DNA of 64,000 nt from Siphonodentalium dalli. Taxonomy: Eukaryota; Mollusca; Scaphopoda; Gadilida; Siphonodentaliidae. The DNA is taken from assembly GCA_032622095.1 (NCBI GenBank), contig CP136069.1, positions 104,188,278-104,252,277 of the forward strand. Direction: 5' to 3'. The position numbers were made by a program, and so were the translations under genes. Positions 1 to 64,000 of this stretch are shown here, one piece after another (position 1 is the first letter of the stretch; the number at the start of each line of letters is the position of its first letter). The notes beneath the pieces were generated by a model, which ran no database searches, was not told where the DNA came from, and was given only the letters and a program-made list of their open reading frames with translations.

Positions 1-681
1 GATTTCTAAGCTGCCTGGGTGGGGGCAATGAGGCCGTAGATTTGATTTTTCAACCAGTAACAGTCCATATTTTCCTACTTCGGGTTAAACTGTTCGACCG
101 AAATAGCCACAAATTTTAACATGCTTCCACCACAAGGACCATCAGGTCTATTTTGTTGATATTTAGTATGAAGGGTTCTTTGGTGTCTGGTATTCAAATT
201 TATTCAGATGTGGTCACCAGGTTAAATAGGGTGGGACCATGGACATAACTGGTTGTTTCTATAGCCATTCTTAAATTGTCTTCTCAAGAGAGGTTGGACT
301 ATTTAACTTACATATAGTATGGAGGATCCTTTAGTGACTGATATTCAGATTTGTTAACATCAGGTCAACCTGTTAAGAAATGACGGGGCTATGGGGAGTT
401 AACACTTTTGTGTTTAAAAAATCATTGAAATACCAAATTCATTAAAACATCTATCTTTGAACTACCTAACTGATTAATCTGACATACATGTATGGTGTTT
501 TGGGTCCATGGATAAATGGGCTTCAAACATGTCTAAATGGTTTTATAAAAAGGTGCTTGTGAGATTGGAAATTTCAAAAAATTGAGAAAGTTTGAGATGT
601 CGGTTGTGAAATTCCAAGTCTGGAGCCCGGTCGGGAGGGGACTTGTTGAGCTGGAGTAGGGGGGAGGGGGGGGGGGGTGAT
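1..681. other. Intergenic, no gene seen
   Basis: No open frame or motif here is convincing. The stretch has phrases typical of dispersed molluscan repeats (for example 'ggtcaccaggtcaaatagg'), also seen near 14.5 kb, and a G-run at about 660-677 just before the hairpin that follows. Confidence 0.5.
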
Positions 682-747
682 CAGTAGTGTACAGTGGGTA
701 ATTCCAAGGTGGATATTCACCTTGAAATTACCCACTGTACACTACTG
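682..747. repeat. Near-perfect 30-bp hairpin
   Basis: Bases 682-711 pair with 718-747 with one mismatch, leaving a 6-base loop. The arms begin CAGTAGTGTACAGTGGGTAA and end with its reverse complement. No flanking target-site duplication is visible. It could be a fold-back miniature transposon or a hairpin left by replication repair. Confidence 0.85.
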
Positions 748-976
748 AAGCCTCTCTAGCCACATATCGTGTTTAGATCTCCTTCTTTTAAAGTGATTAT
801 GAAAAGTTCTGACTATTGTGGTCTCCAGAGTCCCAGTCTCATCAGTCTTTGCAGTCTGGTGAGCGACCCCACAGTCTTTGACTGTCTTGTTCATATCCAT
901 TATTTACATAGCTTACTCATTTTATATGTGAAATTATATAATTATATCAGATTATATACAATAATATAATTCTAGT

Positions 977-1418
977 CTAATGTCCAGACAAACGACCCAT
1001 TGCATCGAGAAACTCCATTTTGTCAATTTCTCCTCCTCTTTGAACTCGCTTATATTGGCCGATGCTGTTCTCGATGGCTCTATATTTTCTCTTTCTTGGA
1101 GCAACTTTTCCACCACATGCCAATTGAATATATGTTGTACACAGTCCTAGAATCTGACTTGACAATCTGCTTCATTTTCGACATTATGAGTTCTGCGCTG
1201 AGTTTGTCGGGATCTGCTTCGTGATTATGCGGCTTTCCTACACTTGTCACTATGTCATCCTTGGTGTTGACTGTACCTGGACACCATCTAACGCAACATG
1301 TCCAGTGGATACTGTCACTCTTTCTAGTTTTAATACGATATTTGTGACAATCAAACAGCAGATTCCTCCCTCCTTTTCTGTTCTCGATAAATGAAACATT
1401 AACCTGAACATTAGCCAT
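977..1418 (-). pseudogene. FLYWCH zinc-finger transposase fragment, frameshifted
   Basis: Reading from 1418 down, about 60 residues follow the FLYWCH pattern: F..NRKGGRNLLFDCHKY, a W-x-C-C with a second C after it, then KPHNHEAD, which supplies the Cys2His2 ligands. The reading then continues with a helical stretch (SAELIMSKMKQIVKS), shifts frame near 1140, and goes on in the neighbouring frame as about 60 basic residues ending at 977. FLYWCH domains occur at the N-terminus of MULE-type transposases and in some host DNA-binding proteins; the missing catalytic part and the frameshift favour a transposon relic. No downstream DDE domain is seen. Confidence 0.65.
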
Positions 1419-1715
1419 TATTATGAAAGATTATGAGAATATCACTGAAGTTGAAGTAAATTGCCTTTGCATGCATTTATATAGGTCGATTTGAGTTCAG
1501 GTTGTTCAATCAAGGTACAAACATGCTTATATCGTTCACTCACGGAACTAACATACACTAACTACGTACCGGTGATAACTAACTTCTAGGTTGGTCTCGT
1601 TCGGGAAATGACACTTGAGACAATTTTTATTTTCAACCAATTGAGGCGAAATGGTGAAGTTGGGGAGCAACGCATCACCAAAAAATTACATCTTTGTAAA
1701 CAAGTACAAGTTGAA

Positions 1716-2014
1716 GGGTCTCGGTGGCTCAGTCGGTTAGGTACAACTCAAGGCCGTCTCGCCCTCCAGCGCTGGCGATAAGGGTTTAAATGTACATGTT
1801 TCCATGATCTACTTTGTAACTTAAAATCTATATCTGGTGGAGTTTCCAGTTACATGCCAATGGCCAGTGGTTTGCCGCTCATGGTCGACGAGTTTATCAG
1901 CCATTGAAATCACTGTCAGATTAGCCGTAAGTGTGCAGATTGCCTCCACCACTAACGTTTGCAATGTTGTGATATAGCCTTAGTTGCTGAAAGTGGTATT
2001 AAACCCAAATCAAT
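1716..2014 (+). mobile_element. tRNA-derived SINE with 15-bp target-site duplication
   Basis: The head, GGTCTCGGTGGCTCAGTCGG, reads like the 5' half of a tRNA with a box A of the RNA polymerase III promoter; a weaker box-B-like GGGTTTAAATGT lies about 55 bases on. The tail ends 'attaaacccaaatcaat', a 3' end typical of invertebrate SINEs. A perfect 15-bp direct repeat (CAAGTACAAGTTGAA) at 1701-1715 and 2015-2029 brackets it, which is the mark of LINE-driven retroposition and fixes both borders. The intact duplication suggests a fairly young insertion. Confidence 0.85.
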
Positions 2015-2029
2015 CAAGTACAAGTTGAA

Positions 2030-4267
2030 TGTGTCTAGCTTGAATTGACTGAAGCATTTTAATATGTGGTGGGATTACTGTAATGATCCATGCACGGGGT
2101 AGGAACTGCTCCGCGAGGCTGATACCTCTTCCGATCTTCGGTCCAGTTCTTATCCGATCTGGTCAATGTCACTGGGGATTTTCCCATGGTAAATAACGCA
2201 AGTTTTACACAACAGAGATATATATGCAGTTCATTTGTTGTATATACCTTGCCAGCTACCTCAACTATCGAGACATACTAGTTGGAAATTGTTAAGTAAA
2301 TGTGGAATAGTAGAATTTATCCATTTTAAGAAATGTTCCAGTTCACTAGTGATGGGTCCCAGTTCACCATTGATAAGATCCGTTCACTACCCGAACATCT
2401 ATGCAACAGACTTTTGGTAAAATAAGTGTGCACATGTGTATGTTTGAACTATAACTTCACACTGGACTCACTTTTTTTTTAATTTAATCGCTAATGGTTA
2501 TTGCGATACGGTAGTTTGGTACACGATGTAAAGCACGTCTGTTTTGGAACAAGTACAAAAAACTTGCAAGTGAACTGGACACGGATCGATAGTGAACTGG
2601 ACCGAAAATCACAAGAGGATCTTTTCTCATGGAGCAGTTCCTACCCTGTGCCATGGCTGCATCTATTGCTTAGTTTATACATTTGTTGCAGTGACAACTT
2701 TTGTGAATTATCAGGACGTTCTGATCTTAATGAAGTGGAATGCAGGTTTTTACGTACAAGTTATGACCACTTACCTCACGGTTACATCTCCATAAAAACA
2801 GTCCACATGACAGTTAATCCTTATATTTATATACATTTAGCGAAAAAGCTACTTTTGTAAATGTATTTAAATTGAAAAGTGTATCGTGACAAAACCAGCC
2901 CAAAATATCCCATAGCACCCTTGGCAAAAGTTAACAGGAACAATTTCTCTTTATATTGAAACCCGATGATTTATTAAGTCAATCCTGCGCGAGTCCAAAT
3001 GCGCCCAAAACATTACACGTTCGTCTTTCCAAAACCTATGACGCATCGATGTAATTATGAGGCTGCAGTTATGAGCTGTTGCGCGTTCACTGAGAAATAA
3101 TTGCAACTAGCCACGTGGGCGCCGACCAATCAGAATGCTGGATTTAGTGATAATCACACTTAGTATGTAAATATATTCAGATAACACTGTCTCATATGAT
3201 CTATAAATAGACTGCCAAGTACTTAATTCATTATAATCTCAGTAAGAGTTATGTAAATTAACATGACTCTGGGATTCCAGGAGTTGAATGTCACAAGGGA
3301 ATTACAGCTAAACTCATTCGGCAAACCTCACAAGTCTCCATCCCATATATACTGTCATAGGTCAAGGAGTTCAGCATGATACATGTACAATTCAAATGGC
3401 AGATTTCAGTGCAACATGGAGATCGATGAAGTTTGATGATAACGAAAGTTCGAAAGCACATTTTAAAGAGTTACTCCCAATTCCACCTCTCATCACATTC
3501 AATGTATCCCATCCATCAGTATTTATGAGGACAATGAGATGCTTGCATATTCTGCAGAAGACAAATTAATATGGCTAGGTAATATACAATCCATTGCGTT
3601 CAGTTATTAATTGTTTTTTGTTTTGTTGGTTTGTTACAGTTACCAATTTAAGTGTTTCCTGAACTGTTCTACCTCTTCACTGTTGATATACTCGATCTAA
3701 CAATTCGATTCAAGATTCGATGTGATTTTGAATCTATTGCTTAAAAATTAAAATACCCGATTCGCAGGGCACTAGGTCAATGAAGACAGACTTTCATGGG
3801 TCAGAATAGACTACCTAGTTGAAGCATTTTTGGATCAACTTGACAAAGTCAAGTTTGAGCTATTGCCATGGGTTGGCATCCGTCATCTGTGAGTCCATCC
3901 ATGATTCATCTACAATTTCCTGTAGCACAGTCTACAAGTCGCATATCTCATCCAATCCTTTTGGAACTTCATATAGATCTTTGAGGTGGCCTCTAAATGG
4001 GAGCCATTGATCTTTTCAGAAAGTTGTTGAAAAACATGGCCACCAGCAGCCATCTTTGATTTCAAATTTGAATATATCGGCACACCCTGCAGCCCACATT
4101 TTTTGGAGGACTGTTTTAAAAACTTACAGGCATGTTTAGGATCACCTCTAGATGGGAGCTATATATCTTGAATGATTTTCTGTGAAAAACATGGCCATTG
4201 GCAGCCATCTTGGATTTTATTCTTTGCATGACTAAATCCTTTGGCATACCCTACAGGCCACATCCTT
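2030..4267. other. Intergenic, no gene recognised
   Basis: A 119-codon open frame at 2501-2860 (+) has no motif I know and unconvincing composition. From about 3830 the text 'tttgagctattgccatgggttggcatccgtc' belongs to the same dispersed repeat that is cut by the window end at 63.9 kb. From about 4030 on come 'gccatcttgga' repeat fragments that recur near 9.7, 38.5, 39.4, 41.7 and 44.5 kb. Confidence 0.5.
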
Positions 4268-4385
4268 CATCCTTTCAAAATATGTTAAAAAACATGGCCT
4301 CCTCCAACAGCCATCTTGGATCTTGAATTTTAATCCATCAGCACATCCTGTTGCCCGAATTTATTGGGGTATTGTTTTGAATTTA

Positions 4386-4949
4386 GGCCAAAAAAAAGAA
4401 GGTTTTAGTTCTCAGGCCCTGCCGCATTGAATAAAAAGGGCCGCATTAGGCCTTTTTATTGCAATGCCTGATGTTATGACAAAAAAAACTTACGAAAAAA
4501 TAAATTTGAAAAGTAGATTTGAAGTAGATGACTACAATTAAGAAAATGATTAGCTGATCCTCATGCTCTTCTTACAATTAGTCATTGTGAACAACTTACA
4601 CTAATAGTAACTTTATACAATTGAAAGGCACAGGACTAAATTCAGGATCACATATTAGAATGGGGAGGTATCAGTTTTTAGACAACAATAACAGTAGTTA
4701 ATGTCAGGGGCATTATATAATGCTAGGTAATCCCAAGTCATACACTGGTAGTACAATGTCATTTTTATATAAGACTAAATGAGTTTATATGCATAACAGT
4801 TCCCTCTACATTTCTGGTTATTACTAGACAGAGGAAGGTATCTGTGTCCATGCTCACTATGCGCAAATAAAAAATAAAAATAAAACCCTCCCTCCCTCCC
4901 TCATTGATTTGAAAATAAAATTGCCCGAGAAAACTTTTTTTTTTTGGCC
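4386..4949. mobile_element. Miniature DNA element with TTA duplication (PIF/Harbinger-like)
   Basis: Ends are imperfect inverted repeats starting GGCCAAAAAAAAGAAGG at the left and closing CTTTTTTTTTTTGGCC at the right, flanked by TTA at 4383-4385 and 4950-4952. The paralogous copy at 9.7 kb reads straight through 'aaatttacaaac' with one TTA, giving an internal empty site. A 3-bp TWA duplication with GG-start ends fits PIF/Harbinger. It has no transposase. Confidence 0.75.
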
Positions 4950-5045
4950 TTACAAACATGTTCAGGATCAGCTCTAGATGGGAGCTCTCAAATTTGAATG
5001 AATAGGCACAGTTTGCCATATAAGGTGATGTCAAGGTCGGTTAAA

Positions 5046-5216
5046 ATGGCGATGGTGAGTAAACAAACCAACTTAACATGGATTCGTTCAATGATCATTA
5101 TGTTTTCTCACGATTTTCAGCCATATAATGCAATGCAAAGCAAAGACAAGATTGCAGACGGAGAGGGGTTGCTGAAGGGAGTTACGATGCTGTGTACTCA
5201 AGATGACGACGAATAA
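5046..5216 (+). CDS. Possible two-exon micro-gene, copy 1 (doubtful)
   Basis: A start ATG-GCG-ATG at 5046-5054 runs into a good donor (G|GTGAGT). An acceptor (gattttcag) at 5120 opens a frame in the matching phase that encodes 31 residues, including YNAMQSKDKIADGEGLL, and stops at 5216; AATAAA follows at once. No known family. The second copy keeps the same phase for much of this but has lost the donor and changed its C-terminus. It may equally be a repeat that happens to carry splice-like sites. Confidence 0.2.
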   Translation: MAMVSKQTNLTWIRSMIIMFSHDFQPYNAMQSKDKIADGEGLLKGVTMLCTQDDDE

Positions 5217-5824
5217 AAATATAAACAAGTGGATGAATAATGGTATATTGTTCATATTAAAAACATCATGTTCACTACTCTCGAACACTAAACTCCTAAT
5301 TATGATAGCACTGTCATAATATAGATAATGTTCCTAATGGTATATAGCCTTACTACGTCCCTAATGGTGCATAGTCAATATTTGTGTTTGGATATATATG
5401 TAAATATATATATATATATATAATTTTCTGAATATAACTTGGTAACTAAAACATCAATCGAAATTCACCCACAATCTTCATTTTAAAAATTATTTCATTC
5501 ATAATATGTAACCTCTGATGTACCGAGGGACTCACTTGGTTTAGCTGCAATTATCCTTGTAAGCTACATGGTTCGAATCCATGGGGTTCCAATTGATGAG
5601 GTTTTATGCATATTATAGAAATAATTTTCTAGATATGTGTGTTACATGTATATACATTTAATTGGATTTTGTGTCAAAAACTGTTATTAATTAAATTAAA
5701 TTAAAATTTGGCCAATCGGTAAAAGCCGATGTTCAACTAATAGGTCAGATTTAATATGCGATGCGCTATTATTGGCTGATTCCGATTATCAAAACATCAC
5801 TACTAACTTCCTTATTTTCCACAG

Positions 5825-5919
5825 GAAAATATCCATAATGTCAATGACCCAGCCAATGACTTCAATTGGCAGTGAAGAGGTTAATAACGGTTGCAACATT
5901 TATGGCTCAAAAGGAGAAT
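5825..5919 (+). other. Isolated exon-like segment
   Basis: A pyrimidine-rich acceptor (cttattttccacag) and a near-consensus donor (GAAT|GTAAGTATT) bracket 95 bases with one open frame (…SEEVNNGCNIYGSKGE…). No homologue is recognised, and the phase does not join productively to the exon-like segment at 6682. The rest of 5680-6560 shows nothing else. Confidence 0.2.
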
Positions 5920-6559
5920 GTAAGTATTATCCAGGAATGTTTTATGAAGTGATAAAACTATAAGATAGTGAAAGGCAAGGGGATTTCAATGATCGTGAGT
6001 CAATGTTCACACAATGCAATGGATCGTTGATGTTCTGCAGCTGTCATTTCTAAGAAGAAAACAGGCCATAAGATCGATTAAAGAGATTAGAAAATCCAGA
6101 AATATTAGGTTATTATTAGATGGAAAAAAAACAGATGAGAAAAAACAAAAACAGGCATGTAAAATTCAACTGATATTTAATAGTGATAATTTCAGACTGG
6201 CTGATCATGCTATTACAGAAAACACAATATCGGAACTAGTACTATTTTGAACACTTCCTCAAATCATTGATAAAAAAGTAAATGTTCCTCCATTGATAGT
6301 CACTGTCTATAATTTGTATGCGTCCAAGTTGCATGTAAAATTTGTCAAAATGACAATGCTACCTGTATATTCACAAATAATCACCAACGCAAATTTTTTA
6401 TATCAATTTAACACTGAGAAATATGATGAATGAATATTTAAAATGACTGCTTCAACTTTTGGAGCATTTTGTATCATTCTCTTGAATAACTACAGTAATA
6501 AATTAATTCCATGTTCATTAACTGGTCTATACGCTGTTGTGTGACAAACCCGCTTTCGA

Positions 6560-6880
6560 GCAGGCAACAAATCACGAGCAGCCGCAGTGTAACCTCTTGT
6601 TTAAATTGTACTTCATGTTACTATTGTTAATTGCATATCAAAAGAAGTTTCAACTGATTTTAATTTTAAATTAAATTTCAGAGTTCCATTGATGATTACA
6701 AGTATGAAAAGATGGCACCACTAAGGCAGCCTTCGATATATGACTGAAGAGAGCATGATAAATTTTGAATACACCGCTCATAGCAAGGGAATGCAGACAG
6801 TGAATGTAAACACCCCAAAATAAGTAAGTTCCCCAGCATATTACACTGTATCTCAAGAATCATGGCGGCCATTGTGTCAC
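6560..6880 (+). repeat. Duplicated exon-bearing segment, copy 1
   Basis: This shares 'gagcagccg..gtgtaac', 'cttgtttaaattgtacttcatgtt', 'ttgttaattgcatatcaa' and 'aacaccccaaaataagtaagttcccc' with 7130-7990. Inside, an acceptor at 6680-6681 opens a short frame at 6682-6747 (SSIDDYKYEKMAPLRQPSIYD then stop). The related frame in copy 2 is longer, so copy 1 may be the decayed one. Confidence 0.65.
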
Positions 6881-7129
6881 ATTCCATAATCCATTGAAAG
6901 ATCCATAAATGAGTTGATTATGGCTCAAAAAATACCCAATTAAAAGTTAGCCCATATGTTTATCAGAGGGGGGCTTATGTAAGCACCCCTTTATATACAC
7001 ATTCCAAATATTTTGAGTGGGCAACAAATCCGGTGTCTCACTCAAATGTCGGCAACAATTGTATAGTTTGCATTCGCCCTTTTGTTTCATTAAAAATTGG
7101 GTCCTGTTCGACCCAGGTTTTGTGTTTAC

Positions 7130-7990
7130 ACAATAGTAGTAAGCGAGCAGCCGTGATGTGGTGTAACATCTTGTTTAAATTGTACTTCATGTTTATTATA
7201 CCGTTACTCTCAAAGAGAATGTGGGGTATACTGGATTCATTCAATCCTTCACAACGTCTGGACATCTATCCCTCTGTTTTTCCTTCTGTCCGGGCAGATG
7301 TCTCCACCACCGTTGGACGAATCTCAATGAAATTTGGTATGGATGTTCACTACTATGAGGGCAATCAATTGAGTGTTCAATCATATTTTTTCCAGTTTTC
7401 TGTTCTGGTCATCATTTATAAATTTGGAAGTGTTGGTTTTTTGTCTGTATCGCCACCACCATAGCACCAGTTGACAGATATCAATGGAATTTGGTATGGA
7501 TGTTCACTATTATGATGGCAGTCTGTTGAGTGTTCAATCGTTTTGTTCATGTTTTCCATTCTACAGTTATTTATCTGTGTTTATTTGAAAATGTTAGGGG
7601 GTTATTCCCGTTCAAGCAGATATCTCACCCATACTTCGTCAGTTCGAATTTACCACCATGGTGGTATGCCAACACCACCGGTGCAGTCTCTTGTTAATTG
7701 CATATCAAGATCAGGTTCAACTGATTTTAATTTAAAATTTTAATTTATGCTCTTTCAGAGTTCCGGTTATGACTACAAGTGCGAAAAGATGGCACCCATG
7801 GAAACGCCACCACTAAGGCAGGCTTCAATTTATGATGGAAGAGAACAAGAATTTTTTTGAAGACATGGTCATAGCAAGGGAATGCAAAGAGTGGTGAGTG
7901 CAACTTGGTAAGAGGTCAAATTGGTTATTAACACCCCAAAATAAGTAAGTTCCCCTAACACTGTATGAAGTATCCTGAGGTTGATTTTCA
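7130..7990 (+). repeat. Duplicated exon-bearing segment, copy 2
   Basis: This is the second copy of the unit at 6560-6880. It is interrupted at about 7195-7690 by a dispersed repeat with 'ggtatggatgttcactattatga' units and CTGTCC phrases. After an acceptor at 7757-7758, the frame 7759-7860 encodes 33 residues including YDYKCEKMAPMETPPLRQ before a stop inside a T-run; one base less would extend it (…FEDMVIARECKEW). No family recognised. It could be the last exon of an unknown gene or gene fragment. Confidence 0.55.
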
Positions 7991-8220
7991 GGAAATGCTA
8001 CATGTATATTCCGTATCTTGGCACTGCTGTCGACCAAGTATGTGTATGCTTGAGTGATCACCGTATGTGTGGAGATAGCGCTCAATTCATGTCACCAAAT
8101 TGTTGAGAACTGGCCTCAACAGTGAATTTTCTTAAAATGGAAATTTGAAGTAATCTGAAGAGAAAAATTAGTATCCTTTATAACCAATGTATGTTATAAT
8201 ATTATAATAACACGTGTTTA

Positions 8221-8735
8221 CCCTCACAATATGAGAGATATGTTCGAATTATGTCAATTTTTTTTTTAAATTGTAATAACGGTCTGCGGGAAAATATATC
8301 AAACATTTTTCATTTTATATTTAAGTTTTTGGCAGCCATTTGCAGAACTATTTTTGTTAGAATAAATCAACATAAAGCTAGCGGTACTTAATGTCTGAAA
8401 AGATGAAACAATATTGAGTATTTATGTCCGCCAGATTATTGAAAGCGTTGAATAATATTTGTTTTATGTTGTTTTGGTCCTTTACCTGAGAAAAAAAATA
8501 GTCCTGCAAAATGGCTGCCAAAAAACTAAAATATACTGTGAAAAATATTTGATTTATTTACTCGCAGACATTTATGATTTCAGATAGACTGAGCGCATAC
8601 CCTAATTGGGTTCATGGTCTAGATAATGCAATGTGTTTTTTTTTTATATTCCCAGTACAACTCGATAGACCTTCATGAAAAAAAATTCATTTGACTTTTT
8701 TAAACCACTTTTTTATAAAATTCATATTGTGAGGG
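8221..8735. mobile_element. Miniature element with TA target sites
   Basis: Perfect 14-bp terminal inverted repeats, CCCTCACAATATGA, bound a 515-bp AT-rich interior; each end abuts TA (8219-8220 and 8736-8737), as for Tc1/mariner-type elements. The interior has A- and T-runs and no open frame. Also inside are 'ggcagccattt' and 'aaaatggctgcc', an inner inverted pair near 8331 and 8508. Confidence 0.7.
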
Positions 8736-8737
8736 TA

Positions 8738-9634
8738 TATTGTGAGTTGTTATAATACTGTATCACATTATCACACATTGCTTATAATGCATAATGATTT
8801 TTCCCTTCAAATTGATTGGAATATAGTGGGTTTTTTTAATTCACGAATGGCGCATCCTTAAGATTGTAGATAACTTATTTAAAGGCTCATGTCATGTGAC
8901 GAGTAGCTTAGTTCTGCATTACTTGGAGCAACGTGCCCCCATTGTAACAAGTAGATACTGGATACAATACTACCAAGTGCCTCTGCCAGACTTTTGCAGT
9001 AGATGAGGAATGTTTATTGTCATTATCCTTTTGTAGACATTATCTGCATTCAGTTAGTGTTCATTCAACCATGTATCTAGTCACTATATCATTACTTATA
9101 AGTAGTGATGAGCCGATGATTGGATATGACAATCGGAATCGGTCGATTATGTCCCGTCGGATGACAATTGGCACTTCGGTTTCAACATCGGCATTGCCAA
9201 TTACCTAAATAATAATCAGGTGCTTATTTTTCTTCAATAAACTGTGTCAAATATGACGTTGTTTTATTGAATAAATGACCAGTAAACATAAGGAAAGTGT
9301 TACCAAACACAAACTTTGATATAAACCGAAAGTACATATCACGTGACACTTAATTACGCAGTTGACTGCACTATTTACACGCTTATCCATCTTAAGAATA
9401 TATCAAGTAACAGTTGTTATATATCGAATGAATTGAAATGATTATGTAAAATAGCTGGGCGAGACCCATTATATATAGTCTTGTGTGTAAAACTTACAAC
9501 ATCCTCATTGTTCACAATTAAGAACTACTTTTCAATGTAATGACCGCTATTGACAAGTATACACACTGATATCAGGTCAGCCAGTGACCTCAAGTGGGCC
9601 ACACACGAAGCGATGAGAGCCATAATTTTTTTTT
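8738..9634. other. Intergenic, no gene seen
   Basis: AT-rich sequence with no convincing frame. Around 9107-9205 the text repeats 'aatcgg'/'atcggca' motifs ('cgatgattggatatgacaatcggaatcgg'), a degenerate short-period repeat. Confidence 0.4.
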
Positions 9635-10357
9635 TAAATATGTTAAAAAACATAGCCTCCAGCAGCCATCTTGAATTTTGAATTTTAATCCATCGGCACA
9701 TCCTATTGCCCGAATTTATTGGGCTATTGTTATGAAAATTTACAAACATGTTCAGGATGACCTCTAGATGGGAGCTCTCAAATTTTAATGAATACATATA
9801 AACACATTTTGCCATATAAGGTGATGTCAAGGTCGTCAAAATGGCGATGGTGACCAAAAAAACCAATGTAACATGGACACATTCAATGATCATGACGATG
9901 TTTTATCACAATTTTCAGTTGTATAATGCAATGCAAAGAAAAGACAAGATTGCAGATGGAGAGGGGTTGACTGAAGAGTGTTACGATGCTGTGTACTCAA
10001 GATGACGACGAATAAAAATAAAAACGAGTGGATGAATAATGGTATATTGTTTGTATTATAACTAATTTCATTGAAGATTTCATCATGTTCATTACTGTTG
10101 AACACTAAACTGCTAATTATGATAGCACAGAATATAACTAAAACATCAAACGAAATTCACCCACAATCTTCAATTTCAAAATTATTTTAGTCATAGCATG
10201 TAACCTCTTATGTACCCAGGGACTCACTTGGTTTAGCTGCAAGTATACTTGTAAGCTACATGGTTCGATTCCATTGGGTTCCAACTGACGAGGTTTTATG
10301 CATATTATAGAAATAATTTGCTAGATGTGTGTTATATAATTGGATTTTGTGTCAATA
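9635..10357. repeat. Dispersed duplicated segment, copy 2
   Basis: This is the shorter partner of 4268-5678. It lacks the TTA-flanked insertion and the TA-rich block, and provides the empty site for the former. The micro-gene seen in copy 1 is present as ATG-GCG-ATG at 9841 and a second segment 9919-10005, but the donor reads GTGACC and a one-base difference changes the C-terminus. Confidence 0.8.
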
Positions 10358-10497
10358 AGACCAAATGAAAAAAGATGTTTGATTCTCAGGCAATTGTTTT
10401 GGAAAATAAATGCGGGCGCGAGGGTTTTATTTTTATGTTTTATTTTGTTATGCCCACAGACTGGCATAATAAGCGTGGGTTATTATACCTTCCCAAG

Positions 10498-11578
10498 CAG
10501 GCCTCAGCTCACAAGGCGACTCGGGTGAGATTGTCGCCTTACTGTCGCTGACTTCGCCCTATCGTCGCTCTAAGGCGAAATCGAAGTCGCCTTCAATTTT
10601 AGGGGGATTTTTTTTTTTTCTTAATTTTTTTTCTAGTTTTTTTCCCAGACATGTCTGTATATAGATGAATTGTGGCGGCCATCCCAAAAAGAAACAGACG
10701 ATTCAGAGACAAAGACCCAAGTGTTTAAAATAAAAAATAAAATATGACCTATTGTTTTGTGATCTTTTGTGTTGTTATTCAGTCGCCTTTGTTCGCTTTG
10801 AGGTATAATGAATGTTAATCATGAATGTTTTGACACGCTGAAAACACGATATGTTCGCATCTGTGTTGTTACTGACCATCGTGAGTGTCACAAATAAATG
10901 TTTTAATTAACTTAAAAGACCGCCGTCCCGCTTTTCAGATATAAAAACAATTACGCAATTATCAGAGTATGTTCGCAAGTTCGTTTCGGTAACGCGTCGT
11001 ACTTTTTGAAGAGACCGCGTCCCACTTTTTGAAGAGACCGCTTCTGTAGCCGTAAATAAATGTCAAGTTTATTGCTTTAATCGGATTATACCAGTGATGT
11101 TGGCATTAATTAAGGGAGGCCATTAATTAATAAAAGCTTTAGCAACTCCTTTGTTAGTTAATCCTTATTGTTTATTTTAGCGGACACCCACATTACAGCC
11201 GTGACCACATTAAACTTAAAAAGTTACATGCATCATCTGATCTAGTCCGCAAATCTGACGTTAATTATCAGAGCACGGCTGAATATTTGATTAGTTGGGT
11301 CCACCAACTAAATATGATCATGATTCAGACTGTTAAATGTATAATAACAATTAATTACGCTAATTTCAGATAAAGTCAAAATATTTTAGTTTTATTTCTT
11401 ATTTTAACTTTTTAAATTTTTTATTGATGTTATAAAATAAAGCGATATCTGAAAATTGTCAATATTTGGTAGTCTCCCCACTTCTCCCTGAAGTCTCCCT
11501 AAATTTCCTGAAGTCTCCCTAAATTTCCTGGAGGGAGACTTCAAGTCTCCCTGTTCTGAACCCCTAGGCTGAGGCCTG
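10498..11578. mobile_element. hAT-like non-autonomous transposon, 8-bp target-site duplication
   Basis: Perfect 11-bp terminal inverted repeats (CAGGCCTCAGC at 10498-10508 and its complement at 11568-11578) are bracketed by a perfect 8-bp direct repeat, TTCCCAAG, at 10490-10497 and 11579-11586. CAG-start ends with an 8-bp duplication are diagnostic of hAT. The interior has subterminal repeats typical of the group: GTCGCC/GGCGAC motifs at 10515-10590 and GTCTCCCT/AGGGAGACT motifs at 11470-11550. No transposase frame, so it depends on a relative elsewhere. Confidence 0.88.
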
Positions 11579-11586
11579 TTCCCAAG

Positions 11587-12978
11587 TCCAGAAATTGTAA
11601 GGAGCACTTTGTAATGAATATAAACTAATATAATCTGATATAAAGAATGATAAATTATGACATTGTACTACCCTACCCGTACATCATATAGGGATTACCT
11701 TGACTGATATATAATATTGATATGATTTTTAATATCTGCACAATCATTTTTAACACCAGATATCAGATTCATACAAAAATACGGAGCGTAAATACAGTCA
11801 AAACAAAGATAAAGTGATCTTCCAAACTATCATAGAAAGTCTTGGTTCACTTATTCCACTGACTAATTAGACTGTATATGTACCGCAATGGATGATAGAC
11901 AATAAAACTTAAAAACATGGCCAATATCCACTGATTGTCAAACTGAATTTTTGTTGCATTCCATGTTTGCATTCTCAAATTATTTTTTTGTTCAATATCA
12001 AACTTCGTGCTGACCGCAGATCGAAATGTTCAACAAATTTTACCAATAAACTGGGGGGTTTGGACAGCCTGTGGTGACAATGTACCTGATAGTTATCATT
12101 GCCAACGGTCTTTTGTTGGAAACCCACACATACACTGTTGTATTTAGCTCCTATTTGATATTTGAAACATAAATAATTTCCATGGTACAGTTTCCTATTT
12201 TCATGTTGCGTGGTTTACAACTACGATGAGATGCAAATTGTAATAAAATGGTCCAATGCAAAAAAAAATATTTCCGATGCGGCTATGCCTGAGAATCAAC
12301 ATTTTTTGCCTAACAGTCATTAATTAAATTATATTAAACTCACAGAAAGCATATCAAATAATATATTATATAATATTCTTTCTGTTTATGGCCGTTTTAG
12401 CGGAGTTGACTATACCAATCGCCTAGGCTGCCCGTATCCTTAAGATTGCTGTTATTGATATCATGCATCCCTGAATTGACGCATCGGTGTTCCACAATTT
12501 TCTAAGCCATGGATCAATTTGAGTTAGTTTTTTTCTTTTTTATATGCTATTTATGAATGTGTTCCAAAATGTTTTTTAAACTGTTTTGGGTTTTCTCTTT
12601 TCTGAAATGGAAAGATCTTGGAAGGTTCAATTACCACCAATAACGGCTTGTTTTCAGAAACGTTTTGTGAAGTAGATATATTGCAGAAATGAGTGAAGAA
12701 TGTATATCGGATATAGCAATAGTTTGGAGTTGGCTATGTGTTGGAAAATTGTTTGGAAAATATCATGATTAGGATAGCCTGTAGATTGAAGCTATTTCAA
12801 AAAATTTCAAATTACTCATTGGTACACCCTACAGGCCACATCCCTCATCTGAATATGACCAGAAATCATGTATATTCAAGGTTCTCCTGTGCTGCCCATT
12901 TCCCTAATAATTACTTGCTTCGTGATTTGCTGCCAGATGAACATCTTTGGATATTAAAGACATATTATGGACTTGTTC
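11587..12978. other. Intergenic, no gene seen
   Basis: No convincing coding sequence. A short piece at about 12375-12415 ('tctgtttatggccgttttagcgg') is shared with both arms of the large inverted repeat (13460 and 27310), so this dispersed family has at least three copies here. Confidence 0.45.
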
Positions 12979-13255
12979 GGGTGCGTGGAATTTATAAGTT
13001 AGTACTCAGGCAGTATGTCAATATGGGGAATGTAGCAATCTACTAACATCGCCAAAATTTCGAAGATATCAACCATACCACTCCATAGAAAACATCGTCG
13101 GAACTGCGCCCAATTGTAAATATTTACATCTCGATCCGGGACGCAACTATCGGCGATAATCTAACACAAATGATTTCGCCATCGAGAGCCATTGCATTTA
13201 ATTAATATATAAGAATGACAATGTTTATCGTCAATTTGGATTGATATTAGTAACA
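12979..13255 (+). repeat. Dispersed repeat, partner of 50588-50861 (inverted)
   Basis: The segment from 'gggtgcgtggaatttataag' to 'gtcaatttggattgatatta' reappears reverse-complemented at 50588-50861. Shared inner landmarks are 'ccataccac', 'catagaaaacatcg' and 'aactatcggcgataa'. The two copies differ by scattered changes. No terminal repeats or coding frame were found, so the element class is unknown. Confidence 0.8.
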
Positions 13256-13399
13256 AATTACTACTTTGAGGAAGATTATTCTCAATTTCTATTTGATCAC
13301 CCAACCGGAGTATTTCACATAACTTTAAGGCAAATGATATTATGCATATTAAGTGGTTATGAGGTAACTCTTCCAATTTTGTCTCAATTAATTATCTGT

Positions 13400-15970
13400 T
13401 AAAGATACGGTCTTGGGTACTGCTGTTAAAATATTCACATCCTTTAAAACTGCCATAAACAGAAAGAATATTAAAATGTAGACAGATCTTGTTCATATGC
13501 CAATCATAAATAACGTGTAGATAGCATGTTATTGTAGTTTGTATGCTTTGTTATGTAAACAAACAGTATGCAAATAGTGTGCGATAAGCAAGACATTCAA
13601 CATCAGGTAGACCCCACTATTTGAACTTGGTTAAAACTGCCACCATGTTGCTTATAACTTACTGGTATAGCCCCTGCTAATCCTTGCCACTCAAAATTTT
13701 GGTGTTGAATGGGTCACTGTGAACCAATCTGTCAAAAATATTGCCGTGGTGTTCAGTGTTTTGCTTATCGCACATCCTGTATGTGCTGTATATAAACAAA
13801 CGATCAGCTCACACAAAGTGTGTTTTATTGATAGTATCGCATTTATACTATCATTATAATATACTTTGGTATATTCTTGAGGAAATGTTCATAATTTGGT
13901 AACTTTTATTTCTAAATGTAACATAAAACCTGTCAGTGCATTTAATACTGAAAGTTAAATAAAAATCTAATAAAATAAACCTCAATGAACAATTTCATTT
14001 TGTATATGCGCCCTATCACCCTTAAGGCTTAATCGTCCTCTGAGTTGAATGCCAGCTGGCAAGATGTAACATAATCTCAACACGAGTGGCTTTATACACT
14101 TCTTCTGCAGCTAATTGACCTTATTTGAATGGCTTACAGCCAAATGATACCCGAGTCAAATGATACCATAAAAAGTTATATCCTAATTAGTCAAATGGTA
14201 CCCAAGATGGTCAAGTCTTTTGATACCTTTTTGAGTCAAATGGTACCTTTATCAAAAACGTTGATTTACATACATTTGATCTCAAAAAGACCTGCATCAA
14301 ATGACTCTGCCATTTTGGGTATAATTTGACCAATTAGCGTATCTCTTTGCAAACAAAAATATGTTACTCATAGTTTTAGCTCACCTGAGACAAAGTCTCT
14401 GGTGGAGCTATAGTCATCACTCCTCGTCTGTCCATCCATCCGTCTGTCCGTCCGTCAATAATCGTCTTCTTCTCCAGAATTATTATACCGAATTGGTTCA
14501 TATTTGATGTGGATGTTCCCTAGGTGACTCACATTCAGATTTGTTCAAATGAGGTCACCAGGTCAATTGGTTGCAAAACAAGGGCCATAACTATATTCCT
14601 CTATGGTAATTCTTATAACAACTTCTTGTCTAGACCATTGGGTCGTTTTAGCTTAAATTTGGTATTGAGGGTCCTTGAATGACTGTGGTTCAGATTTGTT
14701 CAAATAGGGTCAAATAGGGGTGGCGCCAGAGACATAACTCCGAAGAAAACAAAATCAGATTTAACTCCTTGATTAATTTAACATAAATTTATTTTTATTT
14801 TTTATGTTTACCCATACCATAGTATGGTAAACATAGTGTCGATGTCCGGATTGACCACTCATCATTAGTCCGTCCGTCTGTCTGTCCATAGACACTTTAC
14901 GCATGGTGCGATAACTCAAATATTTTCTATCTGATCGGAACCAAATTTTGTATATCAATTTCTCAGCACAAAAGACAGATCGAGTTCGATTATGGGTTTG
15001 AGCCGACTATTTTAACTGAGTTATGGCCCTTTTTCGAAAACATGTTCACTCTTAAAAAAAAAAATTTGATTGAATTCCTTGCTCAATTTAACAAAAAATA
15101 AAATAAAAATAAATTTTAAATTTTTTTTTTTTTTTTTAAATAATTTAAAAAACAGTTTTTTTTTTAAATTAGCAAAATTTGAAAAAACTAACACCATTAT
15201 AACTCTGCCAGTACCCCGAGTCACCACACCAAATTTCGTTTAAATCGGTCCAAAATCTTGTGTTATGTTCTGGTAAATTTGTTTGGAGCGACATTAAACC
15301 CAATTCACCAATTGAATCCCATGCCTTTGGACTACTTAGCTATTGCTAAGGCTATATTATTTTCTGATGGCTCTTATGCCAATGTGCAGATAAAGAAAGA
15401 TATGGTATCTAATTTTTTTTAAAGTTTCAACAATAAACATCACATGATATTAACAGTAGACTAGAACATCTGTGCTGCATTGCACAGCTGAGTATATCAC
15501 TCTACAGATGGTCTGAGGTCATTATAAATGTCATTGGTTTAATATAGGTGCCAGCCTTCAACATAAACACTGCCTGTGATTTGTTGACTGCTCTGTTATA
15601 TAATTTATATTAATGGGTCAGCAGTGAGGTGTTTTATCTTGATGGCTGTTGTTGGTAGAATTTTATACATTATCATTGTAAACTTAAATTGGATTCTCTT
15701 AACCCAAGTATTCCATGTCCAGGTCACCTTTTCACATTTAACCCAAGGCTGCTGTGGTGCAGCATTACAGATCCTGTACCAGTGCATTCTCTTATATAAA
15801 TGCGAGTGACCCATAAATTCCAATAATTTGTGCTTTGTACATTTGTCTATAATAGTACATGTAACAGTATACTCTATAATTCAACATCAAAACTCTCAGT
15901 TATGATTCCGATCATAGTAATTTACTCTCATCAAGGGATGGGTTAACATCTGCCGATCGTGATCGCCGTC
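13400..15970. repeat. Left arm of a large imperfect inverted repeat
   Basis: Blocks of this arm occur in reverse complement and reverse order at 25190-27350: 13400-13575 with 27120-27350, 14785-15000 with 26900-27066, and 15245-15970 with 25190-25650. The arms differ by insertions, notably about 1.2 kb here (13575-14785) and about 200 bp near 15465-15690. The left arm ends where a TTAA-flanked miniature element was inserted. Between the arms lies the satellite array. Confidence 0.75.
14376..15240. repeat. GTCCGTC-type dispersed repeats with palindromic end
   Basis: Two units are visible. One opens 'tagctcacctgagacaaagtctctggtggagctata' and holds TCCGTCTGTCCGTCCGTC. The other, from about 14800, starts with the palindrome-like 'gtttacccataccatagtatggtaaac' and includes CCGTCCGTCTGTCTGTCC. 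The second recurs inverted at 26900-27066. Both are non-coding and of a style common in molluscan genomes; A- and T-runs around 15050-15170 follow. Confidence 0.65.
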
Positions 15971-15981
15971 TCGTTTTTTAA

Positions 15982-16373
15982 AGGCCCACTTAATTTTCGA
16001 ACCCCAAATTATATTAAATAAAATATATGCCATATTATATATATTATATTATCAACTTATCTGGTGTAATAAACTGTGGATATGTTGAGTTGCCAACGCG
16101 TTTTGTCATCAAGAATTAAAATATCATATTTTCAATGCAGGGGGAATAACTCTATATATTAAAGATAGAGTTCTTCCCCTTCCATTGGAAAACTTTGAAT
16201 TCTGTTGCATTATGGGTGACAGAGGGGGGAAGTCTTCTATTTATCTGTGGGCATCTTCAAATAGTGGTGAATTATAGCATTTTAATCATATTTTATGGCA
16301 TAGATTGTTATTAAAACCGTATATCAAGTCACTATAAAAATAATAATTGGCGACTTGAAAATTAAGTGGGCCT
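15982..16373. mobile_element. TTAA-flanked miniature element (T2/Kolobok- or piggyBac-like), 392 bp
   Basis: Perfect 17-bp inverted ends, AGGCCCACTTAATTTTC and its complement, are flanked by TTAA at 15978-15981 and 16374-16377. TTAA duplication with AGG-start ends is the pattern described for T2-type MITEs of the Kolobok superfamily; piggyBac also uses TTAA but usually starts CC. The interior is AT-rich and non-coding. It marks the inner edge of the left inverted-repeat arm. Confidence 0.8.
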
Positions 16374-16439
16374 TTAAATATGTTAAAAAATTTGAAAAAC
16401 TAACACCATTGTAACATCCGCAGAGTTATGAAAATCTTT

Positions 16440-16570
16440 AATGAAATCATTGAAACTTTCCCTTTCCATCATCCCCCCCCCCACATGACCCAGACCACCA
16501 CCCTGCCCCCAACCAACAGCACCTCCACCCCATCTCATCTCCTAACTCACCTCTCCCACCAGCAGATTCA
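16440..16570. repeat. C-rich low-complexity tract
   Basis: Near-uninterrupted C/A/T sequence on the + strand including a run of C at about 16472-16483. No coding or regulatory reading is supported. Confidence 0.6.
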
Positions 16571-16718
16571 GTCAATTGTATTAGCTACAGACAGAGAGAG
16601 TTAATAACACAGTCATCAATTGAGATGTTATCAGGCTGACAGGTATAAACAACTGCTTAGCTAGCACTCATGCCAGTGTGTGTCATTAATATCAAATCAA
16701 AACAAATTATTGTGTTCC

Positions 16719-17147
16719 CAAACCTGAATTTAGTGTGTCTGACATTTGCAGAATGAGGTCCCCAGAGGGTGAATTTAGTTATGCTACCCTGCACAGCAGG
16801 CTAGCATATCCAAATATACTACCCATGGAACTCATTCTGCTTATGCCTCGTCTGGGAAGTATATAGGGTCTTAAATTTACATTTTTCTTACTTTTTTCCG
16901 TCTGTTCAGTTTCTATATCCCCTAATTTGCAGAAGATAAAATGCATAATTGAGGTGCCCAATGCGTGCACATCACCAACTTTAACTGGAGAACTTCAATC
17001 TGATGCTATATCTCCCATAGCAGTTGAGGCTTACACGGAATGAGGTCCCCAGAGGGTGAATTTGGTGATGCTAGCCCGCAGATTGCGTCACTAAATTCAC
17101 CCTTTGGGGACCTCATTCTGCAAATGTCAGACACTATATTCAGGCTT
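16719..17147. mobile_element. Fold-back element, larger relative of 44400-44501
   Basis: The ends are inverted copies of 'cctgaat-tagtgtctgacatttgcagaatgaggtcccc'. A second inner set of the same arms ('tgaggtccccagagggtgaatttggtgatgctagcccgc') starts near 17041, so the element looks like a fold-back unit interrupted by about 270 bp of other sequence. A compact, uninterrupted copy lies at 44.4 kb. It directly adjoins the first satellite monomer. Confidence 0.65.
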
Positions 17148-17164
17148 GGCTGTTCGAATATTAT

Positions 17165-20100
17165 TTTCTAAACAGTGGACTCTACAATATATGTATATGG
17201 GAGTCATAACACTTCTAAAGATGCATTCTTGAGTTGATCATGGCTCCAAAAGTTGAAATATAGCCAATTGAAATTTTGCCCATAGGACTGTTAAACATAC
17301 GGGATTTCTTATACCGGTTTGGTGCCTTATATCGACAACTCTGCGACAGTGGGCCATACAATATATGTACATGGGAGTCATAACACTTAGAAAGAAGCAT
17401 TCTTGGGTTGTTCCTGGCTCCAAAAGTCGAAATATAGCCTATTGAAATTGTGCCCATATGCTAGAAGCGGGTCCTCGGAGGACCAGCTTTTAAACACACG
17501 GGGATTTGTTATACCCGATCTGTAGCGTTATATCGGCAAATATGCGACAGTCGGCCATACAATATATGTACATGAGACTCATAACACTTAGAAAGATGCA
17601 TTCTTGGGTTGATCCTGGCTCCAAAAGTCGAAATATAGCCTATTGAAATTGTGCCCATATGCTAGAAGCGGGTCCTCCGGAGGACCCGCTTTTAAACACA
17701 CGGGGATTTGTTATACCCGATATGTAGCGTTATATCAGCAAATATGCGACAGTGGGCCATACAATATATGTACATGAGAGTCATAACACTTAGAAAGAAG
17801 CATTCTTGGGTTGATCCTGGCTCCAAAAGTCGAAATATAGCCTATTGAAATTGTGCCCATATGCTAGAAGCGGGTCCTCCGGAGGACCCGCTGTTAAACA
17901 CACGGGGATTTCTCATACCGGTTTGGTGCCTTATATGGACAACTCTGCGACAGTGGGCCATACAATATATGTACATGAGAGTCATAACACTTAGAAAGAA
18001 GCATTCTTGGGTTGATCCTGGCTCCAAAAGTCGAAATGTAGCTTATGGAAATTGTGCCCATATGCTAGAAGCGGGTCCTCCGGAGGACCAGCTTTTAAAC
18101 ACACGGGGATTTGTTATACCCGATCTGTAGCGTTATATCAGCAAATATGCGACAGTGGGCCATACAATATATGTACATGAGAGTCATAACACTTAGAAAG
18201 AAGCATTATTGGGTTGATCCTGGCTCCAAAAGTCGAAATATAGCCTATTGAAATTGTGCCCATATGCTAGAAGCGGGTCCTCCGGAGGACCCGCTGTTAA
18301 ACACACGGGGATTTCTCATACCGGTTTGGTGCCTTATATGGACAACTCTGCGACAGTGGGCCATACAATATATGTACATGAGAGTCATAACACTTAGAAA
18401 GAAGCATTCTTGGGTTGATCCTGGCTCCAAAAGTCGAAATGTAGCCTATTGAAATTGTGCCCATATGCTAGAAGCGGGTCCTCCGGAGGACCAGCTTTTA
18501 AACACACGGGGATTTGTTATACCCGATCTGTAGCGTTATATCGGCAAATATGCGACAGTGGGCCATACAATATATGTACATGAGAGTCATACCACTTAGA
18601 AAGATGCATTCTTGGGTTGATCCTGGCTCCAAAAGTCGAAATATAGCCTATTGAAATTTTGCCCATATGCTAGACGCGGGTCCTCCGGAGAACCCGCTGT
18701 TAAACACACGGGGATTTGTTATACCCGATCTGTAGCGTTATATCGGCAAATATGCGACAGTGGGCCATACAATATATATACATGAGAGTCATAACACTTA
18801 GAAAGATGCATTCTTGGGTTGATCCTGGCTCCAAAAGTCGAAATGTAGCCTATTGAAATTGTGCCCATATGCTAGAAGCGGGTCCTCCGGAGGACCCGCT
18901 TTTAAACACACGGGGATTTGTTATACCCGATCTGTAGCGTTATATCAGCAAATATGCGACAGTGGGCCATACAATATATGTACATGAGAGTCATAACACT
19001 TAGAAAGAAGCATTCTTGGGTTGATCCTGGCTCCAAAAGTCGAAATGTACCCTATTGAAATTGTGCCCATATGCTAGAAGCGGGTCCTCCGGAGGACCCG
19101 CTTTTAAACACACGGGGATTTGTTATACCCGATCTGTAGCGTTATATCAGCAAATATGCGACAGTGGGCCATACAATATATGTACATGAGAGTCATAACA
19201 CTTAGAAAGAAGCATTCTTGGGTTGATCCTGGCTCCAAAAGTCGAAATGTAGCCTATTGAAATTGTGCCCATATGCTAGAAGCGGGTCCTCCGGAGGACC
19301 CGCTTTTAAACACACGGGGATTTGTTATACCCGATCTGTAGCGTTATATCAGCAAATGTGCGACAGTGGGCCATACAATATATGTACATGAGAGTCATAA
19401 CACTTAGAAAGAAGCATTCTTGGGTTGATCCTGGCTCCAAAAGTCGAAATATAGCCTATTGAAATTGTGCCCATATGCTAGAAGTGGGTCCTCCGGAGGA
19501 CCCGCTGTTAAACACACGGGGATTTCTCATACCGGTTTGGTGCCTTATATGGACAACTCTGCGACAGTGGGCCATACAATATATGTACATGAGAGTCATA
19601 ACACTTAGAAAGAAGCATTCTTGGGTTGATCCTGGCTCCAAAAGTCGAAATGTAGCCTATTGAAATTGTGCCCATATGCTAGAAGCGGGTCCTCCGGAGG
19701 ACCAGCTTTTAAACACACGGGGATTTGTTATACCCGATCTGTAGCGTTATATCGGCAAATATGCGACAGTGGGCCATACAATATATGTACATGAGAGTCA
19801 TACCACTTAGAAAGATGCATTCTTGGGTTGATCCTGGCTCCAAAAGTCGAAATATAGCCTATTGAAATTTTGCCCATATGCTAGAAGCGGGTCCTCCGGA
19901 GAACCCGCTGTTAAACACACGGGGATTTGTTATACCCGATATGTAGCGTTATATCGGCAAATATGCGACAGTGGGCCATACAATATATATACATGAGAGT
20001 CATAACACTTAGAAAGATGCATTCTTGGGTTGATCCTGGCTCCAAAAGTCGAAATATAGCCTATTGAAATTTTGCCCATATGCTAGAAGCGGGTCCTCCG

Positions 20101-23100
20101 GAGAACCCGCTGTTAAACACACGGGGATTTGTTATACCCGATATGTAGCGTTATATCGGCAAATATGCGACAGTGGGCCATACAATATATATACATGAGA
20201 GTCATAACACTTAGAAAGATGCATTCTTGGGTTGATCTTGGCTCCAAAAGTCGAAATGTAGCCTATTGAAATTGTGCCCATATGCTAGAAGCGGGTCCTC
20301 CGGAGGACCCGCTGTTAAACACACGGCGATTTCTTATACCGGTTTGGTGCCTTATATCGACAACTCTGCGACAGTGGGCCATACAATATATGTACATGAG
20401 AGTCATAACACTTAGAAAGATGCTTTCTTGGGTTGATCTTGACTCCAAAAGTCGAAATGTAGCCTATTGAAATTGTGCCCATATGCTAGAAGCGGGTCCT
20501 CCGGAGGACCAGCTTTTAAACACACGGGGATTTGTTATACCCGATCTGTAGCGTTATATCGGCAAATATGCGACAGTCGACCTTATACAATATATGTACA
20601 TGGGAGCCATAACACTTAGAAAGATGCATTCTTGAGTTGATCCTGGCTCGAAAAGTCGAAATGTAGCTTATGGAAATTGTGCCCATATGCTAGAAGCGGG
20701 TCCTCCGGAGAACCCGCTGTTAAACACACCGCGATTTCTTATACCGGTTTGGTGCCTTATATGGACAACTCTGCGACAGTGGGCCATACAATATATGTAC
20801 ATGAGAGTCATAACACTTAGAAAGATGCATTCTTGGGTTGATCCTGGCTCCAAAAGTCGAAATGTAGCCTATTGAAATTGTGCCCATATGCTAGAAGCGG
20901 GTCCTCCGGAGGACCCGCTTTTAAACACACGGGGATTTGTTATACCCGATCTGTAGCGTTATATCAGCAAATATGCGACAGTGGGCCATACAATATATGT
21001 ACATGAGAGTCATAACACTTAGAAAGAAGCATTCTTGGGTTGATCCTGGCTCCAAAAGTCGAAATGTAGCCTATTGAAATTGTGCCCATATGCTAGAAAC
21101 GGGTCCTCCGGAGGACCCGCTTTTAAACACACGGGGATTTGTTATACCCGATCTGTAGCGTTATATCAGCAAATATGCGACAGTGGGCCATACAATATAT
21201 GTACATGAGAGTCATAACACTTAGAAAGAAGCATTCTTGGGTTGATCCTGGCTCCAAAAGTCGAAATGTAGCCTATTGAAATTGTGCCCATATGCTAGAA
21301 GCGGGTCCTCCGGAGGACCCGCTTTTAAACACACGGGGATTTGTTATACCCGATCTGTAGCGTTATATCAGCAAATGTGCGACAGTGGGCCATACAATAT
21401 ATGTACATGAGAGTCATAACACTTAGAAAGAAGCATTCTTGGGTTGATCCTGGCTCCAAAAGTCGAAATATAGCCTATTGAAATTGTGCCCATATGCTAG
21501 AAGCGGGTCCTCCGGAGGACCCGCTGTTAAACACACGGGGATTTCTCATACCGGTTTGGTGCCTTATATGGACAACTCTGCGACAGTGGGCCATACAATA
21601 TATGTACATGAGAGTCATAACACTTAGAAAGAAGCATTCTTGGGTTGATCCTGGCTCCAAAAGTCGAAATGTAGCCTATTGAAATTGTGCCCATATGCTA
21701 GAAGCGGGTCCTCCGGAGGACCCGCTTTTAAACACACGGGGATTTGTTATACCCGATCTGTAGCGTTATATCAGCAAATATGCGACAGTGGGCCATACAA
21801 TATATGTACATGAGAGTCATAACACTTAGAAAGAAGCATTCTTGGGTTGATCCTGGCTCCAAAAGTCGAAATATAGCCTATTGAAATTGTGCCCATATGC
21901 TAGAAGCGGGTCCTCCGGGGGACCCGCTGTTAAACACACGGGGATTTCTCATACCGGTTTGGTGCCTTATATGGACAACTCTGCGACAGTGGGCCATACA
22001 ATATATGTACATGAGAGTCATAACACTTAGAAAGAAGCATTCTTGGGTTGATCCTGGCTCCAAAAGTCGAAATGTAGCCTATTGAAATTGTGCCCATATG
22101 CTAGAAGCGGGTCCTCCGGAGGACCAGCTTTTAAACACACGGGGATTTGTTATACCCGATCTGTAGCGTTATATCGGCAAATATGCGACAGTGGGCCATA
22201 CAATATATGTACATGAGAGTCATACCACTTAGAAAGATGCATTCTTGGGTTGATCCTGGCTCCAAAAGTCGAAATATAGCCTATTGAAATTTTGCCCATA
22301 TGCTAGAAGCGGGTCCTCCGGAGAACCCGCTGTTAAACACACGGGGATTTGTTATACCCGATATGTAGCGTTATATCGGCAAATATGCGACAGTGGGCCA
22401 TACAATATATATACATGAGAGTCATAACACTTAGAAAGATGCATTCTTGGGTTGATCCTGGCTCCAAAAGTCGAAATATAGCCTATTGAAATTTTGCCCA
22501 TATGCTAGAAGCGGGTCCTCCGGAGAACCCGCTGTTAAACACACGGGGATTTGTTATACCCGATATGTAGCGTTATATCGGCAAATATGCGACAGTGGGC
22601 CATACAATATATATACATGAGAGTCATAACACTTAGAAAGATGCATTCTTGGGTTGATCTTGACTCCAAAAGTCGAAATGTAGCCTATTGAAATTGTGCC
22701 CATATGCTAGAAGCGGGTCCTCCGGAGGACCCGCTGTTAAACACACGGCGATTTCTTATACCGGTTTGGTGCCTTATATCGACAACTCTGCGACAGTGGG
22801 CCATACAATATATGTACATGAGAGTCATAACACGTAGAAAGATGCTTTCTTGGGTTGATCTTGACTCCAAAAGTCGAAATGTAGCCTATTGAAATTGTGC
22901 CCATATGCTAGAAGCGGGTCCTCCGGAGGACCAGCTTTTAAACACACGGGGATTTGTTATACCCGATCTGTAGCGTTATATCGGCAAATATGCGACAGTC
23001 GACCTTATACAATATATGTACATGGGAGCCATAACACTTAGAAAGATGCATTCTTGAGTTGATCCTGGCTCGAAAAGTCGAAATGTAGCTTATGGAAATT

Positions 23101-24990
23101 GTGCCCATATGCTAGAAGCGGGTCCTCCGGAGAACCCGCTGTTAAACACACGGCGATTTCTTATACCGGTTTGGTGCCTTATATCGCCAACTCTGCGACA
23201 GTGGGCCATACAATATATGTACATGAGAGTCATAACACTTAGAAAGATACATTCTTGGGTTGATCCTGGCTCCAAAAGTCGAAATATAGCCTATTGAAAT
23301 TTTGCCCATATGCTAGAAGCGGGTCCTCCGGAGGACCCGCTGTTAAACACACGGGGATTTGTTATACCCGATCTGTAGCGTTATATCGGCAAATATGCGA
23401 CAGTATGCCATACAATATATGTACATGAGAGTCATAACACTTAGAAAGATGCATTCTTGGGTGATCCTGGCTCCAAAAGTCGAAATATAGCCTATTGAAA
23501 TTGTGCCCATATGCTAGAAGCGGGTCCTCCGGAAGACCCGCTTTTAAACACACGGGGATTTGTTATACCCGATCTGTAGCGTTATATCAGCAAATATGCG
23601 ACAGTGGGCCATACAATATATGTAGATGAGAGTCATAACACTTAGAAAGCGTTATATGCTAGAAGCGGGTCCTCCGGAGAACCCGCTGTTAAACACACGG
23701 GGATTTGTTATACCCTATATATATGTACATGAGAGTCATAACACTTAAAAAGATGCTTTCTTGGGTTGATCTTGACTCCAAAAGTCGAAATGTAGCCTAT
23801 TGAAATTGTGCCCATATGCTAGAAGCGGGTCCTCCGGAGGACCAGCTTTTAAACACACGGGGATTTGTTATACCCGATCTGTAGCGTTATATCGGCAAAT
23901 ATGCGACAGTCGACCTTATACAATATATGTACATGGGAGCCATAACACTTAGAAAGATGCATTCTTGAGTTGATCCTGGCTCGAAAAGTCGAAATGTAGC
24001 TTATGGAAATTGTGCCCATATGCTAGAAGCGGGTCCTCCGGAGAACCCGCTGTTAAACACACCGCGATTTCTTATACCGGTTTGGTGCCTTATATGGACA
24101 ACTCTGCGACAGTGGGCCATACAATATATGTACATGAGAGTCATAACACTTAGAAAGATGCATTCTTGGGTGATCCTGGCTCCAAAAGTCGAAATATAGC
24201 CTATTGAAATTGTGCCCATATGCTAGAAGCGGGTCCTCCGGAAGACCCGCTTTTAAACACACGGGGATTTGTTATACCCGATCTGTAGCGTTATATCAGC
24301 AAATATGCGACAGTGGGCCATACAATATATGTACATGAGAGTCATAACACTTAGAAAGAGGCATTCTTGTGTTGATCCTGGCTCCAAAAGTCGAAATGTA
24401 GCCTATTGAAATTGTGCCCATATGCTAGAAGCGGGTCCTCCGGAGGACCAGCTTTTAAACACACGGGGATTTGTTATACCCGATCTGTAGCGTTATATCG
24501 GCAAATATGCGACAGTGGGCCATACAATATATGTACATGAGAGTCATACCACTTAGAAAGATGCATTCTTGGGTTGATCCTGGCTCCAAAAGTCGAAATA
24601 TAGCCTATTGAAATTTTGCCCATATGCTAGAAGCGGGTCCTCCGGAGAACCCGCTGTTAAACACACGGGGATTTCTCATACCGGTTTGGTGCCTTATATG
24701 GACAACTCTGCGACAGTGGGCCATACAATATATGTACATGAGAGTCATAACACTTAGAAAGATACATTCTTGGGTTGATCCTGGCTCCAAAAGTCGAAAT
24801 ATAATCTATTGAAATTTTGCCCATATGCTAGAAGCATATTTGAGTTGATCATGGATACACAAGTTGAGATATACCCAATTTAAATTGTTCGGATATGTAA
24901 ACCACAGGTGTCCTCTGGAGGACCCGCTAATAAATATATCGGAATTTCAGATACCCCTTATGTTGACTTATATCGACAGTGGGGCCTAAA
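17165..24990. repeat. Satellite array, ~202-bp monomer, ~38 copies, higher-order repeats
   Basis: Each monomer runs through 'gccatacaatatatgtacatgagagtcataacacttagaaag', 'ttgggttgatcctggctcc', 'aaaagtcgaaat', 'tagcctattgaaatt', 'gcccatatgctagaagc' and a GC-rich palindrome (GCGGGTCCTCC followed by its mirror, e.g. 17668-17689). Two subtypes alternate irregularly: one with 'acccgatctgtagcgttatatc', one with 'accggtttggtgccttatat'. A block of about 2422 bp (12 monomers) is repeated almost base for base: 19456, 20263 and 20668 correspond to 21878, 22685 and 23090. Edge monomers (17.2 and 24.9 kb) are diverged, as expected when unequal exchange homogenises the core; a disrupted monomer lies near 23650-23740. 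Open frames of 61-62 codons on both strands are by-products of the repeat. Confidence 0.95.
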
Positions 24991-25189
24991 ATATATGTGT
25001 ATGCCAGTTGTACCATATACACCCATCCAAACCTGTCAGCTTAGAAATCATTAATATTCTAGATATTATTATTATACAAGTACCAAACTCGAATTCAACA
25101 GCATAGATACAGGTAAGGTGGATGAGTGAGTCACGATGATCCATTCAACACCGAAATCTTGAGAGGCGAGGATTAGCAAATGATAACGA

Positions 25190-27350
25190 GAGGCCGATCA
25201 CGATCGGCAGATGTTAACCCATCCCTTGGCGATAAAAATTTACTATGATCGGAATCATAAATGAGAGTTTTGGTGTTGAATTATATGAGTATACTGTATG
25301 TACTATTATAGACAAATGTACATAACACAAATATTGGAATGTATGGGTCACCGGCATTTATATAAGAGAATGCACTGCTACAAGATATGTAATGCTAAAC
25401 CACCACAGCCTTGGGTTAAATGTGAAAGGTGTGACCTGAACATGGAATACTTGGGTTAAGAGAGTCCAAGTCTACTGCTAATATCATGTGATGTTTATTG
25501 TTGAATCTTTATTTTAAATTAGATACCATAGCCTTCTTTATCAGATTATGTGTACATTGGCATAAGAGGCATCAGAAAATGATATAGCCTTATCAATAGC
25601 TAAGTAGTCCAAAGGCATGGCATAAAATTGGTGAATTGGATTTAATGTTACTCCAAACAGATTTACAGGTACATAACAAGATTTTGGACCGATTTAAACA
25701 AATTTGGTGTGGTGATTCGGGGTATCCTTGGCAGAGTTATAATGGTGTTAGTTTTTATCCGGACATCACAATATGTGTACCATACTATGGTGAATTGGAT
25801 TTAATGTTGCTCCAAAACAGATTTACCAGTACATAACACAAGATTTTGGACCGATTTAAACAAATTTGGTGTGGTGATTTGGGGTACCCATTGGCAGAGT
25901 TATAATGGTGTTAGTTTTTCAAATTTTCAAACTTAAAAAAATAATTATTTTTAATTATTTTTAAAAAGGGACACATTGGGAATCTTTTTAATCAACTTGT
26001 ATCATAATCATCAATATCTAAATGAAAACAAGTGGTCAATCCGGACATCACAATATGTGTACCATACTATGGTATAGGTACACATAAAAATCAAAATAAA
26101 TTAATCAATCAATAGGGGCAAAGAGTGTGTCAAAATAAACCAATATAAAATGAGACATGGTATCAGATGAAAGTATCAGGAATGTTGAGATTTAACTACA
26201 GAAATCCATGCAAGTGAATGAGGAGAAACCTGGAGATAACAGAAGAATGATTAATTGAAATTTAAAATGAGAACATCCCTACAAATGAATAATAGAGTAT
26301 TCCAATTAAAACTTTAGAACTGAATGGGACAGTCCATTGAATCATGAATGGGTTCAGCTTCACCACTATCATAGAGCTATGTCCTATATACAGTGGCTAA
26401 AAATAACTAATATTTCAATAAGACATCAGTTCTGCAGTCTCTCAGAACACTATGCAGTTAAGCTTGCATTACTGGTAGTTAATTGTAATCTACCTGGGTT
26501 ATCAAAAACTCAAATCTGTTCAATTCTTAGTTGAAAAAGGGCCATAACTCTAGTATAACAAATCAGATCTAACCCATATTCGAACTTGATCTGTATTTTG
26601 AGTTGAGAAACTCTTGAAAACTTTGGTTCCTATCAGTTGAAAAATTGTTGATTTAACGAAGCATTCATGAATTCTATGTCAAAGGGCCATAACTCCATAA
26701 AAAAAAATCGGATCAAAACCCATATTCGAACTCGATATGTATTTTGGACTGAGCAACTCACATACCAAATTTGGTTAGTCAGATAATATTTTTTTGAGTT
26801 ATGGCAGCATACATGAATTCTAAGTTGAAAAAGGGCCATAACTCCATAAAAAAAACTCGGATCAAACCCATATTCGAACTCGATCTGTATTTGGTGCTGA
26901 GAAATTGATATAAAAAAATTTGTTCCGATCAGATAGAAAATATTTCAGTTATCGCACCATGCGTAAAGTGTCTACAGACAGACAGACGGACGGACGGACT
27001 AACGACGAGTGGTCAATCCGGACAACGACACTATGTTTACCATACTATGGTATGGGTAAACATAAAAACCTATATGTTGTAAACAACTTGGTGGCATTTC
27101 TAACCAAAGTTCAGTTAGTGGAGGTTTTCTCGGTGTTGCTTATTGCATAGTATTTCCATAATGTTTGTTTACATAACATGTCGTTTGTTTACATAACACA
27201 CAGTACTAGTACTAACATCACAGTAACATGACAATAACATGTAATTCATGCGATATTAATGATTGGAATAAGAACAGAATTTGTCTATAAATTAATATTA
27301 TTTCCGTTTATGGCGGTTTTAACGGATGTGACTATTTTAACAGCAATACC
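25190..27350. repeat. Right arm of the large inverted repeat
   Basis: This is the reverse-complement partner of 13400-15970. Landmarks are 'gatcacgatcggcagatgttaacccatccctt' (with 15934-15965), 'gaatgcactg', 'ccttgggttaaatgtgaaa', 'gccatgccttt' in complement, 'gcaccatgcgtaaagtgtct', and 'ccgtttatggcggttttaacgg'. A further inverted match near 25130 ('ccattcaacaccgaaatcttgag', with 13690-13715) is out of order, so rearrangement has occurred since the duplication. Confidence 0.75.
26520..27066. repeat. Short tandem units of a 'gggccataactcc' repeat
   Basis: Three or four degenerate units of about 140 bp share 'gttgaaaaagggccataactc', 'cggatcaaa', 'cccatattcgaactcgat' and 'ctgtattttg'. The series closes with GACGGACGGACGG and the palindromic 'gtttaccatactatggtatgggtaaac'. 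The same layout (units, then GACG repeats, then a terminal palindrome) is seen at 48.75-49.72 kb with a different palindrome. Confidence 0.7.
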
Positions 27351-27359
27351 AACTGCCAA

Positions 27360-29478
27360 CACTTACTATAATTAACGTCAGAAGGTTGTACCATGGACAT
27401 TTTAATGATTAAATTATTATTAACATTTGATAAAATATTTATAGTGTTAGAATCATAAGTGGGTCCCAGTTATGTTGACATATGCCCTTTAAATTTTACG
27501 TAGCTTATTTCTTGGAGTAGCTAACATATTTCCCTGAATGTAAAATAAATTTATATTTATATAATCACAAACGATCTTCGTCGGGCTTTTTAGAGTCTTT
27601 AAGTTAAGCTACTCGTATCCGGTCCTCATACACTACAGAAGGAAATGATGTGTCACAATCATCACTGATATGAAAATAATGTGTTTGGCTAAATGGTCAA
27701 AATTTAGATCCAAAAAGATGAATGCCTGGAGTGAGAATATCTACCACGAGGTCTCAAGCAGTCTACCTCTTCACATGCAAAATAGCAAAATAACATTGAA
27801 TGTCTCAATGACACCATGGCTTGAGGGTGGGAACGACCCACCATATGGTAGATATTCAACCAGGCTCTGCTTAAGTTAAATTTTAAAGTTTAAACTAAAT
27901 TCAACACATTAAAAAATATCAGTTTTTGAATTGATGACTATTGTACATGTACAGTACACATCAAATAGTAATAACAATTAACATTATGATCTTGTAACTA
28001 AACATGATAGAATATTGACAGTATTGTGGTATTAACTACTACGAGTAATATTAGTACTAATAGTACTAGTCTATCATAATATATAGGCACATGATGTATG
28101 GGGAATTTAAGGACAATAACAATAGTTACAACATTCTTTATTGCGATTAAGCCTTTAGAGGGCGTTCTCTAGTAGATTATCATATTTTATCTGCATGATA
28201 AGATTCCATAATTTTGAGACAACTTTAGCAGAAGTTGGCGTTAATGAAGCTTTGTTTTCATTAACGCCCACTTGCGGTTAAATCACCGATCACGTAATGA
28301 CATGAGGACGAGTGGTAATAATAGTAACAACATGATATTGTCGAGCACAATGGTTTATTAACAGCCCTACAGGAATGATTAACAGCCCTTGGTACAATTA
28401 GAGGCATGGGGCTGTTAATCATTCCTATCGAGCCCATCATGTTATTATTATATATCAATGCACTATCATGTTATTTTGTCATTGTTATCAGTAGTATGTT
28501 GTCGTTTATATTTCATATGATAAAATAAATAAAGAATGATTTTAAACAATGTTTATGGTATTATGGGGCCAACTTTGCATTAATTACTTTTACACAGGTC
28601 AATTAACATGATGAATAGACCTGTTAAATATCACGGATTGTACGTGATACTCCCAGATTGTCATAGATAAAACCTCCAAAATACGAAAGAGAATCGATTT
28701 CTCCCGCATGTGCAGATGTCTTAACATCAAGAGTAATTTCATATTAATCATTATAAATCCATAATGATAACATAGGCAAGCATGAATGACAATGTCTGGG
28801 CATGCGCATTGATGTCTGAGGTTAATATTTGAGACGAGTATAGTGATAAAACGATCATAAAATTAGTCAATCCCTTAATGTGATAGTCTGTTAATTGGGG
28901 AAAAAAACACTACATATATGTCTGAAGTGTAATATTAGTGTAAGGATGCAACACGATATACGAAAATATATGAAACGTAAGTCGCGACAAGATAAGCTGG
29001 TAAAGTCAACTCAGTACACACTTCAAAAATTTATATCTGATCACTGTGAGCTTTGATGGCCGGGTATGTTCCTCGACACGAAGCAAATCGATGATTTTTA
29101 CACCCAAACCAAAGAAATATTAATTTAGGAGCATCTGATCAAATTGAGTACCTGTAATAGCATGTAATTAACCCTATCCACATAAGGTCATGCAGGGTGA
29201 ACTACCCGAGCAGCTACATACATTGGCATTATCTGGGATAACTTCCCAAAACATGCAAAAGAGTCACTATAATTATCTTTCAAGTTTTCAACCAATATAC
29301 ATCGAAAAAAAATTATTCCGATTTCTTTTAAAATTAATGAAACACACAGAATATTTATTTATTGATACTATTCATTATTATATGACTATCGCTTTTCTTT
29401 CCCCAATACCGCTATTGTATAGCGATCATTTCCTGGCCATCGGATCAGCTGCAGTTTGATCCGATCATATAATAAACC
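27360..29478. other. Intergenic with two short hairpins
   Basis: No gene recognised; the open frames at 27670 and 29190 match nothing I know. Two inverted repeats stand out: GGCGTTAATGAA at 28237-28248 with its complement at 28257-28268, and AGGAATGATTAACAGCCC at 28371-28388 with its complement at 28409-28426. Confidence 0.5.
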
Positions 29479-29646
29479 TGTTATTGCTGCAGTGATTTGA
29501 TCTGGGGCGAAGTATCACGTCTCGTTGAAGAGGTCAGATCGCTGGATCAAACTCGACGCCTGTGGTGGCTCGTTTGATCCAGCGATCTGACCTCTTCAAC
29601 GAGAACGTGATACTTCGCCCCAGATCAATTCACTGCAGCAATAACA
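29479..29646. repeat. Long hairpin, 74-bp arms
   Basis: Bases 29479-29552 are the near-perfect reverse complement of 29572-29646, with a 19-base loop ('tcgacgcctgtggtggctc'). Arms start TGTTATTGCTGCAGTGA and include GGCGAAGTATCACGT and GGTCAGATCGCTGGATCAAA. A transcript would fold to a long duplex. No target duplication is evident at the ends. A small related stem ('cggatca…ttgatccg') precedes it at about 29439-29463. Confidence 0.9.
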
Positions 29647-29649
29647 TGT

Positions 29650-31263
29650 ATTTATCACAAATCGATTTAGTTTAGCCAGATGTGTAACTTGTGTTGTTCG
29701 CCCTGATCTGTTACTAGTGTTACACTGTGTTACTGTTAGGTAGTTTTATAGACGAAGTTAGGATACTTATTTAACTTTCCCAATTGGCATTCACTCCTTG
29801 GCCTATAGAAAAATTCCCGATTACCTTCCATACGAAACTACATATATTTTCCTCGTTTTAGTGTATTTGGCAGCTATTCTTTCTCTTATATAAGGAATGG
29901 CAACGATTATTTCACTCATCCTATTCCACTAATTTGCCTCGAATTGTAGTCACCGGAAGTTGTCCAGAAACAGCTGATAAGCACATGTTGAAACCACGTG
30001 TATTCTGATAAGCACCCTTTGAAACCACGTACGTGTATTCTGATGAGCACATGTTTGAGACCACACCCCAAATCTCCATATTTGGATGAAACCACGCCTA
30101 TTTTTGGTTCCCATACCGTAGAAGCGGGGGCTGATTCAGACCTTTCCGATATTTAACACATGGATTTACAGTTCATACGCTCTTTATCAACGACACTGCG
30201 GATACGAATGCTCTTTAACTATCAACGCGATTAACCCCACAGTGCCAATGACGGTCATTTTGGTGATTGAGAGTGGAGAAGGGGTGCTGGGAGCTTCTCC
30301 AAAACGACGGTAAACACTGCCCGTGGGTTTTAACCTTAGATTGGAAGTTTGAGCTCAATCGGTCCAGCCGTTTTCCCGGCCATAACTAACAGACAGACAG
30401 ACAAACAGAAGTCCCAAAATATATATTAGATACTATATAGTAATAATCAAATATCTTTTAAATAGTTTTATTTGGTAAATATAAACATTACATTTACATA
30501 ATAATATATATATATATATATATATAAGCTGATGGGAGCTTTATTTTATATGAACCAAGCCACAACGCAAAATGCCCGTCGCGCTGTGTTCTAGGCGATT
30601 TAATTGGACTTTCGTCAATCAAATATCATTAAAATAGTTTTATATGGTCATATAAACATCACATATACATAATATAGAATAAACTTCAATTTTGCTTCTT
30701 AATTATTCCTACGGCTTGGTATGGCTTGGTGTTAAATAGTCACACCAGTAGTTTATACTCCATATTTAGCAAATCATTGACATGCAAGTCAATGCAGGGT
30801 ACCCTTGCAGGTTTGTGAACGTGGCCTTAGTCGGGATTGTATGTGAGCCATGTATGGAAGCTGACTAGTATGGCTGTAGAGAGCGCCAGACAGAGCGATA
30901 GGAGTTTGTCTACTCATTAATGCATTCTTTAGATGTAATTATTCGCTATGTATACGTATGTTCAATTGTTATTCAATAAAAATATTTATAAAAAAACAAA
31001 CTTGGTAATAATATTAGTAACAGGGATGTTAACAATGTCAAATTAATACAAGTATTATTAAATCAATAACTAACTTCTATTTTATTTCTATCTGGTGGGT
31101 CGAATACATCAGCATTAAATATATCGTGATTTATAACCGATTGTTAATGTTATTGAATACGTCCGTTGAGTTTAATTCAAGATTGCAGACAAACGATACT
31201 TTGAGATCATGTGTGTCTTTTTGAGAGATCCTGGATTCTTTTTGCACGTTTAATAAATCCTGT
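29650..31263. other. Intergenic with an RTE-type LINE 3' end
   Basis: At 30340-30408, 'agtttgagctcaatcggtccagccgttttcccggccataac' followed by ACAGACAGACAGACA resembles the 3' ends of RTE/BovB-type LINEs and the SINEs that borrow them. A (TA)n run lies near 30506. Nothing else in the stretch is recognisable as a gene. Confidence 0.45.
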
Positions 31264-32975
31264 TTGTCTTTTTGCACGATACCATGCGACAATGAGAATG
31301 ACCAATTCACTGTTCAGCCATCAGAAAAGAGGGGCAGCTTCGATCTTAATATACTTGAACATACTATGAACAGCGATTTAGACAAAATTACAGCGTGGTC
31401 CCAAAACTGGTTGGTCAGTTTCAACCCAACTAAAACAGTTGGCATGTCCTTTTCATTAGTTGCGCCCTCAACAGTGAAACCAAACCTCAATTTCGTAGGA
31501 AATTCAATCAACTTCGTGGACAAGCATATACACTTAGGTCTGGAACTCCACTCAAATCTCAAATGGAACGCACACATTGAAGGGTCTGTCAAAAGAATTG
31601 CCTCACGTCTGTCTCAACTCCGGCGGATTAAATATCAACTCAACCGGAAAACCATTGAAATTATTTACAAAACATATATTTTACCCTTATTTGATTATTC
31701 AGACGCCGTCTGGGACAATGCCTCAAATTATATGTTAGAGAAGCTTGACTGGCTTCATGTCGACGCTGGACGGATAGTCAGTGGTATCACCCGTTCTGCT
31801 TCGAACAACACGGTATTACAGGAGGTCGGATGGCCATCACTCAATAAACGACGTCAACTACATAAACTGCAGGCACTCTATAAAATAATCAATAATCTAG
31901 CCCCCTCTTATCTAGCCAATACACGTCCCCCCCCCCCCCCAGATCACACGAGGTTGCAGATTATAATTGGAGACGCCCCGGTAAATTTTACTCATACTAT
32001 TGCAATACTGAACACTTCAAACAGTCCTTTTTTCCAGCGATGGTGTTAGAATGGAATAAGCTTCCCAAAGTAATCACCGATGCTGATCAATCTTCTACCT
32101 TTAAAACCAACTTGTATCATATAGATCCCACAATCAGCCCCCTCTACATTTCTATGCTGGACGCAGGAAATACAACATTTTTCATTGTCGCATACGTAAT
32201 TTTTGCAGTGAACTCCGATGTGATATGTTCAAAAATTATATCGCTGACAGCCCCGCATGCTCATGTGGAAATAGATCTGAAGACGCATATCACTATTTCT
32301 TCATGTGCCCATTGTACCAACGTGAGCGCTCAGTTCTCTTTGAGAAACTAGACCGCGTAAATCTCAAAGTAAGCCATATTTCAGAACTCATGTGTGGATT
32401 ACCTTATCTCTCGTCCCAACAAAATATGAAACTATTTTCGATCACACAGCAATATATTGCAGCGACTAAGCGTTTTGACCCCTAATGATTATATTTATCT
32501 TATTTGCGAATCTATACTTGCTTCCGGAATTTCAACTTTTACCTCACAAGTGGACAAACCTCCCATTCAAACATCTCATTCTGATTTATCATCTGTATTG
32601 CCTTCCAGAGCACAACAATAACAAAATAGAGAACGAATCAAGTGTACCATTATATTTTACAACCAACACAAAAGTGCTTAGAATAGATAATATATTGGCA
32701 CTTGTCAATCATTCCAACATTAATAAAATAGTGACATTCTTCAAATACAAATTTTCTCACAGATAAGAAGCAATCTCATGTTGGATCATCTCTGGAAGGC
32801 GCTACACATTATATCTCCCATAACTTCTCACCATGTAAATAAGTTTGTACCGTCATCTTGATCACATGTGTGTTACAATATTGTATTAGGAGAGGGGCTT
32901 CATAAGTTGCAAAAACTTGTGCCCCAATCCCTTTTGTATATTTTGCAAATAAAATATGTTTCAAGTCAAGATGAC
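31264..32975 (+). pseudogene. LINE relic, C-terminal half of reverse transcriptase ORF
   Basis: The 261-codon frame 31264-32049 covers the region after the catalytic palm of a non-LTR reverse transcriptase: a worn FADDT block (LSFCT), ITAWSQNWLVSFNPTKT, the HLGLELHSNLKWNAHI block, LSQLRRIKYQLNRKTIEIIY, YSDAVWDN and a thumb-like helical part. It shifts frame near 32040 and again near 32190, then continues at 32195-32485 with HCRIRNFCS and a C-terminal finger, C-x-C-G-x4-D-x2-H-x4-C. The 5' part with the catalytic motifs is missing, as in 5'-truncated copies. The 3' untranslated part ends near 32975 with 'gcaaataaaatatgtttcaag'. Same family as the piece at 39.6 kb. Confidence 0.85.
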
Positions 32976-35077
32976 ATGATGATAATAATGACAAGAAGAT
33001 CAGTACGAAATAGCTGCAGTGCGCAATATAGAGCTTCCGATGCTTCTGACTGAAAAATAAAGGTTGGGGATAAGCGGAACACCGTATGCGTAACGTAACT
33101 GTCACAAGTATAACGTACTCTGATAACAACTTATCGCCAATATCATGCTTAAAGGGGCACTTTGATTATTGCGACATAACGAAGAAGCGGGCCCCGTTGG
33201 TTCAGAGTGCCCGGGTGAAAATAATTAGCGCAGTGTGTGTACTACGGTATGCGATGTCTGCAGTATCGGGGGAATTGAATGCTATCGCCTGGTGCTCTGA
33301 AGCCAAGCGCTTGTCACTCGATAGCCAACAGTGAACAGACCTGTTTGTTTCATGCATGCTCAATTTGTGTGTGTGTTTTATTTATCGTTATGATATATAT
33401 ATGCTCACATAAATCAGAATGAACTATTTATTTTATATACGGACTGTTGATTCTTGAAAGTGCAGCTAACTCGTATACTGACGTATATAGTAAAACTCTG
33501 AATGCAATATAGTTGCTGGACGCTGCATATGGCCAGTTTTATGCCGAGAACAGGGGCGTACATGTCAGGGATGTGCATTGTAACATTGGTGCCACCCACC
33601 CCCCCCCCCCCAAACAAATTGGTCAAACTTTTTGGAAAACTTGTCTGAAAATAGTTGAGTTTGATTGTTGATGTTGAACATTCCAATGATCGGTGTAAAC
33701 ATATATATATTTTTAAATTATGTAGTTTGAGACATAAATTCAATCAAAACAATATTCCACCAATGTCAAATACCACACAGTTGGATTCTTTGGTTTTTTA
33801 GGATTGCATAAAGTCACCTAATCCGGGCCATATATAGTCGTACGGGTGCATGAATTCTTAGGGGGGCTGAGACTTTGTGCCCGATCTTTTGTTACAAGAT
33901 ATATACTATCATGGTTGCATCTAGCACAGTTTTTTTAATATACCTTCTATGTACACATATATGTACACATAAATATAACAACATAGTTCAAATTAGCCGT
34001 TTAAAGTATGTATAATTCGGACAGGAATGTGTACTATACTGTAATTTACATCAATTTCCAACTGAACTACCATTCAAATTGCCCGAGTTTGAGCTTTCCC
34101 TGGTGCGTACGGCTATGATTTGCAGTTGTTTCGGTTGACCATGTGCACCAACCCCCATCAACAAAAAAAACATCTATGGACGTCTCTCGTCATGCACTTG
34201 TCGCATATATATACAGAAGAGGGTGTGTGCATGCCGAATATACGGCAATATATTCGATAATATATAATATAATAGATAATAAGATATATACAATGTTATT
34301 TCATCAAGTGACGTAGTCATAATTTCAAAATACGGGGCTATTATATACATTACACTTTAGGAACGCATTTTATATATATTAGATGTATAGCCATGTCGGG
34401 GGTATATATATGGAGTTAGTGGGTTAGGTGGTATAGGGAGTTGATGAGTTAGTGGGATGCAGTAATAACACTTACTCACAACAATTAATATGGGGCGTGC
34501 TTATTGGGACCACACGTGCTCATGCTGTCGGTATTTATTTGTTGCATGTCATCGGGTCTGCAGGTAATTTATCTTTATCTGAATTTTGTTTTGACACCAC
34601 AGATCGGGAGGCGTAGCATATGGTTCTGTACATTGGTATACAGCCAAATGGATCATACAATATTGCTCATATATTCCGGTGGCCCATTAATCACTCGTGG
34701 TCGGGCAGTGTTGTTATTTTTATCTTGACAGTTCCATGGACTTGAAATAGAAGACGGATAAAATATAATCTATCTATGGTGTTTCTTATCGGCAAATTAA
34801 TGAATTGATGAGAATGGCAACTTCAAGTTACACATTCCCTGTTTTATGACTCCCACTAATCTCACCATTCACATACATATGTGTAACAAAATATTGTTTT
34901 ACCATCCGGCCATATCCGCTCCGAAAACATCAGTGCCACCAATATAACTAACGGGAATTGTTTGTTTTATATGCACGGACTTGGATACTTTTCTCTAAAT
35001 TCTTCAAACAGATAACATAAAATATATAACGTCGGGATATTATTGTTACTTGATCTGAGATATTCACAATATCTAAA
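32976..35077. other. Intergenic upstream of the ballast gene
   Basis: No coding sequence is recognised in 32976-35077. A C-run (33598-33611), several 'tatatata' runs and a TTAA followed by AGGGGCACT at about 33151 are the only features; the last resembles one end of the TTAA-type elements, but no partner end is found. The promoter of the + strand gene must lie near 35.0 kb; I see no clear TATA or initiator. Confidence 0.4.
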
Positions 35078-35335
35078 ATGTCCACACGGAAAGGAAAAGG
35101 TCGCGCAAAAAAGCAAAAGATTTCGTATTCACCATGTGATTGTTCCAATGTTTGTAACAGGACGACGAAACGTGGTGCGTGTCCTTGTCTGTCAAGGCAG
35201 TCTTTTTGCACATCGAGTTGCACCTGTGGATCATCTAAAATGCCTTGCCAGAATAGGCCGCTCACCAAGGGCTCAGTTCTTTCGGAGGAGCTCGGTTTGG
35301 GAGATCTGAGCAGCGATTCATCAGATGACGAGAGG
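35078..35335 (+). CDS. Exon 1 of ballast gene (CXC domain)
   Basis: This encodes 86 residues from the ATG at 35078: a basic leader (STRKGKGRAKKQK), the ten-cysteine CXC-like block, then a serine/aspartate-rich tail. The donor is AGG|GTAAAC at 35336. Reading past the donor stays open to 35536, but with no cysteine logic, and a good downstream exon exists, so splicing here is preferred. Confidence 0.75.
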
Positions 35336-38300
35336 GTAAACATTCTTTATCATATTTCATGCAAGTGCGAGCCAAAACGTTCGCGCATCACGTTGGCTGG
35401 GAGCGGATATGCACACCCCTGTTCTAAATTCACATGTGTGCATGAAATCAGATTCCCACTCATCTATCAACGCACAGCCAAACGTGCTGCGCGAAATATT
35501 TTCAAGACACATAACATGTATCATAATAAATTATAAGTAAAATGGAAAGGACGTTACATCTCTGATTAATTTGTATAAGGCCTGCCTCTGTAAAAAAAAA
35601 AAAACTGAAACGATAAATATTTTCCATGTCATGTGGCTGCTTCTTTCTGTCTAATTTTCATGTCATATGGCTGCTTCTTTCTGTCTTTAGTTCATCTGGA
35701 ACTCAAGGCTGCCATCATTTTATAATTTCAGGTCATTTCAGTTAGCTTCTATGAAGATGGCGATAATGTTAGGGAAGTTCTGTTACCTGAACACGGTGAC
35801 CTGGACGAAAGTCTGCAAGATGTAGCACGACGAACCCCTGCTGTATCTATACAGGTGAGTGAGCAATTATCAATGCACCTTGCTTGACATTTCTAAATAA
35901 AGGGCCAAGTGAATTTATTACTTTCTTCTGATATTGTTTCAGTCAAGTCTTTTATAAAGATAAATTCAGTGGTTTTAATTATATTTTTAATTTAGAATGT
36001 ATACACAGGTACAATAATAAACATACATAATTATGAAGAAACAATATTGAATGCTAGAATGTCCCACCCATCTATATTGGGTAGATTGGTAACAAAATTG
36101 TGCACATTATGACTAAATAATCATAAAATGTAAAATTTTGCATACCTTACTCGTATTTAAATTCGCGCAGTACTATTTTTCGCTCAGTTTTGAATTCGCG
36201 CATTTTGAATTCGCGCACCATGCTGCGCGAATTCAAAACTGATTAAATTATTTTCTTAAAATGCTCAGTTTTGATGAAAGTTTCAGATCTTAATCGTTAA
36301 TGAAGATACATGTGCATATTAAACACCATCACGGTGGCTTTACATCGTGTATAATTTAACATAACTGCATCAATGTCTTGAGAAGACGGCTGTTTATACG
36401 CTCCGAGTAATTATTCTGATATTGAAATAGTTACATAATTGAAATGAACTCGAAAGAAGTAAAACCACATGCACGTTTAAAAAAAAACTTACATCAGACA
36501 TATTGACATGACTATATCTCAGAACGTTCATTCACTGTGTAGTGCTAGTTGTGAAAAGGGGGACGTGCTTTCGTGCATCTTCAGTCAGCAATATGTGTAT
36601 TTATTATTTCAACAGCAATGATGATACGATGATGTGTGGCTGTATACTTATATCATACATATCAGTAATGGTTTTGATGTTGGTTACCCGCATGTAAATT
36701 ATAGTCCTACAAGCCTAATATTCGGACCAACCTTCCGTAGTCTATATACATGTACGTAACTCATCAACATATAGCCTTCTTGTTCCTCGGTGATTGGTAT
36801 ACACTTAGGAGTCGTACTATTTTTCGCTCAGTTTTAAATTCGCGCACCGACGGATGCGCGAAAAATAGTACTGCGAGAATTTAAATACGAGTAAGGTATA
36901 CAGTAAGTATCATTATGACACATTATTCAGAATTCTGAAGTCATCAGGCGTGTTGGGTAGTGTTGCAATCAAGATGTAATTCTGAACCAATGGGAGATTA
37001 TCACGGTTTGCTCAAAAAGTTGTGATGACATACTTATTGGAAAGCATATGCCACTTTCCTATGATTAAGGGCTCTGATGAGTAATCTGTTATATAAACAG
37101 ATATTAACTTGGTATGGTGACACACTAAACATGTGCAAAGGTTCATGCTTTAGTCAAAAATTTAACAATTACCTTGAAAAATGGTCTTAATTGACTCCAC
37201 TATTACATCGTAAATATGGAATAATAAAGTTCAATACACATTTTATCTTGACTTGCCTATCTCAAGATGCCAAAATAATATTTCAAGATCTGTACTTGCG
37301 CAAGTCGAGATCTCAAGATATTATCTTCAGTTTAGAGATATCCAGTTATCTTTCTTTATTTTATTTTGAAATCTCAAGTTGTAAGTTGAGATACTATCCC
37401 CCACAGCCAGATAGTATTGAGATACTATCCCCAGATAGTATATAAAAATAGAGGCCAATCACGATCGGCAGATGTTTAACCCATACCTTGGCAATAGTGA
37501 TTAGTTATTTTCATAAATCTGTACACCAATCTTTTCATGAGTATAAGACTTTCAACAATTCACAGTTTACTATTAATTAATAGTTCCCAAGTGGAATCAG
37601 ACTTATTGGGCAACTTGCTCACATAAACACAATATGACCATGGATATGGCATTAAATTTCAACCTATTAGGTCACATGTATGTGTTATAGAGTGATAACG
37701 CTGAATAACCCAACCAACAGACAGATGCACTATAGCTGTTAAAGATATAATAGTTACGAAATTAAGCACAAAACATCATAATAACTCTATTTATCTACTT
37801 CTTACATTGGAACCCGAGTCATAACATTATATTGTTGTGTTAGCTCATACTAAAAAGTTATGGGGTCATTGAAATTAGAGACCAATCAATACTTGAACAT
37901 CTATACACGTGAGGTGTATAGACCTGGATATTAAATATGATTGATAATTGTTGGATATAAAATATTTTAATGCAGAATTATCAGATAATGAAAGGTGAGA
38001 TATGAGAATGGTCAGATTGAAAATATTTTCATAACATTGGATTGCATACAGTATATCTATGGTTAATTTTATTCTAAGCTGATCATATGTACCAAATTTG
38101 GTGCTGATCAGATGAAAAATATTTAAGTCATCACAGCTTGTATGAATTCTATTTATAAACAAGAGTGAAAAGGGTTAACAAAACAATACCAAAATCCATA
38201 CAGAACGTGCTAAGAAAGACCTAGGTAAGAAATACTGAGGCAGATCATAAGAAAATTGTTTGACTTAGATGCATCAGATAGCATTTGTGTGCAGGGTTAA

Positions 38301-41300
38301 TTATTTTCTAAACCGATCAACCGATCGATACCAAAAACTATACAGGTGAGGGATGTGTCATCATAAACCTACATATCAAATATGAACACAATCTGACAAA
38401 AAACACTTTGGTTATAGCATTGGATAGCACATGCCCATGTATGGATGCAAAGTGTTTTGGCCGATTGATCCTAAAATGATCAGGGTTGTGGTCTGTAGGG
38501 CATGTGAAAGAATTTAATGATGCAAAGAGTAAAATGCAAGATGGCCAAATGACTCATTCCCATCTAGAGGTGACCCCGATGATCCATGTGATGTTTGATG
38601 ATGATCGGATCAGGGATGTGATCTGTAGGATGTGTCAAATGATTTAGTGATGCAAAGAGTAAAATCCAAGATGGCCACCAGCGGCCATGTTTTTTGGCCG
38701 ATTGATCCTAAAATGATCAGGGTTGTGGTCTGTAGGGTGTGTGAAAGTATTTAGTGATGCAAAGAGAAAATCCAAGATGGCTGATGGCGGCCATGTTTTT
38801 TGGCCCAATGACCCCAAAATAACTCTTGATACAATGAGTCCAAAATACATACAATTGCTCCGAAATTATATATTACGATTATATACTATGCTATGTACAA
38901 CCCAAAACAAATATTTTATTATCTGTTTGCATACATCGACATTTGGTTTCAAACATTTGTGCGGTATATATACATTTCTGTTCATGGCAATGGCACGTGT
39001 GTGCATGCAACTGCCACGGACACAACCGAGTTAAGGGTCATGATTTGATTGTCTTAAATGGACTATTTTATTATACAGAAAAGCATTTACATGCTATACC
39101 TCTCATTTATCGGAATTATTTAACTGTATAGTGTAATATATCATAAAACTGTGTCAGTTAATTAACTTGCGGCTGTACATTCAAAACATAAGGTCGCAAG
39201 GCCTCATGTGCCCAATCATATGTGCAGAAATGAACTGCAGAAAGTTGGCATGACTATGTTATACTAAACACCCAACGTATTTAGTCATACACATAGTAAA
39301 ATCCAAAATAGCCACTGGCAGTCATTTTTTAAAACAGAATTGGGAAAAAATGGTAAGCTCCCATCTATAGGTCACTCTGAAGATCCACATGATGTTTGAT
39401 GATCGGATGAGAGTTGTGCTAAAATATTTTTTAATATACAGAGTAAAATCCAAGATGGCCACTGTCAGCCATTTTTTAAAACAGAATTTGGAAATGAAAG
39501 TGTCAATGACACTGGAGCTCAATTTGGAGAGGGGATAATTTGATGCGTTACAGACTTACAGTCAATGGAGCGATTAGGAATGCGGAATGTTTAAATGTCT
39601 AAGTATAGTACTAAATAGCAAAATGAAGAGATATATATCAAGTAAAATCGAACTACTGGGAACTACTCAAAAACAGACGAGAAAATTCCAAACTTTACTT
39701 ATTCCACAAAATTATTCATAATCTGACCCCCGTGTATCTCCAAGACCTGGTTCCTCCAATCGTATCAGACGTATCAAGAATTAACACCCGAAACGCCAAA
39801 AACTTCAGACTTCCGCAATTTCACGCAAATTCCCATGACAAATCCTTCATATTGAACACAGCAGCCCTCTGGAATTCCCCGCCGGCGCCCACACGGGACA
39901 TAGTGGATCATGACGAGTTTAGAGCGACCATAAACAAATATTATGTAAAGAAAAACCCACGTTTCAAATACTGTTACACAAGAAAAGCCCAAGTAATTCA
40001 CGCTCGCCTTCGAAACTTCTGCAGTGATTTGAACTCACATAAATTCCAAAATTATATCTCTACCACTGACCGATGTCTGTGCGGCCAAATAGAAGATAAC
40101 TATCACTTTATATTCCAATGTCAGCGTTTTTCACTCCATAGACAAAATTTCCTTGATAACCTTCCAACTACTGTTATCCCATCGGTTAGTATCTTCCTAA
40201 TGGTGACGACGCCCTAAGTGTGGACACGAATCAAACAATTTTTGAAGAATTCCAAAAATACATAATTCATACAAAGCGATTTCAATAGTGATATTGAGCT
40301 CCAAAATAAAAAAAAAAAATTATATATATATAAATAATATATAGAATCTTACATTTTTAAACAAAACAAAACAAAAACAATACAACTCTTTCTCTCTCCC
40401 CTCTCTCATCTCTCTCTCAAAAACAAAACAAAACAACTCTTTCTCTCTCTCCCTCCTCTCCCTCTCTCATATCTCTCTCCCTCTCTCTCTCTTTATCTCT
40501 CATCCTCTCTCTCTCTTTATCTCTCATCCTCTCTCTCTCTTTATCTCTCATCTCTCTCCATCTCTCTTTATCTCTCTTTATCTCTCTTTATCTCTCTCTC
40601 TCATCTCTCTCCTATCCCTCTCTCCTATCTCTCATCTCTCTCCTTTCCCTCTCTCTTCTATCTCTCTCTCTCCTATCTCTCTCCTATTTCTCTCTCACCT
40701 CTCTCTCATCTCTCTCCTATCTCTCTCTCCTATCTCTCTCATGTCTCTCTCCTATCTTTCTCTCTCATCTCTCTCCTTTCTCTCCTCTCTCATCTCTCCT
40801 ATCTCTCTCCTATCTCTCTCTCTCCTTTCTCTCTCTCCTTTCTCTCTCTCTCTCCTATCTCTCTCTCCTATCTCTCTCTCATCTCTCTCCTTTCTCTCTC
40901 TCCTCTCATCTCTCTCATTCTCTCTCTCTCCTATCTCTCTCTCCTATCTCTCTCTCCTCTCATCTCTCTCTCACTCTCTCTCTCATTCTCTCTCTCTCCT
41001 ATCTCTCTCTCTCTCCTATCTCTCTCCTATCTCTCTCCTGTCTCTCTCTCCTTTCTCTCTCCTTTCTCTATCCTTTCTCTCTCTCCTCTCATCTCTCTCC
41101 TCTCCTCTCATCTCTCTCTCTCTCTCTCTCTCTCTGCCATCAAAACCCTAAATACAGTAATGCCCTAATTAATCAACTCTTTAACCACATAATTATGGGT
41201 AACTTTTCAGGATTTAGTTGGAAATATGGCTTGTTGCCATTCATCGGAAAGCTCTAGGGGAAAGCTTTTCGATGAATATCAACAAGCCATAATTCCGACT

Positions 41301-43124
41301 AAATCCTGAAAAGTTACCTATAATTCTGCTGTGGTTAAGAAGTCGATTAATTATAGCATTACTGTACATGTATATGCTCAGATTGAAACAATTTGCAAAA
41401 CATAATTAAAGAAAATAAATCACAGTATGCATAACCCACTAGACTGACTTATATTGCCAACATTATTTGGTTCAAAGAGTTGATTTCATTTTATTTATGT
41501 CTTTGCAGAATACTGAAGAAAGCGAATCTCCAGCAGAAGGAAGCCAATCTCCAGCAGAGAGGCAACAAGATTATAGTGAGGTCATTATTGCTAGATTATT
41601 TAGACATAATGCAATGACAATTTGAATTGAAATTTTTACAAAATATTGTATGTATACTGTGAAGATTAATTACATGCAAATCCAAGATGGCTGTTCAAAT
41701 TTGATAGCTTCCAACTAGATGTGATCCTAAACATGACTAAATGTTCCAATTAATATGGGCTGCAGGGTGTGCCGACATATTCAAATTTGAAAACCAAGAT
41801 GTAAAATTTTAAATCCGAGATGGCTGCTGGCTCCCATCTATAGGTCACCCTAAACGTCCATATTAAGTATGGTGCCGATCAGATGAGGGAGGAAATTGTT
41901 AAGAGACAGAAGCCAACCCATGACAATAGCTCAAACTTTCAACTACAGGGTTCATACAGGCAAGGCCAGATAAAATTCAAGGGCAATTTAAGGCCATTTC
42001 AAGGCTGAAAAACTCTGCCGAGCATGTGGATCATCCCGCAAACCACAAACACATTGTGCATATTCTGGCCTGTTGAACCATTGATTGTTGAAAGTACATT
42101 TCCCCATTGTTGGAAGATGAAAAGAACTTGCGAAGCGAAAAATTATTTATCAGAAAAGCATGTGCTTTTACAAGCAAAACATGCGCATACGTCACGAGTT
42201 AATTGAAGGACTTTCCAATAAAAGAGCAAAATTCAAGTACTTTTCAAGGCCTGTATGAACCCTGGACCATGATCAGTTGAACTGGAGTATTCTATTACTC
42301 ATTTGGATGGAACTTCAGTCTCTTTTCAAGCAACTCCAATCGAGTAGGAATCAGAATGTTTGATCGACGGGGGCAGATATTGCGGGGATCATCAGCCGTC
42401 TTCACTACTCGATCTCTCATCTTTAGCGACGAAACTTCTCGTTTTTCCACAATTTGTAACAGTAATTCTGGAATATAATTATATTTCTTTGCTTCTCTTA
42501 TCGGAACAACACTCCACTTCTTGCTCGATTTGTTGAAGGCTTGATGGTATCTGTAATTATAATAAACATTAATTTTAGGTCTTAGAAGGGATGAACAGGG
42601 ACCAGTTGTTAAATTTTGCAAAAAGAGTTGTTGCTGCAGAGCCAGATATGCTGCAGCATCTGGAAACGACTGAGATGGACACGTCTGAACCAACAACAAT
42701 TAACTCAGCCGGCCCATCAGGAGTTCGTACAGCACCCCCACCAACACCAAGGGATGGGAGGCCGCCATGGTGCAAGTGAGGCAGGTGCAGACCTATGCCC
42801 ACAGAAGCAGAGAACCTGTGTTGCAGAACAACAGAGGGGCCCTGCTTTTGCATTACAAATGCTGAACAAATGGACCATCTGTTGAACAGAACTGTACTTG
42901 AAGTTTCGGTTCTGTTTAGAAATAACACTCTTGGTTTACAGACACCAAGAGATAACAGAAATCTGCGCTATGCAGCGTATAGAAACTATACCTTCCATCG
43001 CCACGGAACACTTGGAGAAGAGCGGAGAAGACCTGTTCCATCCTGTGTTACATGTTTGATTCGGGATACATATCCAGACCCCAATGGAGTTTATGTTGGA
43101 TATATTCCAGGTCGGCTACACTGA
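35078..43124 (+). CDS. Four-exon gene: CXC cysteine-rich domain plus P2X7-like ballast domain (in-frame TGA)
   Basis: Exons 35078-35335, 35732-35854, 41509-41580 and 42579-43124 all join in phase 0 and give 332 codons. Residues 20-60 form a tesmin/TSO1-like cysteine cluster (C20, C22, C26, C35, C37, C44, C48, C50, C57, then QNR). Residues 61-210 are acidic and low-complexity. From W215 the protein follows the zinc-binding ballast domain known from the P2X7 receptor tail and from free-standing invertebrate proteins: W-C, a second C expected at 218, then GRCRPMPTEAENLCC, EVSVLFRNN, RNLRYAAYRNYTF, HRHG, PSCV, IRDTYPDPNGVYVGY. Codon 218 is TGA (42777-42779), a nonsense change at a cysteine position, a sequencing error, or recoding. 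There are no channel or membrane segments, so this is not a P2X receptor. Ligand and cell role are unknown; zinc binding is inferred from the family. Confidence 0.75.
35732..35854 (+). CDS. Exon 2 of ballast gene
   Basis: Acceptor 'tttataatttcag' and donor CAG|GTGAGT are both strong. The 41 codons are open in the phase set by exon 1 (VISVSFYEDGDNVREVLLPE…RRTPAVSIQ). The motif resembles the short linker seen before the acidic region in related proteins, but I cannot name a domain. Confidence 0.65.
36145..36896. mobile_element. Tc1/mariner-type miniature element in intron 2
   Basis: Terminal inverted repeats of 39 bp with one mismatch start CCTTACTCGTATTTAAATTC; each end abuts TA (36143-36144, 36897-36898). 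Inner repeats of 'gaattcgcgca' sit near both ends. The 752-bp element has no transposase frame. It sits in the large second intron (35855-41508) of the ballast gene. Confidence 0.8.
38440..38840. repeat. Degenerate tandem 'ccaagatggcc' repeats
   Basis: Units of about 110-130 bp share 'ttttggccgattgatcctaaaatgatcagggttgtg', 'gtctgtagg', 'tgatgcaaagag' and 'aaatccaagatggc'. Two are nearly identical (38448-38560 and 38690-38790). Related fragments occur at 4.1, 9.7, 39.3, 41.7-41.9 and 44.5 kb, so this is an abundant non-coding family. Confidence 0.75.
39642..40217 (+). pseudogene. LINE relic, C-terminal end of reverse transcriptase ORF
   Basis: The open frame continues in sense with the 3' end of a non-LTR ORF2: NRRENSKLYLFHKIIHNLTP, VYLQDLVPP, TAALWNSPP, HARLRNFCSDL and a finger C-x-C-G-x5-N-x2-H-x4-C. 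It belongs to the same family as 31264-32485 but is a separate, shorter copy. Strand is the same as the host intron. A-rich sequence and the pyrimidine tract follow. Confidence 0.8.
40385..41138. repeat. CT-rich microsatellite, ~750 bp
   Basis: Nearly pure pyrimidine on the + strand built from CTCT with CCTAT, CATCT and CTTT variants. The 136-codon serine/leucine frame within it (40741-41151) is an artefact of the repeat. Such tracts can form triplex DNA. Lying 370 bp before an acceptor, it is unlikely to be the splice tract itself. Confidence 0.95.
41155..41363. mobile_element. Fold-back TA-flanked miniature element
   Basis: Arms of about 95 bp pair almost end to end: CAGTAATGC…TTAATCAA…GGTAACTTTTCAGGATTTAG at the left matches the complement at the right, with a short loop near 41250. 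TA lies outside each end (41153-41154, 41364-41365). This is the usual shape of palindromic mariner-type MITEs. It lies 145 bp upstream of exon 3. Confidence 0.85.
41509..41580 (+). CDS. Exon 3 of ballast gene
   Basis: Acceptor 'ttatgtctttgcag' opens 24 codons in the expected phase, with the doubled phrase ESPAEGSQSPAE. The phase-0 donor reads GAG|GTCATT, which is weak; a stronger-looking GTGAGG seven bases earlier would break the frame of exon 4, so the weak site is chosen. Confidence 0.55.
41946..42264. mobile_element. hAT-like miniature element, 319 bp
   Basis: Inverted ends CAGGGTTCATACAGGC (41946-41961) and its complement (42249-42264) match the CAGGGTT start seen in many hAT elements. 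The 8-base flanks (TTCAACTA and GACCATGA) do not match, so the duplication is lost or was never there. It lies in intron 3 of the ballast gene and 30 bp past the stop codon of the opposite gene, where it could supply the 3' end of that transcript. Confidence 0.7.
42295..42550 (-). CDS. Transposase-like gene, last exon
   Basis: Acceptor 'tattataattacag' at 42551. It codes for YHQAFNKSSKKWSVVPI, KYNYIPELLLQIVEKRE and a tail with DDPRNICP, then TAA at 42295-42297. No AATAAA signal on this strand was found in the next 150 bases. This exon lies wholly inside intron 3 of the + strand ballast gene. Confidence 0.75.
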
Positions 43125-46100
43125 ATAATTTGTTGGACTACCCAGGGGGTGCGGGAATATTTTTCCAAGCACTTGTGATCATGTTTTACTTTTTATTATT
43201 TTTGGGACCCACCTCTTGAAAACCTTGAACCTCCCGGACACATTGTGTATATATAAATGAATTATCGTGCTTTATACAGTTTTTGTCAATCAAATCCGGG
43301 TCAAACGAAGATGAAACGTTTTATAAAGCTCCTACGAGATAACTCGTAGTCAGCACCTGGGATGAAACTCATCAGTGGTCATCGCTGGTGCCAGCTACGA
43401 GTTATCTCGTAGGTAAATACATATTATGTTTTTGATGTCTTATTCGACGTAGTCTGTACCAATTATCATATATAAATTCATTTACCATGTCTTACAATGT
43501 AACATACGATATGCTTGTACATGTATAGCACTCTTCGTCATCTAAGACACTGACAATGTAATTGTATTTACCTACGAGATAACTCGTAGCTGGCACCAGG
43601 GATGAAACACTAATAAATTCCGTCTCAGTTGCCGACTACGAGTTATCTCGTAGTAGCCATATAACATGTTTCAGCATCATATGACCCGATATTGGTCGAA
43701 CCATTACTCATACATACGTAAAATATCATCTACTATCGACAAAACATCAAATCCCATGTTGGCCTACGGGATGTAATTACCCATTGGTTTTCGGCAGTGA
43801 ACGTGTTAATTACCTCACAACTCCTTCTTTTGTCTTGGCTATTTCTCGCCCAATATGTTTGTTGTTATCTATTGCTGCCAGCTGATTCCGCATCTTGTAT
43901 GCAGTGTATCTGTTCAAATTATACAAATATCACGATAAAACTGTCTGCATGAAAGATAGTTTATCTCTTTCTGAACTTGTTGGAATGACTTAGAGGCACA
44001 AAGAAATTTTGCGAAAACCATGTGCCAATGCATAATATTATATATGTGAGTCTCCCAAAGATATGTAATATAATATATTGGCCTAAACAATATTTACCTT
44101 GACCTTGTAAGCCAGTGAATTCTCATATATATGCAAGGTTCCCCAGTATATGTGATGCTGCATCAGCGCAGCTCCCATCATGAAAGGGTTTAATTAAGAT
44201 CTCAATTCTGCAGTGAATTACAACAAATGCACCACACAGAATATCCTCTGCAAAGGTGGCTTTCCGTTTATTAAAATTCTAATTTGAAAATTGTCTTATG
44301 ACAGACACAGGATGGGCATATTTTACACTCTGAGGACCATTACTTCATAAAATAAAAGTATCAGTGACACTGTACCTCAACTTGAGGAGGGTCCAGAAAC
44401 AAGCTTTGAAATAGAGTGTCTGTCATTTGTAGAATGAGGTCCCTAGAGGGTGAATTTAGTGATGCTAGCCCGCAAATGACAGACACCCTATTTCAAGGCT
44501 TGTCCAGAAAAGACCAAAATGCAAGACGGCCAATGTTTTTCATTGAAAATCGTTAAATTAAATAGTTCTCCTCTATAGGTGATCCCATTTTCAAAAGTTT
44601 AAAGATACTTACTGATAAGGAATTCTCTTTGGACAGTACATACTTATTAGTGAATGGAATAACTCCAGGAAACTTGTTTGTCTGAAAGAGAGAAAGGACA
44701 TTTGTTTACAGAAAGAACAAATTTGATTTGATTCTTTTCATGCCATTATAAATCCGCTTCAAAATCGTTTTTACACAACACAATAAGGTGATAAAAAGTT
44801 ATCTCTAATGACAATGAATGTGGATTCTTTCTGTGGTTAGTCTATTTTAACCTGGCTTTGTTTGATTGATAAGTATTTAACATATTTTAGTGCCTAAGCC
44901 ATATCCGAACTCATAGAGTGAAATTATTAAATTTCAATAGTAGTAATGTGGTCATATGTCTAATAAGAGTTGGCTTGGTTTTTTCCAATTTACTTGCAAG
45001 TTAATCTGTACTCAGTACATGGTCTCTGTGGTTGCGGGAAAACATATCCATTTATATAAGATAAACTAATGTTCTTAGTAGGTACACATGTATTTTGCTA
45101 TCTCTCTCTCATATATATGTGACATACATCACAATAAACCCCAATTTCAAGCACAATATGAAATGCTTCAGTGTGATTGAACTCATACAAACCTGGCGTT
45201 CTTTATATATTCCAGGTTCTTTGTAAACCTCTTGCTGAAAATTATATCCCTAAGGGCCCATGCAGCACTTGATTCACATTCAAGCCAAGGCTTATCTCTA
45301 TCAGTTTCGACGATGGGGATCTCGTGGTCACAGGTAGTCCAAGTCCCATCTTTCAGATACCAACCATGGATGTTGCATGCATGATGAACACATTTGTTGA
45401 AGTTATCCTACAATAATTTGAAAAAGTTCTAAATGGTTCTTCACATAATGCTTCAAGAACAACATTACATGTCATCCGAGGAAAGGTGCAGTTATTTCCA
45501 AAATTTACTTCTTCCAAGAAATGGCTAAAAACTGTCTATAAACATTCCATTTTGGGTTCATTAGTTCGCCTAAAATACTATGGAAAATATATACTTATGC
45601 GTTAAGGATTCTCATTTGTTGTCAAACATTTGAAAGTTGCAACCGGGAGGGGGGGGGGGGTGGTTGGGGGGGGGGGGTGCAAATGATTTTTGTGATACCT
45701 TGAATTTAGATCTGGTTTAAATCCCCAAATCAAGACCCTCTAGCCATGTCCCTAACAGGAGCAGCCATAATAAACACACCGCACAAAAGTACTTATTTCA
45801 CAAAACATATGAGACTGGGATTTGTTTATCTAGATTAAGTTGTTGTTGTTATATTTGAATTTGAAATAATATATCATCGGTAAGTTGGTTTAATGTACAA
45901 TTTTACTATCAATAGTTATCAACCTAGACATGAAATGGAGTATTCACCGATAATTGGATCACAAAACATGCTTTTGCGGTATATGCAACAATAATAATGA
46001 ACAAAGTTATTTAGATGAAATTACCGCAAGTGTTTCTGCATCTTGTCCACAATTTTGAGCAGAATGCCAAAGATGGCGATTAACAAAAGGAATCCATGCC

Positions 46101-47811
46101 AACAAGTCTCTATTTGCTGCCTTCTTTCCTGCCTTTAAAATGAAATGAAGATAATGAAAAGTATGGTAATCCAACATGTAATACAATCTTCTAACAGTTA
46201 AATTCAATACATGTATAATCATACATAAATTCACTCTTGATAATTATGTATCTACCATGTAAAACCAATAGAATTCATAAGACAGCATGTTCCATCTTGT
46301 TTTAAATCGTATGAATGTTATTTTTCCACCAGCTGATTATATCTGAACAAATTTGGTTGTTTATTTGCAAATCCAACATTTAAGTTGGAACATAGCCGAA
46401 CATACATATATACAAAGTTACAAACAATTTATACGTTAACAATTATCATATCATATTTCCATAACAAGTTCACCATAATATAATAACTATACACCGAGAG
46501 TTAGGCAAGTTAGCATAGCTGCAGAAACAATTACCTTTGCAATCTTTTTGTTCAGATTCTTTCCTATATGCCATGTGTCGAGTTGATGAATTATCCCTGA
46601 ATATGTCTTATCCACCCCTGTTAGAAGAAATTATATAAATTATTGAATACATTTAGAAATGTCTATGGTTATAAAAAGGTATGACCTGAGAATAATACCT
46701 CTCTATCATCTAGTAAGCATATATACAAACCAGGGGTAATTTTTTCAGAAATGTATTACCTATATATGCACATTATTTCGTAACTATACACTGAACTATA
46801 TAAATATAAATGTATGGAGATGATCCCAAATAAAAATAATTTATGAAACCTTAACCCAGTTCACCCATGCATTTTCGGACTAGAGTTAATAGGAAATAAG
46901 TATTTGAGTTGTATACTCTTGAGTGCCCAATAGTCATACATGTATATATATTTTTTTCCTGATGAAATTACCATCTGTACAATCCTTATTTGGCCCTGTA
47001 CATTTATTAATTTTCACAATGTCTTATGTGTGAACCTGCCTAATTATTTGTTTATTCAATTTTCAACACTCACTGCTCAAAATGGAAGTACATGTATATA
47101 CTGCAGTTAATGGATAAATATTTATCCTTATATTCACCAGGGTCTATCTAGCATTTATAATAAATTATATACTAGCATAGCAGATATAAGGTACCGGTAC
47201 TTTCAAAAGGATGCATCGGCGCACCCTGCACTATTATTCCAACCCTGTATTGTCATCAAAATTTTGGCAATTTTCCACCCTCTAGTATTATTCGGCAATG
47301 TACTACTATTATGCGCTCAAGAGTAAAGGGTTTCGGTAATTAGCATTACTCTTGAGAATAATGCTCTCATCACAAAAAATATTACTCCTGGGTGCGAGAC
47401 ATGCCAAATTTGAATCACTTTTGCAAAAGGATTTAGGTGTGTACACATATCAATTACAATGACAGGGTTTAACTTACTCATTAATTTAAGAATTTGAGTG
47501 TTACTGTCTGTAACCACCTCTGAAATTGTCCTCTTCTCCATAACCACTTTCATCGCTTTCTCAAATCCAGATTTTTCCATTACCACACTGTTGAAGTTTG
47601 TCTCCCGCACATCAACACATTGAAGGGCGACAACCTCATGGGAATGACAGTCCATCAAACTATAGGTACAGAACTGTGCCGAATGCCCAGGACTGTCATT
47701 CCTTCCACCCCCCGCCAACAGCATTGGATCATTTGATGACTCCAGAATATTTTGTTGCATCTGTTTCCAGTATGCATCAACTGTTGGTGCCATACATTTT
47801 AAACATGTCAT
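42295..47811 (-). CDS. Seven-exon DDE-type transposase-like gene
   Basis: Exons 47811-47478, 46617-46535, 46132-46025, 45407-45193, 44681-44613, 43909-43814 and 42550-42295 join with matching phases (1,0,0,2,2,2) to 386 residues and a stop. The protein follows a transposase-like family found in fish and marine invertebrates: GGGRNDSPGHSAQFCTY (34-50), SEVVTDSNTQI (98-107), QLDTWHIGKNLNKKI (123-137), a C/H cluster in exon 4, RDKPWL, FLELFHSLI (251-259), PKRIPYQY, and an SVVPIREAKKYNYIPELL tail. Likely acidic residues are D39, D102 or D125, and E253. Family members have D at position 35, where this copy has G, so activity is doubtful. The Met chosen starts inside the conserved core; an N-terminal DNA-binding exon is expected upstream but not seen. 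I lean to Kolobok-like because of nearby TTAA elements, but cannot prove the superfamily. It could also be a domesticated gene. Confidence 0.75.
42579..43124 (+). CDS. Exon 4 of ballast gene (ballast domain, in-frame TGA)
   Basis: Acceptor 'aacattaattttag'. After a helical lead (DQLLNFAKRVVAAEPDMLQHL) and a Pro/Thr linker comes PPWCK, TGA at 42777-42779, and the same frame goes on with GRCRPMPTEAENLCC and stays open to the natural-looking stop at 43122-43124. Conservation on both sides of the TGA shows that the frame was used as one piece. An AATAAA at 43612-43617 could serve as poly(A) signal. Confidence 0.8.
43332..43653. repeat. Nested palindromes with CTACGAGATAACTCGTAG
   Basis: The 18-mer CTACGAGATAACTCGTAG (7-bp stem, 4-base loop) or its complement occurs at 43332, 43395, 43572 and 43636. 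In addition 43385-43420 and 43564-43599 form a perfect 36-bp inverted repeat around 143 bp, and 'gggatgaaac' follows two of the 18-mers. It starts 208 bp past the ballast stop codon, within the minus gene's last intron. Element class unknown; it may be the 3' UTR of the + gene. Confidence 0.8.
43814..43909 (-). CDS. Transposase-like gene, exon 6
   Basis: Acceptor 'ataatttgaacag', donor TGAG|GTAATT. It encodes YTAYKMRNQLAAIDNNKHIG and an EIAKTKEGVV stretch, matching the family's helical segment after the catalytic E. It is the last exon before the intron that holds the opposite gene's final exon. Confidence 0.7.
44400..44501. mobile_element. Fold-back MULE-like MITE with 9-bp target-site duplication
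   Basis: Thirty-base arms (CAAGCTTTGAAATAGAGTGT… and its near complement) flank a 43-base centre; a 9-bp direct repeat, GTCCAGAAA, lies at 44391-44399 and 44502-44510. A 9-bp duplication is typical of Mutator-like elements. A larger relative borders the satellite at 16719-17147. It sits in intron 5 of the transposase-like gene. Confidence 0.75.
44613..44681 (-). CDS. Transposase-like gene, exon 5 (candidate catalytic E)
   Basis: Acceptor 'ctttctctctttcag' and donor TCA|GTAAGT are strong. It encodes FLELFHSLISMYCPKRIPY; the E in L-E-x-F-H is the likely third acidic residue of the DDE triad. Confidence 0.75.
45193..45407 (-). CDS. Transposase-like gene, exon 4
   Basis: Acceptor 'caaattattgtag', donor CCAG|GTTTGT. 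It has CVHHACNIHGWY and RDKPWLECESSAAWALRDII, a C/H-rich part followed by the W-L region that precedes the catalytic glutamate in this family. Confidence 0.7.
45645..45677. repeat. G-runs with quadruplex potential
   Basis: Runs of about 13 and 12 G separated by TGGTT on the + strand (C on the transcribed strand of the minus gene, intron 3). Length is likely to vary and assembly here may be unreliable. Confidence 0.8.
46025..46132 (-). CDS. Transposase-like gene, exon 3
   Basis: 36 codons between acceptor 'cattttaaag' and donor GCG|GTAATT. Reads AGKKAANRDLLAWIPF and HLWHSAQNCGQ; the W-H-x-A-x-x-C spacing fits the family's H/C cluster, probably a zinc site. Confidence 0.65.
46535..46617 (-). 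CDS. Transposase-like gene, exon 2
   Basis: Acceptor 'cttctaacag', donor AAG|GTAATT. It encodes the QLDTWHIGKNLNKKIAK block, matching the D-x-W-H-x2-K-x-L-x-K-K segment that is the best conserved part of the family. Confidence 0.75.
47478..47811 (-). CDS. Transposase-like gene, first recognisable exon
   Basis: This carries the GGGRNDSPGHSA block and the VTD motif; donor ATGA|GTAAGT at 47477. Reading upstream of the Met stays open for some codons and an acceptor-like AG lies at 47821-47820, so this may be an internal exon whose upstream partner is missing or diverged. Confidence 0.7.
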
Positions 47812-47978
47812 CTTCGACTTGTTTTATTTTAATTTTATGAAAATGAATAATAAATGGGGGTGATAAATATATATATAACGACAAATAGAATAAAATTAGC
47901 CATTTTCCCGTGGTTGTATCGGCCGAATCTTCCTAGGTATAGGCCTATTTTGGGGAGGAATTTTAATAGTTTTATTAA

Positions 47979-48554
47979 AGGGGTACTGTACGCCATTTTC
48001 ATAACATTTTCGGTGACAACAACGATCTAATATCGATAATATATAGAAACATAAGTAATTTGAGTCGAAGATGTATTCTGTATACGCTCAGGCTATCTTA
48101 AAATTTAATAATTTAAAAGTTAATAATTTGATATAAATTGAATTTATGACTGGAGCCATAAAATGGCGTCAATTAAATTACGAATTTCCGTAATCAAATA
48201 AAGTAATTGAGGGATACTGGATTGTTAAACCGATCGCACAAACGATCGCTTAAAATATTATGATGATACGGGGAGAACACCCAAGCCACTCACTGACTAG
48301 CGACGATACAATAACTTAAATGATTATATGGGACTAGTATGCATATAATATAACTTTTATTTGATTCATTTGGTTGAAAACTGTACAAAAATTACTCGAC
48401 AACGACAATTTGTATTTTTGCATTCCGGTAAATTTGTCATCCGTAACACTACTTTGTACTCAACAGACTTTCAAATAATGAAAAAAATTGTTACCTTATT
48501 CTCCGACTCTGAGACTATAAAACCCAACAACAACATTTGGCGTACAGTACCCCT
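47979..48554. mobile_element. TTAA-flanked miniature element (T2/Kolobok- or piggyBac-like), 576 bp
   Basis: Perfect 17-bp inverted ends, AGGGGTACTGTACGCCA, lie between TTAA at 47975-47978 and 48555-48558. The AT-rich interior has no transposase. It lies 170 bp upstream of the first recognised exon of the transposase-like gene, so it either disrupts or supplies that gene's 5' region. Confidence 0.85.
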
Positions 48555-48754
48555 TTAAGATGTTTTGTCGTTTTTTTTTTATATATTTTATTTTATGAGT
48601 ATGAGATTATTTTATGTTTATAATAAGGAAATTTTAATTGTGTCTTACATGAGTTATGTGGACATGTGTTTTTAATGGTTTTTACATGGATAAATCGTAA
48701 TTACTTACACATTTTGTGGTTAATCCAAATATCACGTTCGAGCACAATATAAAC

Positions 48755-49720
48755 AAGAGCTACGCTGGGCGTGCAATATACGCCCTCTCTTGGGTCGGCG
48801 GAAACTGGTAAAAAAGGGACATAACTCTGGTAAAAATTGGCGGACGGAACTCAAATTTGAACTTGACCTGTGTTTTGGTGGGAGAAAGTAATATACCAAA
48901 TTATCATTGAATCCGATAAGCTCTAGTAAAGTTATCATGCGGACAACAAATTTCAGGGATTTTCTAAGTCAAATTACGTCAAATAAGGGGCATAACTCCG
49001 GTGAAAATTGGCGGACGGAACCCAAATTCGAACTTGAGCTGTCTTTTCTCCTAATAAACCCACATACCAAATTTGATTGAAATCGGTTCACTCTAACTAA
49101 AGTTATCATCCGGACAACAAATTTCATGGATTTTCTAAGTCAAATTACGTCAAAAAAGGGGCCATAACTCTCGCAAAAATTATCGGATTAAAACGAAATT
49201 CGGACTTGAGCTGTATTTCGATATATGTAATCCACAAAAATACGGGTTTTGCGTATAAACATTCCAAAATCGAGTTATCATCCGGAAACCAAAAAACATA
49301 AGAAAAACTGAATTTTCTGAGTCGAAAAAGGGGCATAACTCTGCCAAAAATGGTCGGACAGAACCCAAGTTCGAACTTGACCTGTGTTTTGGTGGGAGAA
49401 AGTAATATACCAAATTTGGATTCATTCCGATAAACTATACTAAAGTTATCATCCGGACAACAAATTTCAAGGATTTTCTAAGTAAAAAAACGTTAAATAA
49501 GGGGCATAACTCCGGTGAAAATTGGCGGGCGGAACCCAAATTCGAACTTGAACTTACTTTTCGGCTAATAAACCCACATACCAAATTTTATTAATTTTGG
49601 TTCACTCTAACTAAAGTTATCATCCGGACAACAGGTTAACGGACGCCCGGACGCCCGGACGCCCGGACGGACAGACCAATACTATAATACGGCCTTTTTT
49701 TCAAAAGGGCGTATAAAAAT
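48755..49720. repeat. Dispersed repeat with ~5 tandem 'ggcataactc' units
   Basis: Starts with 'gggcgtgcaatatacgcc' and ends with three GGACGCCC units, GGACGGACAGACC and 'ggcctttttttcaaaagggcgtata', so the two ends carry short inverted motifs (GGGCGT/ACGCCC). Inside are about five units of 170-180 bp sharing 'aaaaggggcataactc', 'attggcggacggaac', 'gaacttga' and 'aaagttatcatccggacaacaa'. Non-coding; of a type I associate with bivalve genomes. Confidence 0.75.
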
Positions 49721-50587
49721 TACTATTAATAAGCATGCGAGGCGAACAATTATAATTATAGAAGAATGTTTGGTCGGTCGTTCAGTTTTTCACACTCAGT
49801 TCACGTTGGCACTAACTGGCGACGGAGTAGGCCTATATATACAGAATCGACCTTCCGATGCTGATATTATATCAGTGAGAAATACTCGCTGTTTGTTTTT
49901 ATGTGTCTCCGAGTGGTGCATATTTGAACAAAAATGTTCGAACGAACAACCACATATATAGAAGGTAAATACATTTTAAATCGATCACAAAAACTATATT
50001 AAGAAACGCTCTTCATTCATGTCTTATCACATAAATAAAAATAAGATGATAAGAAACGCTCTTTATACATCGTCAATATTTCATTTGAAAAAAAATGGAA
50101 CTTCACATAAGTTCACAATGACAACTTCGTCGGAATTCCTCCAATAACCAAGATATACAGAATCGACAAGCATAGAGATATAAACGCTGTGCAATAATAG
50201 CAGGACAGCAATAAGAAACTGCTATTTTGTTAATAATAAAGTAAAAAAAAAATCTTTTAATGTTATCATTTTTAATGTTTCATAATAAAGTAAATGTTTA
50301 TGATCGTTTCTAAAGATGTAATTCATGACTGATGTTTAGATATGTGTTTTCAAAGAAAGAATAAATGTCAATTTCGTTCAGTTAAAAAATTCAATATTGA
50401 TATGTTTGTATTGTCAGTTACACCTTCTATCGATCAGCTTGTGTAAATATGTTTCATAAATTTTATTATATTTATTCGTCTAATAAAGTGTGTTATTGCT
50501 ACAAATGAGTTAAAGTGATGTGAAATACTCCGGTAGGGTGATCAAATAGAAATGGAGAACAATCTTGCTCAAAGTAGTTATTTTTTA
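49721..50587. other. Intergenic, no gene seen
   Basis: AT-rich; contains two 'aagaaacgctctt(c/t)at' repeats near 50003 and 50050 and another 'aataagaaactg' at 50209. No supported coding sequence. Confidence 0.45.
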
Positions 50588-50861
50588 CGAATATTAATCC
50601 AAATTGACAACAAACATCGTCATTCATATCTATTAATTCAATGCAATGACTCTCGATGGCGAAATCATTTACGTTTATAGTTTATCGCCGATAGTTGCGT
50701 CCCGAATCTGATGTAAATATTTACAATTGAGCGTAGTTCATACGATGTTTTCTATGGTGTGGTATGGTCGATTTCTGTAAATTTTCGGCGATGTTAGTAG
50801 ACTGCTACATTTTCCAGGTTGGCATAGCACCTGAGTACTAACTTATCAATTTCACGCACCC
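50588..50861 (-). repeat. Dispersed repeat, inverted partner of 12979-13255
   Basis: Reverse complement of the 13-kb copy, ending at 'cacgcacc' next to the start of the next tandem field. The two copies are 37 kb apart and moderately diverged. Confidence 0.8.
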
Positions 50862-50899
50862 ATGGACGTAAATGAGATGGATAGGCAACTCTCGCAGAG

Positions 50900-52385
50900 T
50901 AAGTACGTTGCCGTGGTCATTTGCCACATTTTCCCAAAAAAATCGGACCGAGCACAGGTCGGACACTTTTTCGGACCACTTTTACGAACTCGACCCAAAA
51001 ACTTTTCGGCCCAAAATGTTCCGCCCAGCTGGCCACTTGAGAATTTGGCGTCATTTGCCACATTTTCCCAAAAAAATCGGACCGAGCACAGGTCGGACAC
51101 TTTTTCGGACCACTTTTACGAACTCGACCCAAAAACTTTTCGGCCAAAAATGCTCCGCCCAGCTGGCCACTTGAGAATTTGCACCCAGTGAGGACATTTC
51201 CCCTTCATTTTTTAGACTTTGCCTAATTTCTAGGCATTTCAAACTTTTCAACCCAATTTTTTTGTTTTTTCGGCCCAAATTTTTGTTATTTTTCACTAAG
51301 TACGTTGCCGTGGTCATTTGCCACATTTTCCCAAAAAAATCGGACCGAGCACAGGTCGGACACTTTTTCGTACCACTTTTACCAACTCGACCCAAAACAT
51401 TTTCGACCCAAAATTTTCCGCCCAGCTGGCCACTTGAGAATTTGGCGTCATTTGCCACATTTTCCCCAAAAAATCTGACCGAGCACAGGTCGGACACTTT
51501 TTCGGACCACTTTTACGAACTCGACCCAAAAACTTTTCCGCCCAAATGTTCCGCCCAGCTGGCCACTTGAGAATTTGCACCCATTGGGGACATTTCCCCT
51601 TCATTTTTTAGACTTTGCCTAATTTCGAGGCATTTCAAACTTTTAAACCCAATTTTTTTTTTTTCGGCCCAAATTTTTGTTATTTTTCACTAAGTACGTT
51701 GCCGTGGTCATTTGCCACATTTTCCCAAAAAAATCGGACCGAGCACAGGTCGGACACTTTTTCGTACCACTTTTACCAACTCGACCCAAAACATTTTCGA
51801 CCCAAAATTTTCCGCCCAGCTGGCCACTTGAGAATTTGGCGTCATTTGCCACATTTTCCCCAAAAAAATCTGACCGAGCACAGGTCGGACACTTTTTCGG
51901 ACCACTTTTACGAACTCGACCCAAAAACTTTTCCGCCCAAAATGTTCCGCCCAGCTGGCCACTTGAGAATTTGCACCCATTGGGGACATTTCCCCTTCAT
52001 TTTTTAGACTTTGCCTAATTTCGAGGCATTTCGAACTTTTCAACCCAAATTTTTTCGGCCCAAATTTTTGTTATTTTTCACTAAGTACGTTGCCGTGGTC
52101 ATTTGCCACATTTTCCCAAAACAATCGGACCGAGCACAGGTCGGACACTTTTTCGGACCACTTTTACCAACTCGACCCAAAACATTTTCGACCCAACATT
52201 TTCCGCCCAGCTGTCCACTTGATAATTTGGCGTCATTTGCCACATTTTCCCAAAAAAATCGGACCGAGCACAGGTCGGACACTTTTTCGGACCACTTTTA
52301 CGAACTCGACCCAAAAACTTTTCGGCCAAAAATGCTCCGCCCACCTGGCCACTTACGAATTTAGGGCCATTTGCCACACTTTCCG
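50900..52385. repeat. Tandem repeat, ~136-bp monomers in ~395-bp higher-order units
   Basis: Monomers contain 'tttgccacattttccc', 'atcggaccgagcacaggtcg', 'gacactttttcgg', 'actcgacccaaaa' and 'cccagctggccacttgag'. They occur as pairs starting about 50930/51060, 51320/51455, 51717/51850 and 52110/52245; a spacer of about 120-130 bp ('ttgcacccattggggacatttccccttc…aagtacgttgccgtggtc') joins the first, second and third pairs. The 80-150-codon frames on both strands are products of the periodicity and low stop density, not genes. Confidence 0.9.
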
Positions 52386-52389
52386 ACAT

Positions 52390-53439
52390 TTTGCGAATAA
52401 GGAATAAGTAACAAAATTTACGTTGCTTTTTGAGGCGTGATATATTTTGTTCTGCATATCTACATTTGTGATGTCATAAAATTTCCACTTATATTGCCCG
52501 TTTATATAGCGAAAAATGATTTGAAACCAATACACATACGGTATGTTTCCGATTTTAGGCACGCCACTTTTCTCATGTTCCGATAATTGATACGCTACAC
52601 TTCTCTTCTCCAAACATCGCCTTGATCAATACGGCAAAAATCGACCATATTCGGAGTATATGCCGAGATTTTTGAATGTATGTCAATGTTATTATTCAAT
52701 ATAAGCACACACGTATTTAAATTACCCTACATTATTGAGTAGAAATGACACTGTTTTGCTTTCAGTCGTTATATTTTGGTATTTACGCGATTTATTATGA
52801 TTATTTCTGGTTGGCACACACTAGTTAAGGTTATTGTTGTATGATGTCGTGTCACATTATTCTTCTGTCTTTGTGGCGTGCTTGTTGCTAACGGTATCGG
52901 TGTGTGCCCTTCACTGACTTCAACTGATGTATCAACGTCGATTTGTTGGCATGAGAGATCCAGCAAAAATGCCGACTCCTCTAATGACAGGATGGACCCC
53001 TCGGTTCCAGCTGACATATCGTCACCTCAGTTCCAATGTGTCTTATATCCATAAATAAATCACACACATCTAGGAGAAATTGGAACCGAGGTGACAATAT
53101 GTCTACTAAATATATGCTAAGACATATATAGGCCTACTAGTACTCGGATATATGTATATATATTATTGCTATTTATGTCGGGATATTTTAATATATAGAC
53201 AGTGCCCACAGCCACGTGTGACGTGAACAAATCTGAACTCTTCACTTTTGCGCACATGGTTTAAACCGGTCTCAAGTTACATTTTGTATGTTACCGTACA
53301 CTACATGAAATTGCCGCCAGGCCCTGTTCCAAAAAATCGATTTGCAGGATAAGAGAACTCTACGCGCATTACCGTAACACGAATATTATGATGTCAATTT
53401 GTTATTAGATGTACTCAAAAACCTACCCCTGCCCTATTG
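52390..53439. other. Intergenic, no gene recognised
   Basis: Open frames at 52353-52613 (-) and 52769-53017 (-) have no motif I know. An inverted pair is visible: 'gtcacctcagttccaatg' near 53021 and 'ttggaaccgaggtgac' near 53079, a 16-bp imperfect stem about 45 bp apart. Confidence 0.4.
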
Positions 53440-55872
53440 CATAAAATGCCATTGACAGAAAAGATCCTTCGTATTCTATGAAAATCTAAAGATGCAAGTA
53501 TAGTCAGTAACTACAGACCTGTATCTGTGCTATCAATCTTTTCAAAAGTACTTGAAAAACTCATGTATAATAGATTAAATAAATACATTCCACAATTCTA
53601 GCTTTGACTGACCTTATAGAGAAAATAGCTGGTGCCTTAGACAATCACGAACACACAATTGGAGTGTTCCTCGACATATCTAAGGCATTTGATACAATAA
53701 ATCATAGAATAATGCTACAAAACTAGAGCACTAAGGATGTCGAGGGGCTGCACTGAACTGGTTCAAGGATGATTATCTTACTCATAGACAACAATGCGTT
53801 CAATATGATGGCCATATATCATAACTCAATGAAATTACCTGTGGGGTCACACAAGGCTATATCTTAGGGCCTCCATTATTTTTAATCTATATGAATGCTA
53901 AATTGAAACTTTTTGCAGATGACACAAATGCCCTTTGTTCTGATAGAGCTATCCACAAACTATTTAACAGAGTTAACACTGAACTGGATTACATGTATAT
54001 GAATCAGTGGTTTGCTGCTAATACACTGTCATTGAACATTGATAAAACAAATTACATGCTTTTAACTAATTGTTCACTACCTGAGATATTACCAGTCGTA
54101 ACTATAAACAATAAAAATGTTAATAGAGTGGCAAATACCAAATTTTTAGGCATCACTATTGAACACAATTTATCCTGGGACAAACACATAAATTCATTAT
54201 GCTCTAAACTTGCCAGTAATGTTGGAATCCTGAGGAAAGTCAGTGAATTTGTTCATGCAAAAACATTGAAAACCTTATACTTATCACTAATTATCCCCTA
54301 CTTGACCTATTGTAACGCAATATGGAGCTCGACTACCAAAAAGAACCTAACCAAAATCAGAAAACTACAGAAGAATGCCCTTAAAATTACCTCAAATGAT
54401 ACAAGTGATATTATGACTTATTGTAAACTAAACAAACTACTAATATTTGATGATATTGGTAACATGCAGCTCATTAGAATGCTACATGATTATCATATGC
54501 ATGTAAAACCCCTGGTTGATTATGAGCACGAGAATATAACCAGTGGAATTATAAATTTATAAGTTCTTTGTAATAGAGTTGTCCTCCTTGGGCATTGTGG
54601 ATAATGGAAATAGTAAGATTTCTACATACTTTATATGTTCTATATAGCACATCAGTACGGTACACAGGACGAACATTTCAAGTAGAAAGACGTGTAGACA
54701 CGAATTCAATATGTCCAATATAGTATGCCGCGTATTGATCATGATGATGACCCTAAAATAAATAAAATATAAAACATAACTATGCTGAACGCATTTACAA
54801 TGAATCTTTCTTTGGCTCCGACATGGTGGAGTCCTAAATGATTCAGATACAAATCAAATGGTAGTTAATGCAAACTAGCATTTCCATAATTCATAGTGCT
54901 CCATTCTGTAGACTTCAAAATTCCATCTTACTTATAAATTAATTATATAAAAATACTCTGAATGAGCATTGTTACAAATCCAATCGTATTATCAAATTAA
55001 ATACACTAGAAATCTCATTGACTTCACAGCCAAATACTATACTAAAATATAATGAGACAAACATGAAATAAATCAAACTAAACATTTTACAACAACAGAT
55101 TACAATAAATCAATCTTACACAGTCACAATGACACACATGAAATATTAGTTCAGCTTACCAATTCAAGACGATTTAGGTCTGGACATGTTCCAATAATAT
55201 ATGATGAAGTTTAGTTTGATTTTGATGAAGCTAAAAACCAGTGTTAATGGCTTTGCGACCAGCGCTAAAAATTATTGGCGGGAATTCTATTAAGCGTCCG
55301 CGATAATCACGGGTGAGTGAACGATAAGCCACTGGAGTGTGCAGTGAAAAAATAGCGGTGGCGTACGCAAATATATTATAGAGGGGCAGGGAATTTTGCA
55401 TTTAGTATAACATTAAATTAGTATAAATCATGTATTTTATACCTGTTACACATGCACTACCGGATTCGTTATCAAAATTATTCACACATATTGAAGATAT
55501 CCATAGCTATAATACCCGCGCAAAAACAAAAGGTAATCTTTATCATGAATTCAATAGGACTAAAAACTCAAAAAGTGCAATCTCAAACAAAGCGCGAGAA
55601 TTATGGAATAGCCTCCCCGCAGACTGCACGCTACGTATTAAAATTAGTAGCCCAGAATACCTTAAATATTTAAAAGAATACCCCCAGCCCCAGCTCTCCC
55701 CAATCCTTGCACCTACCTGCACTCAGTTTATATTCATTATTGTATTTATCATGATATTATAGGGCTCTGGTCCATAAGCCATGTCTTCTACAGAGCCCCG
55801 TTGTTATTGTGTATAATATGCATAATTTGATTTATCAATAAAAATCACTTCAGTTCAGTTCAGTTCAGTTCA
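53440..55872 (+). pseudogene. CR1-group LINE relic, interrupted and frameshifted
   Basis: Reverse-transcriptase blocks appear in order in changing frames: NYRPVSVLSIFSKVLEKLM (53509-53570), FLDISKAFDTINHRI (about 53675-53710), GVTQG-ILGPPLFLIYMN (to 53895), then LFADDTNALCSD (53908-53945), the thumb region and LTYCNAIWSS within an intact 223-codon stretch (53891-54562). After about 870 bp of unrelated sequence the C-terminal block resumes at 55430 (HSYNTRAKTKG, ARELWNSLPADC). It ends with AATAAAAATCACTT and a (CAGTT)n tail at 55850-55871, the simple-repeat 3' end typical of CR1/L2-type elements. Stops and frameshifts make it inactive. Confidence 0.88.
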
Positions 55873-57100
55873 AAATGATAACTGTTTTAGTTAGAAATCG
55901 GAAGTACTAATTGCATAATCATGGTTCAATATAAAGAGTTACACATCTTTGACCCGTTCTGAAACAAATAAAGAACGTTTATTAGAGCCAACAATATTAT
56001 ACGACATTACGAATATAACCACGTATATAGGCCTATATGATTAAGACATCGTGTATCAGTTTCAGTTGATAGCGTGGTCACAATAGCATAACCATTGAAG
56101 ATTCTCCCATTCGTGCGGTACCAATTATGTAATAGTATGACGATTTCATTTGGAAATATTAAATAAATAAATCACTGATTATCTCTCCAGTGTCAAATAG
56201 AGCGTGATTGAAAAGTCGTAATATAATGTTGTCCCCACATATCCTTCCGTCGCCATTTGGCTATATATATAACTATGTGATATATGCATGACACCTAGCT
56301 CGTATCAGTGGAAGTAGCATAATCGTTCGGGGATTCCATCATTCACGAGTTATCAATGCTGTTATAATTATATATATGACAATTTGCAATGATGCACAAT
56401 CACTGCTTTATTCGTGCTAGAAGAAATCAGGCAGCATCAAACCCCGAAAAAAGACGAAAAAAACACAAACTAAGATCACATGAATAAGCTTATCGGTTCG
56501 GAAATGTAACATATTTTATCGGAAAGAGTCTAACTGATGTAACGTCTTATTGGAGATGAAACGTAGCGTTTTTGAGCACCTTTTAACTGCCGTTTTTTGT
56601 CAAATTATAGGTATATATCTCTAAACAATGCATATCCATGTATCAACAAGACGTATATCATGAATTCCACGAAAAAGCGGCCATGGATGCCGATAATGGG
56701 TATTTGCATCATAAGCATACATGTCATCGGGGAATGTTGTTGCTTCTTCTGTATTTCATTATTACTATCCAATGAATATATTTTGGAATGGTCATTGCCC
56801 TCACTATACAATCTCTTAAACACCAGATATTGTGTGACTGGGGATCAATGATGCGCGCATGCGCAGTCAACGCATATTTTCATATTTTGCCAAATAAGGT
56901 CAAATGAACCAAAATATCATTTTCAAGCAGCTGAAGGGCCATTCTAGGTTAATAGTGAGGCATGTGTGGAAATGTCATTTTTGTCACATTTCCCATATCA
57001 CAATCTGCCTCAATTACCATAGTATCCCCTTTTTGCACATATATTTTAGTAAAATGACGGTTTAACCCCTACCAATAACCCGTTTCTAAGGTAAAAACAG
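55873..57100. other. Intergenic upstream of GAK
   Basis: No gene recognised. The 84-codon frame at 56597 and its antisense counterpart have no known motif. Confidence 0.4.
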
Positions 57101-57400
57101 TCGCATAGCAACCGTTGCCATGGAAAGTATTTTCGTGATAGCGATCGGAAAGTGCCGCGCAGCGTTTATCGGAGAGAGGCGCACATTTTGTCGCTTTCGG
57201 CGCGCCGAAACATGCGCTAATATCGTACATTTTGTCGCTTTCGGCGCGCGCGCGAAAGCGACAAAAAGTGCGCCGAAAGCGACAAATAGTGCGCCGTAAC
57301 GGCGCATATTTTGTCGCTTTCGGCGCTTTCGGCGCTTTCGGCGCATTACTAATGGCGCACTTTTTGTCGCTTTCGGCGCATCGCGCCGAAAGCGCCATTA
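57100..57400. promoter_or_regulatory. GC-rich array of CGCTTTCGGCGC units in the GAK 5' region
   Basis: In an otherwise AT-rich window, TTTTGTCGCTTTCGGCGC or close forms occur at 57186, 57230, 57308 and 57362, with inverted copies between 57249 and 57300 and two extra CTTTCGGCG units after 57318. Bases 57230-57266 form a near-perfect palindrome. Just upstream, GTTGCCATGGAAAG (57114-57127) resembles an RFX X-box. Position 400-700 bp before the GAK start suggests promoter or CpG-island function; this is inference. Confidence 0.5.
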
Positions 57401-57473
57401 GCAAGTGGCCCTAATAGGATTCCATAGAACCCCCGTGATCCCTGCACTAATTAACTAGATCAATAGACTGACC

Positions 57474-57618
57474 GAATCTTCCCAGCCGAATCTGTATCTG
57501 TATCTGTGTATGTGTTTCGGCGCTGGAGCCTCTCGACTGTGTTTGCGCTGTGTCTTCTCAGCCGAATCTTCCCGCGACCGAAAAATACCGAGCTGAATCT
57601 TCCCGCGACGGAATCTTC
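57474..57618. promoter_or_regulatory. Four GAATCTTC motifs (GAAnnTTC, HSE-like)
   Basis: GAATCTTC occurs at 57474, 57564, 57595 and 57611, each matching the inverted-half pattern GAAnnTTC bound by heat-shock factor. They lie 195-340 bp upstream of the GAK start codon, probably in its 5' UTR or promoter. One more copy is at 47925, near the start of the transposase-like gene. Function is inferred from the motif alone. Confidence 0.35.
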
Positions 57619-57812
57619 CAGTTCCATGAGTTCCGAAACTCAGGACAGGCAAGCTAGGTACAAAAATTGGTGAAATCTGAGTACGAACGTCGGAGTGTTC
57701 CCCTATCGTATTGCGATAATCGCCAACCGAAAAAAAAATGGGCGTGACGTCACCAGTTCCGCCGATCAAGATTGGAAAAATATAATACATTTTATGTAAA
57801 TTAACTGCAATA

Positions 57813-57942
57813 ATGACAGATTTTTTGAAATCTGCGCTTGGATACATAAGCGGGGCTGCTACTCACGACGAATGTGATTTTGTGGGACAGACGGTTGAAC
57901 TAGGTGACCTGAAGTTGAGAGTTAAACGACAAATTGCGGAAG
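57813..57942 (+). CDS. GAK: GAK, first coding exon (partial gene)
   Basis: The ATG at 57813 opens 43 codons, MTDFLKSALGYISG…CDFVGQTVELGDLKLRVKRQIAE, then a phase-1 donor G|GTATTA at 57943. The DFVGQTVELG-x-L-x-L-R-V-x-R-x-x-A-E-G pattern is the N-terminus of cyclin-G-associated kinase, which leads directly into the glycine-rich loop of its Ser/Thr kinase domain; the split codon supplies the first glycine. In animals GAK pairs this kinase with PTEN-like and J domains and works with Hsc70 in uncoating clathrin vesicles. No second exon is found before the window end, so intron 1 exceeds 6 kb. That intron is loaded with transposon relics. Confidence 0.85.
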
Positions 57943-58321
57943 GTATTAGTACTATTAGTTTTACTATTTAGTATTACTGTACGGTATAATTACAATTAAC
58001 ATTTTCATTTACTATAAGTATAACTATGAATATGATTTAGCCTTAGGACTACAAATACAATTTACAATGATTTAGTCTTGACTTTAGACTTTTAATATTA
58101 TTCACAAATTCCATTTCCATTCTTGAGTCCAAATTGTACATATATATCATATGGGATGATATCGGCAGTGATCATGGTAGATTTATATTGATAGTTCAGG
58201 TTATACATGTGTACATGAATACATATAATGGGTATGTTTACAAGATGAATCAATATAATACACAACAGTATATACATATTATAATTATAATAGTTTATAT
58301 TAAATATAAATATGTTACTAT
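57943..58321 (+). other. Start of GAK intron 1, nothing else seen
   Basis: AT-rich intronic sequence with 'attagtattactgtac'-type short repeats; no element recognised before the TIR transposon at 58322. Confidence 0.5.
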
Positions 58322-59501
58322 CAGGTCTGGCAAATGTGAGAATACAGCTACAATAGCTGTATTCAGCTAACCTAGCTGTATTCAGCTATATATTATACTC
58401 TCCAACCGGCTGTTTTTCGATAATAAACTAGAAGCGCTAATTTGCGCATCAAAATTAGGCTACCCTATTCTCCGGCCACCCTCAACCAAATCAAAATCGT
58501 CGCTTGTGTTCTGACAAAGTGTTGCCTTTTGTCTGCACGGCGATGGTGATTATGTGTGAAAACTTACTACGGCGGTCGATGTCGGTCATAGCGGTTTAAA
58601 ATAACTCTCTTATGCAATGCGGAATACCTTGAAAAATACATTAAATACAATATTTATCACCGAAGATGGAACATATCTTAATCATTCCCGGAAGTATCAA
58701 TATGATGCTGCTAAAACGCAGTTTGGTTGTTGCGTTAAAACAGGTAAAAAGGGGAACACCTCTAGCCAGAGTTTAACCGAGCGAGTTCCACTCACTGCTT
58801 GAGCTGATTCTCTCCAAAAATACGGAAACGCATACTTGTATGTCGAATCGCGAAAATACAAATACCAATGTTATGTTTAGTAAGTTTTCACACATTATAT
58901 ATTTTCCCGCCAAAACAGATTGAATAGTTCTGACTCGCTAACGACCAGGACTTCATGTTTGAAATACTTCAGAAATTATATAAGTCGCATTTTCATTTCA
59001 GTTGTCCCTATGTTGTGTCATACATTTGCAATATGCCACATAATATCTGTATATACAGTTATGAATAGTTACCAGTAACGCTCACAAACCGCTAGTGGTA
59101 TGTAATTCTAAATGCTTGATATAGGTACACCATTCTAACGCCCCCTACCGGTTTAGCATCGGGAAGAAGTAAACGAGTGTTTGGGATGAATTTGATCTTT
59201 ATTTTATAAGTTAGTTAATGAATGCATTTGCAGAAAATAGTCCCCAGAATATTTACTGACATCGACCACCGTAGTAAGTTTTCACACAAAATCAGAATTG
59301 CCGTGTCGACAAAAGGCAACACTTTGTCAGAACACAAGCGACGATTTTGATTTGGTTGAGGGTGACCGGAGAATATGGTAGCCTAATTTTGATGCGCAAA
59401 TTAGCGCTTCTAGTTTATTATCGAAAAACAGCCGGTTTGAGAGTATAATATATAGCTGAATACAGCTATTGTAGCTGTATTCTCACATTTGCCAGACCTG
59501 A
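58322..59501. mobile_element. Non-autonomous DNA transposon with ~230-bp terminal inverted repeats
   Basis: Left arm (from CAGGTCTGGCAAATGTGAGA, 58323) and right arm (to its complement at 59500) match for about 230 bp, through 'gaatacagctacaatagctgtattcagct', 'cggctgtttttcgataat' and 'caaagtgttgccttttgtc', to 'cttactacgg'. The left arm has an extra 19-bp duplication of 'gctgtattcagct'. Flanks read ACTAT on both sides (5 bp) if ends are CAGG/CCTG, or CTA if one more base each is counted. The central ~650 bp hold only a 61-codon frame without motif. Superfamily not settled. Confidence 0.85.
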
Positions 59502-59504
59502 CTA

Positions 59505-60128
59505 TGTTGGGTTCTGATGAGACAGTTAGAGTTCAGACTGTGTAAATAATTGATATATACCGTAAGAGGATATATATATCAATTTTCTCAAGAATTAATT
59601 CATTTTATTTTGTAGAGGTTGCCATCAGAATATAAGGTAAATTATGTTGCAGAAATCTGTATAAAAATAGAAATACTCATGTGACCTGAGACCATCAGGG
59701 ATAACGCGAAAAGTTCTCTAAATGAGAACTTAATTCCATTGCGGTCCCTGGTGCCTTTCGGCACATGGGCAGTGAGTGAAGTTCGAAACTTCGGAGCACA
59801 ATGTATAAAAGTATTTAAAATATAAATTAAATAAAAGCCATTTCAGAACGAGACTTATATGGAGAGGAAAAGCTAATAAAATAAGTCATAGTAACGCAAG
59901 TAATGCAACTTCAACAGCCCTTCGCCACCTGCATATACGCACCACTGCCATGTATGGCCGGCTTTGGACTGGTCTGTCCATGACCGAAAGATGGAAACCC
60001 GAAATACAGGCAGCAGTAACAATATATGCAACTGGCCAAATACTGTCATCGTACATTACAATATAAGTTGAACTGCTGTATTGAGGAAATTCTAGTTAAA
60101 ACTTAAAAGATGATAAAATAGATTGTTC
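59505..60128. other. GAK intron, no element recognised
   Basis: The stretch has no supported coding frame. Around 59883-60010 the text 'agtaatgcaacttcaacagcccttcgcc' and following shows no known motif. Confidence 0.4.
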
Positions 60129-60614
60129 CTAGTAAAAGGCAAATGGATTTTCTTCTCTTTTCATCAATTTCTCTAGTAGGTGTTGTTTAATGCAAAATTT
60201 CCAGTGTTTGAGATCAAAAGTGGGTACGAGTATGGTATACTTTATATAGACCATTCCACAGTTTCGCTCCTGTATGTCCGATAGTACATATAAATGGATG
60301 GAGTTGTTGGAGTTGTTTACCTGTATTGTGGACAGGGTTAATTGTATAATGGTGAAGCACTTTGTATAGAGGGAGGCATACGAAACAATAAGTACACATC
60401 TAAAGCAACATAGCATACCTATATTTGTCGACACTGATCGACTGGTTACATTCATAGTATAACCAAGGTATGCGAGTATAGATGTGTGATATACTCTATA
60501 GTAAAGTATAGATAGCTTGGATAGTATGATACCGCAGTCCATATATGGATACATGATACTCCAGCGGGCTAAGAGATATACTTTCTCAGAGCAGTGAAAA
60601 CGACACTTATCCAC
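60129..60614 (-). pseudogene. LINE ORF2 C-terminal relic (minus strand)
   Basis: Across two frames the minus strand shows the closing pattern of CR1/L2-type ORF2: HHYTINPVHNTGK, CTIGHTGAKLWNGL (as G-x-K-x-W-N-x-L-P) and FCIKQHLLEKLMKRE. The frame switch near 60215 and missing upstream domains mark it as a remnant. Weaker evidence than for the LINE copies at 31, 39 and 53 kb. Confidence 0.45.
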
Positions 60615-60779
60615 CAGCTTTCATTCCGAGCAGACCCATATCTTAACCTGTCTATACACTGTGCTTCATCGACCAACCATTTTTACTTATATATAAAGTT
60701 ATCTACACCAACGTATCTCTTCTTGAATTGTTCCCGATATCACGGCCATTCAACATCTAAACCCTAGACACCGGGACAG

Positions 60780-60808
60780 TGGTGCCATGAGCTTGGAATC
60801 AGAACTTG
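60780..60808 (+). other. Possible primer-binding site of an LTR element
   Basis: TGGTGCCATGAGCTTGGAATC followed by AGAAC resembles the tRNA-Leu-type sites (TGGTGTCAGAAGTGG…) of many gypsy elements. It lies 160 bp upstream of the gag-like frame on the same strand. No LTR pair could be demonstrated. Confidence 0.3.
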
Positions 60809-60938
60809 TGTTATTTCGTTCATAAGTGAGTACTTACATTGCCAACCTGTACATTTCTTTTGATCTAATAATTTAAATTAAATAAACACAATACCCGCAT
60901 TATGTTCTAGAGCAATTTTATAATGCCACAATTAAAAT

Positions 60939-62355
60939 GTGCATGTGCCAACCCAACTCAAATTATTAATTTCTTATCTACCTGCAATTTTGCCTTTTCT
61001 ATTCCCAATCACTTTAGAAATTAAAATCAAGATGAATATGACACAAAGTCACCCTTCCCGCCCTTCCTTGTCGGATTACGTTATTATATTAGCGCCCAAA
61101 TCGATGAATGATAAGAATACTGATCGTAATTATCGATCATTTCGTGCTAATAATTATTCTAGTATGGAAGGCAATAATTTTCAAGGACGGAAACCTGATA
61201 ATAGATTTAATGCGCCCGCCACATCAGGAAGACGATGGCCAAGGTATTTACAGGGTAGAAATTCTTCAACTCATTTTATTCGAATAATAATCAGCGCCCA
61301 CAAATTGGATCATATTCTAAACAAAATAGATATGACAACACGCGAAGTTGGCCTTATGTTCAACATATACGGAATTCACAAAATTCTGTGTTTAATCCAC
61401 AGACCCAACCATTTCAATTATTATGCCGATATTGTTGGAAATCTGGACATAATATCACATGGTGTCGAAGACGTTTGAATGAAATGAATAAACATTATTT
61501 AAACTAAAACATTCCACCCAGAGCGGAGCATCTGAGTGGAATCGTGTAAAAAGCAAGAATAATAAGCAAGCTAACGCTCCATCATGGAATAAATTGCATG
61601 CACACAGAACAAACGGGAAAGAATTATGTTGGCATAAACCACATAGAGATGGTAAAAATAATGTTCACAGGCCGTTTCATCAAAGATTACCGCATAAAAA
61701 TAAAATATCCGCACACGTCTGTGAAATCAAGAGTTCCATACGCATCGCATAAGCCTTACAATCATAAACAAACGCAACAGATAATACAACCCCAGAAAAA
61801 TACTAAATCGAATTTATCAATTCCGGAATATCAAAATAATTTGAAGTTAATGAAAGGCATAAATGCACAAGTGGCATCATCCATATTGATTCAAATAGGC
61901 ACACAAAAATATCGAGCCATTCTAGATAGTGGAGCCGATATCAGTTTATGTTCGTTAAAATTTTATAACAATTTAAAATATAAACCGCAAATGCAAGAAA
62001 CGCAGTTTCATGCAACATCTGCCAGTGGGGATGCACTAACCATAAATGGTTTCATCATATTAAATTTCCACATTAATAATTAAAGGTCTCACATAAATTC
62101 TATGTTTGTTCAAACATGCATCGATCTTTATTATTCGGCAGAGATTTTCTCAGTGAAAATGGCGCACAGATATATTTTGACCGCCAGATAATGAAAATTC
62201 ATGGGACTATAATTTCTATAATACCAGATATTCACGTTGCAACCTTGGTCAGAATACAGTCTGCCCAAAATGTTGCCTCTGATAACATAAACCCATATGT
62301 ACAAACAACTGTTTCTGAAATAGATATCGATTTAAATTCGCGTGCATGCATATGA
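60939..62355 (+). pseudogene. Gypsy-like LTR retrotransposon relic: gag zinc knuckle and aspartic protease
   Basis: A gag-like frame rich in N, R and S (from about 61031) shifts near 61255 and ends with a nucleocapsid knuckle of the form C-x2-C-x4-H-x4-C (61426-61467). Further on, in another frame, comes a retropepsin segment with the catalytic D-S-G (LDSGAD, about 61925) in the 61598-62083 frame, and after one more shift the closing LFGRDFL-SENGA motif (62131-62165). Order and motifs fit Ty3/gypsy. No reverse transcriptase, RNase H or integrase follows, and no LTRs were found. At least three frameshifts make it inert. Left as described, not reconstructed. Confidence 0.8.
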
Positions 62356-63880
62356 TGCACCTACACAATCATGCGTGAATGATATCACTCGTGTTATAAA
62401 CACACGAGAAACAAAATAGACATTTTGGCCGACATAACTAATATCAGGATTTCATTATGTCATACTTACCAGTATGAATGTGCAACAGTAATGTATCCGT
62501 AAATAACTATATATTGTAGTCCTGACGGAATACTAAACAATGTATAAAACACATAATCCTGAATGTTAAATTTCCGTATAACAAAGGAATAGAACTGATA
62601 AACAATTGAACTAATTAACACAAACATGATTTAAATCATAGTCTTAATATTCGTAGTCTCCGCGTGTACAACATAAATATATCCAACCTTGTGCCACTGC
62701 ACGCTCACACAAGTACCGGCAACACATGCAAACTTTTCTGTATACAAAGCATGAGTTTTCCTTGATTTATGTATCTGGACAACGGGTCCAGGAATATCGT
62801 GTTAAACGATTGACATGATAAATTTGTACATACAATTGTTCTGACCAGCATGTGGTATGCATAGACTCACAAACTCAGCTAACATGCGTGTAATGTGGAT
62901 TAAGTTATAGTATAGACACCGCCGAGGTTCCAACTGCTTACACATTTTATAATTAATGATATCCATAATGTGTAGGATAATTTCTTCTCTTACACCAAAA
63001 GACCAACTTTAGCATCACATTTGTGTACACACGAATCATTTGCCCCGATATATTGACTATATGGAATGGTGGAACTCGTTTGGTACGGCCGACCAGCGTA
63101 TTTCCTGGCTCGACGGAATTATGACAGGGATATCACCCTGCACGTTATTGGCAAATACCGATGCTAAGACTAATTAAATCAGAATGGTCGTTAGATGGCT
63201 TATACCAAGCACAAGTATAATACTATTTTATTCACTCTGTAAACCGCACATTGAGTTTCGTTTACAAAAACTAAATATGTGCATATAATATAATATGATA
63301 TAGATAGCGGAGAAGTACATGTATGTGATATTTCATTACCGCGCAATTGTTATAAATAGTTGTGAATAGGTTCACGAAATCGCAATCATCTACTGATTGG
63401 TTCTAATTCTACTGGAATGGTGAACGATAATTCACCCGATTTTAACAATAATTTCACACCAAAATAATTACAATAATTACACGATTGTTGTTTTATAAAT
63501 GTCGTCGCAGCAGGCATGTTTGGTTATCGCACAGCAATTGATTTCAGCGACGATTACACTTTTTTAATGAAATTTTATGGCATGATATACATATATTTAT
63601 CGATTCCCTTGAATGTCATGATTCAAGACATATTTTTTTTTAATTCATACGATCACATTTTATTGATCATAAAACCAATTCCCTTAATGTCCATATCCCT
63701 CATTTATTGCATGACCATTTTCTTTACATTTTATAGAAATGCTCTACGAACGCGTTCAAATTTATGAAAATGCAAATTGCATTGGTGAGTCACTGATTTT
63801 GTTTCATGATTCGTACTTTGGACATATTTTGGTTTCAAGATGCTTATTAGCTATTGTGGGTTTATTGTGTTCTTTTTACA
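62356..63880. other. GAK intron, no gene seen
   Basis: No continuation of pol and no exon of GAK is recognisable; the 83-codon frame at 63516-63767 is hydrophobic but matches nothing known to me. Confidence 0.4.
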
Positions 63881-63889
63881 AACACATTA

Positions 63890-64000
63890 TTAGCTCAACT
63901 TACTTTTGTAAGTTTGAGCTATTGCCATGGTTTGGCGTCCGTCGTCCGTGTGTCCTTCAACAATTTCCTTTGGCGCGGGCTACAGGTTGTACCTTTGGTG
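63890..64000 (+). repeat. Dispersed repeat cut by the window end
   Basis: Starts at about 'tagctcaacttacttttgtaag'; 'tttgagctattgccatggtttggcgtccgtcgtccgtgtg' matches the unit at 3850 ('…gccatgggttggcatccgtcatctgtga'). An abundant non-coding family in this genome. Confidence 0.65.

Follow-up and report, generated by a model that had tools for sequence, protein, structure and literature searches.

The two convergent genes described here, whose last exons are interlocked, very probably belong to a defective Kol0-type Kolobok DNA transposon, in which the interlock would have arisen once and then been inherited. They lie in a 64,000-nucleotide stretch of DNA from the scaphopod Siphonodentalium dalli (the window, by which we mean the whole stretch analysed), and the host assembly that was searched comprises 2.23 Gb in 9 contigs, with the window on contig C9. 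One gene (KolX, or the ballast gene) runs rightward from the element's left end, and the other, a transposase, leftward from its right end. For comparison, we refer to a copy of the same family on contig C1 (the C1 copy), to two copies with both ends from a second interlocked family (F1 and F2), and to other copies by L numbers. The features of the pair in the window are as follows.

33149..33152, no strand: TTAA target site at the left end, with the element starting AGGGGCACTTTGATTATTGCG at 33153 (alignment with the C1 copy)
35078..35335, + strand: KolX exon 1, Cys-rich N terminus (like exon in the C1 copy, F1, F2, L013, L017, L019 and L020)
35732..35854, + strand: KolX exon 2, acceptor ag, donor gtgagt (97.6% to the C1 copy)
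41509..41580, + strand: KolX exon 3, an optional exon of 72 nt with a weak donor, gtcatt (translation in frame)
42295..42550, - strand: last transposase exon (T7), nested in the final intron of KolX (11 other copies have a homologous antisense exon next to their ballast exon)
42551..42578, no strand: 28-nt AT-rich spacer with two back-to-back splice acceptors (sequence reading)
42579..43124, + strand: KolX last exon, P2X7 ballast domain, in-frame TGA at 42777-42779 (Pfam and PDB matches)
43814..43909, - strand: transposase exon T6 (phase-joined frame)
44613..44681, - strand: transposase exon T5, LELFH, candidate catalytic E (block alignment)
45193..45407, - strand: transposase exon T4, C/H-rich (block alignment)
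46025..46132, - strand: transposase exon T3 (phase-joined frame)
46535..46617, - strand: transposase exon T2, DxxH motif (DTWH) (block alignment)
47478..47794, - strand: transposase exon T1, 5' side cut at 47794, GGGR instead of GDGR (comparison with other copies)

The interlocked last exons claimed by an earlier sequence-only reading of this DNA are present where it placed them. The last KolX exon (42579-43124, +; acceptor ...attaattttag/G) sits within the last transposase intron (43813-42551, -; donor GAG/gtaatt), across which the phase is carried over from the next exon 5' of T7 (43909-43814), and T7 (42550-42295, -; acceptor ...ttattataattacag/A) sits within the last KolX intron. The 28 nt that the same reading counted between the two back-to-back acceptors match the sequence (42551-42578), as does its minimum overlap of the primary transcripts, 830 bp from 42295 to 43124; the coding exons themselves do not overlap. 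Each primary transcript would thus cross the terminal exon of the other gene and remove it as an intron, and the pre-mRNAs would be mutually antisense over at least those 830 bp. Other parts of the earlier reading needed amendment. The seven transposase exons and the ballast exons do join in frame as it said, but it had missed the in-frame TGA at 42777-42779. For the last ballast intron, which it placed at 41581-42578, the acceptor side stands, but the donor at 41580 (GAG/gtcatt) is weak as judged by eye and the 72-nt exon before it (41509-41580), although in frame, is optional; if it is skipped, the last ballast intron becomes 35855-42578, so that the interlock is unaffected either way. Its statement that the branch regions must overlap the exon of the other gene was too strong, as candidate branch sites can be read by eye inside the 28-nt spacer on both strands. 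In the window, one AATAAA was seen past the ballast stop, at +488, and no signal of the AATAAA type was found within 700 nt past the transposase stop. Splicing of the terminal exons of both genes as modelled is a prediction from frames and splice sites. Two repeats were observed in the introns of the pair: nested inverted repeats at 43286-43699 (CTACGAGATAACTCGTAG palindromes), downstream of the ballast exon in the last transposase intron, are perhaps a small nested element, and an inverted-repeat element with 67-nt arms lies at 36139-36902 in the long KolX intron, where most of 36118-38610 aligns to nothing in the C1 copy.

The + strand gene is identified by its protein matches as one that encodes the intracellular (ballast) domain of P2X7. 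The frame carries through ballast exons 1, 2 and 4, and exon 3 (from 41509) is in frame as well. With an X placed at the TGA, the KolX protein matches Pfam P2RX7_C with E=2.6e-27 and 96.4 bits, against a cut-off of 23.5. In PDB, P2X7 chains were matched, down to E=7e-10. By hand count in the KolX-PDB alignment, two of the five GDP-contacting positions of P2X7 (R546 and R578) are kept; that KolX might have a guanine-nucleotide role is a guess.

From its sequence blocks, the - strand gene encodes a DDE transposase that follows the Kolobok pattern: it has a C/DxxH motif, read as DTWH, and ahead of the last acid a stretch rich in C and H. Its seven exons are in phase, have gt/ag borders and hold 388 open codons. 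When aligned by position, the blocks GDGR, TD, DxWH and LExFH are common to the window transposase and a 632-aa single-exon relative (L037), and these blocks hold the candidate catalytic acids. The first block reads GGGR in the window versus GDGR in the C1 copy, F1, F2, L022, L023 and L037. Between DxxH and the last E, the C/H residues are CVHHAC..H and CDH in the window and HH..H and CGH in F1, a zinc-finger-like stretch in T4 that is a candidate for zinc binding. The 632-aa relative has a MULE match that is below the cut-off (E=9e-4), and the search of PDB with the transposase gave no match beyond one at chance level (E 0.87).

Evidence that the pair is mobile comes from the ends. In the window family, the left end is TTAA/AGGGGCACTTTG at 33149, common to the window and C1 copies; homology between the two starts at this TTAA and the flanks beyond it differ, and thus the element begins there. 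Its terminus fits 5'-RR (AGGGGCAC). TTAA with the left terminus (25 bases) occurs 275 times in the genome at two or fewer mismatches, against none for the reversed control, which fits non-autonomous relatives. On the right side, homology to the C1 copy stops at 47794, inside exon T1, while past the cut point an N-terminal transposase exon is still present in the C1 copy and in F1. This exon has no match within window positions 46001-60000, for which reason a reading of 53026-52769 as the N-terminal exon was dropped. Neither a right inverted repeat nor a right TTAA was found at the window locus, where opposite-strand matches to the first 18 left-end bases all have five or more mismatches, and the search for ends did not reveal the right end of the window family. 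A search for pairs of terminal inverted repeats inside the window gave at best 3 mismatches in 14 (best controls, 4), and neither member of that pair is the end found later. Taken together, the TGA at 42777-42779, the cut in T1 at 47794 and GGGR in the first block show that the window copy is broken. With gaps uncounted, it differs from the C1 copy by 1.2-2.1% in introns and flanking non-coding sequence, by 0-1.9% in exons, and at one of the 28 spacer positions, so that the window family was mobile fairly recently. In a search for close relatives in viral_contigs, none was confirmed by tblastn.

Both ends are present in F1 (C1:86444925-86465869, 20,945 bp) and F2 (C7:154652183-154672278, 20,096 bp), each with TTAA on both sides and a perfect 16-bp inverted repeat, AGTAACTGGTCCAGAT. 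The termini at both ends, AGTAACTGG..., follow the 5'-RR ... YY-3' pattern, and the sequence just inside the 16-bp repeats differs between the ends. In F1, the KolX ATG, as read by eye, is ~150 bp in from the left end, and an N-terminal transposase exon lies at 17902-17549; F2 has a stop in that exon. Because the TTAA sites and terminal repeats of F1 and F2 enclose both genes, the two genes are one mobile unit. The proposal that the layout marks a single two-gene transposon is therefore borne out by the TTAA duplications and 16-bp repeats around both genes in F1 and F2 and, for the window family, by a TTAA-bounded left end common to a copy at another site. TTAA and 5'-AG at the ends are found in two families.

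Several further features of the window were recorded. From 17314, a long tandem array with a unit of ~202 bp extends to ~24.8 kb; it was reported as 37 overlapping copies, of which many match the reference at 95-99%. At 47975-48558 is a MITE with TTAA and the terminal repeat AGGGGTACTGTACGCCA, a 94% copy of which is found in the T4-T5 intron of F1 (L015 7718-8309) but not in F2. Past the point where the transposase is cut lies a direct-repeat array (50868-52465, spacings ~134 and 260), and a long inverted repeat at 58321-59501 has 226-nt arms that are 93% complementary and 668 nt apart. A FLYWCH zinc-finger reading frame is found at 1080-1430 on the - strand (Pfam E=6.5e-8). Judged by eye, 31225-32485 and 53825-54562 are reverse-transcriptase-like fragments of non-LTR retrotransposons, and 61550-62355 is a retrotransposon protease-like reading frame with an ILDSGADIS motif.

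Whether the interlocked pair recurs, a check that the earlier reading had proposed for other genomes, was addressed in this genome alone, and the pair was found again. At least 67 places in the host genome encode the ballast domain, a lower bound, and these were compared with 107 transposase places at a distance of 20 kb; only the best candidates were scored (106 of 224 for the transposase), so that absences of the transposase are weak evidence. An opposite-strand transposase match lies within 20 kb of 35 of the 67 ballast places and a same-strand match of none. By the nearest last exon, 12 of the 67 places are interlocked, on six contigs and in four families, a recurrence that makes the interlock more than chance. 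Plain tail-to-tail pairs number 17 (14 by the nearest last exon, and L024, L026 and L028 by separate comparison), among them L037, in which a 632-aa single-exon transposase frame (140-2038, +) converges with a single-frame ballast gene (8939-9508, -). Six more places have transposase pieces downstream only, with the last exon not found, and among best candidates 32 have no transposase match inside 20 kb, leaving 38 of the 67 unassigned.

Interlocked copies of the window family are on C9 (the window), C3, C1 and C5, the last three being the closest other copies to the window; the C5 copy is rearranged, with exon T6 between two pieces of the ballast exon (L011 4878-6136). The remaining interlocked copies comprise one at C1:78.5M, a family of four divided evenly between C5 and C9, and a family with members on C8, C1 and C7. 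Spacers in the 12 copies measure 28, 28, 28, 29, 411, 33, 33, 33, 46, 46, 46 and 9 nt, and are thus 28-46 nt in 10 of the 12 and in three of the four families; those of 411 and 9 nt belong to L012 and L020, respectively, and the former indicates that closely packed acceptors are dispensable. Ten of the 12 copies have an acceptor AG on each strand; in L013 and L020, the + acceptor is lost. Where exons were matched in one piece, the copies are as little as 34-43% identical to the window in the ballast exon and 33-57% in T7; in L017, L019 and L020, the ballast exon was matched in two pieces (31-47%). Most of the interlocked copies seen carry damage, for example broken ballast frames in L017 and L019 and a broken T7 in L019.

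Trees of both proteins support a single origin of the interlock, probably from the plain tail-to-tail layout of the sister families, followed by inheritance. The ballast tree holds 40 of 41 extracted rows (L054, of 55 aa, was dropped), 35 of them different, drawn from the 67 places with 26 unfetched; L040 and L043 were labelled plain though their last exon was not found. A strongly supported branch (ultrafast bootstrap 96, SH-aLRT 91) has all 12 interlocked rows of the tree on one side, and one layout change is required in 96% of 200 bootstrap trees. L027, where T7 was not found, falls inside the interlocked branch, and the tree carries a long-branch warning that includes L012 and L027. The transposase tree (19 rows, built from blocks mapped to the window protein, with the plain L037 chosen as root) has the same split between interlocked and plain copies (SH-aLRT 94; ultrafast bootstrap 87, moderate), and under this root the plain families are sister and outgroup. 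Because a branch sets the interlocked copies apart in both trees, a single origin with inheritance is the simplest reading. Between families, dN is 0.40-0.76 and dS is at least 1.9 or saturated (four pairs per terminal exon), and this difference suggests that both terminal exons were kept as protein-coding; within families, there are 0 to 3.5 synonymous differences per pair and dN/dS is uninformative. As to how the interlock could have formed, a tandem duplication of a block with both terminal exons, followed by loss of both outer copies, would give exactly the observed exon order and strands. This route is only an idea; a search for duplication relics in the introns found none (best E 0.62).

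Other explanations of the pair can be weighed against this evidence. The long introns and a transposase open for 388 codons would suit a chance overlap of two host genes, either unrelated or a domesticated pair, yet copies of the pair lie on many contigs and, in a related family, inside units bounded by TTAA and terminal inverted repeats. Moreover, a TGA and a truncated transposase mark the window copy, and its divergence from the C1 copy (1.2-2.1% in introns, 0-1.9% in exons) is as in recent transposon copies, all of which makes a host origin highly improbable. Equally improbable is an artefact of assembly or gene modelling in which one terminal exon is not real. The weak + donor at 41580 and splice models drawn from sequence alone would be in its favor, but copies on six contigs have homologues of both exons in similar positions, 10 of the 12 interlocked copies show acceptor AGs on the two strands, and the protein ends are conserved between families.

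On the other hand, the interlock could be a working regulatory device, in which convergent polymerases and antisense pre-mRNAs would keep the outputs of both genes low or mutually exclusive and so limit transposition. Its retention across four families whose identity to the window is 33-57% in T7 and 34-43% in the ballast exon (one-piece matches), and spacers of 28-46 nt in three of the four, are consistent with such a role. The sister families, however, lack the interlock, from which it follows that this type of element can do without it, and descent alone explains retention because undoing the arrangement needs a rare rearrangement; we consider the regulatory explanation unlikely. A still more doubtful extension would have the interlock selected clade-wide, through a two-way splice-acceptor segment common to both genes, for self-limiting antisense expression and for inseparability of the genes, with KolX as an obligate guanine-nucleotide- and zinc-binding partner of the transposase. 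If true, this would be a counterpart to GTP use by the P-element transposase and would account for the source of the GDP-binding ballast of P2X7. We favor inheritance of a rare, hard-to-undo rearrangement over a regulatory role; no single break would part the two genes without harming at least one. Plain and interlocked families in one genome offer a natural comparison for how a two-gene transposon entangled its genes, one that bears on whether expression is limited by that entanglement and on whether KolX and the transposase have to move as a pair.

Elements of this kind are already known, and the interlocked clade is a variant that we did not find in print. In the passages of Kojima and Bao (2022, PMC9587614) that concern them, Kol0 Kolobok elements encode a transposase and KolX, which has the P2X7 ballast fold, and P2X7 is described as having arisen through fusion with KolX; KolX of Kolobok is thus the published candidate source of the P2X7 ballast. 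The same paper gives the C/DxxH motif as common to P and Kolobok and traces the first description of Kolobok to Repbase Reports. Kol0 elements (Kolobok-1_XT type) share with the elements here the DDE transposase, the KolX ballast, TTAA duplications, 5'-RR ends and C/DxxH. The passages of PMC9587614 on Kol0 and KolX do not give gene orientation or interlocked exons, and F1 and F2 measure 20-21 kb. In the literature searched, as far as its text was available to us and with Repbase Reports outside it, we found no description of interlocked terminal exons in Kolobok and no account of the role of KolX in transposition. KolobokP, as presented in parts of PMC9587614, likewise has two genes, with the accessory gene on the complementary strand downstream of the transposase. 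In KolobokP, however, the accessory gene encodes a His-Me finger nuclease, and long direct repeats of ~450 or 660 bp are found at the termini. The ends of F1 and F2 carry 16-bp inverted repeats. Ballast genes occur across Metazoa near two recurrent markers, according to the portions of Rump et al. (2020, PMC7016195) available to us. The P2X7 ballast and the nanor/ZCD proteins treated there have the same domain as KolX, in which, by our count, the R546 and R578 positions are kept. In P2X7, the ballast belongs to a channel, whereas here it follows a Cys-rich N terminus in a transposon. Finally, the convergent and nested antiparallel overlapping genes of metazoans (PMC2330155) share with this pair the antiparallel overlap of 3' ends. 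The classes found in the available text of that paper (partial convergent, nested, embedded) do not name an arrangement in which each terminal exon lies in the last intron of the other gene, and the pair here is mobile and multicopy.
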